This document shows positions 1 through 64,000 of a DNA stretch of 64,000 nt, piece after piece (position 1 is the stretch's first letter; every line of letters starts with the position of its first letter). Location: the NCBI RefSeq assembly GCF_018448905.1, contig NZ_RCWA01000014.1:1-64000 (forward strand), in the 5' to 3' direction. Below the pieces are notes generated by a model, which worked only from the letters and a program-made list of their open reading frames with translations, had not been told where the DNA came from and did no database searches. The translations under genes and the position numbers were made by a program. Source of the DNA: Photorhabdus heterorhabditis (GTDB lineage Bacteria > Pseudomonadota > Gammaproteobacteria > Enterobacterales > Enterobacteriaceae).

Positions 1-289
1 TAACTTATCAAGGGCAGTTGCCCTGATATTATGGGCTATTTTTAGCCTGTTATGGGTTGTCAGTCCCAATAACAGGCAATCAATCTCTGTGGGTTTATTT
101 TCAATGCCAGTCTTTTGCGACACCCTCTTTACGGCGGGGAGCAGTCACCGTGAAAGATAAATGCGTGCGGCGCCGCAAAAAAAGAGGTTATAAAAATCAG
201 CTAGCGACATCTGTTAGTCAGAAATAACGGATATCGCTTTAATTTTATGACTGTTCTGATCTTAAATTAATTAACCAGACTCAGATTAC
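1..289. other. Left-edge non-coding region
   Basis: No convincing gene is visible here. Two compact structures stand out: a perfect hairpin at 11-24 (arms AGGGCA and TGCCCT) and a 10-bp GC palindrome GCGGCGCCGC at 167-176 followed by seven A residues. Neither is followed by a T run in the direction of chbF transcription, so I do not call a terminator. The segment is the 3' side of the chb operon and may be the upstream region of a gene beyond the window. Confidence 0.4.
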
Positions 290-1597
290 TCATTGGAATT
301 GTGGTAAATAATCACGATTGATTGCTAATACATCATCCAGTAGTGGTGAAGCAATGTCTGCATCGGCAACCAGTGGGTTGGTGATCAGTGCCAATAGTGC
401 AGCGTTACGATCACCATGAACTGCTGCTTTAATCGTTAAACGTTCGTAGGTTTTTATCTGTTGTGTCAAAGAATGCATGCTGTTGGGCAGGCGACCAAAT
501 GTCAGCGGATGGGCGCCTTCTGCATCAATGATACAATTGGTTTCAATAACTGCATCGTCTGGCAAACCCTGAATAGCACCATGGTTAATGGTATTGACCA
601 CCAATTGGCTACCAAGATTGTTATGAATAGCGCAAATCAGATCCAGTGCAACTTCGGAATAGAATGAGCCACCGCGGAAACTAAGTTGTTCTGGTTTGTG
701 ATCAAGTTCTGGCCCAGCATATAATTCAAACAGTTCCCGTTCCACTTTCATGACTTGTTCAGCCCGTGTGCCCTGTTTGGCTGCGGCTTCGCGCTCTTCC
801 TGCAACATGCTGCGGGTTTGGTAGAAGTAACGATGATAAGGGCAGGGGATCGCGCCTAATGCTCTGAGTAATGGTGGGGGCCAGGGCGCTTCTTTAATAT
901 TATTCATGGTTAATGCTACACCATTACATAGCATATCCAGCACTCGCTGAGTTTCATTCTTCCCTGAGACTAACACCTGATGTACCCAGACCATGTGATT
1001 AAGCCCTGCAAAGTGTAGTTGTACATCCTCATATGGGCGTTGCAGCATATTGGCTATCATGTGATGCATTGTGACGGGGACATTACACAGGCCGATAATT
1101 TTTACCTTACTATGGCGGGAAATGGCTTCGGTGACGATCCCGGCTGGATTGGTAAAATTAATCATCCATGCATCTGGCGCAAGTTGTTCAATTTTGTGGG
1201 CGATATCCAGTAAAACTGGAATGGTGCGCAAAGCCTTGGCAAATCCACCTACACCTGTAGTCTCTTGACCAATCAAACCGTATTTCAGCCCTAAACGCTC
1301 GTCCGCAACTCGTGCGGGTAGCTGGCCGACACGTAATTGAGTCAAAATAAAATTGGCGCCCCGGATAGCATTATCTGGTGTGAAATGTACGCTGACAGTC
1401 ACTTGCTCCATGCCGTGACGGGCTAGCATGCGGCGGGTAAGTGCAGCGATGATTTCTACTTTCTGTTTTCCGCTGTCAATGTCAACTAACGCCAATTCAG
1501 ATAATGGAATACTTTTGTAGCGCTGAATAAGCCCTTCAACTAATTCAGGGGTGTAGCTGCTACCGCCGCCAATAACGGCTATTTTTATCTGTTTCAT
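290..1597 (-). CDS. chbF: 6-phospho-beta-glucosidase, GH4 family (ChbF/CelF/LicH type)
   Basis: This 435-residue protein begins with a GH4 NAD-binding Rossmann motif, VIGGGSSYTPEL, at about residues 8-19. It also has the family motifs QETTG, INFTNPAG and GLCNVP, which carries the metal-ligand Cys. GH4 enzymes use NAD+ and Mn2+ to hydrolyse phosphorylated disaccharides by an oxidation-elimination mechanism. The likely substrates are diacetylchitobiose-6-P or cellobiose-6-P delivered by the PTS genes just upstream. The start ATG overlaps the chbA stop as ATGA, so translation is probably coupled. A GGAG ribosome-binding site lies about 8 bases before the ATG. It is the last gene of the operon; no chbG deacetylase follows. 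Confidence 0.92.
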   Translation of the reverse strand: MKQIKIAVIGGGSSYTPELVEGLIQRYKSIPLSELALVDIDSGKQKVEIIAALTRRMLARHGMEQVTVSVHFTPDNAIRGANFILTQLRVGQLPARVADERLGLKYGLIGQETTGVGGFAKALRTIPVLLDIAHKIEQLAPDAWMINFTNPAGIVTEAISRHSKVKIIGLCNVPVTMHHMIANMLQRPYEDVQLHFAGLNHMVWVHQVLVSGKNETQRVLDMLCNGVALTMNNIKEAPWPPPLLRALGAIPCPYHRYFYQTRSMLQEEREAAAKQGTRAEQVMKVERELFELYAGPELDHKPEQLSFRGGSFYSEVALDLICAIHNNLGSQLVVNTINHGAIQGLPDDAVIETNCIIDAEGAHPLTFGRLPNSMHSLTQQIKTYERLTIKAAVHGDRNAALLALITNPLVADADIASPLLDDVLAINRDYLPQFQ

Positions 1598-1914
1598 ATA
1601 TTTTTCTCCAACGGTATCCTGCGGTAGAGTTCAATCATGTCGCCGGCAAGATCTTGAATAACCATAGCGTTCATTAAATGATCTTGTGCATGTATGGTAA
1701 TCAGATTGACAGGTAGTTTATTGCAGCCTTCATCCTGCCCGATTAAGGTGGTCTGAATGGTATGAGCCTTCCTGATTGCCTGTTGGGATTCAACCATCAG
1801 CGCTTGTGCGGCCTGAAAGTCGCCGTTTCTGGCATGTTGTAATGCCATCAATGCATTACTGCGTGCACTCCCGGCATGGACTAATAGCTCTATAATAGTT
1901 TGTTCTAAATCCAT
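1594..1914 (-). CDS. chbA: PTS lactose/cellobiose-family IIA component
   Basis: A 106-residue all-helical IIA protein. The phosphorylated histidine sits in the family motif THAQDHLM (His75). It receives phosphate from HPr and passes it to the IIB protein ChbB during uptake of chitobiose or cellobiose. It lies between the IIC and phospho-glucosidase genes, as in E. coli chbBCARF except that the AraC-type regulator chbR normally found between chbA and chbF is absent here. It overlaps chbF by 4 bases. Length and motif are typical of the family. Confidence 0.93.
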   Translation of the reverse strand: MDLEQTIIELLVHAGSARSNALMALQHARNGDFQAAQALMVESQQAIRKAHTIQTTLIGQDEGCNKLPVNLITIHAQDHLMNAMVIQDLAGDMIELYRRIPLEKNI

Positions 1915-1932
1915 GTATAAATCCTCCGAAGA

Positions 1933-3261
1933 TTATTGCTGAGACGGAGTTCCTGTGTTGGTGGATGTATCGCTTCCTTGCTGTTTGTACTCTTCGTTAA
2001 TCAATTGTTTTTCATAAATTTTAAAGAAGGGATACCAGATAAGCAGATCGATTGTTATTAGCACGATAACCAGTACTACCGCACGGTAATCCCAGGCGGT
2101 AGAAATTAGTGCACCAAGTGGAGCAGGTGTAGTCCAGGGAGAAATAGCGACCATTTTTTGTACCAGATCGAGATGCAGAGCGCTGTAGGACAATACGGTA
2201 TTGACCAACGGCACAATCAGTAGTGGAATTAATAAGCTTGGATTCATAACAATCGGTGAACCAAATAACAGCGGCTCGTTAATATTGAATATGGCAGGAA
2301 CCACACTCAACTTTCCGATAGTACGCAAGTGTATAGAACGACTGCGTAGATAAAGAATAGCCAGAACTAGCGTAGAGCCGGAGCCACCGATACACACATA
2401 AAATGCCCAGTAAGGATTGGTGAGAATTTGTGTTGCAGCAACCCCTTGAGCCATTAATGCCGCATTAGTGGCGATATTTGCCATAAAGATAGGACTTAGC
2501 AGGCCAACGACAATGTTGTCACCGTGGATACCGGCAAACCACAGCAGATTAGCAATCAGCAGTGCTAGCATAATGGCAGGCAGAGTATCACCAACGGAAA
2601 TGAGAGGTTGAAATACTTGCATTATAGCGGCAGGAATAAGCAGATTGAATTCACTTTGCAATAGCAGACTGACAGGATAAACCGTCAATAGTATACCTAT
2701 AACTGGGTATAGAAGTTCAAAAGAGCGGGCAATTGCTGGTGGTACTTGTGCTGGCATATGGATAGTGATGTTATATTTCTTTAATAAACGCGTCAGTTCA
2801 ACGGACCAGACAGCGCAAATCAACGAAGTAAACACGCCTGAGCCACCGAGAAAGTCGAGTGCTATTTTGTTTTCTACCTGTGGTGCGGCTGCTAGCAGAA
2901 ATGCCATTAGTGATAGTAAAGCAGAAGTTAATCCGTCCATACCGTAGGATTTAGCTAAGCTGTAAGCCGTGCCGACCGAAACGAATACGCTCATGAGTCC
3001 CATCGTCATAAAGTAAGGCATGGTGATAGTTTCCCAGTGGGTTCTGGTAAAGGATAACCAAACCTGGCCGAATGATGATGAAGTCTGTGGATCGAATGGA
3101 GGATTTGCCACAATTAACATAATACTGCCGATGATCAAAAACGGCATAGCCGAGATAAAGCCGTCACGTATCGCAATAATATGCCGTTGGCTGCCGATTC
3201 GACCGGCAAGGGGCGCAATATGACTTTCTACAATGTGCATGAAAGAAGTATAGAGGCTCAT
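1933..3261 (-). CDS. chbC: PTS cellobiose/diacetylchitobiose-specific IIC permease
   Basis: A 442-residue polytopic membrane protein of the lactose/cellobiose/chitobiose IIC family. The N-terminal HIVESHIAPLAGRIGSQRH segment and the NINEPLLFGSPIVMNP motif (about residues 325-340, a substrate-site signature) are characteristic. It forms the translocation channel, coupling sugar import to phosphorylation by ChbB. The C-terminal tail is polar and Ser/Thr/Gln-rich. The gene sits 29 bp after chbB and 18 bp before chbA, consistent with one transcript. Confidence 0.92.
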   Translation of the reverse strand: MSLYTSFMHIVESHIAPLAGRIGSQRHIIAIRDGFISAMPFLIIGSIMLIVANPPFDPQTSSSFGQVWLSFTRTHWETITMPYFMTMGLMSVFVSVGTAYSLAKSYGMDGLTSALLSLMAFLLAAAPQVENKIALDFLGGSGVFTSLICAVWSVELTRLLKKYNITIHMPAQVPPAIARSFELLYPVIGILLTVYPVSLLLQSEFNLLIPAAIMQVFQPLISVGDTLPAIMLALLIANLLWFAGIHGDNIVVGLLSPIFMANIATNAALMAQGVAATQILTNPYWAFYVCIGGSGSTLVLAILYLRSRSIHLRTIGKLSVVPAIFNINEPLLFGSPIVMNPSLLIPLLIVPLVNTVLSYSALHLDLVQKMVAISPWTTPAPLGALISTAWDYRAVVLVIVLITIDLLIWYPFFKIYEKQLINEEYKQQGSDTSTNTGTPSQQ

Positions 3262-3290
3262 AGGGCACTCCGTCGGGATGATGAAATTGA

Positions 3291-3596
3291 TTATTCCAAT
3301 AGGCTTAATGCCTTATCGAGAACTTTGTCACCACGAAGAGCGCCGTAATCCATCATGTCAATAACGTCTATTGGCTTGCCAAGTGGTTTGGCGATAGCGG
3401 CGAAATGGGCTAGTTGGTATCTTACCTGCGGACCAAGTAAAACAACGTCGGCATCGGTTATTAGATGTTCTAACTCAAAGGTGGGTACTGCTTTGATCTC
3501 AATGTCCAATGCTCGTTTTGTCACTTCTGCCTGCATACGTTGTACCAACATGCTGGTGGACATACCGGCAGCACAACACAGTAGGATTTTTTTCAT
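3291..3596 (-). CDS. chbB: PTS cellobiose/diacetylchitobiose-specific IIB component
   Basis: A 101-residue cytoplasmic IIB protein. The active-site cysteine is Cys8 in the motif CAAGMSTSML at the end of the first beta strand, followed by the VVLLGPQVRY region typical of the family. It accepts phosphate from ChbA and phosphorylates the incoming disaccharide. It is the first gene of the minus-strand operon, so the promoter should lie in the AT-rich region around 3600-3730. No adjacent regulator gene is present. Confidence 0.93.
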   Translation of the reverse strand: MKKILLCCAAGMSTSMLVQRMQAEVTKRALDIEIKAVPTFELEHLITDADVVLLGPQVRYQLAHFAAIAKPLGKPIDVIDMMDYGALRGDKVLDKALSLLE

Positions 3597-4098
3597 AGCT
3601 TGGCCTCTCGTTATTATGTCGTTTCTAATGGGATAGTAGTCAATGGATGCACTATCACTTTTTATAAGACTAGCAACTTATGTTAAATTCGCTGGGATTT
3701 TATTCGCATATTGATAAGAATATGTTGACAGATGGGAGTAAAATGTGATCTTCATCTGTATGCAGATAGCATAATAGCGACTACACTGATTTTTCAGGAA
3801 CTAGACAACCTGTTATCTGGTTTTTTATTTGAAATAGTATCAAGCTCAAAATTTAAACCGTTCCTGTTTTCTGTCATTCTTAGCATTCGAGATATTTCAC
3901 AGACGTTTGTAGATTGTTCTGTATATGAGCTATTTATAGTGAAATGTTGTGTTTTATTAGAGGATTTTGCTTCTGAAACGGATTTAACTTGTTGAATCTT
4001 AAAAATAGTTTTTTTATTATTTACCTATACAGTTCATTTACAACTATTTTCTGTGATAAACTTATTTGCGTTTGTTACCAGCTCTGTTTGAGGCGCTT
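3597..4098. other. AT-rich intergenic region between chbB and hda
   Basis: About 500 bases without a supported gene, containing the chb operon promoter (minus strand) and whatever precedes hda (plus strand). An 87-codon open frame at 3732-3995 has an unremarkable composition, no good ribosome-binding site and no family I recognise, so I do not call it. The start of hda within 4066-4101 is discussed under that gene. Confidence 0.5.
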
Positions 4099-4800
4099 CT
4101 GAACACACCGTCGCAGCTTTCATTACCTTTATATCTTCCCGATGACGAAACTTTTGCCAGTTTTTTTCCGGGGGAGAACGCTACCCTGTTAGCTGCAATC
4201 AAATTGGCCATTAGTCAGCAGCATGGCAGCTATATTTATTTCTGGTCCCGTGAAAGTGGGGGACGAAGTCACTTATTGCATGCCGCGTGCGCTGAATTGT
4301 CCTTAAAAGATGAAGCTGTGGGCTATGTTCCTCTGGATAAACGTGCTTATTTTATCCCAGAAGTACTTGATGGCATGGAACATTTATCACTGGTTTGTAT
4401 CGATAATATTGAATGTATTGCGGGTGATGAAGAATGGGAAATGGCGATTTTTAATCTTTATAATCGTATTCTGGAGATTGGTCGCACTTGTCTGCTGATC
4501 AGTGGAGATCGTCCACCTCGCCAGATTGATCTTATGTTACCTGATTTGGCTTCCCGTCTGGATTGGGGACAAATTTATAAGTTACAACCGCTTTCCGATG
4601 ATGAGAAATTACAAGCTTTGCAACTGCGGGCAAAGTTACGCGGTTTTGAATTGCCAGAAGATGTGGGGCGTTTCTTACTGAAAAGATTGGATAGAGAAAT
4701 GCGAACTCTGTTTATGACATTGAACCAGTTAGATCATGCTTCGATAGTTGCTCAGCGTAAGCTGACGATTCCGTTTGTGAAGGATATCTTGCACCTTTAA
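4099..4800 (+). CDS. hda: DnaA inactivator Hda (probable CUG start)
   Basis: Hda is an AAA+ DnaA paralogue. With the DNA-loaded beta clamp it stimulates ATP hydrolysis by DnaA (RIDA) and so prevents re-initiation of replication. The N-terminal clamp-binding motif QLSLPL is present, as are the sensor and arginine-finger region DLASRLDWG and the C-terminal [15 protein letters not shown] chose CTG at 4099: it gives 233 residues, the E. coli length, begins like mature E. coli Hda (NTPxQLSLPL), and has GAGG five bases upstream. E. coli hda is also reported to start at CUG. An in-frame TTG at 4066 would add 11 residues and has no clear ribosome-binding site. Confidence 0.93.
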
Positions 4801-4801
4801 A

Positions 4802-4825
4802 GATGATGGTGATTTCACCATCATC
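4802..4825. terminator. Bidirectional hairpin between hda and yfgD
   Basis: A perfect inverted repeat with 10-11 bp arms (GATGATGGTGA and TCACCATCATC) lies immediately after the hda stop, in the convergent gap with yfgD. It lacks a strong T run, so it may be a weak or bidirectional terminator or an mRNA-end stabiliser. Confidence 0.6.
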
Positions 4826-4837
4826 ACATTTGTCCGA

Positions 4838-5194
4838 TTAGCCGAGAATTTCTTTTACTTGTTCCGGCGGGCGCCCTAGTTTGGCTTTATCACCACAAAC
4901 AACAATAGGGCGTTCAATCAGTTTAGGATTTGCCACCATTATTTTCAGCAAATCATTCTGAGTGAGTTGTTCATCGGCCAGATTTAATTCTTTGTATAAA
5001 TCTTCTTTAGTCCGCATCAACTGGCGAGCATCATTAAAACCAAGCTGTTCTAACAAAGCAGATAATTGCTCCACAGTTGGCGGTACCTCTAGATAGAGAA
5101 TAATCTGTGGGTTAATTCCCTGTTCTTCAATAAGAGCCAACGTTTCACGGCTTTTGGAGCAGCGTGGGTTGTGATAAATGGTCACCTGTTGCAT
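4838..5194 (-). CDS. yfgD: ArsC-family thioredoxin-fold reductase YfgD
   Basis: A 118-residue protein of the arsenate reductase (glutaredoxin-dependent ArsC) family. The active-site motif HNPRCSKS carries Cys12, and NPKLIERPIVV gives the conserved Arg/Pro region. Arsenate reductase activity is possible, but no arsB or arsR is nearby and the genomic position matches E. coli yfgD, whose physiological role is not settled. It starts 9 bp after bepA ends on the same strand, so the two are probably cotranscribed, as in E. coli. Confidence 0.9.
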   Translation of the reverse strand: MQQVTIYHNPRCSKSRETLALIEEQGINPQIILYLEVPPTVEQLSALLEQLGFNDARQLMRTKEDLYKELNLADEQLTQNDLLKIMVANPKLIERPIVVCGDKAKLGRPPEQVKEILG

Positions 5195-5203
5195 GAGAGT
5201 TCC

Positions 5204-6667
5204 TTAACGTTTGTATTGACTGTAACGCTGTTGTAGCTGGCGTAACTGATCGATACGGGCATCATAACGTGCCTGATCGTAACTGCCTAATTTTACCAGT
5301 GAACTGGCATTACTGAGGTATTTAATCGCGTTGTCAAATTGACCACGAAGCGCCATTTCTTCAGCGTAAGCTGATAATTCTTCATAGCGTTTGCCTTGTT
5401 GGGCGGCGGTTTCAGCCATCAGGCGCCAACCATTTAGATCATCGGGATTATTGAACGTATAGTGGTAAAGCAGTTTTTCAGCTTGTTGATATTGCTTTGC
5501 GCGAATAAGCGCATTTGCCAAATTAATCTGTAATACCAAATTATCTTTTTGTTTCTGTAAGGCGTTTTGTAACCGAGTGATGGCTTGAGCAGTCCGGTTT
5601 TGCTCAAGATCGATATCGGTCATCACATCGATAAACCAGATATTATCTGGTTGTTTTGCGAGTAATGGTTCCAGAATAGCCCGGGCTTCAGCATATTTTT
5701 TATCTTGAGAAAGCAAGATGGCTTTACCATAAGTTGCGGCAAGTTGCTCTTGAGCTGTACCTTTACGATAATTTTCCAAAACTTGCTCTAGGTAGCTACG
5801 TTGCTCCGTAGTGTACATTCCCATAATACGGACTTTAGCGAATAGAAAATCTTGAGATTGTGGAACATGCTTTGCTGGATACTGGTTAGCGCGGTTACGG
5901 GCATCAGCAAGACGGCTGTCAGGTAATGGGTGAGTTAGCAACATTTCTGGTGGTTTAGAGCTGTAGCGGGTCTGATCTGCAAGAAGCTGCATAAAATCTG
6001 GCATACCTTTAGGATCAAAACCGGCTTTGCGGAGCGTCTGCATACCAATCCGGTCAGCTTCTTGTTCATTGGATTGGGTGAAGCTGATCATCCCTTGCTG
6101 TACACCGGCAATAGTACCGCTGAGTGCGGCCATTCCTGCTTGTGGGTTAGCCATGAGTAAGAGGATGGAACCCAATGCACCTGCCCAAGCCAGCGGCGCT
6201 GTACGCTGCTGATCTTCCATCATTCGAGCCAGATGGCGTTGTGTGACATGAGAAATTTCGTGAGCTATAACGGATGCAAGTTCACTTTCATCACGACTAT
6301 AACGGAAAAGTGCAGCATGGAGGACGATGTTCCCGCCGAAGAAAGCATAAGCGTTGATCTTTGGGTTATCGACCAGATAGAAATGAAAAGGCGTTTTAAC
6401 TGAATCTGCATGGGCTACCAATTTTCGCCCAAGAGTATTGATATATTGAGTTAATAATGGGTCATAAATTAGTGGGGCGTTAGCCCGCATCTGGCGGGCG
6501 TAAAAATCTCCCATTGCCAGTTCCTGATTAATACTCAGGATTGAACCTGCGGTGGTACCTATATCCGGTAACGAATCTTCAATAGAGGCACTGGGAACAG
6601 GGGAACTTGTTAGCAATAGTGTACTGACGAGTATTGCTGCCAAAGATTTATTAGACATTATTTTCAT
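5204..6667 (-). CDS. bepA: Periplasmic metalloprotease/chaperone BepA (M48 + TPR)
   Basis: BepA controls outer-membrane quality: it promotes LptD maturation or degrades stalled LptD and BamA. The 487-residue protein has an N-terminal signal peptide (about residues 1-28). Its M48 zinc site is HEISH at 136-140, with the third ligand in the following EQEAD segment (about 201-205). The C-terminal half contains TPR repeats, and numbering matches E. coli BepA closely. It is divergent from perM, with about 140 bp of shared upstream sequence. Confidence 0.95.
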
Positions 6668-6805
6668 AAAACAAAAATGATCTCATTTGGCCATAGTTTT
6701 TAGATAATGCGTGTATGATGAACAAGGGTACCTTAAAATTAACCAATTAGTACAATTTTTAAGAAAAATAGAAATTCCGAATACTGCTATTAAGGAGCCT
6801 GGTCA

Positions 6806-7885
6806 ATGCTGGACATGATTATACAGTGGTATCGCCGTCGGTTTACTGATCCACAAGTTATTGCGTTATTTGTCATTCTTGTGGTTGGGTTTTGTATTAT
6901 TTATTTTTTGCATGGCATTTTAGCACCATTATTGGTAGCGATTGTTCTTGCCTATTTGTTGGAATGGCCAACTTCTATGCTTGAAAAATTGGGATGTTCA
7001 CGAACAGTTGCTGTTTGTATTGTGCTGATTATTTTTTCTGGGATCAGTGCTCTGGTCATTCTGATTGTGGCCCCCACTGCGTGGCAACAAGGGCTTAATC
7101 TATTGTCAGATATACCTAATATGCTTAACCGTTTTAATGAATATGCTCAGACATTACCGACACGTTATCCGGTTTTGGTTGATGCCGGCATCATTGATAT
7201 GATGGCGGAGAATTTGCGTAGTAAGATTTCAACTGCTGGAGAGTCCGTGGTGAAGTTTTCAGTAGCTTCATTGATTGGTTTACTGACACTGGCTATCTAT
7301 CTGATACTTGTACCGTTGATGGCATTCTTCTTGCTGAAAGATAAAAATCAGATGCTGCAAGCGTTACAACGAGTTCTGCCGCGTAACCGCATTTTGGCCG
7401 GGCAGGTATGGCGTGAGATGAATCAGCAAATCACTAACTATATCCGAGGTAAAGTCACTGAGATGGTCATTGTCGGTATCTGTACCTACGCTGTATTTGC
7501 ATTTCTTGGATTGGAGTATTCATTACTACTTTCTGTCTTGGTCGGGTTGTCAGTATTAATTCCTTATGTTGGAGCGTTGATTGTCACGATTCCAGTCGTA
7601 TTGGTTGCTTTGTTTCAGTGGGGGGTAGGGACAGATTTCTGGACATTGATTATTGCTTATCTAATTGTTCAGGGATTGGATGGTAATTTACTGGTACCGA
7701 TTTTGTTCTCTGAAGCAGTAAATCTACATCCTCTGGTTATTATTCTTTCTGTAATTACTTTTGGTGGCTTATGGGGATTTTGGGGCATATTTTTTGCTAT
7801 TCCACTGGCGACACTGATCAAAGCGGTTATTCATGCATGGCCGGAAGAGATAGTGATAACAGAAGATGCTGAGATGAAAGACTAG
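6806..7885 (+). CDS. perM: AI-2E family transporter PerM
   Basis: A 359-residue inner-membrane protein of the AI-2E/PerM family with about eight hydrophobic segments. The conserved LVPLMAFFLLKDK and GLSVLIPYVGA regions are present. The family includes putative permeases and Na+/H+ antiporters; the E. coli orthologue (YfgO) has no firmly established substrate. A good ribosome-binding site (AAGGAG) precedes the ATG. Gene order bepA/perM matches E. coli. Confidence 0.9.
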   Translation: MLDMIIQWYRRRFTDPQVIALFVILVVGFCIIYFLHGILAPLLVAIVLAYLLEWPTSMLEKLGCSRTVAVCIVLIIFSGISALVILIVAPTAWQQGLNLLSDIPNMLNRFNEYAQTLPTRYPVLVDAGIIDMMAENLRSKISTAGESVVKFSVASLIGLLTLAIYLILVPLMAFFLLKDKNQMLQALQRVLPRNRILAGQVWREMNQQITNYIRGKVTEMVIVGICTYAVFAFLGLEYSLLLSVLVGLSVLIPYVGALIVTIPVVLVALFQWGVGTDFWTLIIAYLIVQGLDGNLLVPILFSEAVNLHPLVIILSVITFGGLWGFWGIFFAIPLATLIKAVIHAWPEEIVITEDAEMKD

Positions 7886-7957
7886 GTTTTCTTTCGATAT
7901 TGAAAATTGTCTTTATATTTATTCTCATTGATTGATGTTAATTCTACCATTAGGGAA

Positions 7958-7980
7958 GTACGGGGGGAATCCTCCCGTAC
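7958..7980. repeat. GC-rich inverted repeat after perM
   Basis: A near-perfect hairpin with GTACGGG/CCCGTAC arms and G-rich/C-rich inner pairs lies between the convergent perM and bcp genes, just before an ERIC remnant. No T run follows it directly on either strand, so terminator function is uncertain. Confidence 0.5.
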
Positions 7981-8000
7981 CTGCCTCGAATATATTTATC

Positions 8001-8047
8001 TATACCTGTTATCTTTCAAGTTGCCTCTTGAAATCTATTGGGTAATA
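8001..8047 (-). repeat. Internally deleted ERIC remnant
   Basis: About 46 bp that join the two ends of an ERIC element: the TATACC...CAAGTTGCCTC end runs directly into the TTGAAATCTATTGGGTA end, with the roughly 90-bp centre missing. Compared with the copies at 16433 and 27947, the join falls at a short shared CTTG or TCTTG sequence, as expected for a microhomology or slippage deletion. Confidence 0.8.
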
Positions 8048-8080
8048 TTAGATAAATATGATTGAATTCTTGCCATTTTC

Positions 8081-8554
8081 TTAAGAATGTTGTTTCAGAT
8101 AATCCGCCACGATTTGGTGGTGATCACTGGTTTTAAATTTATCAAAAACGTGTTCAATATTACCTGTGGTATCAATCAGAAAACTGATACGGTGCATACC
8201 ATCATAGGTTTTCCCCATAAACTGTTTTTTGCCCCAGACACCAAACTGTTCAGCGACTTGATGATCTTCGTCAGACAGTAATGTGAAGTTCAGCATTTCT
8301 TTCTCCACAAAGCGTGACAGTTTACTTGGATGATCAGTGCTAATACCCAGCACTTCAACACCAGATGCCTTTAATGTATCCATTTCATCGCGTAGACCAC
8401 AAGCTTGTACAGTACAGCCGGGAGTCATTGCTTTAGGATAAAAATAAACTAAAACACGCTGACCTTCGAAATCAGACAAATTGATTGTTTCTCCATCTTG
8501 GTCAGGAAGGCTAAACAGGGGGGCCTTATCACCGGCTTTCAATGGGTTCATCAC
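8081..8554 (-). CDS. bcp: Thiol peroxidase Bcp (peroxiredoxin)
   Basis: A 157-residue atypical 2-Cys peroxiredoxin of the BCP/PrxQ type that reduces H2O2 and organic peroxides using thioredoxin. The peroxidatic and resolving cysteines are Cys47 and Cys52 in TPGCTVQACG. A second Met one residue in would give numbering closer to E. coli. It follows gcvR by 23 bp on the same strand, reproducing the gcvR-bcp arrangement of E. coli. Confidence 0.95.
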   Translation of the reverse strand: MMNPLKAGDKAPLFSLPDQDGETINLSDFEGQRVLVYFYPKAMTPGCTVQACGLRDEMDTLKASGVEVLGISTDHPSKLSRFVEKEMLNFTLLSDEDHQVAEQFGVWGKKQFMGKTYDGMHRISFLIDTTGNIEHVFDKFKTSDHHQIVADYLKQHS

Positions 8555-8577
8555 GTATTCTCCGTTTAATCTTTCTA

Positions 8578-9129
8578 CTAAAGTGGTTCAAGAATACTAA
8601 TACTGCCTTGTGCATTGAGATCTGTACATAGCTTATTAAACGCTTGCTTAATAATTATGCCATCATCATCTAACAGGCTGTGAGCAGTAATTTGGATTTG
8701 TAATCGGGCGGGGATATTACCTTCTCGTGGTTGTGTTTTTGATACCAGTTCAGCAATATTAAAATCTTGGGTGGTAAACAAATTGGTAAACTGTTCAACA
8801 ATGCCGGGTGAATCATCAACATCAACCTTGACGAAAACCGTGGAAGGAAATGTTGTATGAGTATCACACTTTGTACGCTTCATGACGATAAGAAGATCGA
8901 GTTCGGCCCCTTTCTGTGGCAGCGTTGATTCAATCATGGTGATTGCATTCCAACTGCCGGAAAGTAGCATAATGAAGGTGAACTCCTCACCAAACATCGC
9001 TAAGCGGCTGTCTTCAATGTTACAACCACATTCACTCACAAGACGAGTAATCGTGTTGACGATGCCAGGGCGGTCAGCACCTAAAGCGGTTATAACTAAA
9101 AAATGTTGTTCTGATTGTGGCAAAGTCAC
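8578..9129 (-). CDS. gcvR: Glycine cleavage system regulator GcvR
   Basis: A 183-residue protein with two ACT domains. The first has the motif ALGADRPGIVNTITR near residues 15-29; the second has VDDSPGIVEQFTNLF. GcvR binds GcvA and glycine and so represses the gcvTHP operon when glycine is low. It starts at GTG, with an AGGA-type ribosome-binding site. It is divergent from dapA, with about 260 bp between the two starts, as in E. coli. Confidence 0.94.
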   Translation of the reverse strand: MTLPQSEQHFLVITALGADRPGIVNTITRLVSECGCNIEDSRLAMFGEEFTFIMLLSGSWNAITMIESTLPQKGAELDLLIVMKRTKCDTHTTFPSTVFVKVDVDDSPGIVEQFTNLFTTQDFNIAELVSKTQPREGNIPARLQIQITAHSLLDDDGIIIKQAFNKLCTDLNAQGSISILEPL

Positions 9130-9390
9130 TTTTCCTTCTCTGCTGTAGTTTATTTAAGGTAAACACAAAAAGCCTATACTGCCAAGGTCAATTGTATCAA
9201 AGTTGTTCGATTGCTCTCATTACCCAACTATTCCCTATCTTTGAATTTCAACAAATTACTTCGCTTATCACTTCTCTTTAACAAAGGTTCTCTGGTATTA
9301 ACAAAATTCATTGAAATCCGACGTTAAATAGTTTCCTTCTGTATGACTAGAAAGTACCATGGAACTCTTGTTTGTATAGGGGGTTATGTA

Positions 9391-10290
9391 ATGTCTAGTG
9401 GGAGTTTTAAATTCACAGGCAGTATTGTTGCATTGGTGACACCAATGGATGCTAATGGTCATGTTGATAAGGCTAGTTTGAAAAAGTTAGTCGATTACCA
9501 TGTTGCCAGTGGTACATCGGCGATTGTTTCGGTAGGAACAACTGGAGAATCGGCTACATTGAGTCACGATGAACACGGTGATGTTGTTTTGACAACCATA
9601 GAATTGGCTGACGGACGTATTCCGGTCATTGCTGGAACAGGTGCGAATGCGACTGCTGAAGCGATATCCCTGACGAAGCGTTTTGAAAATAGTGGTGTTG
9701 CTGGTTGCCTGACGGTAACACCCTATTATAATAAGCCTTCACAAGAAGGTTTATATCAGCATTTTAAAACTATTGCTGAAAATACTGATTTGCCGCAAAT
9801 TCTGTATAATGTGCCTTCTCGTACGGGATGTGATTTACTGCCATCAACTGTAGCTCGTTTGGCGAAGATCAAAAATATTGTCGCAATTAAAGAAGCTACA
9901 GGGAACTTAAATCGCGTTAGTCAAATCCAAGAGTTGGTTAATGATGATAGTTTCATCTTATTGAGCGGTGATGACGCAAGTGGGTTGGATTTTATCCAGC
10001 TTGGAGGCAAGGGAGTAATTTCTGTTACTGCAAATATTGCAGCTCCTGAAATTGCCAGGCTTTGTGAATTGGCATTGAGTGGTCAGTTTACAGAAGCGCG
10101 TAAGCTGAATAACCGCCTGATGGATTTACACTGTCAGCTATTTGTTGAACCTAACCCAATTCCGGTTAAGTGGGGATGTCACAAATTAGGTCTGATTGCT
10201 GATGACACTATGCGTCTGCCGATGACGCCATTGACAGAGGCAGGAAAAGTCTCAGTCGAAAAGGCATTGAGAACGGCCGGATTACTGTAA
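9391..10290 (+). CDS. dapA: 4-hydroxy-tetrahydrodipicolinate synthase DapA
   Basis: DapA condenses pyruvate with aspartate semialdehyde, the first committed step to diaminopimelate and lysine. The protein is a TIM barrel with the Schiff-base lysine in AIKEATGN, the catalytic Tyr in [11 protein letters not shown], and GTTGES. The start at 9391 is supported by a strong AGGGGG ribosome-binding site seven bases upstream and gives 299 residues, a short extension over E. coli DapA. An in-frame upstream ATG at 9343 lacks this support. bamC follows after 16 bp, the conserved dapA-bamC operon. Confidence 0.95.
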
Positions 10291-10306
10291 AATTTAGGGA
10301 ATTTTA

Positions 10307-11356
10307 ATGGCAATATTGTTGCAAAAATCAAAGGTCATGAAGGTTGCTGGTATGTCATTGGCAATGTTACTGGCAGCGTGTTCCAGCGACCAAAGTTATA
10401 AGCGTGAGGTCAATGGTAATGATGCGTATCTTGATACGCCTCCTCTGAAAGCACTGAATATTCCTGCGGGTATGATATTGCCATTACAGAATGGTGAATA
10501 TGATATTCCACCAACGATCTCTAAGGGGCTGGTTGGGAAAGAACTTGATATTCGCCCGCCATCTCAGGCATTGACTTTGTTGAGTGGTTCTCGTACTGAA
10601 AACAGTGCAAAAAACAGTAAGTTGCTACTTGAAAATACCCCTGAGAACAGCAATCTGTGGTCGCAGATTAATCATGTTATGCAGAAAAAAGGTTACAAAG
10701 TTAGCCAGCGTGATGATGCCAATCAAACACTGACAACGGATTGGATTGAATGGCAACGTGCAGATGAAAATGTTCCATATCAAACGCGTTACCGTATCAG
10801 TCTTGCCCGCCAGAGCTATCAGATTGAATTATCAGTTGTTAACGAAGGATTGAGACAAGCGGGTCAACAGATAACTGATCCTATTGAAATCCAGCGTTAT
10901 AACGCACTGATGCTTAATCAGCTGATTGAAGGCGTGAACCAGCAACGTGAACGTATTAGTGATAACACTACTGCACGCAATTTCGGGCCATTGGATGTAC
11001 AGAGTGGTGGTGATACTTCTGGGTTGCCACAGATAATTGTTCGGGCACCATATAATATCCTTTGGGACCGGCTACCGGCAGCACTGGAAAAAGTGGGAAT
11101 GCAAGTAGGTAGCCGCAGCCGTTCTACGGGTTCTGTCACTGTGAACTATAAAGGTCTTAGTACATCTGATTGGAAATCAATGGGTGTTAATGAGCCTTCC
11201 ATTAGCGAAGGGGATTATAAATTACAAGTTGGTGATTTGAATAACCGAAGCAGCTTACAGTTTATTAGTGATAAAGGTAAACCGTTAACTCAAGTACAAA
11301 ATGATGAGTTGGTTGCAGTGTTGATAGCAGCTTTCAGCCAGACGGCAGGATTATAG
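10307..11356 (+). CDS. bamC: Outer-membrane assembly lipoprotein BamC
   Basis: BamC is a lipoprotein subunit of the BAM complex that inserts beta-barrel proteins into the outer membrane. The 349-residue product has a lipoprotein signal ending in LLAAC (lipidated Cys25). It then carries the N-terminal unstructured BamD-binding stretch and two helix-grip domains, with TLTTDW and GDYKLQVGDLxNRSSLQF conserved. Genes and spacing match dapA-bamC-purC in E. coli. Confidence 0.94.
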   Translation: MAILLQKSKVMKVAGMSLAMLLAACSSDQSYKREVNGNDAYLDTPPLKALNIPAGMILPLQNGEYDIPPTISKGLVGKELDIRPPSQALTLLSGSRTENSAKNSKLLLENTPENSNLWSQINHVMQKKGYKVSQRDDANQTLTTDWIEWQRADENVPYQTRYRISLARQSYQIELSVVNEGLRQAGQQITDPIEIQRYNALMLNQLIEGVNQQRERISDNTTARNFGPLDVQSGGDTSGLPQIIVRAPYNILWDRLPAALEKVGMQVGSRSRSTGSVTVNYKGLSTSDWKSMGVNEPSISEGDYKLQVGDLNNRSSLQFISDKGKPLTQVQNDELVAVLIAAFSQTAGL

Positions 11357-11367
11357 TTTTAAATGTA

Positions 11368-11394
11368 AGTAAAGGGGCGTAAAGCCCCTTTACT
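11368..11394. terminator. Hairpin between bamC and purC
   Basis: A perfect 11-bp inverted repeat (AGTAAAGGGGC and GCCCCTTTACT) with a 5-base loop lies 11 bp after the bamC stop. The T residues are inside the stem, so it is a plausible terminator or attenuator before purC rather than a textbook one. Confidence 0.7.
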
Positions 11395-11456
11395 ATTTAT
11401 AGTTATAGCTATTTCGGACAATTATTTTTCGTAGTGATATCTTGGAGTGTAATAAG

Positions 11457-12170
11457 ATGCAAAAAAAAGCTGAGCTGTATCGTGGAAAGGCAAAAACGGT
11501 GTACACCACTGATGATCCTGATTTACTCGTGTTGGAGTTCCGTAATGATACATCAGCATTGGATGGCGAACGGATTGAACAGTTTGAGCGTAAAGGAATG
11601 GTGAATAATAAATTCAACCATTTCATCATGAGCAAACTGGAAGAAGCGGGTATTCCGACGCAAATGGAACGTCTGTTATCGGACACGGAAGTGTTGGTCA
11701 AAAAGCTGGATATGGTGCCAGTTGAATGTGTTATCCGAAACCGGGCTGCTGGTTCGTTAGTCAGACGCCTTGGTATTGAAGAAGGTTTGGTATTGAATCC
11801 ACCTCTGTTCGATCTGTTTCTCAAAAATGACGCCATGCACGATCCAATGGTGAATGAATCCTATTGCGAAACTTTTGGTTGGGTCAGTAAAGAACACTTG
11901 GCTGAAATGAAAAAACTGAGTTATAGGGCTAATGAAGTCTTGAGCAAATTGTTTGATGATGCGGGTTTACTTCTGGTTGATTTTAAACTTGAGTTTGGTT
12001 TATTTAAAGGGCAAGTGGTTCTGGGGGATGAATTCTCTCCGGATGGAAGCCGTTTATGGGATAAAGAGACATTGGATAAAATGGATAAAGACCGTTTTCG
12101 CCAAAGTCTTGGTGGTCTGATTGAAGCGTATGAAGAGGTAGCACATCGTATCGGTGTTATTTTAGACTAA
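11457..12170 (+). CDS. purC: SAICAR synthetase PurC
   Basis: PurC ligates aspartate to CAIR with ATP, the eighth step of purine synthesis. The 237-residue protein starts [14 protein letters not shown], exactly where E. coli PurC starts, and has the same length. Motifs include [25 protein letters not shown] and [19 protein letters not shown] ribosome-binding site precedes the ATG. The in-frame ATG at 11442 adds five residues without better support. Its terminator marks the left edge of the accessory island. Confidence 0.96.
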
Positions 12171-12188
12171 TTACGCAAACGATTACCT

Positions 12189-12208
12189 GGGCCGAAAGGC
12201 CCTTTTTA
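12189..12208 (+). terminator. Rho-independent terminator of purC
   Basis: A GC stem GGGCC/GGCCC with a short GAAA-type loop, followed immediately by a T run, 18 bp after the purC stop. This is a standard intrinsic terminator. Confidence 0.88.
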
Positions 12209-12594
12209 TTAGCATAAAGTGATGCTGGTTATAATTTCTCACTTTGTTTTTAGTAATTAATATTATTGGATAGGATTATAGCTGATATAAATTAACTTAT
12301 ATTTATTTAGCTTATTTTAATTAATTGGATATTAATTCAATAAGGGTAATTTTTCATTTTATTAGTAATAAATGGTTAAAGTTTAGAAAATACAGAGAAC
12401 AACCAAAATTAACCAGAAATACAATTGTATTGTTGTGAATTTGTAAACACCATGATAATTTATTGGGTTTTCTGTTGGTTTTTTATTCGCTTATGACGCA
12501 TTGTCTGGAATATGTTATCTATTGACAATATACTTGCGGCCCCCTTGGGATATGGAGTAACCCTTAAAAGGTATTGACAATATAAAATGAGATA

Positions 12595-12721
12595 TATACC
12601 CAATAGATTTCAAGTTGCAGTGCGGCGGCAAGTGAACGCATCCCCAGGAGCATAGATAACTATGTGACTGGGGTAAGTAAACGCAGCCAACAAAGCAGCA
12701 GCTTGAAAGATGAAGGGTATA
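12595..12721 (+). repeat. ERIC element, 127-bp form (copy a)
   Basis: A 127-bp imperfect palindrome bounded by TATACC and GGGTATA. It contains the ERIC core signatures CATCCCCAGGAGC and GTGACTGGGGT and the AGCAGCTTGAA segment. The length equals the classical ERIC size. It is in the same orientation as the copy at 30386, so the two bracket the accessory island. Confidence 0.93.
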
Positions 12722-12805
12722 AATTTTATTTTCTGGCTATTTTCTTGTGATAGCGTTTATAAAGATCTCAATCATGTAGTGATAAACGTGAATATTTTGA
12801 GATAA

Positions 12806-12825
12806 TTGCATTTTTCCAAATGCAA
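12806..12825. promoter_or_regulatory. Perfect dyad upstream of the ABC exporter (possible operator)
   Basis: TTGCATTT and AAATGCAA flank a 4-base spacer, a perfect 8-bp inverted repeat about 118 bp before the exporter start. It lacks a T run after the stem and could be an operator; the binding protein is unknown. Confidence 0.35.
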
Positions 12826-12942
12826 ACAAGATGTTACTGTTGTGACCGATTTGTTATTAATTAAGGGCGGCACTAGCTGCATATCCATATATTGATGTTA
12901 CGAATAACATCCCTAATTTTACTGAGGTGATATAACCCAAAG

Positions 12943-14670
12943 ATGGAAAACATTATGTCAAAGAATTTAACCGCATGGCAGATACTGTTACGTAGTGCCA
13001 TACCGTTTAAGGGAACGGTTATGTGTGCTTTTCTGGCCTTAACCTTCACATTATTATGCGATCTGGGTGGCCCCTATATTATAAGGAATTACGTCGATAG
13101 GGCGACGTCAGGAACCACTGCTGATCAGCTTATTATGTTGGCAATAATTTATCTTTTCATCGCCTCGATTGGTGTCATCGGTAGTCTGGTCACCAGTTAC
13201 ATGAGCACCAAGGCTGGTTGGGGTATCGCAGATACTATTAGATACAAACTCTTTCATCATGTGATGACGGTTTTACCCGTATTGGAAATAGAGAGAAGAT
13301 CGCAGGGAGAGCTGTTGGAAAGTGTCGAAGGAAACGCTGACATTATAGGGAAAACGATTTCTAAAGCTGGCTTCAAGGCCATTGGTAATTCAGCTCTGGC
13401 ACTCGGTACATTGATCATTATATTCAATGTCATGCCCCAGGCAGGTATTGCCATGGCTGTGGTTATTATATTGGTGGCATATGTACTGACTCAATTGACC
13501 AGACTTGCTGTTCGTCGCTGGCTAATTGCGCGAACTGAGAAAGCGAAGATCTTTGGTTTTATCGGTGATTCACTGCATGCAATGGATGATTTGCAACCAT
13601 TGTCACAGGCTCATTGGCCTTCTGTTGCATTTCGTAAGATGTTGTCAACATTGCTCAAAATTGAACGCAGTGCTTATATCGGCGGTAGGGCTTTCTGGCC
13701 AATTACTCAGCTCTTTTTTGCATTATGTTTTGGTATCGGTTTTGGTTTCGGGCTTCAGTTACTTGGTCAGGACAGTATCAGTATCGGGACATTAACAATG
13801 GTTTATCTCTATGTTGACAAACTTCGGGAACCCGTGGAAGACATGTCATCAGAAATAGAGCTATTACAGAAGTTATTTGCTGCTTTATTACTTGCGGCTA
13901 AAACTTTAAATGAAGGGGCTTCAGATAAATCAGCGGATAATTTATTGCCTGATGGGCCTCTTTCTATCCATTTCGATAATGTTGATTTCAGTTATGGTGG
14001 GGAAGATACACAGGTTTTGCATAGCGTTAATTTTTACGTCGCTCCAGGGAGTAAAATTGGCATCATTGGTAGAACGGGAGCGGGGAAAAGTACCATTCTT
14101 AATTTGATGTGTGGATTTGCACAACCTGATTCGGGAAGGGTGACAATTGGAAATATTGATGTTTCAACAATCAGACCTGAAGAATTTGCGAAAAAGGTTG
14201 CCGTCCTTAGTCAGCGTTCTCATTTATTTTCCGCAACACTGCGGGAAAATTTAACGCTATTCAGTCATGAAATATCTGACAATCATATTTGGGATGTTCT
14301 GCAAGAATTAGATGCACTTGAATGGGCCAAAGCATTACCAGATGGTCTTGATACACCGGTCGGGGCTAATGGCCGGATAATGTCAGAAGGGGAAATTCAA
14401 ATGATAGCGGGAGCCAGGGTGATGTTACGGCATTGCTCGTTGGTGATTATTGATGAAGGAACATCTCAACTCGATCCTCAGACTGAAGAGAGTTGGTTGA
14501 AACTACTTGAAAAATTAAGCCGCAATCGCACCGTAGTGATGGTCGCACACCGTCTTCATACACTTTCAGCCGTTGATGAAATCATCATTATTGATGATGG
14601 GCGGATTAAACAGCGAATTCCAGAAACAGAAATCGCAATGTCAACCAGCAATCATGGACTTATTGTATGA
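12943..14670 (+). CDS. ABC exporter half-transporter A (degenerate signature motif)
   Basis: A 575-residue type I ABC exporter subunit: six membrane helices in about residues 1-310, then the ATPase domain. Walker A is GRTGAGKST (376-384), Walker B IIDE (catalytic Asp504-Glu505), and the switch His lies in VMVAHRLHT. The ABC signature is MSEGE (about 480-484) in place of LSGGQ. It overlaps the next gene by 4 bases and should form a heterodimer with it. Sequence and context (NRPS and radical SAM genes nearby) suggest export of a peptide or metabolite; the substrate is unknown. A second Met four residues downstream is an alternative start. Confidence 0.88.
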   Translation: MENIMSKNLTAWQILLRSAIPFKGTVMCAFLALTFTLLCDLGGPYIIRNYVDRATSGTTADQLIMLAIIYLFIASIGVIGSLVTSYMSTKAGWGIADTIRYKLFHHVMTVLPVLEIERRSQGELLESVEGNADIIGKTISKAGFKAIGNSALALGTLIIIFNVMPQAGIAMAVVIILVAYVLTQLTRLAVRRWLIARTEKAKIFGFIGDSLHAMDDLQPLSQAHWPSVAFRKMLSTLLKIERSAYIGGRAFWPITQLFFALCFGIGFGFGLQLLGQDSISIGTLTMVYLYVDKLREPVEDMSSEIELLQKLFAALLLAAKTLNEGASDKSADNLLPDGPLSIHFDNVDFSYGGEDTQVLHSVNFYVAPGSKIGIIGRTGAGKSTILNLMCGFAQPDSGRVTIGNIDVSTIRPEEFAKKVAVLSQRSHLFSATLRENLTLFSHEISDNHIWDVLQELDALEWAKALPDGLDTPVGANGRIMSEGEIQMIAGARVMLRHCSLVIIDEGTSQLDPQTEESWLKLLEKLSRNRTVVMVAHRLHTLSAVDEIIIIDDGRIKQRIPETEIAMSTSNHGLIV

Positions 14671-16310
14671 CTATATCCCGTGTATCAACTAAACCTAAGA
14701 TGTTACCGGCATTGATTGATCTGGTGAAAAGATTTGCACCTATCTATTTCATCACGATGTTTGTCTGGACGCTTATGCACGGTTTTCCTTTATTGGTTGG
14801 TTACTTAATCAGTAAATTACTGGATAGTGCAATAAATGAACCGACTAACCCTACAGTCTGGTGGTTGCTTGCCTCTGCGATTGCTGTAATGGTTTTGCGA
14901 TCGCTAATTCTCTTCATGGGATTAAGCTTGGACTTTACGTTGATATTTAAAGTAAGTGCTTATTTGAAGGAGAGGGTTTTGCGCGGAGTGAGTCATTGTT
15001 CTCACAATCAAAGGCACGCTTTTTCACAAGGCGATATTTTGAATCGCATTCGTGATGACAGTGATGAAATTGCGGAATTCTTGAGTTGGACCTCTGATTT
15101 TATCTACCGGGCATTACTTTTAATGATCGCATTAGTTGTGCTTATCAACACTGATCCAATAACCACGCTGGCTCTTATGCCGATGATTGTAGGTCTCTGG
15201 GTTGGCGCGATACTTAAACGCAAAGTAGGTAATTTACAAGAGAGCAAACGTCAATCACAGGGAGATATCGCTGGTCAGATTACTGATGTTTTAACGGGAA
15301 TACGTGATCTGCGCCTTAGCAACAAAATTGAAGGTCAGATTGAGAGGTTGTCGCAGAAATTTGTTAGTCGGCGGGCTATTCAAGCCAAACATCAGGTATT
15401 TACTGACCTTCTTTCTGGCCTGTTTAAAAATATTGTCATAATCGGAACGTCAGCTGTTTTATTGATAGTGAGTAAACGAATCGTTGATGGCAGTTTTACC
15501 GTGGGTAACCTGGCGTTATTTCTGACTTATATCGGCTGGATCAGTGAACAGATATTTTTCTTTGGTCGGTCTATTGCTAATTATAAAAATGCTGATGTGT
15601 GTTATGAGCGTATCAAACAGCTATTGGCAGATAAAAAAGAAACAAAAGAATATGAGCAAGGTGAGGTCCTCTATAAGCTTAGTGTTAATCATCTTGCGTA
15701 TTCAAATACTCAGCTTCCTGTTTCATTTGAAGCGACAACTAATCAGGTCGTTGGAATCGTTGGTGAGATGGGAGCGGGTAAAACCACCTTTTTGCGTTAT
15801 TTGATCGGTCTGGAAAAGTCCAGTTCTGGCAGTGTGCTTTGGAATAACAGAGAGGTTCTGGGGAATGAAAACTGGTGGCGGAATCCACGTATCGGTTATG
15901 CCAGACAGAAAGCGGGTTTTTTTGGTGGAACAGTAAGACAAAATCTCGCATTGGGCGATACGGATATTGATGATGATGTCATGGTGCAGGCTTTGGAGGC
16001 GGTAGGGTTGACCCCCGGTTCATATGAGTTGCCAGAAGGGCTTGATACTGTCATTAATTCTGGTAGCGCCCGGCAACTATCTGGTGGCCAGCGTCAGCGT
16101 TTGGCATTGGCTCGAATGTTATGCCGTCCAGCTGATGTTTATGTTGTTGATAACTGTGATTCATCATTAGATGCGGCTACGGCTCGTCACTTGTGGTCCA
16201 CTTTACCTGAGCGCTGGCCCGGTCTGTGGATTGTTGTTTCATGCAATGCTGACTTTCTCGCTAAAGCTGACCATATTGTTACTGTTCAACGGCGGAGGGA
16301 GTTGGCGTGA
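14667..16310 (+). CDS. ABC exporter half-transporter B (degenerate catalytic site)
   Basis: A 547-residue partner of the preceding subunit with the same membrane-plus-ATPase layout. Walker A is GEMGAGKTT (366-374) and the signature is a perfect LSGGQ (471-475). The Walker B motif is VVDN, so the catalytic Glu is Asn496, and the switch His region reads VVSCN, with Cys526 where His is expected. Site A(Walker)/B(signature) is therefore intact and site B(Walker)/A(signature) is degenerate, the pattern of asymmetric heterodimeric exporters. It starts within the stop of subunit A (ATGA). Confidence 0.88.
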   Translation: MTISRVSTKPKMLPALIDLVKRFAPIYFITMFVWTLMHGFPLLVGYLISKLLDSAINEPTNPTVWWLLASAIAVMVLRSLILFMGLSLDFTLIFKVSAYLKERVLRGVSHCSHNQRHAFSQGDILNRIRDDSDEIAEFLSWTSDFIYRALLLMIALVVLINTDPITTLALMPMIVGLWVGAILKRKVGNLQESKRQSQGDIAGQITDVLTGIRDLRLSNKIEGQIERLSQKFVSRRAIQAKHQVFTDLLSGLFKNIVIIGTSAVLLIVSKRIVDGSFTVGNLALFLTYIGWISEQIFFFGRSIANYKNADVCYERIKQLLADKKETKEYEQGEVLYKLSVNHLAYSNTQLPVSFEATTNQVVGIVGEMGAGKTTFLRYLIGLEKSSSGSVLWNNREVLGNENWWRNPRIGYARQKAGFFGGTVRQNLALGDTDIDDDVMVQALEAVGLTPGSYELPEGLDTVINSGSARQLSGGQRQRLALARMLCRPADVYVVDNCDSSLDAATARHLWSTLPERWPGLWIVVSCNADFLAKADHIVTVQRRRELA

Positions 16311-16916
16311 TCCCTGGAAAATAAGTTGTACTGCGTGAGGGATATTTCTAGCTTAATGATGTGCTTGTGGCGGTAGGGAATACCGATACGTTAAACGCTT
16401 GTCAGAGGCAATGTAAGACTAAAGCAATTGTATATACCCAATGGATTTCAAGATGGATCGCGACGGCAAGGGAGCGAATCCCCGGGAGCATAGATAACTA
16501 TGTCATAGATAATTCTGTGACCGGGGTGAGAGAGTACAGCCAACCAAGAGGCAACTTGAAAGATAACGGGTATATTGCCATGCGATTGCCAATGACGACA
16601 AGAATCACCTGACTTTAGCCTGGTGAGTTTCAATGTATAAAGAATGTAGGCACTTGCAATGTGGCTGAGTTGAAGGTTCATTCAGCTATACTGAAATATG
16701 AAAGGAGAGGTTGTTATGGTAAAAATTGCTGATTATCCACAAGTGAAAAGTTGTGCTTAGAATTCGTTTCGCCGGAGTCAGATAACTGTTATCACAATTA
16801 CTAAATTTAATCTGCATAACTTCATATCGGACTTTTCATATCAAAAACACCAAAGACTGGGATGATTGAGCAAAAATTGATATAAAAAAGCAAATCACCA
16901 TTATTTGAGAAATGGC
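16311..16916. other. Intergenic region with ERIC and small gene remnants
   Basis: About 600 bases separating the exporter from the hydrolase. It holds a 142-bp ERIC (16433-16574). After the ERIC, a short frame starting near 16716 (MVKIADYPQVKSCA then stop, preceded by AGGAGAGG) looks like the beginning of a decayed gene. Nothing else could be supported. Confidence 0.5.
16433..16574 (+). repeat. ERIC element, 142-bp form (copy b)
   Basis: An ERIC element with the usual ends and core but 15 bp longer than the classical form. The 15-base segment CATAGATAACTATGT at the centre is followed by a second, slightly diverged copy, CATAGATAATTCTGT. The copy at 27947 has the same extension. Confidence 0.92.
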
Positions 16917-18086
16917 ATGCTTGTTAAGAGATTAATTACCGCGTTGGATGAGGAAATAGCCGTATTAATAACTGCTTTGCTTGACGAGCAGTGGGAAGCG
17001 GTTAGGGCGTTGATGAGTGAGCCGTTGCGCATAGCGGCTGATGACGCGACATTAACCGTACTGGCAGATAGTTTGTATAACTCAGATATCGATATTATTT
17101 TCCAGCAGCAAAACGCTTGCCATTTACGGCTAAGTACCCTCAATGGAAAATTTAACCTTTATATTGGGCTTAAAGATCAGCAGATTGACGCGCTTACGCT
17201 GGCTCCATGCCCGATACCCGATGTGTATGAAAAACCAGGCATCTTCACTGAAAAAACGCTAAGGGAGTTTGGCCTTGAAGCGCTTCCTGATGGTTTGGTA
17301 TGTCTGCCATCACCTAATGTTAAAGCATTGGTATTATTGCTTGCGGGTTCTGGTCCGCATTCAATGGATTATGATATTGGCCCTAATCCACTGTTTCGTA
17401 TGTTGGCACATGAATTAAGCCAATACGGTATCGCCAGTGTGCGGTTTGACAAACGCTATTACCGTTATTGGCAGGGAAATACTGATCCAGAGTCCATCGA
17501 TCTCGATGCAGAAGTTGTTGATGATGCGTGTCATATTTTAACTGGTTTGATGGAACATGCTGAATTCCACAATGTGCCGGTATTCCTTGTTGGGCACAGT
17601 TTTGGCGGATATGTTAGCCCGTTGATTGCAAAAAATTTACGGCAAAAATCGGGTCTAGATGTTGCGGGCATTGCAATGCTGGCGACGCCCTTTCGTCATT
17701 TACTCCAGGTGATTTTATCCCAATTATCCAGTGGCAAAGAGAAAGAGACGACATCTCTTGCGAACTTGCTGGCAGTACCGGAAAGCTATCTCAAACAGCT
17801 TGAGGACTACCATGCATTTACTTGCTTAAAAAATTTGCCCTCAATACCTTTATTCTTGGCTCAAGGAGATCAGGATTTTCAAGTTCCGTATGATATTGAC
17901 TTTACAATGTGGAAAACTGCACTGCACAGCAATAAAGATGCGGAGTTCAAACTTTATACCGGGTTGAATCATATTTTATTGCCTACGACAGGATGCACCA
18001 GCGGAGAGGATTATTTGCAACCAAACCAAATCCCGGGGCAGCTGATTACTGATCTTGCCACATGGCTTATCCTTCGCTCATTATGA
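16917..18086 (+). CDS. Alpha/beta hydrolase
   Basis: About 389 residues. The C-terminal two thirds is an alpha/beta hydrolase: oxyanion-region LLLAGSGP, nucleophile elbow GHSFGG (Ser228), acid in AQGDQDFQVP and catalytic His in GLNH (His352). The N-terminal ~110 residues form a separate domain rich in Leu/Ala/Asp, similar in position to domains that precede secreted hydrolases, but no signal peptide is seen. It ends 17 bp from the convergent carrier-protein gene and could be a thioesterase, acylase or peptidase for the adjacent pathway. The start is uncertain: ATG 16917 has GAGAA upstream, and a TTG lies at 16905. Confidence 0.8.
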   Translation: MLVKRLITALDEEIAVLITALLDEQWEAVRALMSEPLRIAADDATLTVLADSLYNSDIDIIFQQQNACHLRLSTLNGKFNLYIGLKDQQIDALTLAPCPIPDVYEKPGIFTEKTLREFGLEALPDGLVCLPSPNVKALVLLLAGSGPHSMDYDIGPNPLFRMLAHELSQYGIASVRFDKRYYRYWQGNTDPESIDLDAEVVDDACHILTGLMEHAEFHNVPVFLVGHSFGGYVSPLIAKNLRQKSGLDVAGIAMLATPFRHLLQVILSQLSSGKEKETTSLANLLAVPESYLKQLEDYHAFTCLKNLPSIPLFLAQGDQDFQVPYDIDFTMWKTALHSNKDAEFKLYTGLNHILLPTTGCTSGEDYLQPNQIPGQLITDLATWLILRSL

Positions 18087-18103
18087 AACGAAAGGTAGCT
18101 CAG

Positions 18104-18331
18104 TTAGTCTTTTGCGATCAGATTGATCCAGTCATTTATTGTCGGCCACCGGACCAAATCCGCAAAGTTGACTGGATAACCAGCATATTTTAGCCGATCA
18201 ACCAGCATCAACATTTTTATCGAATCGAAACCAATATCAAAAAGATTCTCGTCTGCTGGAATGGTTTCTGCTTCTGAGTGAAGGGCTTTGATTTCCCGGA
18301 GTAAAATTTCATATAAAAGTTGATTTTTCAT
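18104..18331 (-). CDS. Free-standing acyl/peptidyl carrier protein
   Basis: A 75-residue carrier protein. The phosphopantetheine attachment Ser37 lies in FDIGFDSIKM, a good match to the usual DSL/DSI motif at the start of helix 2, and the length suits a complete four-helix carrier domain. It is the last gene of the minus-strand train, 30 bp after the permease, so it probably serves the NRPS as an acyl donor or as an acceptor for the terminal condensation domain. It is not the housekeeping AcpP. Confidence 0.85.
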   Translation of the reverse strand: MKNQLLYEILLREIKALHSEAETIPADENLFDIGFDSIKMLMLVDRLKYAGYPVNFADLVRWPTINDWINLIAKD

Positions 18332-18361
18332 CGTGCCTCCAAAGTTGTATTAAAAAATAGG

Positions 18362-19591
18362 CTACAATTCCCTGATCCCGTCGATCGGTGTGGATGCTGC
18401 TGCACGATGTGATGGATATACACCAAACACCACCGTAATGAAACATGCCGAGAGGGAAGCCAATAAAAATGAATAAAATGAGAAGCCAACGGCAATATCA
18501 AATAGCGATAAGACCTTGAAACCGATAAATGATAATAATAATCCTAATAGTGCTCCCAATAATGAAATCAAAAATGCTTCGGTAAGAAATTGATAAAAAA
18601 TATCGGAATAACTTGCTCCTACCGCAAGTCGTATACCAATTTCTCTTCTGCGCTCTCTGACACTGATCAAAATAGTATTCATCACACTAACTCCCGCAAC
18701 AAAGAGCGTTACTGATGATATTGATAGCAGGAAAAGGTTAATTTTTGTCTGAGTTTCATTCAACGTTTTCAACAATTCCGTGGTATTACGTATCTCATAG
18801 CTTTGCTGACGTTTAAACTGTGATAACCGTTCTTCAACAGCGCGCTTAACCGGTTCGACATGAGTAGCGTCCTTGGCTTTCAACACAATACCGCTGGGAG
18901 GTGTATTACCGAATAGCCTCACCAGAAAGCTATTTCTTGGTAAAAATACAGTGTTATCAACTCCCGCATCCATGCCTTCACCTTTCTGCGCCAGGATGCC
19001 GATGACTCGCATAGAGATGTCGTTAATTTTAATATTCTGTTCAAATGCGGCTTCTTTATGGGGAAATAGTCGTTCGGCTAGGGAAACCCCTAAAACGACG
19101 ACGTTTGCCAGAGTATCATCTTCTTCTGGTGTATAAAAACGCCCGTGTTCAATGACCAGATTACGGATAATCGCTATATCCGCATTAGCACCGAGCAATT
19201 GAGCATTAGTCGTGCCTTGTGGAGAAACTATCGTTCCTGAAGCGGTGGAAAAAAGGGTGCTGTGGCTAATATGCGGATTACCTGAAAGTGACGTGATATC
19301 TTTTTGGGTCAGATAATTATTATGGGAATCGAAAGCACCGTTTTCTTGTCCTTTGTATTTTACTGAGATGATGTTACTTCCCATTGAGGAAACAGCTTTG
19401 ACAATGTGATCCTTGGTTGCCATCCCGATAGCCTGCATAATCACAATTGAAGCGACTCCGATGGCAATGCATAACAAAGTTAAGAAAACTCGTGTCTTAT
19501 GTGCCGCGAGGGAGCGTGTTGCCATCCTGAGGTTAAATAGGATAACAGTAGAATAAATGTCAAGCTTTAGGGGTATTTTCATTATGCCCAT
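18362..19591 (-). CDS. MacB-like ABC transporter permease (FtsX family)
   Basis: A 409-residue protein: an N-terminal membrane helix (RVFLTLLCIAIGVASIVIM), a periplasmic domain of about 220 residues, and three C-terminal helices with the ERRREIGIRLAVGAS motif of the FtsX/MacB permease family. In MacB the ATPase is fused to this part; here it is a separate upstream gene overlapping by about 10 bases. It likely moves a periplasmic substrate to an outer-membrane channel with the HlyD-family adaptor. No TolC-type gene lies in the window. Confidence 0.88.
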   Translation of the reverse strand: MGIMKIPLKLDIYSTVILFNLRMATRSLAAHKTRVFLTLLCIAIGVASIVIMQAIGMATKDHIVKAVSSMGSNIISVKYKGQENGAFDSHNNYLTQKDITSLSGNPHISHSTLFSTASGTIVSPQGTTNAQLLGANADIAIIRNLVIEHGRFYTPEEDDTLANVVVLGVSLAERLFPHKEAAFEQNIKINDISMRVIGILAQKGEGMDAGVDNTVFLPRNSFLVRLFGNTPPSGIVLKAKDATHVEPVKRAVEERLSQFKRQQSYEIRNTTELLKTLNETQTKINLFLLSISSVTLFVAGVSVMNTILISVRERRREIGIRLAVGASYSDIFYQFLTEAFLISLLGALLGLLLSFIGFKVLSLFDIAVGFSFYSFLLASLSACFITVVFGVYPSHRAAASTPIDGIREL

Positions 19592-20253
19592 TGTGTCACC
19601 AAAGAACCGTTATCCAGGCACAACTTACGCTTTGCGTATCCAGCAACAGTTTGATCGTGTGTCACGAGAATGATGCCACATCCATTATCATGTAATTCAG
19701 TAAAAAGCTGCATCAGATTGGTCGCATTAGCGGTATCTAATGCGCCGGTAGGTTCATCGGCAATAATAAACTTCGGATTATTGATTAATGCACGGGCTAC
19801 AGCAACGCGCTGCTGTTCTCCGCCAGAAAGATGACGCGGGTATTTATCCAATAAATTATTAAGTTGGAGGCGTTCTATTAAGTAATTGAAGTACTTTCTG
19901 TCGTAATTGAAATCTCTTTTTAAGTAGTACATCGGCATTAAGATATTTTCATCAATCCGGTAATGATCGAGCAGGTTGTAGTTCTGAAAGACAAAACCAA
20001 AATATTTCCGCCGCAAAAGCGCCAATGAGTGAGTCTTTTTCTGCGTCATTTCCAGGTCATTAATAAGATATTTTCCCGTACTGGCGGTATCCAAAAGCCC
20101 GATTATATTCAATAAAGTACTTTTCCCTGAGCCAGAGCGACCAAGAATAGCAACGTAGTCATGTGGATCGATAGTTAAACAAATATCTTTCAGCACAAAA
20201 TGCTTTTTGTTCTCATTGCCGTAGATCTTGCAGATATTATTTAGGGTTATCAT
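19582..20253 (-). CDS. MacB/LolD-type ABC transporter ATPase
   Basis: A 223-residue ATPase of the MacB/LolD subfamily with Walker [11 protein letters not shown]-loop [12 protein letters not shown], signature [14 protein letters not shown], Walker [13 protein letters not shown] and the H-loop LVTHD. All motifs are intact. I start it at ATG 20253, preceded by GGTGG five bases upstream, giving [12 protein letters not shown] as in relatives. A longer in-frame reading to 20355 would overlap the adaptor gene by more than 100 bases. The chosen start overlaps the adaptor by 17 bases. Confidence 0.9.
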
Positions 20254-21391
20254 CTTTACCACCAAGATTATCTTGTTTGGAAAGTACAACGATCTGTTCA
20301 TTATTCTGCAATCCGCTGACAACAACTGAGTGTATTCCATCGTTATGACCGACAATCAATTTCCTTATTACGATATTTCCATCTTTCATCTCACGTAAAA
20401 AATAGGCGGTTAGATTATCATTTACAGGTTGATGTCGTTTGTTATTCAGTACGTCATTGGGTATGGTCACTACCGCAGTACTTTCATGTGTCACAATAGT
20501 GACATCAGCACTCATGCTAGGTTTTAGCAGGAAATTGTCATTAATCACATCAAACAGCACTGTATAATAAACTGCATTATTAATTAGGTCAGGTTTATAC
20601 ATGATCTTCTTAACATTACCGTGCCATATATGCTGATTTGCACTATAGATCTTGAAGGAAGCTTTTTGCCCGGTCACGATTTGGTTAATATCTGCCTCAG
20701 AAACTTTTGCATAAACGGTCATATTCTTGAGATCGGCAATTTGCATGAGAACAGGTGTCTGTTGATTAACATTGAGGGTTTGACCTGGATCAACATAGAT
20801 TGCAGTCACTACGCCGGCGATAGGTGCATAGATTTGGGTATAACTGAGGCTGACTTCTTCGCTATGTAAAATATGTTCATTTTGTCTGATATCTGCTTTA
20901 AGGTTTTCAATTCTTGCCAGACTTTTCTTTACGCCGAAAGTCGCCTCATCCAGTAATTGTTGGCTGGTTGCAGAGTGTAGACTAAGCTGTCTTTGGCGTT
21001 TTTCGGTAATGACCAGGAACTGGTAGGTGTATTGTTCTTCCTTCAATATGGCCCGCAATTTTTCCAATCGCGCGCGGCTTGCCTCAACTTTAGTACGATA
21101 AAAAGTATCATCAATGCTGGCAACCCGCTTACCTGCTTCGACGATATCCCCGACTTCAACGTATAACTTGATTAACTGGCCAGAGATTTGACTACCAACG
21201 TTAACCTGGCTAGTCGGTTGTATAACACCGGCTGCACCTACCGTAGAAATAACATCCCCTAACGTTCCTGTGATGATTTGCTCTGCCATCACAGCAGGTG
21301 TTTCTTTCCGGTTGAATGTGTAATAAACCACGGCGATAAAAATGATCATAACGATAGTGATAATTGCCCATTTCTTTTTTTTGATCAGCAC
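20237..21391 (-). CDS. MacA-like periplasmic adaptor (HlyD/MFP family)
   Basis: A 384-residue membrane-fusion protein. It has one N-terminal anchor helix (about residues 8-25), a biotinyl-lipoyl-like half motif around VNVGSQISGQLIKLYVEVGD, a coiled-coil hairpin (about 105-170), the second lipoyl half (IYAPIAGVVTAIYVDPGQ) and beta-barrel domains. It bridges the inner-membrane permease to a TolC-like channel. It lies 24 bp after the NRPS gene and overlaps the ATPase, so NRPS synthesis and export are probably coordinated. Confidence 0.9.
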   Translation of the reverse strand: MLIKKKKWAIITIVMIIFIAVVYYTFNRKETPAVMAEQIITGTLGDVISTVGAAGVIQPTSQVNVGSQISGQLIKLYVEVGDIVEAGKRVASIDDTFYRTKVEASRARLEKLRAILKEEQYTYQFLVITEKRQRQLSLHSATSQQLLDEATFGVKKSLARIENLKADIRQNEHILHSEEVSLSYTQIYAPIAGVVTAIYVDPGQTLNVNQQTPVLMQIADLKNMTVYAKVSEADINQIVTGQKASFKIYSANQHIWHGNVKKIMYKPDLINNAVYYTVLFDVINDNFLLKPSMSADVTIVTHESTAVVTIPNDVLNNKRHQPVNDNLTAYFLREMKDGNIVIRKLIVGHNDGIHSVVVSGLQNNEQIVVLSKQDNLGGKDDNPK

Positions 21392-21415
21392 AATCAGTAT
21401 CCGTCTTAGTATTTG

Positions 21416-24400
21416 CTATAGTTTCATGTCGCCAGGTGTCAGGTAATGCTGAGTACCCATGCAATCCAATAAATCAATCAAAAATAGTCCCATGTCGCTA
21501 ATAATATTTTCAGAGAAAATATCATCGTCGTAGAGCCATTCCAGACCCAATCCGGTTGGGGTGTTTACCAACTCGAGCGCGATATCCCCTTTAGGTTTAA
21601 GCCCCTTGACTTTTTCCTTTGTGCAACGGGTTTCACCAAGATACAAACTGGTGGAGAATCCGATTTGAGAAGAGAAATAATAAGCGATTTCTGGTAGCTG
21701 CATACCGTGGTAGTGGTAAAGATGTTGTTTCAAGTACGCCAGCGAAATATTGGAATGTGCATTCGCGTCTATCAGGAAATCACGGACATACTTGGATACG
21801 TTAATTAGCGAAGTTTCAGTGGTAGCATAGGGCAATAGCAAGGTTGTTGCAAAGCTTCCGACGCTATCAAATGGCACAGGAGGAACACGGTTGGCGCAAG
21901 GGATGCCCATTATTAGCTCGTCTTTATTGAGTAATGATTTGATGGTCATTAAAAATGCCCCAATCACGATATGTTCCAGAGTCACTGCATGTTTTTTCTG
22001 TACAGAAGACAATGTCGCAATTAATTGAGGGGACAATGTCATCGAGTAACGTCGACCACGAACCCGAAGATTAGCCTCTGGTACAGAATGATGTTGTCCG
22101 GTGATAGAAAGCACGTTGAACAGTTTTTCGGTCCAAAAATTTAATGTTTCATCTGACATATGTGGATTAATTACCGCAACTTTTGTTTCCGTAACGGCTT
22201 CTATATTCGGTATATTATCGGCATAAATTGAAGATAATTTTTGCAACACATGAGCAATTGACATTCCATCACAAAATGCATGGTGGAAATTTAACAAAAG
22301 GTAATATTCATTCTCCGCCACTTTCAGCAACTTAAAACATACCGGTGGATTTTCCTGTAATGACATTGGTTTGAAGGCCAGATCATTTAATATCTTGCGT
22401 AATGCAATCTCAATATTGATACCTGTAGTATGAGTCAGGTCGATATATTCGAAGGGTAAATCTTCTTCGGTAATAGGTAAAAAGGATAAAGAGAGTTGCC
22501 CTTCTGCCATTGTTACTTTCTGGCAGAGGGCAGGGAAACATTGCATGGTATACAGCAAAGCGCAATGTAATTTCTTTAAATCGATATTACCGACAAGATG
22601 ATAATATAACGGGATATTGTGTGCCCCTGAACGGTTAGAAATAGTGTCAATTATCCAATAATATTGGTCGTGCTGTTCTGTCAGGCAAGTGTTATTTTTA
22701 TTGGTTAAAACCGGCATTTGTCCCTGTTGAATGACGGATTGCAATAAATAACCTAATCTGGGGGACTGATAGAAATCTTCCAGCCGGATAGTACAATCAA
22801 AATGTTGTTGGATCTTATTAATTAGCAACAATGCTTTAAGTGAGGTACCGCCTGCGTCAAAGAAATCGGTATCCTCATTAACTATTTTGTCGCTGTCGCC
22901 AAAGACTTCTCGCCATAATGTAAAAAATATTTCGCGTTTTTCTCCTTCAATTTGTGACATATTATTTCTTTTACTTAAATCTGTCTCTGGAACAGATTGA
23001 TCGGATGAGCTTAATTCGACAATAAAAGGTACCTGCAATTTTGGATAACATCCGCGCAGGAAGGAGACTATTTCGTGGCGATCTATCGGGTATACATCAT
23101 GAGGTATAAATATATTAATATACTGGTACCCAGTTTCACTTTCTTTTAGCGTTAAATAAATTTCATCAATATCAAAAGCGGCTGCAAGTAATTTATGCAT
23201 TTCTTCCAGATCGACACGTTTTCCATCAATTTTTCGCTCTTTATCCAATCGACCCACGAAATTTAAATTTCCCAGGACATCGTAAAACCCACGATCCCCG
23301 GTTAAATAATAGATTTTTCCATCGTTCAACTGTAAGAATTTACATGAAGTTGATTCGTCATCGTTAATATATCCAGTACATATAGAATCGCCACGGATGC
23401 ATATTTCTCCACTGCTACCGTTGATGATTTTATCAGTTCCATATTCCCGAATGACGATAGAGGTATTTGCCAATGCTTTACCAATGATATTTCCGGGGTG
23501 AAATTCATCATCTATTTTATGGCAGCTAGCCACAACACAACATTCTGTTGGGCCATAAGAGTTAATTAGAGATATTCCACAGCCTACTTTTTCTAACCAA
23601 TGGTGGATAGCTTTATCCATTGCTAAATCACCACCGATAATTGCCATTCTGATTGAAGGCGACAATTCTTTAATGGCTGCGTGTAGGAAAAAGACAATTT
23701 GATGCCAGTAATTCGTAGGGAAATTAATTATAGTGACCGATTGAGCATGACAAAATGAAAACAGTGTATCAAGCTCAGCGATCATTTGATCGCTAGCAAT
23801 TGTCAGAGTAGCTCCCTGATAAAAACATCCGAACACTTCTTCAATATAAGCATCGAAAACCGGCGTGCTGAAATTAAGAATAACATCATCCTGTTTAATG
23901 CCATACTTATCTGTCATTGCGGCCAAATAAGCATAAAGTCCCTTGAAAGTTATCGGTACCGCTTTTGGTACGCCAGTGGTTCCTGATGTAAAAAAGATGT
24001 AGGCTTCGTCTTCTTTGGTCGCAGGGCGTTTTATGTTATGTTCCAGAGATATTCTAGCGGGCAGAATATCTATATCCTCAATAAAGAAAATATGAGTATG
24101 ATTAATGCCATCCACTTTATCATGGTAATTCTGTGTAGTTATCAAGAAAGAGATATCTAGCCCACGTAATATACTACTGATTTCTTCTCGTCCGAATGTC
24201 ATGTTGATTGGAACAAAGCATAACCCAGCAGCATGGATTGCTAATATGGATAATAAGGATTCCATTCCCCTTGGTAATAATACTGCTACCCTTTGGTTTT
24301 GCATCGGATAAGATAATAGCAGTTGGCTGAGATTTAATAGCTTACAGTAAAGCTCACGGTAATTAAGGTAATGTGCAGCGTTTATTATGGGCTGACTTCC

Positions 24401-25807
24401 ACAAATTACTGCTTTCTTATCTGGAGATGTCTCGGCTATTTTCGCTATTTTGGAAATAATGTTCTCTTTGATAGGGTGATTAATGATAATATTTTCTATA
24501 GCCCATATGCCTGATGTAATATTGTCATCTGTTTCTATCGATTTATATTTTTTCCAATATGTTTCGATAGTTTCATTGATATTTATCGTCATAGTGTTAT
24601 AGATATGTAAATATTCATCAATCAAAGCATGTGCGGTAGAAACACTATACAGGCGGCTCCCTGCATCCAATTCAACTAATGCCGGTTTTCCATCAGAGGA
24701 GAATCGGATATTAATGCCATAATTATTTACTGCTCCGGAAATCATACAGCCGCGAGTAGCGCGGTTATTTTTCATGAAACCATGTTCAAGCTCATGTAAC
24801 AGGTTAACATAGGGCGCAGAAGTTAATTGATCCGCTCGACTTATCGCACCATCGTTTAAATCATTTATATCAATACGACTATGTTTGCTATGCAGGCTGA
24901 TCTGAGATTGCATTTCTATAAGGATTTGTTTTATCGTTGCCCCTGGAGATAAAGAAACCATAAGAGGCAAAGTGTTCATAGCCGGGCGATAATAACGGTA
25001 TTCTCCTTTGCCTCGTCTATTGGAGAAAGGTAAATTGATAATACTTGTTGATGAGTGGCCCTGTTTGGTCATTTGTAAGCATAAAGCCAATATCATCATC
25101 AACTTATCATTAAAAGTGAAACTACCGTTATTGGTGGTGAGTGGTCGGCTAACTTTAATCGCTTTGGAAGGAAATAAACGTTTACGTGCATAATCTTCTA
25201 ATATGGGAAGTTGGTTAAGATAATTATCCCAATAGTTTTTGTCGTTGGTATAATATATGCTTGCCTTATATTTAACATCATTAAGGTAAGCGTGATAGGT
25301 AAAAACAGATTCTAATATTGGGGGGGATAGGGTTTCTTCATAGCAGGATAGAACATCATGAATTAATTGTCCAATTCCCCAATAATCTGTAGCAATATGA
25401 TGAGCAACGATTCCCCAAAAATAGCATCCAATATCATTAAAATAAAGATAATGTCTGATTGTAACGCCATTTTCGATGTCCAGTGGTTCAGTTGATCTCT
25501 TTTTAAAATCAGTTTTAGCTGCTTGTTCTATCATTGAATCTGACCGTTCTATCCGTATGATTTCAATCGGTGCAGATCCTCGATCTTGAAAAATGTTTTG
25601 TTCAGAAAGACGATAACGTAAAGAAAAACCATCATTAAAACTGTGAATAGTCATAATGGCCTGTTCTAGTCTTTCCAGACTAATACAGTCATTGAAACTG
25701 ATGAATTCGCCGACATTGAAGACAGATTTATCGTCAGCTACAGTATTAGCAATGGCTAAACGGAGCTGTGTATAGTTCAATGGCCAATAATTTTCACTAT
25801 ATTCCAT
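21416..25807 (-). CDS. Single-module NRPS, C-A-T-C
   Basis: A 1463-residue synthetase. Condensation domain 1 has HHIATDY (136-142), where the usual final Gly is Tyr. The adenylation domain is about 455-950: A3 FTSGTTGVPK (606-615), A4 FDAYIEE, A5 YGPTE (751-755), A7 LTGDRG and an A10-like VPETDLSK with Lys946. The carrier domain has DAGGTSL (Ser989). Condensation domain 2 carries canonical HHAFCDG (1175-1181). Aligned to GrsA, the specificity residues read D-A-E-N-I-G-S-V-V, close to remembered lysine codes. There is no thioesterase; the last C domain presumably transfers the product to an amine or another carrier. Confidence 0.92.
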   Translation of the reverse strand: MEYSENYWPLNYTQLRLAIANTVADDKSVFNVGEFISFNDCISLERLEQAIMTIHSFNDGFSLRYRLSEQNIFQDRGSAPIEIIRIERSDSMIEQAAKTDFKKRSTEPLDIENGVTIRHYLYFNDIGCYFWGIVAHHIATDYWGIGQLIHDVLSCYEETLSPPILESVFTYHAYLNDVKYKASIYYTNDKNYWDNYLNQLPILEDYARKRLFPSKAIKVSRPLTTNNGSFTFNDKLMMILALCLQMTKQGHSSTSIINLPFSNRRGKGEYRYYRPAMNTLPLMVSLSPGATIKQILIEMQSQISLHSKHSRIDINDLNDGAISRADQLTSAPYVNLLHELEHGFMKNNRATRGCMISGAVNNYGINIRFSSDGKPALVELDAGSRLYSVSTAHALIDEYLHIYNTMTININETIETYWKKYKSIETDDNITSGIWAIENIIINHPIKENIISKIAKIAETSPDKKAVICGSQPIINAAHYLNYRELYCKLLNLSQLLLSYPMQNQRVAVLLPRGMESLLSILAIHAAGLCFVPINMTFGREEISSILRGLDISFLITTQNYHDKVDGINHTHIFFIEDIDILPARISLEHNIKRPATKEDEAYIFFTSGTTGVPKAVPITFKGLYAYLAAMTDKYGIKQDDVILNFSTPVFDAYIEEVFGCFYQGATLTIASDQMIAELDTLFSFCHAQSVTIINFPTNYWHQIVFFLHAAIKELSPSIRMAIIGGDLAMDKAIHHWLEKVGCGISLINSYGPTECCVVASCHKIDDEFHPGNIIGKALANTSIVIREYGTDKIINGSSGEICIRGDSICTGYINDDESTSCKFLQLNDGKIYYLTGDRGFYDVLGNLNFVGRLDKERKIDGKRVDLEEMHKLLAAAFDIDEIYLTLKESETGYQYINIFIPHDVYPIDRHEIVSFLRGCYPKLQVPFIVELSSSDQSVPETDLSKRNNMSQIEGEKREIFFTLWREVFGDSDKIVNEDTDFFDAGGTSLKALLLINKIQQHFDCTIRLEDFYQSPRLGYLLQSVIQQGQMPVLTNKNNTCLTEQHDQYYWIIDTISNRSGAHNIPLYYHLVGNIDLKKLHCALLYTMQCFPALCQKVTMAEGQLSLSFLPITEEDLPFEYIDLTHTTGINIEIALRKILNDLAFKPMSLQENPPVCFKLLKVAENEYYLLLNFHHAFCDGMSIAHVLQKLSSIYADNIPNIEAVTETKVAVINPHMSDETLNFWTEKLFNVLSITGQHHSVPEANLRVRGRRYSMTLSPQLIATLSSVQKKHAVTLEHIVIGAFLMTIKSLLNKDELIMGIPCANRVPPVPFDSVGSFATTLLLPYATTETSLINVSKYVRDFLIDANAHSNISLAYLKQHLYHYHGMQLPEIAYYFSSQIGFSTSLYLGETRCTKEKVKGLKPKGDIALELVNTPTGLGLEWLYDDDIFSENIISDMGLFLIDLLDCMGTQHYLTPGDMKL

Positions 25808-25824
25808 TATCCTGCTACTCCACT

Positions 25825-26319
25825 CTATATTTTATTTTGCAACTCGCTCTTTATTTTTTCGAAAATAGATTCATCCATGCATAACCCAATATTGCCTTCT
25901 GCACTAAAACATATCAGGGGACGTTTGCTGGTACGCAGAATAAAATATTTGTTTCGTTTCTTTTGATAGTATCCAGATGAATAATGGATAATATGTATAC
26001 CATTACTGCGATGAAAGTCGTCCAGGGAAGTTCCTTCTTCCCGGCGCAATGAGGAAATAGTCCATTCGTGTGAATATACTCCTGACTTCATCAATAATTT
26101 CCCTTCCTTGACTACTGCCTTATTTGATAACAGTTGATAGCCCACAAATAGGGTGATGATGACAAAGAGAGTGGTTGTAATGCCTGCCACCAATTTATTG
26201 GGATTACTGCTATTGAGCCAGTATGGTACTGGCAGAAAAACCAGAGCAATAAGGACGAACATGGCGACGTTCATTAATATGACTTTGAAGTCTGGATTTA
26301 ATCCCACGATATTATTCAT
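25825..26319 (-). CDS. Small membrane protein, unknown family
   Basis: I do not recognise this 164-residue protein. Two membrane helices (about 13-33 and 44-65) are followed by a polar C-terminal domain of about 95 residues containing RREEGTSLDDFHRSNG and a Tyr-rich YSSGYYQKKRNKYF stretch. The shape resembles small PH-like membrane proteins. Its ATG overlaps the stop of the upstream twin-arginine gene (ATGA), and the NRPS starts 17 bp after it, so it belongs to the same transcript. A fragment of a second copy (first 11 codons) remains at 28089-28122. Confidence 0.75.
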   Translation of the reverse strand: MNNIVGLNPDFKVILMNVAMFVLIALVFLPVPYWLNSSNPNKLVAGITTTLFVIITLFVGYQLLSNKAVVKEGKLLMKSGVYSHEWTISSLRREEGTSLDDFHRSNGIHIIHYSSGYYQKKRNKYFILRTSKRPLICFSAEGNIGLCMDESIFEKIKSELQNKI

Positions 26320-27329
26320 GCTACTGCCATTCCTAAAGATAATTCGGTAAAAAGATGAATCACTTCTTTACGCCCTTCGCGAGTTTCCGGCAGATTAATA
26401 TAACCACACTTTTGTGCTGCAAACAGGCAAGCTGTGATTTCCCGCCGGATAGCTTCTTTCACCAGAGTGTCAACCATTTCTTGATTGTTATAGAGTCTGG
26501 CAAGATGAAGAGAAGCTGTGCCAGTTGAGAGGTCGCTATGGTCAATTTTAGGTAGATAATTTGCCATACAGACAGTAACGGCTGTTTGTACTGCCAGACT
26601 TAAATAGGCTGCTACGTTAACCGCTGCTGCTGCATTTACCGCCGCGACGACTCTGGTGCCGACAGCCACGTTAACCGCAGCAACCACATTTGCTCCGACG
26701 ACCAGGCGGGCAATCTCAATGCGGGTATCGTCTTCGCTGTTTAAGGGTTCCAGAATTTCCTTTAACCGGATAAGAGGAGGACTGTCTGTATCTTGCAGCT
26801 GATAGGATTCGATATGCTCTTTAAAATGTGCAACAAGACTGGCGTCTTGATTGAGGTGATAATTGATTCGGCTTCTCAGGCTTGAGCCTTTTTCATTTAA
26901 ACCATAGGTTTTTAGTCGGGAAAAGAGCGTTTCATAATCGTTGGTTTTTACTGAATTCATTAAATCTTTATCATAAGTGATAAACAACAGTAATTCCTCA
27001 GCGGAGCCGGGGCTAACAATATCTTTGTCTATACCGAATTCATCCAATACTTTTTCGGGTGATTCTCTATATTCTAATGCCAAAGTAGGTTGTTGTTTTA
27101 TGGTTTCCCAAAATCGGTTATAGGTGATGATCTCTTCCCAAACTTCTACCGGGAGTTTTGCGTTTGACATTGACAATCTCAGCTTGTTTTCCTCGACTTC
27201 TCCTGGGGAAAGTAATGAACGTGGCACGCCAAAGAGACGAGTGCTGTCAGTACTGGCGTTAACGGTAGGTATGACACTGCCAATGGCTGCTCCGGCGGCT
27301 ACGCCAATAAATGTACGTCTTTTCATCAT
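26316..27329 (-). CDS. Twin-arginine-signal protein with an Ala/Val/Asn repeat (putative radical SAM substrate)
   Basis: A 337-residue protein of no family I recognise. It begins KRRTFIGVAAGAAIGS, a convincing twin-arginine export signal ending near VNAS. Residues 45-205 are helical and charged. Residues 209-256 are a low-complexity hydrophobic stretch built from VVAAVN-type units (Asn at 220, 232 and 238) ending at Cys254. A C-terminal domain (257-337) has the KCGYINLPETR motif. It is the first intact gene of the train leading to the NRPS, and its degraded paralogue lies directly after a radical SAM gene. This makes it a candidate maturase substrate, though it could simply be a periplasmic partner protein. 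Confidence 0.72.
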   Translation of the reverse strand: MMKRRTFIGVAAGAAIGSVIPTVNASTDSTRLFGVPRSLLSPGEVEENKLRLSMSNAKLPVEVWEEIITYNRFWETIKQQPTLALEYRESPEKVLDEFGIDKDIVSPGSAEELLLFITYDKDLMNSVKTNDYETLFSRLKTYGLNEKGSSLRSRINYHLNQDASLVAHFKEHIESYQLQDTDSPPLIRLKEILEPLNSEDDTRIEIARLVVGANVVAAVNVAVGTRVVAAVNAAAAVNVAAYLSLAVQTAVTVCMANYLPKIDHSDLSTGTASLHLARLYNNQEMVDTLVKEAIRREITACLFAAQKCGYINLPETREGRKEVIHLFTELSLGMAVA

Positions 27330-27372
27330 TCGTTCCTTTATAAGTTAACGGAATTCTTTTTTTACTGAGTGT

Positions 27373-27499
27373 TATACCCTTCATCTTTCAAGTTGTTGCT
27401 TTGTTGGCTGCTTTCACTTACCCCAGCTACATCGTTATCTATGCTCCTAGAGATGTGTTCACTTGCCGCCGAGCTGCAATTTGAAATCTATTGGATATA
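27373..27499 (-). repeat. ERIC element, 127-bp form (copy c)
   Basis: A full-length 127-bp ERIC in minus orientation with both TATA-type ends. Its core is more diverged (CTCCTAGAGATG) than the other copies. It lies in the 5' region of the intact twin-arginine gene, where its hairpin RNA could affect expression of the operon. Confidence 0.88.
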
Positions 27500-27680
27500 T
27501 AAGACGAAATTTAACCTTTTCTTATTAAGTTCTTCATCACTGATACAATTTCATGACGTAATTATCTAGCTAAAATTTTTTACCAACGATACTCATTGTC
27601 AGTATATATTGTGATTACCGTAACAATATCTGGATATTATTCTCATGCTAGGTGAGGAAACATAGAATAATTCACCCTCC
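27500..27680 (-). pseudogene. Remnant of a second radical SAM gene
   Basis: Only the two ends of a paralogue of the 28472-29533 radical SAM gene remain. The 27600-27680 part aligns with the first ~25 codons of the intact gene (shared AATATCC...TACGGTAATCACAA...TATAC on the minus strand) and contains an early stop. The 27500-27590 part aligns with its last ~90 bases (AATTATCTA block). About 900 bp between them are missing, so no functional product is possible. Confidence 0.72.
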
Positions 27681-27689
27681 GTTCGATTA

Positions 27690-27850
27690 AAGGTTAGATG
27701 CTACTAACTATTAGCTGGATAGCTCAATTTTGCAATAGGTTAGTTGATTAAATTTATATTTTGGGTGTTTAGGCTAAATATATCTTGGCATAAAGTGTGT
27801 TTATTTGGAGCCTGCTCACAAAATAGGGGGTGGAAATATTCATAAAGGAT
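27690..27850 (-). promoter_or_regulatory. Duplicated promoter region of the radical SAM cassette
   Basis: This segment aligns over its length with 29555-29715, upstream of the intact radical SAM gene, sharing blocks such as TTTTGCAAT, GTGTTTAGGCTAA and CACAAAATAGGGGG. Conservation between two otherwise decayed copies suggests it was the promoter/operator region of the cassette. Confidence 0.55.
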
Positions 27851-27946
27851 AATAAATTATTTCCTTTCCTTGATTACCACTTCATCTAATAAAAATTTTA
27901 TAGTCGAAAAGTCCTTATTATGGCGATATTTGTTAGTAGTAATGCT

Positions 27947-28088
27947 AATACCCGTTATCTTTCAAGTTGCCTCTTTGTTGGCTGCACTCTCTCACCCCGG
28001 TCACAGAGTTCTCTATGACATAGTTATCTATGCTCCCGGGGATACGCTCCCTGGCCGTCGCGATCCACCTTGAAATCCATAGGGTAAA
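27947..28088 (-). repeat. ERIC element, 142-bp form (copy d)
   Basis: A minus-orientation ERIC of 142 bp with the same 15-bp internal duplication as copy b. It abuts the eleventh codon of a truncated copy of the small membrane-protein gene, so its insertion, or a deletion ending at it, broke that gene. Confidence 0.9.
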
Positions 28089-28122
28089 GGTTTGGATTCA
28101 ATTCTGTAATATTGTTCATGCT
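28089..28122 (-). pseudogene. Fragment of a second membrane-protein gene
   Basis: Reads MNNITELNPNL on the minus strand, matching MNNIVGLNPDF at the start of the intact 164-residue membrane protein (25825-26319). It overlaps the end of the twin-arginine pseudogene in the same way as the intact pair and is cut off by the ERIC at 28088. Confidence 0.75.
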
Positions 28123-28461
28123 GTTATCATTTTTAAAGACAATTCGGTAAAGAGGTCAATGACTTCTTTGCGTTCTGCCCGAGTCGCTGGAAGGTTAATA
28201 TAACCACATTTTTGTGCGGCAAACAGGCAAGCGGTAATTTCCCTCTGGGTGGTTTCTTTGACCAGCGTATCGACCATTTTTGGGTTGTTGTAGATTCTGG
28301 CAAGATGAATGGAGACTGCGCTGGCGGAAATTCTCTCCCGGAGAAAGTAATGAACGTGGTACTCCAAATAGACGATTACTGTTAGCCTTTGCGTTAACGG
28401 TAGGTATAACACTACCAATGGCTGCTCTGGCGGCTGCGCCAATAAATGTACGTCGTTTCAT
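28116..28461 (-). pseudogene. Degraded second copy of the twin-arginine repeat protein
   Basis: The start (KRRTFIGAAARAAIGS ... LFGVPRSLLSPGE, about 43 residues) matches the signal region of the intact 337-residue protein. The sequence then jumps, with a frame change, to the C-terminal part (SIHLARIYNN ... AAQKCGYINLP ... ELSLKM). Roughly residues 45-268 of the intact protein, including the whole Ala/Val/Asn repeat, are missing. It starts only 10 bp after the intact radical SAM gene, showing the ancestral order radical SAM then substrate. Confidence 0.85.
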
Positions 28462-28471
28462 TATTCACTCC

Positions 28472-29533
28472 TTATATTGAATCAACGGCGTTTTCTGCTG
28501 CTGATTGATATATCAGAAGATCCAATCTTTCCTTAGCATTAAATTTTTTGATTACTGGAATAATTTCCCCATGATAATTATCTAATAAATTCTGGCGTGT
28601 TCCTTCGTCCTTATGTAGGTAGGCACAGGCTTGGCAGGGATGAACGATTTTTTCCAGATTAATGTTGCTATCTTGTGGACGATATTTTTTTAGAATCTTG
28701 TACGGCCCCTCTGTCCGTAACCAGACTTTCATAAAGTCTTCTTCTTGCCCTTTGAAAAGTTGGGCTAAATCCCCTCCTTGTAACCGACCAAGTTTCATTT
28801 CCGGGATATGCTCTAATGTCAGACCACAGCAGGCGGAAATTTCACCATGTGGTGTCAGCACGATATTTTCAAAGACCTGATCACACCCTTTTGTCAGTTG
28901 TTCATCTCGGTTCGGCACGTTTTTCCGTTCTTCACTGGTATCATAGAATGGCATCCAGGTGTTTCGCTGTAAGCTAATCTTGTTTTGTGCTTTGAGACGT
29001 TTAATGATCGGATTTTGGGTAATTTGTGTTGCAATGGCGGAATCTGCGGTGTCCTGTTCCACTGTAATCAGTGTCGTAATGTTTTGCCCGGCCAACGCTT
29101 CCGCTGCTGCAACTACGTTGTCGATTGGCACCCATTCGCTGTGATCTTTCCCGGTACTGATGTTTATCTCTGTGATACCGGCATCTGTTAAATCTTGGGC
29201 GATTTTTTGCGCCTTTTCCCGATTTTTTCCCCAATAACCATTGGTCACGCAACGGGTCAATAAGCCATGTTCCGAGGCAAAACGGATAGCTTCCATGAGA
29301 TCTTTGCCTAACAGGAAACACTCTCCACCACTAAAAACGACTAACTTTAGTCCTGGGAAATTAGCTTTTGAATGTGCAATAAATTGTTTAATTTCATCCA
29401 GGCTGAGGCGTGCTTTCACTGAAGGATTACATTCAAAACAACATTCTTTGCAAGCGGCATTGCAAGTATATGTTGTGATTACCGTGGCTGTATTCGGATA
29501 TTTTTCCCAATATCCAGTAGGAAAGCATGACAT
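28472..29533 (-). CDS. Radical SAM/SPASM-like peptide maturase
   Basis: A 353-residue radical SAM enzyme. The [4Fe-4S]-SAM cysteines are Cys24, Cys28 and Cys31 in TCNAACKEC, and the SAM-binding GGE motif is at 69-71 in VFSGGECF. The C-terminal half has a SPASM/Twitch-like set of cysteines: Cys217, Cys235-Cys236 and Cys300-Cys303 (HPCQACAYL), enough for an auxiliary cluster. Such enzymes modify ribosomal peptides or activate proteins. A broken substrate gene follows after 10 bp; the intact substrate copy is 1.1 kb further on. The reaction cannot be predicted from sequence alone. Confidence 0.87.
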   Translation of the reverse strand: MSCFPTGYWEKYPNTATVITTYTCNAACKECCFECNPSVKARLSLDEIKQFIAHSKANFPGLKLVVFSGGECFLLGKDLMEAIRFASEHGLLTRCVTNGYWGKNREKAQKIAQDLTDAGITEINISTGKDHSEWVPIDNVVAAAEALAGQNITTLITVEQDTADSAIATQITQNPIIKRLKAQNKISLQRNTWMPFYDTSEERKNVPNRDEQLTKGCDQVFENIVLTPHGEISACCGLTLEHIPEMKLGRLQGGDLAQLFKGQEEDFMKVWLRTEGPYKILKKYRPQDSNINLEKIVHPCQACAYLHKDEGTRQNLLDNYHGEIIPVIKKFNAKERLDLLIYQSAAENAVDSI

Positions 29534-30385
29534 AATTTACCCCCGGTTAGATTAATGGTTAGGCGATATTCACTATTAGCAGTATGAATTCATTTTGCAA
29601 TGCATTGGTTAATTAAATTCGTATTTTGAGTGTTTAGGCTAAGTATGACGTGTTAAAAATATGCTTATTTAGAGGATGATCACAAAATAGGGGGCAGAAA
29701 TATTTATTATGGAGGATAAAGTAAGAGGGAATAATTCGTGAGCTACTGTCGCCGAATGCATTTTTATATCATTATAAGGAATATGACTATGTGTGTTGGA
29801 TTTACACTGTAACCAGCCGAATTAGCGAAGGTTTATCATGAAAAAGGTTATTAGTCTGGCAAGTCTTTAACTGGCATATTGAACACAATTTCCCTCATTA
29901 ACTGCGAATTTAATTTTCGCAGGAATAAAAAAGGTGATGCTGAAATAATATAACTTCCCAATGTGGCTGAATTTTTTATTATACTTTTTATTGCTGAAAA
30001 TGGGATTAGTGTTTTATTTAGTTATACTACAAGTAGCTGGATTATTTTGAAATTATTGATGCTATATGAATATATAAAACTCGATATTAACGATCCTGAA
30101 AGGGTAGAAATTATTTGCTCTCAGCAACTGTTGCTTTCAGGAAAAGTAGCTATAATGGCGTGTCGTCTGATTCGAGGGATACTCATATGCAGCGCTCATG
30201 TGAAAAACAGATGATGATGAAAAAAAACGGTTACCGGGCATCTTAAGTAATATAATTGTTGTTGATGGTGGTGAGGAATTGAATAGTTGATTATTTAGAA
30301 ATACTTATTAATATTGTAAGTGAAAAATTAGTTTTGTAATGTAATACAAGGAAAAATCGCCCTGGCCTAATCGAGTTTAGGTAGC
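29534..30385. other. AT-rich region upstream of the radical SAM gene
   Basis: About 850 bases without an intact gene. The first 180 bp (29555-29715) are the promoter region duplicated at 27690-27850. At 29838 a frame MKKVISLASL stops at once; a one-base shift would continue as a short hydrophobic peptide, so this may be a dead small secreted-protein gene. An 83-codon frame at 29963-30214 has no family resemblance and is not called. Confidence 0.5.
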
Positions 30386-30512
30386 TATACCTAATAGATT
30401 TCAAGATGCATTGAGACGGCAAGAGAACGCATCCCTAGGAGCATAGATAACGATGTGACTGGGGTAAGTGAAAGCAGCCAACAAAGCAGCAGCTTGAAAG
30501 ATGAAGGGTATA
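30386..30512 (+). repeat. ERIC element, 127-bp form (copy e)
   Basis: A full 127-bp ERIC in plus orientation, very similar to copy a at 12595. It ends 17 bp before the start codon of the yeaL-like gene, so it forms part of that gene's 5' region, and an open frame runs from inside the ERIC into the gene. Confidence 0.93.
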
Positions 30513-30529
30513 TTAGGGCATTAACGTCT

Positions 30530-30982
30530 ATGAGCCATATCGATCCTACTTTACTCGTATTGTTGGTGCTGGCGGCACTGGGTATTATCAGCCACAATAT
30601 GACCGTCACCCTTGCCATGCTGTTCCTATTGGTTATTCGCATAACGCCGTTGAATCAGTTCTTCCCGTGGGTAGAAAAATATGGGCTGACTATTGGTGTG
30701 CTTATTTTGACTGTGGGAGTGATGGCGCCTATTGCCAGTGGAAAAATCACTGTACAAACGGTCCTCAACTCATTTATGAATTGGAAATCGTTATTGGCAA
30801 TATTGATAGGGGTTTTAGTCTCATGGTTGGGTAGTCGCGGTGTTTCCCTGATGTCTAATCAACCATCGACTGTTGCTGGTTTGCTAGTGGGAACCGTGCT
30901 GGGTGTTGCCATGTTTAAAGGTGTTCCAGTTGGGCCGTTGATTGCTGCGGGGATTTTGTCATTGCTGATTGGTAAATCGTAA
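30530..30982 (+). CDS. yeaL: UPF0756/DUF441 membrane protein (YeaL-like)
   Basis: A 150-residue hydrophobic protein of the DUF441 family with four to five membrane helices. Conserved stretches include [21 protein letters not shown] and [15 protein letters not shown], which align with E. coli YeaL. Its function is unknown. I start it at ATG 30530 (MSHIDPTLL), matching relatives; the open frame extends 25 codons upstream, but those codons are ERIC sequence. It lies 5 bp before tmcA, so the two may be cotranscribed here, unlike E. coli, where yeaL is elsewhere. Confidence 0.88.
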
Positions 30983-30987
30983 TAGTT

Positions 30988-33036
30988 ATGTTTCTAGAAT
31001 TAAGTGCAATCCAGGCGGAAATGCAGCAGCAAGGATTACGTCGTTTGCTGGTGTTGAGTGGAGATCATAATTGGTGCTACCAACAGGCTCATGAGTTACA
31101 GCAGCGATTTACCGGTGATTGGTTATGGATCTCTTATCGTAAAGAGAAGGCTGTATTACCAGAAAAATCGGCGGGTTTACTAGGTCAGGAATATCTGCAT
31201 GGAATATTTGATGCTACTGAAGGTTTTAATGCGGAAGCATTAGCGATAGTAGTGGGCACATTGAAAGCAGGAAGTTGGTTGGTAATGATGGTTCCATCTT
31301 GGTATCAATGGGATTATCAACCAGACCGTGACAGTATTCGCTGGAATGAACAATCAGGTGTTATTCCAACTCCGAACTTTATTCAGCATATTCAACGGCA
31401 AATTGTTAGCGATCCTCAAGTTTTGTTATGGCGGCAAAATGATCCCTTTTACATCCCTAAATTTCCGCGATATAGAGAATGGCAGTTGCCTGATGGCAAA
31501 CCAACGGCCCGCCAGAATGCCATTTTGGCGCAACTTTTGCGGGCAAATCAGGGGATATGGGTAATTACGGCTTCAAGAGGGCGAGGGAAATCGACGCTTG
31601 CAGGTATGTTAATGCAGCAATGGCAAGGAAATTGCTGGTTGACAGCACCAGCAAAAGCAACAACTGAAGTTATCAGGTGCTATTCAGGAGAAAAGGGTCA
31701 ATTCTGGGCAGTAGATAATTTGCTGAAATATTGTAGACAAAATAGCGTATCGGATATTGATTGGTTGCTTATCGACGAAGCCGCGGCTATTCCAATGCCT
31801 CAGTTAGCTGAGTTGATCAGTTATTTTCCCCGAATATTGTTGACCACAACCGTGCAGGGATATGAAGGTACAGGGCGCGGATTTTTACTTAAATTTTGCG
31901 TTGGGATTCCTGATAGTCATATCCTGAGCCTGACAGCACCTGTACGTTGGGCTGAAAATGATCCACTGGAAAACTGGTTGGAAAACGCTTTATTGTTTAA
32001 GGATGCAATTCCTGTCAACGATTCTGATAAGGCGATTCGTTATCACGTCTATCATCAGCAACAATGGATTAAACAGCCTGAATTGTTGAAACAGTTTTAC
32101 GGCATATTAACCCGCGCTCACTACAAAACGTCACCTTTGGATTTGCGACGTTTACTGGATGCTAAAGGTATGCAATTTGTTGCGGCTCTTGGAAATAATG
32201 CCTTGATCGGTGCTTTGTGGATGGTTGAAGAAGGTGGATTATCGTCTGAACTGGCACATGAAGTATGGGCGGGAAGACGTCGTCCAAGAGGAAATTTGGT
32301 TGCTCAATCATTAGCGGCTCACAGTGGTTTATCCCAAGCGGCTGTTCTGAAATCTCAGCGAATTAGCCGGGTTGCTGTGCAGGTTAACAGTCGCAGACAG
32401 GGTATTGCTCAGGGAATGATTGCGTTTCAACGAGAAAGGGCGGAAGCGCAGGGAATGGATTTTATTTCTGTTAGCTTTGGTTATACCGCGGAGCTTTGGG
32501 CGTTATGGCAAAAGTGCGGTTTTCAATTGGTACGGATGGGTACCCATCAGGAAGCCAGCAGCGGTTGTTATACCGCAATGGCAATTTTTCCACTGAGCCA
32601 ACAAGGGATTGCACTTTGTGTTCGGGCACAAAAACAGTTTGCTCGTGATGCACATTGGCTGGAATCACAGATTGGGTTCCGCTTGCCTGTTGATTATCAA
32701 GCTGATCAACGTCTTAATCAAAATGACTGGCAGGAGCTTGCAGGTTTTGCATTTGCTCACCGGCCATTGTCTGCTTCATTGCCAGCTTTGCAACGATTGT
32801 TACTGAATTGTGATTTGCCGCTGATAGCACTGAGAAATCATCTCCAGTGGGAAATGAGTATTGAGCAGTGTGTTACTGAGTTAAAGTTAAGCGGGTATAA
32901 GGCATTAACATTGCTTTGGCGGCAAGAAACCACGCAGGCATTGGTAAACCTTGATAAAAAACTTGCTATGTACTGGCAAGAGTGGGCTACTGTTTTTTCT
33001 GAGGCCAATCGTCTTCATCATCCCATTTGTCATTAA
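30988..33036 (+). CDS. tmcA: tRNA(Met) cytidine acetyltransferase TmcA
   Basis: TmcA makes N4-acetylcytidine at the wobble base (C34) of elongator tRNA-Met, using acetyl-CoA and ATP. The 682-residue protein has the RNA helicase-like core with Walker A GRGKST (about 204-209) and DEAAA, the GNAT acetyltransferase region ([11 protein letters not shown]), and the tRNA-binding tail. Its last 50 bases overlap the convergent ypfN gene. It marks the right side of the accessory island. Confidence 0.94.
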
Positions 33037-33175
33037 GATCCCGGTGAGGGGGGAGTTCCGGTTTATTATCCAGAAATTTTTTGACGTCCAGACGGCGTAA
33101 TTCTTTAATGGCATTGAGCAAAACGCCAACCAGCAAAACTAAAATAATCCACCAGTAATCAGCTAACCATTGCAT
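32987..33175 (-). CDS. ypfN: Small membrane protein YpfN (UPF0370)
   Basis: A 62-residue protein with one N-terminal membrane helix (about residues 4-22) and an acidic C-terminal tail ([13 protein letters not shown]), the pattern of YpfN. Its function is unknown. It overlaps tmcA (convergent) by 50 bp at one end and the M15 peptidase gene by 13 bp at the other, so it probably sits at the end of the yffB-dapE-peptidase transcript. Confidence 0.88.
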
Positions 33176-33849
33176 CGGGTTGTCTCCTGTGGAATACGGA
33201 GGTAATTTTCAAATAGATAAGGTAGGTTAGCAGATAACCAGTCGATCCCTGCGATATCATGATGTTGCCAGACATCCAGTAAAATCTGTTCAGTTAGCAA
33301 TTTCTCCAATTGTTCAGATAATGGCCGATAGCTGATATGCCATGGCTCATAGGCGATACCACTGTTACCGACAAAAGGGCGATAAAAGCCAAAATGGGCC
33401 ATATTCTCTGTTAACCAGTGAGTTAATGGTTCAAAGTAACCGTCTTTTTCATATTCCCAGGGTTCCAGTTGCAATTTCTGGTTTTCCGGCAGCATGGTTG
33501 GATCATAAATATCCAGCTCTGTTCCCCAATGATGACGGCTGGCACCGGGCAAGGCAGACCAGCGAAGAATAGCCTTACAGAGTTCACCTTCGGTTAATGG
33601 AGTAATATCCATTGGTTGGCTATTTTCATCCAATACAGGGCGTTTGCCCCGGAATTTGCCATTCCAGATAGTCTGTTGGCGCTGGAAATCGCGGAAAGTG
33701 CTGGCAGGTTGCAAATTAAATCCTGCGCTTGCGGCGGCCTGCTGCATGGATAAAAAAGCTTTCGCTGCTTCTGGTTGCAACTGATGGTTGCCAGAGAGCG
33801 AAACCAGATGCTCGGTAGTCAGGCCGGTTAACATATTTGCTGTTGTCAC
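33163..33849 (-). CDS. M15-family D-Ala-D-Ala carboxypeptidase-like protein (VanY type)
   Basis: A 228-residue protein of peptidase family M15B. The zinc/active-site pattern is visible as [13 protein letters not shown] (His and Asp ligands) and EPWHISY (Glu and His). Such enzymes trim D-Ala from peptidoglycan stem peptides. No signal peptide is obvious, which would imply a cytoplasmic role or non-classical export. It overlaps dapE by 4 bp (ATGA) and ypfN by 13 bp. E. coli has ypfH rather than this gene in the neighbourhood. Confidence 0.85.
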
Positions 33850-34973
33850 TGGATTAGCAGCTCCATAACACGCTGGTAAATTCGGCTAAGTTGTTGCAGA
33901 TCTGCGGCACTGACAGACTCATTAACTTTATGAATAGTTGAGTTTAATGGCCCCAATTCGACAACCTGAGCACCCATCTTGGCAATAAATCGCCCGTCTG
34001 ATGTACCGCCGCTGGTGGATAATTCAGGCTTATAGCCACAGTAGTGGTCTATTGCTTGTACGACTGCATCGACTAACTTGCCTTTGGCTGTCAGGAAAGG
34101 CTCTCCTGGTAATATCCACTCAATGGTGTAATCCAGGTCGTGGTTTTTTAGGATGGTTTCAACCCGTTTACGGATTTGGCTATCGGTTAGCTCTGTACTG
34201 AAGCGGAAGTTGAATTGAACCTGTAAATTCCCTGGGATCACGTTATGGCTGCCTGTTCCGGCATGAATATTGGCAATTTGCATACTGGTCGCTGGGAAAA
34301 ATTCATTTCCTTCATCCCAATGTGTACTGACCAATTCTTGTAAGGCTGGAATAGCCCGGTGAATCGGGTTATCAGCTAAATGTGGATAGGCAACATGGCC
34401 CTGAATGCCATGGACAGTCAAATTAGCTGTAAGGGAACCACGACGGCCATTTTTCACCATATCACCGAGGCAATATTGGCTAGAGGGTTCACCAATCAGA
34501 CAATAATCTAGTTGTTCATTGCGGGACATCAATGCTTCAACTACTTTAACTGTACCATCGGTGGCTTTTGCTTCTTCGTCTGAGGTAACAAGAAAAGCCA
34601 GGCGACCATTGTGATTAGGGTGACTGGTAACAAAGCGTTCGGCGGCGACAACCATAGCGGCCAGCGAACCTTTCATATCTGCTGCACCCCGGCCGTATAG
34701 CATGCCATTACGAATGGTCGGCTCAAAAGGTGGATGTTCCCATTGAGATCCGTCACCTGCAGGAACAACATCGGTGTGTCCGGCAAAGGCCAGCGTTGAA
34801 CCTGTACCACGATAAGCCCAGAAATTGCTTGTATCGCCGAAAGGCATCAGTTCGACGGTGAAGCCAATCGCTTGCAGACGGGCGATCATAATATCCTGAC
34901 AACCTTTATCGTCTGGACTGACAGATGGCTGCTTGATGAGTTGTTGAGCAAGTTCAATTACAGGACAAGTCAT
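33846..34973 (-). CDS. dapE: Succinyl-diaminopimelate desuccinylase DapE
   Basis: DapE is a di-zinc M20 hydrolase that removes succinate from N-succinyl-LL-diaminopimelate in lysine and peptidoglycan synthesis. Motifs include the metal-ligand [28 protein letters not shown] and the C-terminal IHKVNE. Starting at ATG 34973 ([13 protein letters not shown]) gives 375 residues, identical in length to E. coli. The frame is open for 12 more codons upstream, but those overlap yffB. Confidence 0.95.
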
Positions 34974-34974
34974 C

Positions 34975-35358
34975 TCAGCATCCCTCAGCAAAAAATTGCT
35001 GATATTCATCTGCTTTATAACCTAACAGACAGTTGCCTTTAGCAGAAACTAATAATGGACGCTTGATAAGAGCGGGCTGTTCTAACATTAACACTTTTGC
35101 TGCATCAGCATTATTGATTGCTGCTCTCTGTTGGTCAGTCAGTTTACGCCAGGTTGTGCCACGGGTATTAATCAGTGATTCCCAGCCAAGTTTGTCAATA
35201 AACGATTGTAAAAGTGTTTCATTTAATCCATCTACACGATAATCATGAAACAGGTAAGTGATTTTCTGTTCTTCCAGCCAATGACGGGCTTTTTTTATGG
35301 TGTCGCAGTTTTTTATCCCGTAGAGAGTAAAGATAGATTGAGAAGGTTTATCCGACAT
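34975..35358 (-). CDS. yffB: ArsC/Spx-family protein YffB
   Basis: About 127 residues from the Met at 35358. Thioredoxin-fold ArsC family with the motif [12 protein letters not shown] (single active-site Cys), [10 protein letters not shown] and [12 protein letters not shown]. coli YffB has a similar sequence and also precedes dapE; its function is poorly known and glutathione-dependent reductase activity has been suggested. The open frame extends to 35397, but the extra residues are not family-like. Confidence 0.88.
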
Positions 35359-35554
35359 AATATAAGAGATCCCTAAAAAGTCTAAATACCTAAACATAAT
35401 GCTGGAAAATGTCAGTTTTATCTAGACGGTATCCTGATTTTTATTATCTGAGAAAGGAGGGAGCAGTTTGTCTTGTGGAGGCTATTTTGTTGCACGATAA
35501 CCGCAAGAGCCGGTCCCCGGGTATAAACCTAAGAGAACGGCTCAGATAAAAATA

Positions 35555-36190
35555 TTAAGCTATCCCATTTTTCCTATGTTGCAGATACATAATTGTTGCT
35601 GCCAAACGGGAACGTACGTTCAGTTTTTTTAACAAGTTTCTGATATGTACTTTTACTGTTTCTTCAGAAATAAAGAGTACATCAGCAACTTCCTTATTGG
35701 TCATGCCACTGGAAACTTCTTTTAATACATCTAACTCACGCTTGGTCAATTCAGATAAAGGATCAACGTGTTTATGGCGGTTAGCCAAATGTTGATATAT
35801 TTTTTCACTAAATACAGTTTGTCCACGAGCTGCATGACGAATACTGCTTAACAGCGAATCTAAATCGCTGTCTTTAAGTAAATAGCCATTGGCGCCAGCG
35901 TCAATGGCTGCATAAACATCGTTTCGGTCATCTGAAACGGATAATACCAGCACATAAGAGTTGATCCCTTTCCTACGAATAGATTTAATTGTGTCCACGC
36001 CTGAAAGACCATTCATATTAAGGTCTATCATAATGACATCAGGTTTGAGCTTGCACGCAATGTTTATTGCTTCTTCACCGTTGTCAGCTTCCGCAGTGAC
36101 GGTAAGTGCACGGTCGAGCTCTACAATCTGTTTCAGGCCATGGCGAATGAGAGGGTGGTCATCAACTATCATCACTGAATGGTTATACAT
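35555..36190 (-). CDS. narP: Nitrate/nitrite response regulator NarP
   Basis: A 211-residue NarL/FixJ-family response regulator. The receiver domain has the acidic pair in IVDDHP and the phosphoacceptor Asp56 in MIDLNM. The C-terminal LuxR-type HTH (ELTKRELDVLKEVSSGMTNK ... ETVKVHIRNLLKKLNVRSR) matches NarP closely. Its sensor would be NarQ, which is not in this window, so the signal must come from an unlinked kinase. It controls nitrate/nitrite respiration genes in relatives. Confidence 0.9.
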   Translation of the reverse strand: MYNHSVMIVDDHPLIRHGLKQIVELDRALTVTAEADNGEEAINIACKLKPDVIMIDLNMNGLSGVDTIKSIRRKGINSYVLVLSVSDDRNDVYAAIDAGANGYLLKDSDLDSLLSSIRHAARGQTVFSEKIYQHLANRHKHVDPLSELTKRELDVLKEVSSGMTNKEVADVLFISEETVKVHIRNLLKKLNVRSRLAATIMYLQHRKNGIA

Positions 36191-36777
36191 TGTCCTTCTC
36201 CCTTATAGGTAAAGCCACGAAATTCAGACTTTTAATTCGATTAATAGGCAGTAATGAATGAGTCTGCCCTAAATTAAATTGCTATAAAAAAATTTCACAA
36301 AAACCGATTGAATTACAAAGTTGATATCTCTGTAAGTCCAGAAAACACATCCTGATATAAAAAAATAAATAGCGCAAATTAGTTTGATAAGTAAAAGAAG
36401 AAGATGAGTAATTTTCACAAAAAACGTATAACTTTTCTATAAAAAATAATATTGTAAATCAATTTGTTATAAATCCAGTTATTAAATTTGTTTTCTTTTA
36501 TAAAATTTATTTTAATTGAATTTATATTGAGAGTTTTTATTGTTTATAATTATCAAAGTTATTATAATTATAATGATATTATATAGTCAGTAATATTTCC
36601 GTGTTTATATTCTCCATACCTAGCATATGACATTGATGGATAAATTTACCAGTGTTTTTTTTGAGCAGAAAAGTGCTGGTTTATGGGTAAAATACTGTCA
36701 AAGTTATGATTTAACACACCATACCCATTATACTGGTTCTGTGCTTACTCCAGATAATGTATATAAAGGACCCGACG
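36191..36777. other. AT-rich intergenic region between narP and maeB
   Basis: Nearly 590 very AT-rich bases between divergent genes. It must hold both promoters. A 121-codon frame overlaps its end and the maeB start in another frame; it is a shadow. I see no repeat or RNA gene. Confidence 0.5.
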
Positions 36778-39057
36778 ATGGACGAAAAATTAAAGCAGAG
36801 TGCATTGGATTTTCACCAGTTTCCACAACCAGGAAAAATCATGGTTACTCCAACCAAGCCTCTGACAACTCAGCGCGATTTGGCCTTAGCTTATTCACCA
36901 GGTGTTGCTGCGCCTTGTCTGGAAATTGCAGAAGATCCATTAGCGGCTTACAAATATACGGCGCGCGGCAATCTTGTTGCGGTGATTTCTAACGGTAGTG
37001 CAGTCTTAGGGTTAGGGAATATTGGTGCACTGGCAGGTAAGCCAGTGATGGAAGGAAAAGGTGTACTGTTTAAAAAGTTCTCAGGGATTGATGTATTCGA
37101 TATCGAAGTAGATGAGTCTGATCCTGATAAATTGATTGACATCATTGCGGCATTGGAGCCGACTTTTGGGGGAATTAATCTCGAAGATATCAAAGCACCG
37201 GAATGTTTTTATATTGAACAAAAACTCCGGGAAAAAATGAATATTCCAGTATTCCATGATGATCAGCATGGCACGGCAATTATTTGTACTGCTGCCGTTC
37301 TAAATGGTTTACGGATTATGAAAAAAGAGATTTCAGCCGTTCGTCTGGTTGTTTCTGGTGCCGGTGCTGCATCGATTGCTTGTATGAATTTACTGGTTGC
37401 GCTTGGGCTGAAACGCGAAAACATCGTGGTATGTGACTCTAAAGGGGTTATTTATCGTGGTCGCGATGAAAATATGGAAGGAACTAAAGCCGCCTATGCT
37501 ATTGAAGATAATGGCAGTCGTACATTAGGTGATGTTATCCCTGGTGCAGATATTTTTCTGGGATGTTCTGGTCCTGGCGTGCTGACTCAGGATATGGTGA
37601 AAACCATGGCAAAAGATCCTCTCATCATGGCGCTGGCAAACCCTGAGCCAGAAATTTTGCCACCATTGGCTAAACAAGTTCGCCCTGATGCTATTATTTG
37701 TACTGGTCGTTCGGATTATCCGAACCAGGTTAATAACGTTCTTTGTTTCCCATTTATTTTCCGTGGTGCGTTAGATGTTGGGGCAACAACTATCAACGAA
37801 GAGATGAAACTTGCCTGCGTCCACGCTATTGCTGATTTGGCACTGGCAGAACAGAGTGAAGAAGTCGCTTCTGCATATAATGATCAGGATCTGTTTTTTG
37901 GCCCGGAGTATATTATTCCCAAACCATTTGATCCGCGTCTGATTGTTAAAATTGCCCCGGCAGTGGCTAAAGCGGCTATGGATTCCGGTGTAGCAACGCG
38001 TCCGATTAAAGATTTTAGTGCATACATAGAAAAACTGAATGAGTTTGTCTACAAAACGAACTTGTTTATGAAACCTATTTTCTCTCAGGCAAAGAAAGTG
38101 AAAAAGCGCATTGTTCTGGCCGAAGGGGAAGAAGTTCGGGTGCTGCATGCGACTCAGGAGCTGATTTCTCTTGGGTTGGCTTATCCGATCTTGATTGGCC
38201 GTCCAAGTGTTATCGAAAAGCGTATCCAGAAATTAGGGCTGCATATCGAAGCGGGTAAAGATTTTGAAGTCGTCAATAATGAGAATGATCCACGCTTTAA
38301 AGAGTATTGGCAAGAATATCATAACATTATGAAACGTCGTGGTATTTCTCCTGAACAAGCACGCCGAGCCGTTATTGGTAATCCAACCCTGATTGGGGCG
38401 ATTATGGTGTTACGTGGTGAGGCTGATGGTCTGATTTGTGGTACCGTTGGCAGTTACAGTGAACACTATGATGTGATGAGAGATGTATTTGGCTTCCGAG
38501 AGGGGGTCCATACTGCGGGTGCAATGAACGCATTGATGTTGCCAAGTGGTAATACTTTTATTGCAGATACCTATGTCAATAATAATCCAACGCCTGAACA
38601 ACTGGCCGAGATTACTCTCATGGCCGCAGAGACCATTCGACGTTTTGGTATCGAACCAAAAGTTGCGTTGCTTTCTCATTCAAGCTTTGGTTCTACAGAT
38701 TGTCTTTCCGCGCAGAAAATGCGTCAGACATTGGCATTGGTCAATAAGATGTCACCTTCACTTGAAATTGATGGTGAAATGCACGGTGATGCCGCGTTGG
38801 TTGAAAGTATTCGTCGTGACGTTATGCCAGATAGTCCATTGAAAGGTGCGGCGAATCTGTTAATTATGCCGAATATGGAAGCCGCCCGTATCAGTTATAA
38901 TTTGCTACGTGTCACCAGCTCGGAGGGAGTTACCGTTGGTCCGGTTCTTATGGGAGTTTCAAAACCGGTACACATTTTGACGCCAATTGCTTCTGTACGT
39001 CGTATCGTCAATATGGTCGCTTTAGCAGCAGTTGAAGCGCAAACTCATCCATTGTAA
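36778..39057 (+). CDS. maeB: NADP-dependent malic enzyme MaeB
   Basis: MaeB decarboxylates malate to pyruvate and makes NADPH. The 759-residue protein has an N-terminal malic-enzyme domain ([38 protein letters not shown]) and a C-terminal phosphotransacetylase-like domain (from about residue 430; [19 protein letters not shown]) that is regulatory in E. coli. ATG 36778 gives exactly the E. coli length; the seven upstream in-frame codons are not conserved. Confidence 0.96.
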
Positions 39058-39081
39058 AGATAGATCTTAATAAGCAGATTA

Positions 39082-39118
39082 AAACAGCCGCGGTTTCCTG
39101 TAGGGAGCCGGGCTGTTT
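39082..39118 (+). terminator. Terminator of maeB
   Basis: An imperfect stem with AAACAGCC/GGCTGTTT outer arms and a GC-rich interior, about 25 bp after the stop and followed by a TTATTGT stretch. It is a likely intrinsic terminator separating maeB from the haem cluster. Confidence 0.7.
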
Positions 39119-39178
39119 ATTGTAAATAATTCTTATTATCTATATGATGCGCAAAATATTATATGGATAACGAACATT

Positions 39179-40054
39179 ATGAAATTATTCACAGCTGTAA
39201 AATCCTTTCTGATTACCTGTGGCTTACTGCTCTTATCTGGATGCATATCTGTACAACAAAAGCCAACTCTGCAAATACTTTCGCCGGAATTGACCCAGCA
39301 AGGGGTTGTTATCGATCTTAAAACCGGCAACGCGCTTACTCCTGATGAATTGATCAATCGATTGGCCTCACATCAGCGAATAGTTGTGGGTGAAAAACAT
39401 GATAATCCATATCATCATCAAATTGAGCTTTGGCTGGTTCAGCAACTTCTTCTCAAGAGAGAACATGGTTCGGTACTGTTGGAAATGATTACTCCTGACC
39501 AGCAGGAAAAAGTGAACAAAGTCAAAAACTGGTTGCAAACTAAGCCTACTGTGCGTGAAAGCCGTATAAAAGATTTGCTGGCGTGGAATGCTGGATGGCC
39601 GTGGGAATTGTATGGTGAGCTGGTCTTGGAGCTTATGTATCAGCCTTATCCGCTCTTGGCTGCAAATTTGGCTCGCAGTGAAATTAAGGCTGCTTACAGC
39701 AATCCCCCTATTTTACAGGGAAATATTTCTGTTGCTGAAAATGTGAAAGCACAGATTGCAGCGACGATTAAAGATGCCCATGGTGGTGAAATAACAGAGC
39801 AACAGTTATCTGCAATGACAACGATTCAGCAAATGCGGGATCGCAGAATGGCAGAGCAATTAATTAAAGCACCTGTTCCTGCTACATTGATTGCGGGTGG
39901 ATACCATGCAACGAAAGTGATGGGTGTTCCTCTGCATATTAAAGATTTGTCACCACGGGAGGATCTTGTTGTGCTGATTCTCGCTGAGAAAGCAAATGTA
40001 CTGGATAGTCAACATGCTGATTATATCTGGTATACACCAGTAAAAAAACTATAG
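39179..40054 (+). CDS. ChaN-family (haem-iron) lipoprotein
   Basis: A 291-residue lipoprotein: signal peptide ending LLLSGC (lipidated Cys22), then a ChaN-like domain with EKHDNPYHHQIE and a C-terminal GGYHATKVMGVP motif whose histidines resemble those implicated in cofacial haem binding in Campylobacter ChaN. Relatives often sit next to TonB-dependent haem receptors, and here tonB follows 154 bp downstream. A role in haem or iron handling at the cell envelope is inferred from family and context. Confidence 0.85.
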   Translation: MKLFTAVKSFLITCGLLLLSGCISVQQKPTLQILSPELTQQGVVIDLKTGNALTPDELINRLASHQRIVVGEKHDNPYHHQIELWLVQQLLLKREHGSVLLEMITPDQQEKVNKVKNWLQTKPTVRESRIKDLLAWNAGWPWELYGELVLELMYQPYPLLAANLARSEIKAAYSNPPILQGNISVAENVKAQIAATIKDAHGGEITEQQLSAMTTIQQMRDRRMAEQLIKAPVPATLIAGGYHATKVMGVPLHIKDLSPREDLVVLILAEKANVLDSQHADYIWYTPVKKL

Positions 40055-40162
40055 ATATTTTACATAATTAGCTGTTTTTTAGGCTGTATTTAAAGGGTTC
40101 TGGTACATGGATGTGCGCAAGTTAACGATATATGCAAAAATAATTTTCATTAACATATGGAA

Positions 40163-40190
40163 TTAATTATCATTACCAAATGATAATTAA
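40163..40190. promoter_or_regulatory. Fur box upstream of tonB
   Basis: A perfect palindrome with 12-bp arms TTAATTATCATT and AATGATAATTAA around a 4-base spacer, about 20 bp before the tonB ATG. It contains two NATWAT-type hexamers on each side, the standard Fur-binding pattern, so iron-replete cells should repress tonB and possibly the genes after it. Confidence 0.85.
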
Positions 40191-40208
40191 AATTATGCGC
40201 TGTAACTA

Positions 40209-41009
40209 ATGTTAACGTTGACACACCCTGTCTTTCAAACAAGTCATTTTAAAAAAGGACTTGTTTTTGCTCTTGCTGTTCATCTCATTTGGGCTGGATG
40301 GATTATCTACCAGTCAGAAGAAATTTCTGTTGATGAATTGATGTCACCTCCGGCGGTGATGATGGAGCTTTCATTACTGACAGAAGCGATACATCAGGTA
40401 CAAAAACAACCTATTGGTATTGAACAGCAACTTTCTGTTGCCAGCCGACAACAAGAAAGTGCGATTAATGAGATTAAAGCGCCTGAGCTTATTAAAGATG
40501 AACAAGCGCAGATTTTGGTACATAAGCTTAAAAAACAGAAAAAGAACCTCGAAGAGCTTAAAAAAACACCGCCAGTAAAGCGCCAACAGGTAGAAGAACA
40601 AGAGAGTGAAAAATCTCAAAGTAGTGCTGCTCCTGTGAGCAGTACTGCCACTTCGGTTAATCTAACTTCGCGAGTTGCTGCTTCTTATGATAGTGATTCA
40701 AATGCTATTGTTGATGCAGGCGCTGCATGGCGAGCTGAAGTTATCGGGCATTTAAACCGTTATAAACGCTATCCTGAGGATGCACAGAGAAGAAACCGCA
40801 CTGGCCGGCCTACGGTCAGGTTCACTATTGATAAACACGGATATGTTACTAACAGCGTTTTGGTTCATCGTTCAGGTACCCATTCTCTGGACAGGGAAGC
40901 GAAACAAGTTTTGGCAAGAGCGCAGCCATTGCCAGCTCCTCCCAATATTATTTTAAACGGCAATGAAATTACGATAGAACTTCCAATTGATTTTAGTTTA
41001 GTCAATTAA
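40209..41009 (+). CDS. tonB: TonB/HasB-like energy transducer
   Basis: A 266-residue TonB-family protein: a short cytoplasmic N-terminus, one membrane anchor (about residues 17-34, with the functional His in ALAVHLIWAG), a long charged Gln/Lys/Glu periplasmic linker, and a C-terminal TonB domain (about 180-266; YPEDAQRRNRTGRPTVRFTIDKHGYV, LDREAKQVLARAQPLPAPP). The linker lacks the classical Pro repeats. Linked to a haem-type receptor, it may be a dedicated HasB-like TonB rather than the general one. Confidence 0.9.
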   Translation: MLTLTHPVFQTSHFKKGLVFALAVHLIWAGWIIYQSEEISVDELMSPPAVMMELSLLTEAIHQVQKQPIGIEQQLSVASRQQESAINEIKAPELIKDEQAQILVHKLKKQKKNLEELKKTPPVKRQQVEEQESEKSQSSAAPVSSTATSVNLTSRVAASYDSDSNAIVDAGAAWRAEVIGHLNRYKRYPEDAQRRNRTGRPTVRFTIDKHGYVTNSVLVHRSGTHSLDREAKQVLARAQPLPAPPNIILNGNEITIELPIDFSLVN

Positions 41010-41040
41010 TATCTTTAATGACTTAAGGACAGTATATATT

Positions 41041-43200
41041 ATGTTAAGGCAGCAAGCGCAGTTTGCCCTGAAAACTAAAGGGCTGTTGTTAACATTTTTA
41101 TTAAGTGGCTGGTTGAGTTCAGCTGCGGCAGAGGAAGGAATTATGCCACCAAAGGCAATTAAACAACCACATCAGATGATTATTCATGGTGATACTCGTA
41201 CAGATGATTATTACTGGATGAGGGATGATAATCGTCAGGATCAAAAAATTATTGATCATTTGATAGCCGAAAATAAATATACTGAACAGATGTTGAAACC
41301 CGGTGAGCAATTGCGGGATACGTTATATGAAGAAATGATTAGTCGGATGAAACAGGATGATCAATCCGTGCCATACACTTATAACGGGTATATTTATCGT
41401 ACAATTTATGAAGCTGGAAAAGATTTTCCGATTTATCAGCGTAAACCGGTTGATAGTTCATCAGATTGGCAGATTCTGGTTGATGGTAATGAAAGAGCTA
41501 AAGGGCATGAATATTACCAACTGAGTGATTTTGCTATCACGCCTGATAATAAACATATTGCGATTGCCGAAGATACTCAGGGGCGCCGTAATTATCAGAT
41601 CTCCTTTAAAGAGATCAATGATAAACAGTGGAATAATGGCGTAATAAACAATACTTCTGGCGATATTGTCTGGGCAAATGATAACAACACACTATTTTAT
41701 GTGCGCAGGAATTCTCAAACGTTGTTGCCATACCAAGTATTTCGTCACCAATATGGTACAAATACTACTGAAGATCAGAAAATATATCAGGAAAAAGATG
41801 AGCGATTTTACTTAGAACTCTCTAAAAGTTCTTCCCGTGATTATATTATGTTGTCGATAACCAGCACTTCGACTTCGGAATATTTACTGATTGATGCAAA
41901 TAAACCACAAGCTGAACTTCAAGTATTTTCTCCCCGTCAAGAAGGTCGGGAATATGATATAGACCATTTCCGTGATTATTTTTACATCCGTTCAAATCAT
42001 GAAAATGAAACTTATGGGCTTTATCAGACTGATGCAATAAATACACCGTGGAAAACAGTTATTGCTCCACAGCAGGATAGTGATCTTGAAGATTTCGTAT
42101 TGTTCAATAACTGGTTAGTTGTACAGGAGCGAACAAAAGGATTGCCGACAATTCGTCAGATTAATTGGGAAACACAGCAAGAAAAACAGATTAAATTTGA
42201 TGATCCGAGTTATATGGCATGGATTGATTACAACCCTGAGCCAGATACTGATTTTGTACGTTATGGTTATTCGTCCATGACTACACCAAGTTCAACATTC
42301 CAGTGGAATATGAAAACAGGTGAGCGGGAATTACTTAAGCAGCAGGAAGTAAAAGGATTCGATAAACATAATTATGAGAGCCAGCGTATTTGGGTGAAAG
42401 CTCGTGATGGTGTGGAAGTTCCAGTCTCTCTGGTTTATCGTAAATCACTGTTCAAAAAAGGCCATAACCCAATATTGATATATGGATATGGGGCTTATGG
42501 TTCGAGTATGGACCCGGCATTCAGCTCATCACGATTGAGTCTGTTGGACAGAGGTTTTGTTTACGCATTGGTGCATGTGCGTGGTGGCGGTGAATTGGGC
42601 AAGCAGTGGTATCTGCAAGGTAAAGTCGAAAATAAAATGAATAGTTTTAATGACTTTATCGATGTGACCAAGGATCTGATTGCTCAGAAATATGGTGACA
42701 GTAAGCGTGTTTATGCTATGGGAGGCAGTGCTGGTGGTTTGCTGATGGGAGCAGTAATTAATCAGGCACCGGAATTATATCGTGGTGTTGTTACTCAGGT
42801 TCCATTTGTTGATGCTGTTACAACCATGCTCGATCCTTCTATTCCACTGACAGTAGGAGAATATGAAGAGTGGGGTAATCCCGAAAACAAAGATGATTAT
42901 TTCCGAATTAAATCATATAGCCCATATGATAATATAAAATCTCAGCGCTATCCCAATTTATTGGTTACGAGTGGATTACATGATTCACAGGTTCAATATT
43001 GGGAGCCAGCTAAATGGGTCGCAAAATTACGGGATATGAAGAAAGATGACACTGTTTTATTACTGGAAACCAATATGAGTGCGGGGCATGATGGTAAATC
43101 AGGCCGTTTTAATCGTTTGAAAGATACTGCATTGGATTACAGTTTTATTTTAATGTTGGATGATGCTAAGAAATACTTTCCACAATTAAGAGATAACTGA
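41041..43200 (+). CDS. ptrB: Exported oligopeptidase B (protease II, S9A)
   Basis: A 719-residue prolyl-oligopeptidase-family enzyme that cleaves peptides after Arg or Lys. The C-terminal catalytic domain has Ser563 in GGSAGG, Asp648 in GLHDSQV and His683 in AGHDGKSGR; the beta-propeller covers about residues 105-430. Unlike cytoplasmic E. coli PtrB it begins with a clear signal peptide (about residues 1-30, ending SAAAEE), so it is probably periplasmic. It lies between tonB and the haem-type receptor, which suggests digestion of imported peptides or of haemoprotein fragments. Confidence 0.9.
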   Translation: MLRQQAQFALKTKGLLLTFLLSGWLSSAAAEEGIMPPKAIKQPHQMIIHGDTRTDDYYWMRDDNRQDQKIIDHLIAENKYTEQMLKPGEQLRDTLYEEMISRMKQDDQSVPYTYNGYIYRTIYEAGKDFPIYQRKPVDSSSDWQILVDGNERAKGHEYYQLSDFAITPDNKHIAIAEDTQGRRNYQISFKEINDKQWNNGVINNTSGDIVWANDNNTLFYVRRNSQTLLPYQVFRHQYGTNTTEDQKIYQEKDERFYLELSKSSSRDYIMLSITSTSTSEYLLIDANKPQAELQVFSPRQEGREYDIDHFRDYFYIRSNHENETYGLYQTDAINTPWKTVIAPQQDSDLEDFVLFNNWLVVQERTKGLPTIRQINWETQQEKQIKFDDPSYMAWIDYNPEPDTDFVRYGYSSMTTPSSTFQWNMKTGERELLKQQEVKGFDKHNYESQRIWVKARDGVEVPVSLVYRKSLFKKGHNPILIYGYGAYGSSMDPAFSSSRLSLLDRGFVYALVHVRGGGELGKQWYLQGKVENKMNSFNDFIDVTKDLIAQKYGDSKRVYAMGGSAGGLLMGAVINQAPELYRGVVTQVPFVDAVTTMLDPSIPLTVGEYEEWGNPENKDDYFRIKSYSPYDNIKSQRYPNLLVTSGLHDSQVQYWEPAKWVAKLRDMKKDDTVLLLETNMSAGHDGKSGRFNRLKDTALDYSFILMLDDAKKYFPQLRDN

Positions 43201-43231
43201 AAGAAATTATAAATATAAGTTTGTTATTTAA

Positions 43232-43257
43232 AGCACTGATAATTATTTATCAGTGCT
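43232..43257 (+). terminator. Terminator/attenuator after ptrB
   Basis: An 11-bp perfect stem AGCACTGATAA/TTATCAGTGCT followed by a T-rich run. It is a good intrinsic terminator between ptrB and the receptor gene, so the receptor may have its own promoter or depend on read-through. Confidence 0.8.
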
Positions 43258-43331
43258 GAATCTTTTTATTCTTTTTTTGAAGACTGACATGTGAGCAAAT
43301 AATTTATTTTTATGAATTTGGGATGATTGAA

Positions 43332-45611
43332 ATGAGAATAATGACACAAATAGCAGGAGCCAGTGTTGTGTTGATTGGGCTTCAAGGGCTTGCTTATGGT
43401 GAAGAAAAACAAGAGAAGAAATCAGATAAGGTAATGAAATTCAGCAGTCTTAAGGTTTCAGGTTCGCAGGATAATGCCGAAGTGCGGGCAATGGAAAGGC
43501 CCGGTTCTTATAGTTCTAAAGGCGAAGATACTAAACTTCAGTCAATAGATAATATATTGCGCAGTATGCCAGGAACCTATACGCAAATAGATCCGGGACA
43601 GGGGACGGTGAGTGTAAATATCCGTGGATTAAGTGGCTTTGGCCGGGTTAATATGATGGTTGATGGTGTTAGCCAGAGCTTTTATGGTACATCTCCGACG
43701 AATCCAATTCATGGTTTGACTTATAACCAATTCGGGGCACTAATTGATCCTAATTTTATCGTGGGCGTTGATGTTAACCGTGGTCAATCTGATGGTTCAA
43801 ATAGCGTTAATGCCTTGGTAGGTAGTGCTAATTTCCGCACAATTGGCATAGATGATGTAATATTTGCTGGGAATTCGCTAGGAGTACGCACAAAAGCAAC
43901 TTATGGCGATAATGGCATTGGTCATAATGGCATGATAGCGGTTGCGGGTAAAATACCGGCTTTTAGTTCTGAGGGTTCAATAGGTGCTATGTTGGCTGGC
44001 AGCGGACATTCAATTGATGCGCATTATAAGAATGGCGACGGTGTATTAAGTGATGAGTTTGCTACCAATAAATCATTTAAGCAAAAACCCAATTCGCAGT
44101 TAATGAAAATAAATATTAAACCAAACGAATTTCATGATATGGAACTCAGTGGGCGCAATTATCATAATAAATTTACCCGCCGTCATATTGACAGTCGGGA
44201 TGTTTATCTAAAATACAATTACACACCATTTAGTGAATGGGTTGATATGAAATTATTGGCCAGCACCAGTGAGAGTAGTCAACGTTATGAAGGTGATTCA
44301 CTTTTTGATTTGATAAATAGCAGAGCCAAAAACAAGTCAGATGCAATAGATATTAGTAACATTAGTCGATTCGACTATGGCAATACAAATTTTGAGCTAA
44401 CATTTGGCAGTAAATTGATGAAAACCGAATATAGCAAAATAACAGATAGTACTTATTCTGGTAAAGGTCAAAATGAGGAAGAAAAGAAAAAATATGATAA
44501 AACGGATAGGGAAGCAAAAGAAAATAATGTCTTTGCACCAAGTGGTAAACAAGATATTGCCAGTATTTATGGTGGGCTGAAAATAAATCGTGGGATTTAT
44601 CAGGCCAATATTACCTTTAATTATATGGACTACAATGTTAAAGGCCATAAACCGGCTTGTGATCTGCGGATTCCTTGTTTCCCTCAGTGGGCAACCGAAT
44701 TGAATTTGAAAGAACATGGATTTAATCCTGGCATTTTACTATCAGCAGAAATTATTCCTGAATTTCAGCCATTCGTCAGTTATGCTCGCTCAATGAGAGC
44801 ACCAAACATTCAGGAAACTTTCTATAGTAATGAAGGTGGTGGTTCCATGAATCCATTTTTGAAGGGAGAAACATCAGATACTTATGAAATTGGTTTTAAT
44901 AGTTTTCGCCCAGATTTGATTGTTAAGGGAGATATTTTCCGCTTGAAAGCCGCCTGGTATCACTCTAAAGTAAAAAATTATATTCTCAGTGATATCTGGA
45001 TTATTTGTGGCAACAGGAAAACATGTAAATACGATAGTTCATTGGACAACTACGATACAGTCGATCCTAACATCAAAATGTATATCTATCACAATAGCTT
45101 GACGCCGGTGACAATACGTGGGTATGAAGTTGCTGCTGATTATGATGCGGGGGTGTTTTATAGCAAATTGGCTTATAGCTGGCAAAAAACGCGCCAGCCA
45201 ACTTCGGCAGCTACAGCGCATTTTGGTGCTGATCCCGTGTCACAATTACCTGATAGTTTTATGACTCTGGATACAGGTGTTCGTTTATTTGATGAAAAAT
45301 TCCGTATTGGTGCGATTGTTAAATACACTGGCGATTCTCATAGACTGGACCCAGATCAATATAATGTGGATAGTGATGGGCGGGTTGTACTACAAAAAGA
45401 GCCTAAAATCCCGACGATAGTTGATCTTTATAGTGATTATCAGATAAATAAAAACGTATTGTTGAAATTTTCAGTACAGAACCTGGCAAACAAAAACTAT
45501 TCTGAAGCACTTAATCGTGTAAATTCTTCTCCATTAATGACCGAACAAACTTCAGCTATGCAAACCGCCAGAGGGCGTACCTATATTGCAGGTGCAGAAA
45601 TTCGTTTCTGA
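43332..45611 (+). CDS. TonB-dependent haem/haemoprotein receptor
   Basis: About 759 residues: signal peptide (ending LAYG), a TonB-box-like stretch before a plug domain (SIDNILRSMPGTY ... NIRGLSGFGRVNMMVDGV), and an outer-membrane beta barrel ending in RTYIAGAEIRF with the terminal Phe. The barrel has SMRAPNIQETFYS, a FRAP-like motif, and MNPFLKGETSDTYEIG, an NPNL-like motif, both typical of haem receptors such as HasR/HemR. The start at 43332 has GGGA eight bases upstream. Context (tonB, ChaN-like) supports haem uptake; the exact ligand is inferred. Confidence 0.87.
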   Translation: MRIMTQIAGASVVLIGLQGLAYGEEKQEKKSDKVMKFSSLKVSGSQDNAEVRAMERPGSYSSKGEDTKLQSIDNILRSMPGTYTQIDPGQGTVSVNIRGLSGFGRVNMMVDGVSQSFYGTSPTNPIHGLTYNQFGALIDPNFIVGVDVNRGQSDGSNSVNALVGSANFRTIGIDDVIFAGNSLGVRTKATYGDNGIGHNGMIAVAGKIPAFSSEGSIGAMLAGSGHSIDAHYKNGDGVLSDEFATNKSFKQKPNSQLMKINIKPNEFHDMELSGRNYHNKFTRRHIDSRDVYLKYNYTPFSEWVDMKLLASTSESSQRYEGDSLFDLINSRAKNKSDAIDISNISRFDYGNTNFELTFGSKLMKTEYSKITDSTYSGKGQNEEEKKKYDKTDREAKENNVFAPSGKQDIASIYGGLKINRGIYQANITFNYMDYNVKGHKPACDLRIPCFPQWATELNLKEHGFNPGILLSAEIIPEFQPFVSYARSMRAPNIQETFYSNEGGGSMNPFLKGETSDTYEIGFNSFRPDLIVKGDIFRLKAAWYHSKVKNYILSDIWIICGNRKTCKYDSSLDNYDTVDPNIKMYIYHNSLTPVTIRGYEVAADYDAGVFYSKLAYSWQKTRQPTSAATAHFGADPVSQLPDSFMTLDTGVRLFDEKFRIGAIVKYTGDSHRLDPDQYNVDSDGRVVLQKEPKIPTIVDLYSDYQINKNVLLKFSVQNLANKNYSEALNRVNSSPLMTEQTSAMQTARGRTYIAGAEIRF

Positions 45612-45621
45612 TGTAAGAAAA

Positions 45622-45641
45622 AGTGGCAAGGGAATGCCATT
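45622..45641. terminator. Hairpin between receptor gene and xseA
   Basis: Arms AGTGGCA and TGCCATT around a short loop, with a T run on the minus strand after the xseA end. It probably terminates xseA and may act for the receptor gene as well. Confidence 0.6.
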
Positions 45642-47034
45642 ATTCCTGATTTGCTCGCCGTTTCTGGCGTTTTTTCTTCACTTTAATAACTTCACTTTCA
45701 ATCCAACCATCTTGTAAACGGGTTTTCAGAGCATCACCAACACGTACTTGTTTGGTTTGTTTCAGTAATTTTCCATCAGATGTTTCACTGATATTGTAAC
45801 CACGAGCCAGAGTTGCTAGTGGGCTGACGGCTTCCATTCGTGAACAGGAAACGGCAAATTTTTCTCTGGAACGGCTGAGTTGTCGTTCAATCGCTTGTTT
45901 TAGCCGGAAATCCTGTTGTTGGATTTGTTGGCTATACTGGTGGATCTGCTGACTAGGCTCTGAATGCCAGAGGCGTTGCTGCAATTTCTCATAAGCCAGA
46001 TTGCTTTGTCGTAGATGCTGTTGCAAGCTGTCAGTGAGTCGTTGGCGTAAACTGACCAGTATGTTTTGCTGACGAGCCAGTCGTAAATGGGGATGTTGCT
46101 GCTGTAAACGATGAGATAACAAACTAAAAACATGTTGTTTCTGGGCAAAGAAATAATCCATTGCCATTTCCAGCCGTTGTTGTTGTGATTGAATTTGACG
46201 TAATAATTCAAGCTGATTACGGCTGACTAACTCAGCTGCTGCTGATGGTGTAGGAGCGCGTAAATCTGCCACAAAATCAGCAATGGTGATATCCGTTTCA
46301 TGACCTACAGCACTGACTATCGGAATATCACTGTGAAAAATCGCTCTGGCAACATGTTCATCGTTGAAACTCCATAAATCTTCTAGCGAGCCGCCACCAC
46401 GTCCAACAATCAATACATCACATTCTTGCCTTTCGTTAGCTAATTCAATAGCCCTGATAATCTGTAACGGTGCTTCTGTACCCTGGACGGCTGTTGGATA
46501 AATGATGATGGGTAATGATGGATCACGACGCTTTAAAATATTCAAAATATCATGCAGAGCAGCACCATTGGTTGAAGTAATCACACCAAGCTGTTGAGCA
46601 GGAGATGGCAAGGGTTTTTTATAGCTTTGGTCAAATAATCCTTCAGCACTGAGTTTTTGTTTCAATAATTCAAACTGTTGTTGTAACAGGCCATCACCGG
46701 CGGGTTGCATACTTTCAACAATGAGCTGATAGTCTCCTCTTGGTTCATAAAGTGTAATTGCAGCGCGCACTAATACCTGCTGACCATTTTGTGGTCTGAA
46801 TGTCACACGTTGGTTGCTATTGCGAAACATAGCTGCTCGCACTTGGGCACGTTCGTCTTTCAGTGTGAAATACCAGTGACCAGAAGAAGGTTGAGAAAAG
46901 TTAGATATTTCAGCGCTTAGCCAAATTCTGCCCATTTCCATTTCGAGCAGTTGTCGAATCGTCTGATTGAGGCGACTGACAGAAAAAATTTCAGTATTAA
47001 AAGGTAGTGACATATGAGAAAGATCAAATTTCAA
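45640..47034 (-). CDS. xseA: Exodeoxyribonuclease VII large subunit XseA
   Basis: XseA is the catalytic subunit of ExoVII, which degrades single-stranded DNA to oligonucleotides. The 464-residue protein has the N-terminal OB-fold ([19 protein letters not shown]), the catalytic core with [16 protein letters not shown] and [21 protein letters not shown], and a long Gln-rich coiled coil (about 260-400) that binds XseB. A Met at residue 8 (47013) is an alternative start closer to E. coli. It is divergent from guaB, as in E. coli. Confidence 0.94.
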
Positions 47035-47185
47035 AACAAGAACTTAATATACTGATACTAACCTTCATGATGAAGTAAGCAAGAAATTTTTTAATAAAAT
47101 GCTGGAGGCAACCGATTACGTTCTGTATAATGCCGCGGCAATATTTTATTCCTTAAATTTTCAGCAGCTTGGTGAGATATTGCTT

Positions 47186-48652
47186 ATGTTACGAATAAAA
47201 AAAGAAGCTTTAACCTTTGACGATGTTCTGTTAGTTCCTGCCCATTCTACTGTTCTGCCTAACACTGCTGACTTGTCTACTCAACTGACCCCCACTATCC
47301 TTCTGAAGGTTCCTATGCTATCTGCGGCTATGGATACCGTGACTGAATCCGCTTTAGCTATTGCGTTGGCTCAGGAGGGGGGAATGGGTTTCATCCATAA
47401 AAATATGTCGATTGAGCGTCAAGCAGAAGAAGTGAGTCGGGTGAAGAAACATGAGAGTGGTGTTGTGACAGATCCTGTCACTGTGACTCCTAAAACAACG
47501 CTGCGTGAAGTTCAAGCTCTAACTGAACGTAATGGTTTTGCTGGTTATCCTGTTGTGACTGAAGGAAATGAGTTAGTTGGTATTATTACTGGCCGTGATG
47601 TACGTTTCGTTACTGATCTGGATCAGCCAGTTACTGCTGTAATGACACCTAAAGAGTGTTTAGTAACGGTAAAAGAGGGCGAAGCTCGCGAAGTTGTATT
47701 GCAGAAAATGCATGAAAAACGTGTCGAAAAAGCACTGGTAGTTAATGAAAACTTTCATCTGCTTGGCATGATCACAGTTAAAGATTTCCAGAAAGCAGAG
47801 CGTAAACCTAATGCTTGTAAAGATGAGCATGGCCGTTTACGTGTTGGTGCAGCGGTTGGTGCTGGTGCCGGCAATGAGGAGCGTATTGATGCGTTGGTTG
47901 CCGCTGGTATTGATGTTCTGCTGATTGATTCATCACATGGTCATTCTGAAGGTGTATTGCAACGTATTCGTGAAACCCGCGCTAAATACCCAAATCTACA
48001 AATTATTGGCGGTAACGTGGCAACTGGGGAAGGAGCAAAAGCGCTGGTAGCGGCTGGAGTCAATGCTGTTAAAGTCGGTATCGGTCCCGGTTCTATCTGT
48101 ACTACCCGCATTGTTACCGGTGTAGGTGTACCACAAATTACTGCTATCTCTGACGCGGTTGCAGCGTTGGAAGGCACCGGTATTCCGGTTATTGCTGATG
48201 GTGGTATTCGTTTCTCTGGCGATATTGCCAAAGCCATCGCTGCGGGAGCGTCTTGTGTTATGGTGGGTTCTATGTTCGCAGGGACAGAAGAGTCACCAGG
48301 AGAAATTGAGCTGTTCCAGGGACGTTCATTTAAATCTTATCGTGGTATGGGATCGTTGGGGGCGATGTCTAAAGGCTCTTCTGATCGATATTTCCAAACT
48401 GATAATGCCGCAGATAAGCTGGTACCGGAAGGTATTGAAGGCCGTGTTGCCTATAAAGGCTTGCTGAAAAACATTGTCCATCAGCAAATGGGGGGCTTGC
48501 GCTCTTGCATGGGATTGACAGGCTGTGGAACCATTGATGAATTGAGAACTAAAGCAGAATTTGTTCGCATTAGTGGTGCTGGTATTCAGGAAAGCCACGT
48601 TCATGATGTGACCATTACCAAAGAGTCTCCAAACTACCGTTTAGGTTTGTAA
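47186..48652 (+). CDS. guaB: IMP dehydrogenase GuaB
   Basis: GuaB oxidises IMP to XMP with NAD+, the committed step of GMP synthesis. The 488-residue protein has the TIM-barrel halves, two CBS domains in between (about residues 93-205), the active-site loop [15 protein letters not shown] with the catalytic Cys, and the mobile flap [14 protein letters not shown] 47186 gives the E. coli length; 29 in-frame codons upstream are not conserved. It is the first gene of the guaBA operon. Confidence 0.97.
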
Positions 48653-48663
48653 TTCATATTTAT

Positions 48664-48682
48664 GTGGCCTGAATAAGGCCAC
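48664..48682 (+). terminator. Hairpin between guaB and guaA
   Basis: A perfect 7-bp GC-rich stem GTGGCCT/AGGCCAC with a 5-base loop, followed by a T-rich stretch. It lies in the 75-bp guaB-guaA gap and could attenuate read-through or stabilise the guaB mRNA end. Confidence 0.7.
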
Positions 48683-48727
48683 TGAACCTTTTTTATTTTT
48701 ACTACTTGTTTTTGGAATTCCCCGCAC

Positions 48728-50305
48728 ATGACAACTAATATCCATCAGCACCGCATTCTTATCCTCGATTTTGGTTCACAATATACTCAGTTGATTGCTC
48801 GTCGTATCCGTGAAATCGGGGTTTACTGTGAACTTTGGGCATGGGATGTCACTGAAGAACAAATCCGCAGCTTTAATCCAAGCGGTATCATTCTTTCCGG
48901 TGGCCCGGAAAGCACCACAGAGCAGGGAAGTCCACTGGCACCTGAATATGTTTTTAACGCGGGTATTCCTGTATTGGGTGTTTGCTATGGTATGCAAACT
49001 ATGTCAATGCAGTTTGGTGGTAAGGTTGAAAGTTCTATTGAGCGTGAATTTGGTTATGCTCAGGTCGGAATTAAATCGGAAAGTGCACTATTCCGTGGGA
49101 TTCAGGATTCATTAAATGAGCAAGGTCAACCATTACTGGATGTATGGATGAGTCACGGTGATAAAGTCACGGCAATTCCTGCGGACTTTATTACGATCGC
49201 CAGCACTGATACCTGTCCATTTGCCATTATAGCGAATGAAGAAAAACGTTTTTATGGCGTACAATTCCACCCGGAAGTCACTCATACTCGTCAGGGGCAG
49301 CGCATACTGGAACGTTTTGTACTGGATATATGTCAATGTGAAGCGCTGTGGGCTCCTGATTCTATTATCGAAGATACCGTTGTACGCTTACGCGAACAGG
49401 TTGGTGAGGATCACGTTATTTTGGGGTTATCCGGTGGTGTTGATTCCTCTGTTACCGCATTATTGCTGCACCGCGCAATTGGTAATCGTCTGACCTGTGT
49501 ATTTGTTGATAACGGTTTGTTGCGTTTGAATGAAGCTGATCAGGTAATGGAAATGTTTACCGGCAAATTTGGGCTAAATATTGTTCATGTTCCCGCCGAA
49601 GATCGTTTCCTTGCTGCACTGGCTGGCATCAATGATCCGGAAGAGAAGCGTAAAACGATTGGTCGTGTATTTGTTGAAGTCTTTGATGAAGAGGCAAGTA
49701 AACAGACTCAGGTTAAATGGCTGGCACAAGGTACTATTTATCCGGATGTCATCGAATCAGCGGCATCTGCGACAGGTAAAGCCCATGTTATCAAATCTCA
49801 TCATAACGTAGGTGGTTTGCCAGAAGAGATGAAACTGGGATTGGTAGAACCTCTGAAAGAGTTGTTCAAAGATGAGGTGCGTAAGATTGGCTTGGCGTTG
49901 GGATTGCCTTATGACATGTTGAACCGCCATCCATTCCCAGGTCCCGGCTTAGGTGTTCGTGTATTGGGTGAAGTGAAGAAAGAGTACTGCGATTTACTAC
50001 GTCGGGCAGATGCTATCTTTATTGAAGAGCTGCACAAGGCTGATTTGTACAATAAAGTCAGCCAGGCATTTACTGTATTCTTGCCGGTTCGTTCGGTGGG
50101 CGTTATGGGGGATGGCCGCAAGTATGACTGGGTTGTCTCGTTACGGGCAGTAGAAACTATTGATTTTATGACCGCACATTGGGCACATTTGCCATATGAT
50201 TTCCTTGGCCGGGTTTCTAACCGGATCATCAATGAAGTCAAAGGGATATCAAGAGTGGTCTATGATGTCAGTGGTAAACCTCCTGCGACTATTGAGTGGG
50301 AATAA
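48728..50305 (+). CDS. guaA: GMP synthase GuaA
   Basis: GuaA aminates XMP to GMP using glutamine and ATP. The 525-residue protein has an N-terminal class I glutamine amidotransferase domain (nucleophile Cys in [14 protein letters not shown]), the ATP pyrophosphatase domain (P-loop LSGGVDSS) and the C-terminal dimerisation domain ending in KPPATIEWE, the typical GuaA end. It follows guaB in the guaBA operon. Confidence 0.97.
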
Positions 50306-50569
50306 GCCCTCAGAGTCTATAGACATTGGTTGAAGCCTAAATTAAAAACATCAATAAAACTAAAACGTTTTTTGGTGTTTTTGTTTATGGTATGCACTGA
50401 ACTGTATTCGTCAGTTGGATATAACTGAGATTGGATTGAAGAGGTCTTAACTCATGAGTAACGTAGCCGTAGAGATCCATAACAAAGCTGTATGTGTTGA
50501 ACAGAGCAAACAACTGCCACGGAGTTGGTTAACAAGTTGATTGAAGAATATAAAGAATAAACTCGATAT
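50306..50569. other. Intergenic region after guaA
   Basis: This 260-bp stretch starts with an AT-rich imperfect hairpin and T run (about 50345-50390) that probably terminates guaBA. Around 50455-50540 short frames (one reading MSNVAVEIHNKAV) look like the front of a decayed small gene. No family was recognised. Confidence 0.45.
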
Positions 50570-50830
50570 TCACTTGAGATTATTGTTAAAACTTGGTTTT
50601 TTCAGCTTTATTTTGTTTAGAATTTGGATTGGGTTTAGTGACAATAAATGGGCCATGTGCATACATTCCACGACATCCAGTCTTCTTTCACCATTTTCAA
50701 CTTTGGCTATAAATGATTGAGGACGGCCAAATACTTGCGCCAGTTTTTCCTGTGTAATGCCTTTTTCCAAGCGTGTTTCGCGTAATAATCGGATAACGTG
50801 CTGATATTCTTCTGAGTAAATCGAGCTCAT
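50570..50830 (-). CDS. XRE-family HTH regulator
   Basis: An 86-residue DNA-binding protein with a complete helix-turn-helix: LRETRLEKGITQEKLAQVFG then RPQSFIAKVENGERRLDVVE. The remainder is a short Lys/Asn-rich tail. Such small XRE proteins regulate restriction, prophage or toxin-antitoxin genes, but no partner is evident. An AAGG ribosome-binding site lies nine bases before the ATG. The neighbouring truncated antitoxin-like gene suggests a decayed accessory locus. Confidence 0.83.
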   Translation of the reverse strand: MSSIYSEEYQHVIRLLRETRLEKGITQEKLAQVFGRPQSFIAKVENGERRLDVVECMHMAHLLSLNPIQILNKIKLKKPSFNNNLK

Positions 50831-50902
50831 TCGTTTTGCCTTAATAGAAAGATCCCAAGTATAGAATATCCCTCATTTGCAGGAATATCCAAAGTTACAG
50901 TC

Positions 50903-51106
50903 TCAGAGAAGCTGTTCAGTTTTTTGTTTACGATTCAGTGTAATTTCTCCTATCAGTTTCTCTTTGATTGCTAACGTATTTGCGATTTCATATAAAGAAT
51001 TAGTATTAAGTTGTTGTGCTTCTTGTGCGTCAAAGCCGAGTTCAGAAAAAATATTTTTCCCAATTGGTGTTACATGACGAATTTTAGTATCAATATTGAC
51101 GGTCAC
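50903..51106 (-). CDS. Short antitoxin/XRE-like protein, apparently truncated
   Basis: About 67 residues from GTG 51106, which has GGAG six bases upstream. The segment GKNIFSELGFDAQEAQQLNTNSLYEIANTLAIKEK resembles the N-terminal half of small HigA-type XRE proteins (NIFxDLGF..EEAxxL). It ends before the recognition helix, with a Lys/Gln tail instead. It may be a broken antitoxin or regulator gene. A TTG at 51118 is an alternative start. Confidence 0.5.
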   Translation of the reverse strand: MTVNIDTKIRHVTPIGKNIFSELGFDAQEAQQLNTNSLYEIANTLAIKEKLIGEITLNRKQKTEQLL

Positions 51107-51597
51107 TTGTTTCTCCAATGCTACAAACCATGATTCAATTTTACGCTATTCTATTAATTAGTGATGTAGAAAGTGGCAAAGATGGTTTGTAGACTTTTGG
51201 ATGTCCAATTTATTCATTAAGAGTTATTCCAGTTACAGCCGAAGATATTGTGATCCGCTGGATTATTTTCATAATGTCATTTCAAGTTATGTTCAGATAT
51301 TTAATTATCAATTCATCGGCCAATCGTTGCTATTTTGCGAATGTAACCGTTAAATTAATGATATACTTTTCATCCTTCAAGTTGTTGCTTTGTTGGTTGT
51401 TTTCACTTACCCCAGTCACAGAGTTATCTATGCTCCCGGGGATTCGCTCCCTTGCCGTCGCGATGCACCTTGAAATCTATTGGGTATAAATGTCATCAAT
51501 TTATTAACTGATATTTTATTTTTTATCTATAAATTTTAGGCAAAGTAAAGATCTATGACAATATAAAATAAGACATTTTTACCCTGATCTATATTAA
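51107..51597. other. Intergenic region containing ERIC copy f
   Basis: About 490 AT-rich bases between the small HTH genes and the DUF2335 pair, all on the minus strand. Apart from the 127-bp ERIC at 51362-51488 I see no gene or RNA. The 79-codon frame at 51250-51489 is ERIC-derived. Confidence 0.5.
51362..51488 (-). repeat. ERIC element, 127-bp form (copy f)
   Basis: A full 127-bp ERIC in minus orientation with TATA-type ends and the CCCCGGGAGC core. It lies inside the synteny breakpoint between guaA and rlmA. Confidence 0.92.
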
Positions 51598-51990
51598 TTA
51601 TCTTATAAATCGGTGTGGATTTCTATTTAAAACATAAATAATTAGAATAGTTGTTACAGTGCCACTTCCAATAATTCCTGCTAACCAATTATTTCCATTT
51701 AAACCCAAGATTAAAGCGACAAACAAAGAGATAAAAGTGAGTAATAATCCATAACTTTGTCCCCTTATACTTTTTCTTACCATTTGCTCTAAAGCGACTT
51801 TTTCCATCTCGTGTCTGTGCTGTTGTTGTTGTTCGATTAGGGTTAGAAATCGATCTGCAGCTCCTTTTGTATGTTGTTCATAAAGCGATAATATCTCCGA
51901 ATCAGGCAATTGATAATATAATGGATTGATATCACCTTGATTAGATTGTTTAGCTATTTTCGGATGTTTTCCGGTGACCATTTTTCTCAT
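51598..51990 (-). CDS. DUF2335 membrane protein
   Basis: About 130 residues. A central acidic/Gln-rich helix (LPDSEILSLYEQHTKGAADRFLTLIEQQQQHRHEME) is followed by two membrane helices and a short basic tail, the layout of DUF2335 proteins. These are small predicted membrane proteins common in prophages and accessory loci; the function is not established. The start at 51990 has an AGGGAAAGAG ribosome-binding site; the frame is open 13 codons further. It overlaps the upstream small gene by about 40 bp. Confidence 0.75.
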   Translation of the reverse strand: MRKMVTGKHPKIAKQSNQGDINPLYYQLPDSEILSLYEQHTKGAADRFLTLIEQQQQHRHEMEKVALEQMVRKSIRGQSYGLLLTFISLFVALILGLNGNNWLAGIIGSGTVTTILIIYVLNRNPHRFIR

Positions 51991-52204
51991 ATATCGTCTC
52001 TTTCCCTGTAGATAATATGATTTCATCATTGAATTGCTTTAATACAACAGCAAAGTCTGCACGGACTTTATCCAGATCATCTGCTAAAGTATCAACATCA
52101 CTCTTCTGTGGGATAAGATCAAAATAGTTTGTATTGGGCATAATATCGAATCTCGGTGAAATTGATCTTAATTTATTAAAATATTGTATGAAAATGTTCA
52201 TCAT
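51950..52204 (-). CDS. Small protein preceding the DUF2335 gene
   Basis: An 84-residue mostly helical protein with no family I recognise. It has a hydrophobic/aromatic start (MMNIFIQYFNKL) and a heptad-like acidic segment (DVDTLADDLDKVRADFAVVLKQF), possibly a coiled coil. AGGT precedes the ATG. It overlaps the DUF2335 gene by about 40 bp, so the two are probably cotranslated partners. Confidence 0.6.
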   Translation of the reverse strand: MMNIFIQYFNKLRSISPRFDIMPNTNYFDLIPQKSDVDTLADDLDKVRADFAVVLKQFNDEIILSTGKETIYEKNGHRKTSENS

Positions 52205-52481
52205 ATTACCTGTGTTATTAGTTGCTTCTATTAGTTAAATGATTTATTTACAATTATATTTTCTTGATTTTGATTGGATAATAATACCTGATAAATAGAT
52301 TTATTCCATAAAAATATTGCGAGCCGGCTCAAAAATAGAACTGAAAATAATGGAATATAATTTCATTCAAGGTAATTATTAATCGTCTATATAGGAACTA
52401 TTAATGAGTATGATTTACGACTAAAAGTATCAGAATATGCTATAGTGCTGGCTGGTTTTTGCTTATATTTTTGGGAATCTT

Positions 52482-53300
52482 ATGTCGTATCAATGCCCCT
52501 TATGTCATCAATCTTTATTGTTCACTCGACAGCAATGGCGTTGTGAGAATAATCATCAGTTTGATTGTGCGAAAGAAGGGTATGTCAATCTGATGCCTGT
52601 TCAGCATAAAAGGTCTAAAGAACCGGGAGATAGTCCAGAGATGATGCAATCAAGAAGGGCGTTTTTGGATTCTGGGCATTATCAACCATTACAACAACAG
52701 GTTTCGGAATTGCTGGAAAAGTATCTGCCAGAAAAGGCAGAAAGTTTACTGGACATAGGATGCGGTGAAGGTTATTACACCGCTGCGGTTGAAGCGCAGT
52801 TAAGCAAGAGACGTAATCTTAAAATCTATGGGTTAGATGTCGCTAAGATCGCAGTTCGTTATGGCGCTAAGCGCTATCCTGCTGTCAGCTTTTGTGTCGC
52901 GTCGAGCCATCGTTTGCCATTTGCCGATGAATCTCTTGCCGGGGTGCTACGGATTTACGCGCCTTGCAAAGCGGAAGAACTGGCAAGGGTTGTTAAGCCA
53001 CAGGGAATTGTTCTGACAGTCACTCCCGGTCCTCGCCATCTTTATCAGCTCAAGGAATTGATTTATCAGAATATTCAGCTTCATCCATTGAAGACAGAAC
53101 AGTTAGCAGGATTCGAATTGATAACGGATGAATCATTATCTTATCCAATGAAATTAAATGGAATACAGGCGCATCATTTATTACAGATGACACCATTTGC
53201 CTGGCGGGCCACAGAAGATGTGAAAAAAGGATTGGCAGATAAAGCGTTGTTTGAATGCGAAACTGATTTTATATTGCGGGTTTATCAACGTCTTGATTAA
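52482..53300 (+). CDS. rlmA: 23S rRNA (guanine745-N1)-methyltransferase RlmA
   Basis: RlmA methylates N1 of G745 in 23S rRNA. The 272-residue protein starts with a zinc-binding module (CPLCHQ ... CENNHQFDCAKEGYVNL: four Cys/His ligands) and continues with a class I methyltransferase fold whose SAM motif is LLDIGCGEGYYT (about residues 89-100). It begins E. coli-like order rlmA-mntP-yobD-manZYX. About 280 bp upstream are AT-rich with no gene. Confidence 0.94.
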   Translation: MSYQCPLCHQSLLFTRQQWRCENNHQFDCAKEGYVNLMPVQHKRSKEPGDSPEMMQSRRAFLDSGHYQPLQQQVSELLEKYLPEKAESLLDIGCGEGYYTAAVEAQLSKRRNLKIYGLDVAKIAVRYGAKRYPAVSFCVASSHRLPFADESLAGVLRIYAPCKAEELARVVKPQGIVLTVTPGPRHLYQLKELIYQNIQLHPLKTEQLAGFELITDESLSYPMKLNGIQAHHLLQMTPFAWRATEDVKKGLADKALFECETDFILRVYQRLD

Positions 53301-53356
53301 TTAGAATTTAGCCCAAAATATCATTTTTGGAAAAGAAATATTCTGGGCTAGAGGCG

Positions 53357-53938
53357 TTATTTCGAGTACATAAATAATTCGAGGTGTTCAAATAAAATAT
53401 TGAAGCCAATTGCAATCAGAATAAGCCCACCAATAAGCTCAGCACGTTTGCCTAGTAGTGGGCCAATATAGCGGCCAATTAACATCCCCAATGTCGCCAT
53501 AATCATTGTCATTATACCGATAGCCATCGCAGTATGTATGATATTGACTTGAAGAAAAGCGAGTCCGACACCAATTGCCATTGCATCCAGACTGGTAGCA
53601 ATAGCGGTTGTTATTAATACCATTGAATTGTGGCGGCAGGGTGGTTCACACTTTTTTTCCGGGCTAGCTTTAAAACTGTCTGTAACCATTCTATAGCCTA
53701 GAATAAACAGCAGAGTGAAAGCAATCCAATGATCCCACTCCATAATATACTGACTGGCATAAAGTCCTATCGACCAGCCAATCAGCGGAGTACAAGCTTC
53801 CACCACACCAAATATCAGGCCAGTACGGAGTGCTTCACGAAAATGTGGTCTATGCAGTGCGGCCCCTTTGCCGATTGCAGCAGCAAAAGCATCCATTGAG
53901 AGCGCTAAAGCTAGGATAAGGGTTGCGTATAAGTTCAT
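53357..53938 (-). CDS. mntP: Manganese efflux pump MntP
   Basis: MntP exports excess Mn2+ across the inner membrane. The 193-residue protein has six membrane helices in two homologous halves. The conserved acidic residues lie in [16 protein letters not shown] and [18 protein letters not shown], the signature of the family. A manganese riboswitch of the yybP-ykoY type lies just upstream, with a Fur-like box beyond it, so both Mn and Fe status probably control it. Confidence 0.95.
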
Positions 53939-53954
53939 TAAAATAGCCTCGGTT

Positions 53955-54128
53955 GGGTGTTTCCATATACATATAACTCACCCCCAACCAATGATGTGTT
54001 ATATGCCTATGGTCTTGCCAACCTTAAAGGCTACCCGTACCACGTTTTATTTTGAAACGAGTATGTTGATACGAGTTTTTCAGAGAAATTAACTAAATCA
54101 TTTTTCTGAAACAGGCTACTCCCCATGA
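53955..54128 (-). promoter_or_regulatory. yybP-ykoY manganese riboswitch upstream of mntP
   Basis: On the minus strand the leader contains GGGGAGTAGCCTGTTTC near its start, then CGTATCAACATACTCGTTT and GGCAAGACC. These match my memory of the E. coli mntP (sraF) leader closely. It ends shortly before the mntP ATG, with a stem using the GGTTGGG/CCCAACC repeats that could form the expression-platform hairpin. Mn2+ binding should raise mntP expression. Confidence 0.87.
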
Positions 54129-54198
54129 CTTTTTCAAAGATAGCATAATAACTCAAAAAGAGAAAATAATATTATTTTTAGGGTTAAAGTATGATACC

Positions 54199-54217
54199 GA
54201 TAATAATTATCATTATC
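54199..54217. promoter_or_regulatory. Fur box between mntP and yobD
   Basis: GATAATAATTATCATTATC matches the 19-bp Fur consensus at 17 positions. It lies about 70 bp beyond the predicted riboswitch start, in the expected promoter region of mntP. Confidence 0.75.
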
Positions 54218-54299
54218 TATTTGTCATGTGGGAGAAAATAAAAACCAGCATAAAGCTGATTGTTTATTATTTATTTTTCTATCCATTATTTATTCTTAT

Positions 54300-54758
54300 C
54301 TATCTATTTTCAACAAGGAATTTATAAATCATTTCTAAATCATCAAGTTGGCAGACTGAGACATATAAATTTTTATTTTCTAAACCAATAACCAGAATGC
54401 CATCTTCAGATAAATTTATGGTTTTTATCCGGTCATAAGAAATAAACGTATTTGCGTAGAAAAAACCTTTACTTTTAAATAACAATTTAGGTGAGCGTAT
54501 ATAGGCAATATAAATAGTAACCAGGATAGTAAATAACAATAAATATGTGGTTAAACGACTACCATGAGCAATGATATTATTATAAACAACAATAAGTATC
54601 AGGATAATAAAGATGAGAGCATCAATTTTATGTTTTCTTTTTAGCTTTATTTGTAAATAGGTTTTTCCTTTCAGTAGATTAACCACAAATTCGTCATAGA
54701 TAGCGAAAGCTAGCATTAGCACAATTAAACTCACTAATACCATATCATTGAGGCTCAT
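54300..54758 (-). CDS. yobD: Membrane protein YobD (UPF0266/DUF986)
   Basis: A 152-residue protein with three membrane helices (about residues 7-25, 47-64 and 70-88) and a C-terminal polar domain ([20 protein letters not shown]). This matches YobD, whose function is unknown. It lies between manZ and mntP, as in E. coli. A strong terminator separates it from manZ, so it depends on read-through or its own promoter. Confidence 0.87.
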
Positions 54759-54779
54759 TCTTTAATCTCTGTGTTGTTG

Positions 54780-54816
54780 TAAAAAAAAAAATACGGGGAG
54801 GAATTTCTCCCCGTAT
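54780..54816 (-). terminator. Terminator of manXYZ
   Basis: A perfect 10-bp stem ATACGGGGAG/CTCCCCGTAT followed, on the minus strand, by a run of eleven T residues. It is a textbook intrinsic terminator 20 bp after the manZ stop. Confidence 0.92.
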
Positions 54817-54836
54817 GATTAATGGGATGATTATTT

Positions 54837-55712
54837 CTATAGGCCGAGGAACCCAAATCTGGCACCAATAATCCCCAGAATAAAGAAGCCAATAATAATC
54901 CATAGGGCATTGACTTTATGCCTTAATAGCCACATACAGGCAAATGTCAGCAATAGTGGTACAAGGCCCGGCATCAGTTGATCAAGGATATTCTGAACCG
55001 TGGTGATTGTTTTTTCACCTGTTTGTTGGTTAGGGATTTCTGATACGACTAGCGGGATATTGACTTTCGTCCATTTATTAACTAATGCTCCCATGACAAA
55101 CAGTCCAAGGATTGATGCACCCTCCGTCATTTTTTGTAGGAAGCCTCCCCCCATATCCTGAACGATATGAATCCCTTTCTTATAGCCATAAGAGATCCCT
55201 GAATAGAGAACCAATAGGCGAACCAAGTTAAATAAAAAGAAGAATAGTACTGGTCCAAGCCAGCTACCGCTCATTGCTAGACCCGCCCCCAAAGCAGCAA
55301 ATACCGGGCGGACTGTGCCCCAAAAAATTGGATCACCCACACCGGCCAATGGCCCCATCAAACCGACTTTGATACCGTTGATAGCACCATCATCAATTGT
55401 TGCTCCATTAGCTCTCTGCTCTTCCATTGCCATCGTGACGCCCAATACAGGTGCGACAACGTAAGGATGAGTATTAAAGAATTCAAGATGACGTTTAATT
55501 GCTTGTTTACGCTCGTCGGTATTTTCTGGATACAGACGACGGAGGGCTGGAACCATAGAAAAACAGAAACCCAGCGCTTGCATACGTTCAAAGTTCCATG
55601 AGCCTTGGAACACATTAGAGCGGAGGAATACACCGCGGATGTCGCTTGGTGTCAGTTTTTTCTGGCCGACTGTCTGAGCCGCCGTTTTTGTTGTATCTAA
55701 CATGTTGCTCAT
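54837..55712 (-). CDS. manZ: PTS mannose-family IID component ManZ
   Basis: The 291-residue IID membrane subunit of the mannose/glucose/glucosamine PTS. It has a helical N-terminal cytoplasmic part and C-terminal membrane helices; the motifs SNVFQGSWNFERMQALGFCFSM, GLMGPLAGVGDPIFWGT and GYKKGIHIVQDMGGG are conserved. Together with ManY it forms the channel. It lies 4 bp after manY. Confidence 0.95.
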   Translation of the reverse strand: MSNMLDTTKTAAQTVGQKKLTPSDIRGVFLRSNVFQGSWNFERMQALGFCFSMVPALRRLYPENTDERKQAIKRHLEFFNTHPYVVAPVLGVTMAMEEQRANGATIDDGAINGIKVGLMGPLAGVGDPIFWGTVRPVFAALGAGLAMSGSWLGPVLFFFLFNLVRLLVLYSGISYGYKKGIHIVQDMGGGFLQKMTEGASILGLFVMGALVNKWTKVNIPLVVSEIPNQQTGEKTITTVQNILDQLMPGLVPLLLTFACMWLLRHKVNALWIIIGFFILGIIGARFGFLGL

Positions 55713-55716
55713 CCTC

Positions 55717-56517
55717 TTAGTCTAATTCGTTATCAAGATCGTTATTGGTGTGTCCAGGGGCAGCAACCACCTGAGATTTGTTGTATTTAGGGCTGAGTTG
55801 AATGTATAGCACGGCCATAACAATACCAATAATACCCAATGCAACCAGGTTGAAATCAGTAAATGCCGCAGTGACGAAACCGAGATAGAAGAATGGCATT
55901 AAGTAGCCCGCACGCATCATATTGATGACCATTGCATAACCTACAACCACAATCATTCCACCCGCAATATTCAGGCCGTTTGTTACAACTTCAGGAATAG
56001 AGGCGAGCAATTGTTGGACTTCGTTGGTCCCAACGGACAGGGCAACAATCAGGGCAGGGATAGCAATACGCATAGCTTGAAGCAGTAATGCGGATAAATG
56101 GATAAGGCTGATAGCCCGAAGATTGCCACGTTCTGCTGCGTTGTCAGCGGCATGCTGGAACGCAACTGTGATGGTACGGACAATGATAGTCAGAACTTGT
56201 CCTGCGGCTGCCAAAGGAATTGCCAGTGCGATACCTTCACCGATATCTCGTCCACCTGCGATGACCAAAATAGTTGAAATGATTGATGCTAAAGCCGCAT
56301 CCGGAGCAATTGCGGCACCGATATTCATCCAGCCAAGTGCGATCATCTCCAGCGTACCGCCAATAATGACGCCAGTTGTCATGTCACCGAGAATGATTCC
56401 GATTAAAGTACAGGCCACAAGTGGGCGATGGAATTGAAATTCATCAAGAATGGAATCCATACCTGCAATACAGGCTACGATGAATATCAATGAAATTTGA
56501 ACAACGGTAATTTCCAT
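55717..56517 (-). CDS. manY: PTS mannose-family IIC component ManY
   Basis: The 266-residue IIC membrane subunit of the mannose PTS. It has multiple membrane helices; the family segment GIILGDMTTGVIIGGTLEMIALGWMNIGAAIAPD is present at about 39-72. It binds the hexose with ManZ for phosphorylation by ManX. It lies 73 bp after manX and directly before manZ. Confidence 0.95.
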   Translation of the reverse strand: MEITVVQISLIFIVACIAGMDSILDEFQFHRPLVACTLIGIILGDMTTGVIIGGTLEMIALGWMNIGAAIAPDAALASIISTILVIAGGRDIGEGIALAIPLAAAGQVLTIIVRTITVAFQHAADNAAERGNLRAISLIHLSALLLQAMRIAIPALIVALSVGTNEVQQLLASIPEVVTNGLNIAGGMIVVVGYAMVINMMRAGYLMPFFYLGFVTAAFTDFNLVALGIIGIVMAVLYIQLSPKYNKSQVVAAPGHTNNDLDNELD

Positions 56518-56590
56518 TGTTTGTCTCCTGTAACCAAATTAAATTTGGTGAGAAATTTTTGCCATTGAGTAATAGTTAAATTGCTCTGGT

Positions 56591-57565
56591 TTAATTTTCG
56601 TTTTTGACCTTCTGGATTAGATCCATCATTTGCAGACGGGTATCACTGGCAACTTTACGGGCTTCTAGCTCAATGCTACGTTCATCCAATTTTTTGAAGG
56701 CTTTAATATCAGTTTCATCAATAGATATTGCGTTATTAACTTGTATTTTTCCCTGTCGGTATGCCATTCCCCCGATGTTTACAGAAGTGATATTGACACC
56801 ATTTTCGACCAGACGAAGAACATCTGTTGGATTTGTGAACAATAACATGACTCGTTCATTAGCATATTTCGGGTTGTTGTAAACGCGAATACATTTTGCG
56901 ATATCAACAACGTGAGCACTAATCCCCGGTGGAGCAACCTGTTTCAGTAAAGTGGAGCGAACAGTATCGGCTGCAACTTCGTCGCTGACGACAATAATCC
57001 GTTTGACATTGGTTTCTTTTGTCCAACGGGTAGCAACCTGACCATGAATAAGGCGGTCATCAATTCGGGCCAGCGCGATTTTCATATGACCACCGGTTGG
57101 TGGTGCTGATGTAAGTGTCGCTACGGGGGCAGGGGCTACAGGTTTGACAGGTTCAACTTTTGGTGTTTCTTCTGTTTTTAGGGCCCGGATACCCTCTTTT
57201 CCTGTTTCCAGAGCGACTGAGACCAATTCTTCTAAAGATGGATCATCATCACGGCACATAAAGGCTTCAACTAGCATCGGGACGTTAACCCCGGTAATAA
57301 TCTCATAATTTTCTTTATCTACAGCGATACGGTTAGCTGCATTGAATGGACTTCCTCCCCATGTATCAACAAAAAATAGCACCCCTTTATCTGTGCTGAG
57401 CTTTGCAAGTTTGCTGTTGTATTTTTCAAATAAAGTATCGGCATTTTCACCAGGAACAAAGTCAATATAAGAAACGTTTTCTTGTTCCCCAATTAACATC
57501 TCTACGGTGCGAAGCAGTTGCTCAGCCGCAGCTCCATGTGTGCCAATCATAATGGCTATACTCAC
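56591..57565 (-). CDS. manX: PTS mannose-family IIAB component ManX
   Basis: A fused 324-residue IIAB protein. The IIA domain (1-130) has the phosphorylated His10 in MIGTHGAAAE; a Pro/Ala/Val linker (about 131-158) joins it to the IIB domain with His174 in IDDRLIHGQVATRW. It phosphorylates mannose, glucose, glucosamine and related sugars during uptake. It is the first gene of manXYZ; the promoter should be in 57566-57900. Confidence 0.95.
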   Translation of the reverse strand: MSIAIMIGTHGAAAEQLLRTVEMLIGEQENVSYIDFVPGENADTLFEKYNSKLAKLSTDKGVLFFVDTWGGSPFNAANRIAVDKENYEIITGVNVPMLVEAFMCRDDDPSLEELVSVALETGKEGIRALKTEETPKVEPVKPVAPAPVATLTSAPPTGGHMKIALARIDDRLIHGQVATRWTKETNVKRIIVVSDEVAADTVRSTLLKQVAPPGISAHVVDIAKCIRVYNNPKYANERVMLLFTNPTDVLRLVENGVNITSVNIGGMAYRQGKIQVNNAISIDETDIKAFKKLDERSIELEARKVASDTRLQMMDLIQKVKNEN

Positions 57566-57989
57566 CTATTTTCCCCTCTGTTAGTAATATAAATGCAGAA
57601 TGATTACAAATTTACTCCAATAATTTTAATGAATCATTCTTCCAACAAAAAATTCACCTGTATAAGTAATAGTCTTTTGTTGATTTGGTGTCTGAATATT
57701 TGGCTTGATTTAGACTTTTATCTCTTATTGGCTGAGAAAACACACTATTAGATTAGCATCAGAGGCACTAGAGAAAAATTGCTATCAGTCAGAAAAAATG
57801 AAATAGGTGAACATATTAGTAATAAAATAATTTAATAAACTAAATATTGTTAAATTTCATTTTAATTATCTTAAATTTAACTTTAAAAGGTTATTAATTC
57901 TGTTCCCGGTAACATCTTATTAATTTAAAATTAAAAATATATTCATCTTTTTAGGTTAAGAAATATCCGATTTGGATTTTGCATAAAAA
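57566..57989. other. Intergenic region upstream of manX
   Basis: A very AT-rich stretch of about 420 bases between manX and the sdaA terminator. It should hold the manXYZ promoter; I could not fix CRP or Mlc sites by eye. No gene or RNA is visible. Confidence 0.5.
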
Positions 57990-58015
57990 ATATCCCGGCC
58001 GTAAGGCAGGGATAT
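57990..58015 (-). terminator. Terminator of sdaA
   Basis: Arms ATATCCC/GGGATAT with an inner GC-rich GCC/GGC pairing around a short loop, followed on the minus strand by a T run. It lies about 50 bp after the sdaA stop. Confidence 0.85.
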
Positions 58016-58064
58016 GTTCGTTGTGGAAGGATTTGCTGCTTAAAAAAGCGGGTTACTTATTTGA

Positions 58065-59429
58065 TTAATCACACTGAACTTTAATCGCCAAACCGCCACG
58101 GGATGTTTCACGATATTTAGCGTTCATGTCTTTACCTGTTTCATACATGGTTTCAATAACCTTATCGAGAGAAACACGTGGTTCACTGGTACGGCGCAGA
58201 GCCATACGTGCAGCGTTGATTGCTTTTACTGAAGCAATTGCATTTCGTTCAATACAGGGAACCTGTACTTGGCCTGCTACCGGGTCACAAGTAAGACCAA
58301 GGTTATGTTCCATGCCGATTTCAGCCGCAATGCAAACCTGTTCAGCACTACCGCCGAGTAATTCAGTAAGACCCGCTGCTGCCATTGAGCAAGCAACCCC
58401 CACTTCGCCCTGACAACCAACTTCAGCGCCAGAAATAGAGGCATTCATTTTATACAGAATACCGATAGCACCAGAGGCCAGGAAATAGCGGATGTACAGC
58501 TCTGGTGTTACAGGTTCAATGCAATGGTTGTAGTAAGCAAGTACGGCGGGAACAATTCCACAAGCACCATTGGTTGGTGCTGTAACAACACGTCCACCCG
58601 CAGCATTTTCTTCATTGACTGCTAATGCAAACATGTTTATCAAATCTACGACATTCATTGGATCATTAGACAGATTATTTGATGCAGTCAGCATACGGTG
58701 TAGTGCTGCTGCCCGGCGTGGTACACGCAATGGGCCAGGCAGAACGCCTTCTGTGTTCAGGCCACGCTCAATACAAGCCTGCATGGTATCCCAAACATCA
58801 GCAAAGTAGGCATAAATCTCTTCCTGGCTGTGGAGATCCAATTCGTTTTTCATCATTAAACCGGAGACAGACAGCCCGGTTTTATTACAATTCATCAGTA
58901 ATTCTTTTGCTGAGCTGTATGGATATGAAACAGGTTTGGTATCCTGAGATGGCTTACCAAAATGTTCTTCGTCAACAATAAAACCACCACCAATTGAGTA
59001 GTAGGTTTTGCTATAAACTTTTTTGTCACCAGCGAATGCATGAATTTGCATACCGTTTTCATGTAGCGATAGGTTATCACTACGGAAAACCATGCCGCTG
59101 TCGTGTGGGAAATCGACTTCATGTAAACCATTGGCCAGCTTAATACGCTGAGTTTGCTCTACATCACGAATAAAACCGGGGATCGAATCAATATCAACTG
59201 TTGCTGGCAAGTTGCCTGCCAGGCCCATGATAATGGCGATATCCGTATGGTGACCCTTACCGGTTAATGAGAGTGAGCCGTAAACATCGACGGCTACACG
59301 CGTGATAGAAGGCATTAGTCCCTGGTTTACCAGATCGTCGACAAACTGTTTGCCGGCTTTCATCGGGCCAACCGTATGAGAGCTAGATGGGCCGATACCG
59401 ACCTTAAACATGTCGAAAACGCTAATCAC
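58065..59429 (-). CDS. sdaA: L-serine dehydratase SdaA
   Basis: A 454-residue [4Fe-4S] enzyme that deaminates L-serine to pyruvate. The N-terminal beta domain has [12 protein letters not shown]; the alpha domain has the cluster-region cysteines in [10 protein letters not shown] and [12 protein letters not shown] and ends in a C-terminal Cys (KVQCD), which occupies the cluster in the resting enzyme of relatives. Position next to nudL-pabB matches E. coli. Confidence 0.96.
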
Positions 59430-59599
59430 GCCAGACTCCTTAAAAAAGATAGAGATATAGTTATATATATTGAGGTACGCTACTTTACTGTGATTTAGTA
59501 GTGTTGATAAGGGAGTTTACAGCTTTTTTTGAATTATGATAGCAACAGTGACAAAAATGGATGAAAAAAACACAAATTGATTATTTCTAATGATACAGA

Positions 59600-60163
59600 T
59601 CAAACTTGAATCTGTTGAGCTAATTGATGAATTATTGCTGCTGTCAAGCCCCAAATGTGTTGTCCTTGATGCCAATAAAAATAGATACGATGTTGTTGAC
59701 CACGGCGGCTAACATCAAGATGATGGTAATTCGACAGTGAAAGTGCATCAGATAGAGGAACTTCGAATATATTGGAAACTTCTGCCGGATTGTTATGGAA
59801 AGGCAGTCCGGGGGGTAATAATCCGACAATTGGGGTGACTAGATAGCCGCTAATGCTGTCTAAAGGAGGGAGTTTCCCCAGAACCTGAACTTTCTGATGA
59901 GGTATGTTAACTTCTTCTTCTGCTTCCCGTAGTGCTGTGGCGATTATTGATTTATCTTCAGGATCAACACCACCACCTGGAAAGGCTACTTGACCGGCAT
60001 GTGATCGTAAAGTGATTGAGCGTTGAGTTAGTAATAGTGTTGGTCTCGGCTTGCTGATGATCGGTAATAATACCGCCGCATGGCGGCGGTTATTTGAAGG
60101 CCGTTTAGGATGTGGTGGAAGTTGTAACTGAAATCTGTTAATGAAATTAGATAGTAGCATCAT
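59600..60163 (-). CDS. nudL: Nudix hydrolase NudL (CoA pyrophosphatase family)
   Basis: A 187-residue Nudix protein with the box GGGVDPEDKS...ALREAEEEV (GX5EX7REUXEEXGU type) and the flanking CoA-pyrophosphatase extension LLTQRS...GQVAFPGG. It is predicted to hydrolyse CoA to 3',5'-ADP and phosphopantetheine. The ATG overlaps the pabB stop by 4 bp, so they are translationally coupled, as in E. coli. Confidence 0.92.
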   Translation of the reverse strand: MMLLSNFINRFQLQLPPHPKRPSNNRRHAAVLLPIISKPRPTLLLTQRSITLRSHAGQVAFPGGGVDPEDKSIIATALREAEEEVNIPHQKVQVLGKLPPLDSISGYLVTPIVGLLPPGLPFHNNPAEVSNIFEVPLSDALSLSNYHHLDVSRRGQQHRIYFYWHQGQHIWGLTAAIIHQLAQQIQV

Positions 60164-61572
60164 ATCGATTTTATTTTCCCTAGTTGTGGCAAAATACGAT
60201 TCAATTTATCAAATGTTTCCTGGTACTCTTTTTCAGCAATACTATCTGCAACAATTCCGCCACCTGCCCAACAATATATTTTTCCTTTCTCGGTCAATAG
60301 GGTACGAATAGTGATATTGCTATCCATTGTGCCGCAGAAACTAATATAGCCAATTGAACCACAATATCCATGTCGGCGGTGAGGCTCTAATTCTTCTATT
60401 ATTTCCATTGCCCTGATTTTCGGGGCGCCAGTGATAGAACCGCCGGGAAAGCAGGCTCGTAATAAATCTATGGCATGCTGTTCATTGGGTAGTGTTGCGG
60501 TAATTGTGCTGACCAGATGATGAACGGCAGGGAATTGTTCAACCACAAATAGTTCAGGAACTTTAACTGAACCTGGTGTGGCTACTCGACCAATATCGTT
60601 ACGCAACAAATCGACGATCATCAGGTTTTCGGCTCGGTCTTTTTTCGATGTTGCTAGTTTTTCAGCCTGTAATGTATCCTTTTCAGTCTGATTTAAGCGC
60701 GGTAATGTGCCTTTGATAGGGCGAGTTTGAATTTGTTTATTTTCCAGGAGTAAGAAACGTTCAGGAGAAACGCTGATCACGCTGTTTTCTGGTAAACGGA
60801 TAAAGGCAGAAAAAGGTGCACGATTGCTCTTATTAAGTTTCACGAATGCCTGCCATTCATTTCCCTGATAGTCAGCGCAAAATCGTTGTGACAGATTAAC
60901 TTGATAACAGTCACCATTTAACAGATAGTCATGAATGTGGCAAATTTTCTCATTATATTGTTCCGCACTCATATTTGATTGCCACTCGGTGGTCAGCATA
61001 AAGGTTGTTTCTGGCGAGTTTCCGTGGGATATAAGCCAGTTTAGACGCGCATCAGCGTCACTGTGACTTAATAGAGTCACCTTTTTTTTGTGATGATCGA
61101 CAATCAAAGCCCAGTCATAAATACCTATTGCCATATCTGGAAATGACAGCTCATTTTTAGCTTGTGACGGTAATTCCTCAATACAACGTCCAAGGTCATA
61201 TCCCCATAAACCTAATGCACCGCCTTGAAATGGCAAATCAGAATTAAATTTTGCGGTGATATTTAAATTTTCTAGCTGTTTTTTTAGCAGGTAAAAGGGA
61301 TCTTCCTCAGCAATAGAGGTAGTGCCATACTTATTTATTTCGGTTGATTTACCCTGACTGAGGAGAGTGATCAGTGGTTCTGCAACCAGAATATCAAACC
61401 GGTTATGGGAATGGTTTGCAGAGCCAGAATGGAGCAGCATTGCCCAGGGCTGGTTTGAAATCGTCGCGAAATAGTTGATGGCGGCATTTGATTGATAAGG
61501 TAATTGTCGTTTTTGCAATGAAGTATTCATTTGTGGTGTTGGTTTTAACAATAGCAACGCAAAAGTTGTCAT
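60160..61572 (-). CDS. pabB: Aminodeoxychorismate synthase component 1 PabB
   Basis: A 470-residue chorismate-utilising enzyme that, with PabA, forms 4-amino-4-deoxychorismate for folate synthesis. The C-terminal catalytic domain has QTRPIKGT, the catalytic Lys region, DLLRNDIGRV, CFPGGSITGAPKIRAMEII and the final GGGIVADS motif, all intact. The N-terminal domain carries the regulatory/Trp-binding fold. It precedes nudL. Confidence 0.95.
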   Translation of the reverse strand: MTTFALLLLKPTPQMNTSLQKRQLPYQSNAAINYFATISNQPWAMLLHSGSANHSHNRFDILVAEPLITLLSQGKSTEINKYGTTSIAEEDPFYLLKKQLENLNITAKFNSDLPFQGGALGLWGYDLGRCIEELPSQAKNELSFPDMAIGIYDWALIVDHHKKKVTLLSHSDADARLNWLISHGNSPETTFMLTTEWQSNMSAEQYNEKICHIHDYLLNGDCYQVNLSQRFCADYQGNEWQAFVKLNKSNRAPFSAFIRLPENSVISVSPERFLLLENKQIQTRPIKGTLPRLNQTEKDTLQAEKLATSKKDRAENLMIVDLLRNDIGRVATPGSVKVPELFVVEQFPAVHHLVSTITATLPNEQHAIDLLRACFPGGSITGAPKIRAMEIIEELEPHRRHGYCGSIGYISFCGTMDSNITIRTLLTEKGKIYCWAGGGIVADSIAEKEYQETFDKLNRILPQLGKIKSI

Positions 61573-61671
61573 TAATTTTAATCACCAGAGGTTAACATAG
61601 AAATTCACTCCTTACCTGAGTTAAAAATCGCTATACTCTTAGTTGTCGATCAATTTATTGAGGTTATTCTC

Positions 61672-61845
61672 GTGTTTTCAGGTATGCCAACATTATCTCA
61701 TCAGGAACAGCAACTGGCAGTGGAAAAAATTCAGCAATTGATGGCTGAAGGAATGAGCAGTGGAGAAGCCATTTCGCTGGTTGCCCAGGAGCTTCGCGAG
61801 AAGCATAGAGGTCAAGAGCAGGTTAATGTGGTGTTTGATGATTAA
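61672..61845 (+). CDS. yoaH: UPF0181 protein YoaH
   Basis: A 57-residue protein reading [20 protein letters not shown] from its fifth codon, clearly YoaH: E. coli YoaH has the same length class and the GMSSGxAI.LVAxELR motif. The start is GTG at 61672 with GAGG eight bases upstream. It is divergent from pabB by about 100 bp. Its function is unknown. Confidence 0.9.
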
Positions 61846-61958
61846 AAATGAACATAATTAAATTATTTATTTAACAATAATCACACATTTTTTTTACCTA
61901 GCATGTTAGGTTAGCTCCATATTTAATCTCTTATTTTGAGATATTAACAGGAGGTAGT

Positions 61959-62333
61959 ATGAAAGCATGTCATATCATTAACAGAGTTGGCTTATCAGGT
62001 GCTGCGCTTTTGTTTACGGTTTCATTTACCGTATTTGCTGTGTCAGAGAGCAAACGTGTTGATAAATTTGTTTCCTGCAATAATTTAACCAAATCGCAGA
62101 TTGCTGCTCAGGTAAAGCGAGATTTTCTGCAAAACCGTATTAACCGTTGGTCAGAAGATAGAAAACAGTTGGGAACTTCTACACCGGTGGCGTGGGTAAA
62201 TGCAGAAAATATCACGGGTGATAAAGATGTGTTAAAAGTTCCACTTACTGTTCGTGGTTCTAAGCGTGACAAAGATTACAGGGTGATCGTTGATTGTCAG
62301 CAAAATACAATTAGCTATAGCGAACTGAAATAA
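61959..62333 (+). CDS. yebF: YebF-family secreted protein
   Basis: A 124-residue protein with a signal peptide (about residues 1-29) and a mature domain with two conserved cysteines (SCNNL and VDCQ, likely a disulfide). The motifs QVKRDFLQNRINRW, PVAWVNAENI and VPLTVRGSKRDKDY match E. coli YebF, which is exported across the outer membrane, and the colicin M immunity fold. A GGAGG ribosome-binding site precedes the ATG. Confidence 0.9.
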   Translation: MKACHIINRVGLSGAALLFTVSFTVFAVSESKRVDKFVSCNNLTKSQIAAQVKRDFLQNRINRWSEDRKQLGTSTPVAWVNAENITGDKDVLKVPLTVRGSKRDKDYRVIVDCQQNTISYSELK

Positions 62334-62346
62334 CATTTTCTGATAG

Positions 62347-63360
<1,014 letters not shown>

Positions 63361-63368
63361 TCTGATAT

Positions 63369-63390
63369 AACCACCGGTTATCCGGTGGTT
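63369..63390. terminator. Bidirectional terminator between pip and holE
   Basis: A perfect 9-bp stem AACCACCGG/CCGGTGGTT with a 4-base loop in the 50-bp convergent gap, followed by AT-rich sequence on both sides. Confidence 0.75.
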
Positions 63391-63409
63391 ATTAATTCTT
63401 GCTGGATGG

Positions 63410-63640
63410 CTAGCGATTTTTGGGGTCGTAGGGTAAGCGGGAAAATTGTTTGGATAATTGACGATAATGCACTAAACGTTGTTGAAAATACTCTCGAAGG
63501 TATGTGGGTTGTTCCTGCTCAACCGCATCAGGAAGTACTGGCATATTGTAACGTTCCTTAAAAGCTACACCAGATGCTGCCAGATCAACATTGATTTTAT
63601 CCATCTTTTCTGTAGAAAGTTCAGCCAGATTATGTCCCAT
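63410..63640 (-). CDS. holE: DNA polymerase III theta subunit HolE
   Basis: A 76-residue protein, the E. coli HolE length, with [23 protein letters not shown] and [10 protein letters not shown] conserved. Theta binds and stabilises the proofreading subunit epsilon in the polymerase III core. It is convergent with pip. The neighbourhood (yebF, holE) matches E. coli. Confidence 0.95.
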
Positions 63641-63968
63641 GAGTGTCTCCCTGAATTAAAATTCTAATTCACAAAATGATAAAGCTAATCCAGACTGGTT
63701 TTTCTGGCAAGAACTGAATCGATAATTTTATGAATATAAATAATATTCATTATCATTAAATATAGGAGTTTATTTGGTTGGATTATTTTGAAAATAAAAT
63801 TCATTTTCATTTAAATATATTAAATGAGATTCATTTCTATTTTGTTTTGTTGAAAATGTTGTTATATTTCAGTGTAATATGATTTTTGTATTTATTTTTG
63901 TTTGTTGGGTTTTTTTATTTAAATTTAATTGGCATAATACGGGTAAATTAATGATGGGAGTATTTGTT
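63641..63968. other. Regulatory region between holE and ftnA
   Basis: About 330 very AT-rich bases between divergent genes. It holds the holE promoter and a cluster of Fur-like sites at 63735-63845, and ends with a GGGAG ribosome-binding site for the downstream gene. Confidence 0.6.
63738..63840. promoter_or_regulatory. Cluster of Fur-like sites upstream of probable ftnA
   Basis: Three stretches contain repeated NATWAT-type hexamers: AATAATATTCATTATCATT (63738-63756), AAATAAAATTCATTTTCATTT (about 63790-63810) and TAAATGAGATTCATTTCTA (about 63820-63838). In E. coli several upstream Fur sites activate ftnA by displacing H-NS. Confidence 0.6.
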
Positions 63969-64000
63969 ATGCTAAATCAAGAAATGGTTAATAAATTAAA
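63969..64000 (+). CDS. ftnA: Probable ferritin FtnA, first codons (cut by window end)
   Basis: Only 32 bases are visible, reading MLNQEMVNKL after a good GGGAG ribosome-binding site. This matches the beginning of bacterial ferritin FtnA as I remember it (ML..EM...LN), and Fur-like sites upstream support an iron gene. The identification is tentative until the following sequence is seen. Confidence 0.5.
   Translation, partial: MLNQEMVNKL

Follow-up and report, generated by a model that had tools for sequence, protein, structure and literature searches.

The SDP toxin SdpC is processed from an exported pro-protein that carries an internal hydrophobic peptide, and the myxochelin nonribosomal peptide synthetase (NRPS) MxcG ends in a reductase. 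Closest to the enzyme considered here is the epipeptide system EPE of Bacillus subtilis (EpeX/EpeE, formerly YydF/YydG): its precursor is short and carries a leader of 32 aa (PMC8326336), the hydrogen donor of EpeE is proposed to be Cys223 (PMC5682303, PMC8326336), and EpeE-type epimerases are said not to be significantly homologous to those of proteusins (PMC8326336). On the export side, PMC5985334 describes MacB as acting on periplasmic substrates and a Sec-delivered peptide as being exported by MacAB-TolC.

The window analysed is a stretch of 64,000 nucleotides from Photorhabdus heterorhabditis, and a gene train within it combines elements that recall several of these systems. A literature search found no description of a cluster of this type. 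We lean, with some reserve, towards reading it as a Photorhabdus-wide epipeptide-type cluster for a ribosomally synthesised and modified peptide (RiPP), with an unusual precursor, EpeE-like epimerisation, periplasmic excision and expulsion by a MacAB-type pump.

Layout and conservation of the locus

Eight intact open reading frames occupy 18104..29533, all on the minus strand and in the order given by the original prediction: radical SAM enzyme, twin-arginine repeat protein, small membrane protein, C-A-T-C NRPS, adaptor, ABC ATPase, permease and carrier protein. Pfam and NCBIfam returned the identities predicted for the radical SAM enzyme, NRPS, MacA-like adaptor, ATPase, MacB-like permease and carrier, and the tight junctions expected from the repeat protein onward measured -4, 17, 24, -17, -10 and 30 bp, with the ATPase start set at an internal ATG and the GTG start of the adaptor uncertain. 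What the predicted layout of "gene copies" had not resolved lies between the radical SAM gene and the intact repeat-protein gene, where a ninth element, a broken additional copy of the latter, is followed by a 786-bp gap. This copy (28116..28461, minus strand) sits directly behind the radical SAM gene and lacks an internal part including the core; by blastn, only its nucleotides 1-128 and 131-344 could be matched, to the initial 128 and the final 214 nt of the first copy of locus L026, which is intact there and in L033, L035 and L036. The gap itself contains a relic (27594..27859, minus strand; blastn 73.8% identity over 267 bp) of the beginning of the radical SAM gene together with its upstream region (29458-29723). 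Because the relic copies that upstream region, it is a possible second promoter, and the block from repeat protein to carrier may be separately transcribed.

Across six genes compared with three or four other Photorhabdus, dN/dS ranged from 0.04 to 0.33, and all but one of 23 comparisons gave a value below 0.2, which argues that the train is more than a chance arrangement. Consensus promoters (26 vs 41.3 in shuffles) and terminators (5 vs 9.8) showed no excess, Rfam at gathering scores gave no match within the cluster, and phage records gave none at 1e-20. Separately, IMG/VR yielded two weak matches, L054 and L055.

The cluster is kept, with some losses, in 12 Photorhabdus relatives; overlapping search results referred largely to this one set of genomes, which was counted once. 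In 10 of the 12 loci the genes for precursor, membrane protein, NRPS, pump and carrier lie tightly packed. The NRPS is full length in 11, and ten of these 11 relatives have it spaced 17 bp from the membrane protein gene. P. thracensis retains NRPS and precursor and has lost most of the exporter, so the pump is dispensable there, and P. australis has lost NRPS and pump while retaining the enzyme and an intact first precursor. In 11 of 12 relatives the cluster is flanked by tmcA and its neighbour gene; in the remaining one the contig stops short of them. A mobile origin of the Photorhabdus locus was considered and set aside, given these constant flanking genes and a plasmid collection in which no precursor was found at 1e-5. 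A convergent EstD-like alpha/beta hydrolase (16905..18086, plus strand; NF041096 165 bits, below the 600 cut-off) adjoins the cluster in 10 of 12 loci and is possibly associated with it.

The radical SAM enzyme and its putative precursor

The radical SAM enzyme (28472..29533, minus strand, 353 aa) is proposed to be a peptide epimerase. TIGR04078, the YydG model, covers residues 21-317 with 93 bits and is the top NCBIfam match for all 11 enzymes scanned (the window enzyme, nine distant homologues and that of Rhizobium), although every score falls under the curated cut-off of 300 bits. A nine-sequence profile (A4) matched the YydG structure 8ai1 at E 3.9e-20 over positions 13-312, aligning the CC pair of the profile with that of the structure, and Cys 24, 28, 31, 217, 235, 236, 300 and 303 are invariant in 13 of 13 aligned homologues, three of them from Photorhabdus. 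Judged by these alignments, the window enzyme is homologous to EpeE/YydG, below the equivalog cut-off, and its CC pair keeps the equivalent of the proposed hydrogen donor Cys223 of EpeE, whose replacement is reported to give peptide breakage; which cysteine of the pair this is depends on a 25-residue tag offset and on the native length that we take the protein to have. Assignment as a classic SPASM maturase was rejected (Pfam SPASM 15 bits, below 21.5), and the best 25 of 35 NCBIfam matches included no PoyD-type epimerase model, the EpeE type appearing instead.

The exported protein (26316..27329, minus strand, 337 aa) is, on the basis of alignments, phmmer homologues and core analysis, most plausibly interpreted as a RiPP precursor of giant size. 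Its putative parts are a twin-arginine-type signal (KRRTFIG), a conserved leader (about residues 26-202), a core (about 203-262) and a conserved tail (about 263-337), the signal and borders having been set by eye. The proposed core region, codons 203-262 (26544..26723, minus strand), is V/A/N-rich, nearly charge-free and has a single cysteine. It differs between paralogues while the flanks remain similar: three paralogues share 22-24 of 60 core residues vs 137-148 of 177 leader residues, and four orthologues share 56-58 of the 60. The earlier description as "repeat-bearing" proved weak, amounting to one 18-bp unit in 1.9 copies within the gene; the real feature is a low-charge stretch of 51 aa with one charged residue, where 200 protein shuffles reached at most 34 aa. 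Alternation within the window core was not significant (p 0.25). A repeat scaffold was likewise discarded: designed ankyrin proteins made up most of the 37 PDB matches at E <=10, a single match lay below 0.001 (7e-4), and among the best of them none had any stretch that passed by itself.

Among the NCBIfam matches listed for the window protein, neither the TAT-signal model TIGR01409 nor, at E 1, the SdpC family TIGR04032 appeared, and the nitrile-hydratase-like leader model TIGR04351 scored 21 bits (E 1.8e-4) vs a cut-off of 65.

Membrane protein, NRPS and exporter

The small membrane protein (25825..26319, minus strand, 164 aa) is proposed to serve in immunity or processing on the strength of its position and its 4-bp overlap with the precursor gene. 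Its gene holds the same position as those of bacterial-PH-domain proteins at other loci, with bPH_5 over cut-off in the counterparts of L043 and L053; the window protein itself had no Pfam match and no NCBIfam match over cut-off. Homology of these membrane proteins across families was not significant by sequence, so the likeness is kept as a positional argument.

The NRPS (21416..25807, minus strand, 1463 aa) was assigned its C-A-T-C order from Pfam domains and motifs: HHxxxD occurs twice, in both C domains, together with GGTS, SGTTGVPK, FDAY, YGPTE, YLTGDR and GRLDKERKIDGKR, while the A10 pattern had no match at the expected place. Neither Pfam nor the NRPS motifs indicated a thioesterase domain. 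MxcG is the best NCBIfam match (365 bits vs a cut-off of 2300), and pocket residues taken by hand from alignments suggest that the adenylation domain probably selects a basic, lysine-like amino acid. For the first C domain, the amide synthase 1l5a (E 3.6e-7) ranked second after 8xjz among the matches, and dN/dS of the NRPS was 0.13-0.19 in four comparisons. A stand-alone peptidyl carrier protein (18104..18331, minus strand; PF00550 1.6e-9, over cut-off) ends the train.

Equally, the set expected of a MacAB pump is present, in split form and under the MacA and MacB equivalog cut-offs. It consists of a MacA-like periplasmic adaptor (20237..21391, minus strand; NF008606 MacA 220 bits, cut-off 342, with HlyD_D23 and HlyD_3 over theirs), an ABC ATPase of split MacB type (19582..20253, minus strand; ABC_tran over cut-off, TIGR03608 at 205 and MacB at 201 bits both below) and a permease with MacB_PCD and FtsX domains (18362..19591, minus strand; PF12704 3.9e-33, PF02687 2.3e-20, both over cut-off).

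Related loci outside Photorhabdus

Profile searches covered samples of 394 order-, 369 class- and 398 phylum-level genomes, so the frequencies below are not rates for whole groups. Eleven enzyme-bearing loci outside Photorhabdus were examined, with 4-20 kb visible at each. The prediction treated enzyme and exported protein as one unit, to be abandoned if their relatives regularly occurred apart; instead they look like a RiPP-type pair, since 10 of the 11 loci have a candidate precursor next to the enzyme. Five of these ten (L041, L053, Eleftheria and L039/L052) are related by sequence to the window protein, and this co-occurrence indicates that enzyme and precursor belong together. In contrast, the NRPS, predicted as a necessary partner, was seen in 0 of the 11 loci, which rejects it as a member of the core system and marks it as a Photorhabdus addition.

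In a phmmer search of 12 real sequences mixed with 1200 shuffled ones, homologues of the window precursor were found in L053 (2e-20), Eleftheria (4.9e-16) and L041 (8.6e-13). Thermus and Streptomyces candidates match each other only, and those of G913, Lactococcus and Enterococcus showed no significant homology to other precursors. Since profile A5 included the G586 and G913 proteins, its re-finding of these is circular, and the independent homology tests are those made without it. Signals, judged by eye, lack the twin arginine in L039 and L053 and are absent from the Gram-positive and G913 candidates. The low-charge stretch exceeded all 200 shuffles in 7 of 14 precursors, including that of the window and three other Photorhabdus copies, and did not do so in L052, L041, L042, Thermus, Enterococcus, Lactococcus and Streptomyces. 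Beta-helix alternation as a general property was dismissed, only 4 of 14 cores reaching p<0.05, uncorrected for 14 tests. The Thermus core, a polar, Asn-alternating stretch of mean hydropathy -0.77, has 12 N-x-N pairs vs 5.5 in shuffles (p 2e-4), the stretch having been chosen after inspection.

Neighbouring genes vary. Several distant loci also carry a PH-domain membrane protein; the RiPP C-methyltransferase TIGR03975, over cut-off, adjoins the enzyme in G913 and Rhizobium, and a PrmC-like methyltransferase adjoins some relatives. SdpI (PF13630, 1.3e-15) was found at the Thermus locus and was not among the ten window proteins scanned with Pfam; for the remaining loci, its presence was assessed, where at all, from annotation. 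The precursors of L039 (8e-4) and L052 (1e-3) weakly match toxin_SdpC, TIGR04032 reaching at most 19.3 bits vs a cut-off of 99.2, and the leader model TIGR04509 matched the L039 and Streptomyces precursors below cut-off.

Proposed pathway and alternatives

In the reading we favour, the EpeE-like enzyme would abstract C-alpha hydrogens in the cytosol from chosen core residues (at a guess Val, Ala or Asn) of a 330-340-residue pre-pro-protein, and a cysteine of the CC pair would give hydrogen back to leave D-residues. Following export through the twin-arginine-type signal, periplasmic proteases would cut off leader and tail. The hydrophobic peptide so freed, about 40-60 residues long, may target membranes, possibly folded as a D,L beta-helix. 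Protection of the producer or help with processing could fall to the small membrane protein, and removal of the peptide from the periplasm to the split MacA/MacB pump together with TolC. The NRPS and stand-alone carrier would build a unit containing lysine, which is most likely a separate, second product of the shared operon.

The original idea that the NRPS contributes to one joint product is possible, and we consider it unlikely: a lysine-type unit would be loaded and moved by the terminal C domain onto the radical-SAM-modified peptide or a carrier-bound cap, the single conjugate leaving through the MacAB pump. The tight packing of these genes in Photorhabdus, the constraint on the NRPS, its two intact C-domain motifs, the missing thioesterase domain and the amide-synthase match all suit such a hybrid; the distant loci without an NRPS and the enzyme and precursor persisting in P. 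australis argue against it. Moreover, the precursor bears a signal for export and its core is internal; we infer that the core would gain a free end only beyond the cytosol, in a different place from the NRPS. To our knowledge, no RiPP-NRPS conjugate of this kind is known. Different chemistry on the same core (a thioether, a C-C crosslink or a backbone change) appears similarly unlikely: similarity to YydG is distant and sub-cut-off, and auxiliary-cluster cysteines occur in SPASM-type maturases too, but the YydG family leads in every enzyme scanned, the hydrogen-donor CC pair is kept, and one cysteine in the window core makes thioether rings unlikely there.

More remote is the suggestion that the protein is a membrane-anchored envelope protein, modified once and left intact. 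Its hydrophobic stretch would suffice as a transmembrane segment, leader and tail are conserved as strongly as in a functional protein, and half of the candidate stretches lie within the shuffle range; against this, Photorhabdus paralogues diverge chiefly in the V/A stretch, and the Thermus counterpart is polar, with an SdpI gene near. Quite improbable, if less so than that, is a bolder extension of the epipeptide-type reading, by which an EpeE-type epimerase family across Pseudomonadota, Deinococcota, Bacillota and Actinomycetota would provide a second, independent route to D,L-beta-helical membrane peptides like polytheonamide. These would be excised from an internal part of large pro-proteins, many of them exported; some members would have SdpI-type immunity, and in Photorhabdus a dedicated NRPS would cap the peptide.

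Should the favoured epipeptide-type reading be correct, radical SAM peptide epimerases would extend from short Gram-positive epipeptides to large exported Gram-negative pro-proteins, and the hitherto separate logics of epipeptides, proteusins and the SDP toxin would become connected. It would also reveal a product, apparently uncharacterised, that insect-killing symbionts share throughout the genus and that is accessible in common laboratory strains, and a clean case for asking how an NRPS joined the operon of a ribosomal peptide.

Comparison with known systems

With EPE the locus shares a homologous radical SAM enzyme including CC pair and motif, a hydrophobic core and an expected membrane-active product; it differs in that the proposed core is embedded in an exported protein of 337 aa with a conserved tail, rather than behind a short leader, and in its split MacAB-type pump and NRPS. 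Proteusins offer the large leader, predicted epimerisation, a V/A/N-rich core that we take to resemble that of polytheonamide and, in some relatives, an adjoining radical SAM C-methyltransferase or PrmC-like methyltransferase, whereas the present locus has an EpeE-type epimerase, an internal core, an export signal and only sub-cut-off matches to NHLP-type leaders.

An exported pro-protein with an internal hydrophobic peptide, weak TIGR04032 matches in relatives and the Thermus SdpI recall SDP, although scores are well under cut-off, the window protein has no match, its cluster has no SdpI, and we know of no radical SAM enzyme requirement for SDP. The NRPS resembles MxcG in C-A-T order and, by hand reading, in its lysine-type pocket, yet scores far under the cut-off, has a second C domain in place of the reductase and is accompanied by no siderophore genes seen in the cluster. 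Finally, adaptor and permease liken the exporter to MacAB-TolC, with MacB here split into separate ATPase and permease genes.

Organisation of the cluster and its epimerase-like enzyme

The eight genes of the original prediction are present as it described them (open reading frames, Pfam/NCBIfam), and the tight junctions that it saw from the exported protein (26316..27329) onward measure -17 to 30 bp. By blastn, the radical SAM gene is followed directly by a broken additional copy of the exported-protein gene (28116..28461), and the two copies are separated by remnants of the radical SAM gene start with its upstream region; tandem duplication of the radical SAM–exported protein unit, followed by decay, would be the simplest history. 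Among 12 relatives, the first copy is intact in four (L026, L033, L035 and L036) and fragmentary in L029, and the L027 contig stops short of the site.

The top NCBIfam model for the enzyme is the YydG peptide epimerase, at 93 bits against an equivalog cut-off of 300. Searched against the PDB, a nine-homologue profile gave three sequences below 0.001, all YydG (3.9e-20 to 2.3e-19); the window enzyme, used as a single query, picked up an unrelated radical SAM lipid synthase (1e-4) as well. All 13 homologues in an alignment that includes three Photorhabdus proteins and leaves out that of Rhizobium share cysteines 24/28/31 (the radical SAM motif), 217, 235, 236, 300 and 303. The Cys235-Cys236 pair aligns with the CC pair of YydG in the profile alignment, and chain residue C248 of YydG we take to be Cys223, assuming a 25-residue tag. 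According to two reviews, Cys223 is the proposed hydrogen donor of EpeE/YydG, the epimerase of the Bacillus subtilis epipeptide EPE, and its second cluster is C-terminal (PMC5682303; PMC8326336). Three other SPASM-domain matches occur in the genome, one of which (G000:C24:63606-63803) contains an in-frame internal TAA.

The exported protein as a proposed precursor

In alignments of first 10 and later 16 copies from Photorhabdus, the exported protein shows conserved N- and C-terminal regions on either side of a middle region. The middle (residues 203-262, borders by eye) is identical to orthologues from four species at 56-58 of 60 positions, versus 22-24 of 60 for three paralogues (first copies), whose flanks remain identical at 137-148 of 177 positions in the leader and 54-55 of 75 in the tail. 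Judged from these alignments, divergence of the core with retention of the flanks is the behaviour of putative core peptides that vary within one shared precursor scaffold. Within the middle, 51 consecutive residues include only one charge, versus a maximum of 34 in 200 shuffles; this test was passed by 7 of 14 precursors (the window's, three first copies from Photorhabdus, and those of L039, L053 and Eleftheria) and failed by the other 7.

By eye, the export signal (KRRTFIG) resembles the twin-arginine type, and TIGR01409 of NCBIfam gave no report for this protein; similarity to a leader model of ribosomally made peptides (RiPPs), TIGR04351, is only suggestive, at 21 bits against a cut-off of 65. 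The tail (approximately residues 251-293; window 26448-26577) bears a faint likeness to designed ankyrin repeats in the PDB, with a best E of 7e-4 that is not significant per stretch.

Conservation within Photorhabdus

Homologues of the exported protein occur in 12 of 12 other Photorhabdus genomes versus 0 of 46 genomes of other genera, and every one of its 12 named matches is from Photorhabdus. Across these 12 loci, compared with 10 kb flanks or up to the contig end, the small membrane protein is kept in all, the radical SAM enzyme in 11 (the remaining contig, L027, stops before the gene), the full-length NRPS in 11, and the complete exporter with carrier in 10. The deletions differ: P. australis lacks the NRPS and almost the whole exporter (L036, 11272-12687), its second exported-protein copy being fragmentary, and P. 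thracensis has lost most of the exporter (L037, 15939-16509), with no carrier gene seen in the locus. Measured against four relatives, or three in the case of the membrane protein, the radical SAM enzyme and exported protein have dN/dS values of 0.04-0.06, the permease and carrier 0.08-0.15, the NRPS 0.13-0.19 and the membrane protein 0.09-0.33.

An EstD-like hydrolase (16905-18086) is convergent with the cluster in 10 of the 12 loci; on its far side lies a pair of fused ABC transporters (12943-16310), retained in P. australis despite the loss of the NRPS and nearly the entire pump. Elsewhere in the window, Rfam places a manganese (yybP-ykoY) riboswitch at 53945-54135 on the minus strand (49.4 bits).

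Relatives outside the genus

Enzyme-seeded searches found, own genome aside, G273 among 394 genomes of the order, G586 among 369 of the class, G586 and G913 among 398 of the phylum, and G1138 besides G273 among 43 of the latter's genus. IMG/VR contributed one strong locus, L053, along with two weak matches; homologues also lie on plasmids of Eleftheria terrae, Enterococcus mundtii, Thermus aquaticus, Lactococcus lactis and Streptomyces canus, and a plasmid-borne Rhizobium locus was found with the Thermus enzyme as query. With the two weak matches left out, 11 non-Photorhabdus loci were counted, and a candidate precursor adjoins the enzyme in 10, none being recognised at the Rhizobium locus; the predicted association of radical SAM enzyme and exported protein appears to extend beyond the genus.

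By phmmer (12 real and 1200 shuffled sequences, best shuffle matches 0.017-0.095), the precursors of Photorhabdus, L041, L053 and Eleftheria match mutually at 2e-8 or better, L041 and L053 link those of L039 and L052 to this group, Thermus pairs with Streptomyces (3.6e-4), and the candidates of G913, Lactococcus and Enterococcus match none of the others. The match of L041 to the Photorhabdus precursor profile spans residues 2-202, the leader, with the core not covered. The arrangement enzyme–precursor–membrane protein is shared by G586, L053 and Eleftheria, and precursor–enzyme–membrane protein is found in G273 and G1138. Of the membrane proteins scanned from four of these loci, two exceed the bPH_5 cut-off (G586, as L043, and L053) and those of Eleftheria and G273 score below their Pfam cut-offs; the window's has no Pfam match. 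The L053 cassette (4965-7556), on a contig classed as viral (IMGVR_UViG_2919543075_000003) and with genes of phage-like appearance (by eye) nearby, is possibly carried by a prophage.

Toxin-like partners and core alternation

On the 14-kb Thermus aquaticus plasmid pTA14 (L058, 2599-6074), a candidate precursor, the enzyme, a protein of the family of the SDP immunity protein SdpI (PF13630, 1.3e-15) and a PrmC-like methyltransferase that scores under the family cut-offs stand in a row, in what looks like a polytheonamide-style pathway. In the core of this precursor Asn alternates with other residues (12 N-x-N pairs against an expectation of 5.5; p 2e-4 for a stretch chosen post hoc). A RiPP radical SAM C-methyltransferase (TIGR03975, cut-off 282) accompanies the EpeE-like enzyme in G913 (L044, 8405-12506; 512 bits) and Rhizobium (L061, 43-5165; 370 bits); the latter locus also bears a PrmC-like methyltransferase and an EstD-like hydrolase similar to the window's (tblastn 3.7e-11). 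The SdpC toxin model reached L039 (8e-4), L052 (1e-3), L053 (0.027), Eleftheria (0.19) and Streptomyces (0.2), all below cut-off, and matched neither the window nor the L041 precursor. The SdpI-family and methyltransferase partners of the relatives, with the sub-cut-off SdpC-model matches of their precursors, speak for a toxin-like RiPP.

Bulky and small residues alternate at p<0.05, uncorrected, in 4 of 14 cores (Thermus, L053, Eleftheria and L041) and not significantly in the other 10, the window's included (p 0.25), so a beta-helix is a hypothesis for the family and not a finding for the window. Annotated serine hydrolases lie close to the enzyme in Eleftheria (L056, 6263-7573; with a Beta-lactamase2 domain) and Thermus (L058, 6248-7270; by annotation), either as release proteases or by coincidence.

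The NRPS block, export and known systems

The NRPS is C-A-T-C with intact core motifs and an atypical A10 region. Its adenylation pocket, read by hand from alignments as D-A-E-I-I-G-S-V-V, is closest to what we take to be the lysine code of bacitracin BacB, and its top NCBIfam match, MxcG, points to lysine likewise. No NRPS homologue was found at 1e-150 in 294 other order-sample genomes (best two candidates per listed genome scored) or at 1e-4 in the 11 distant loci (4-20 kb each); because of this, the NRPS–pump–carrier block looks like a Photorhabdus addition behind an older module, and the single-system idea of the original prediction is not supported as far as the NRPS is concerned. Terminal C domains releasing onto an amine are known in Photorhabdus, so a small separate NRPS product would need no new chemistry.

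In the proposed route, the precursor would be epimerised in the cytosol, exported and trimmed, and the peptide would then be pumped out; Pfam/NCBIfam revealed no recognisable maturation protease in the cluster. In a literature search that covered few subscription papers, titles and abstract openings describe neither this cluster nor EpeE-type enzymes with exported pro-proteins, and passages of two surveys name no such cluster (PMC9177418; PMC10676414). We rate the Photorhabdus cluster as an apparently undescribed variant of the epipeptide-type RiPPs. According to one study, MacB substrates are already periplasmic, and a Sec-delivered peptide toxin is exported by MacAB-TolC (PMC5985334); by analogy, an exported precursor combined with a MacAB-type pump would fit this pattern with the NRPS not required.
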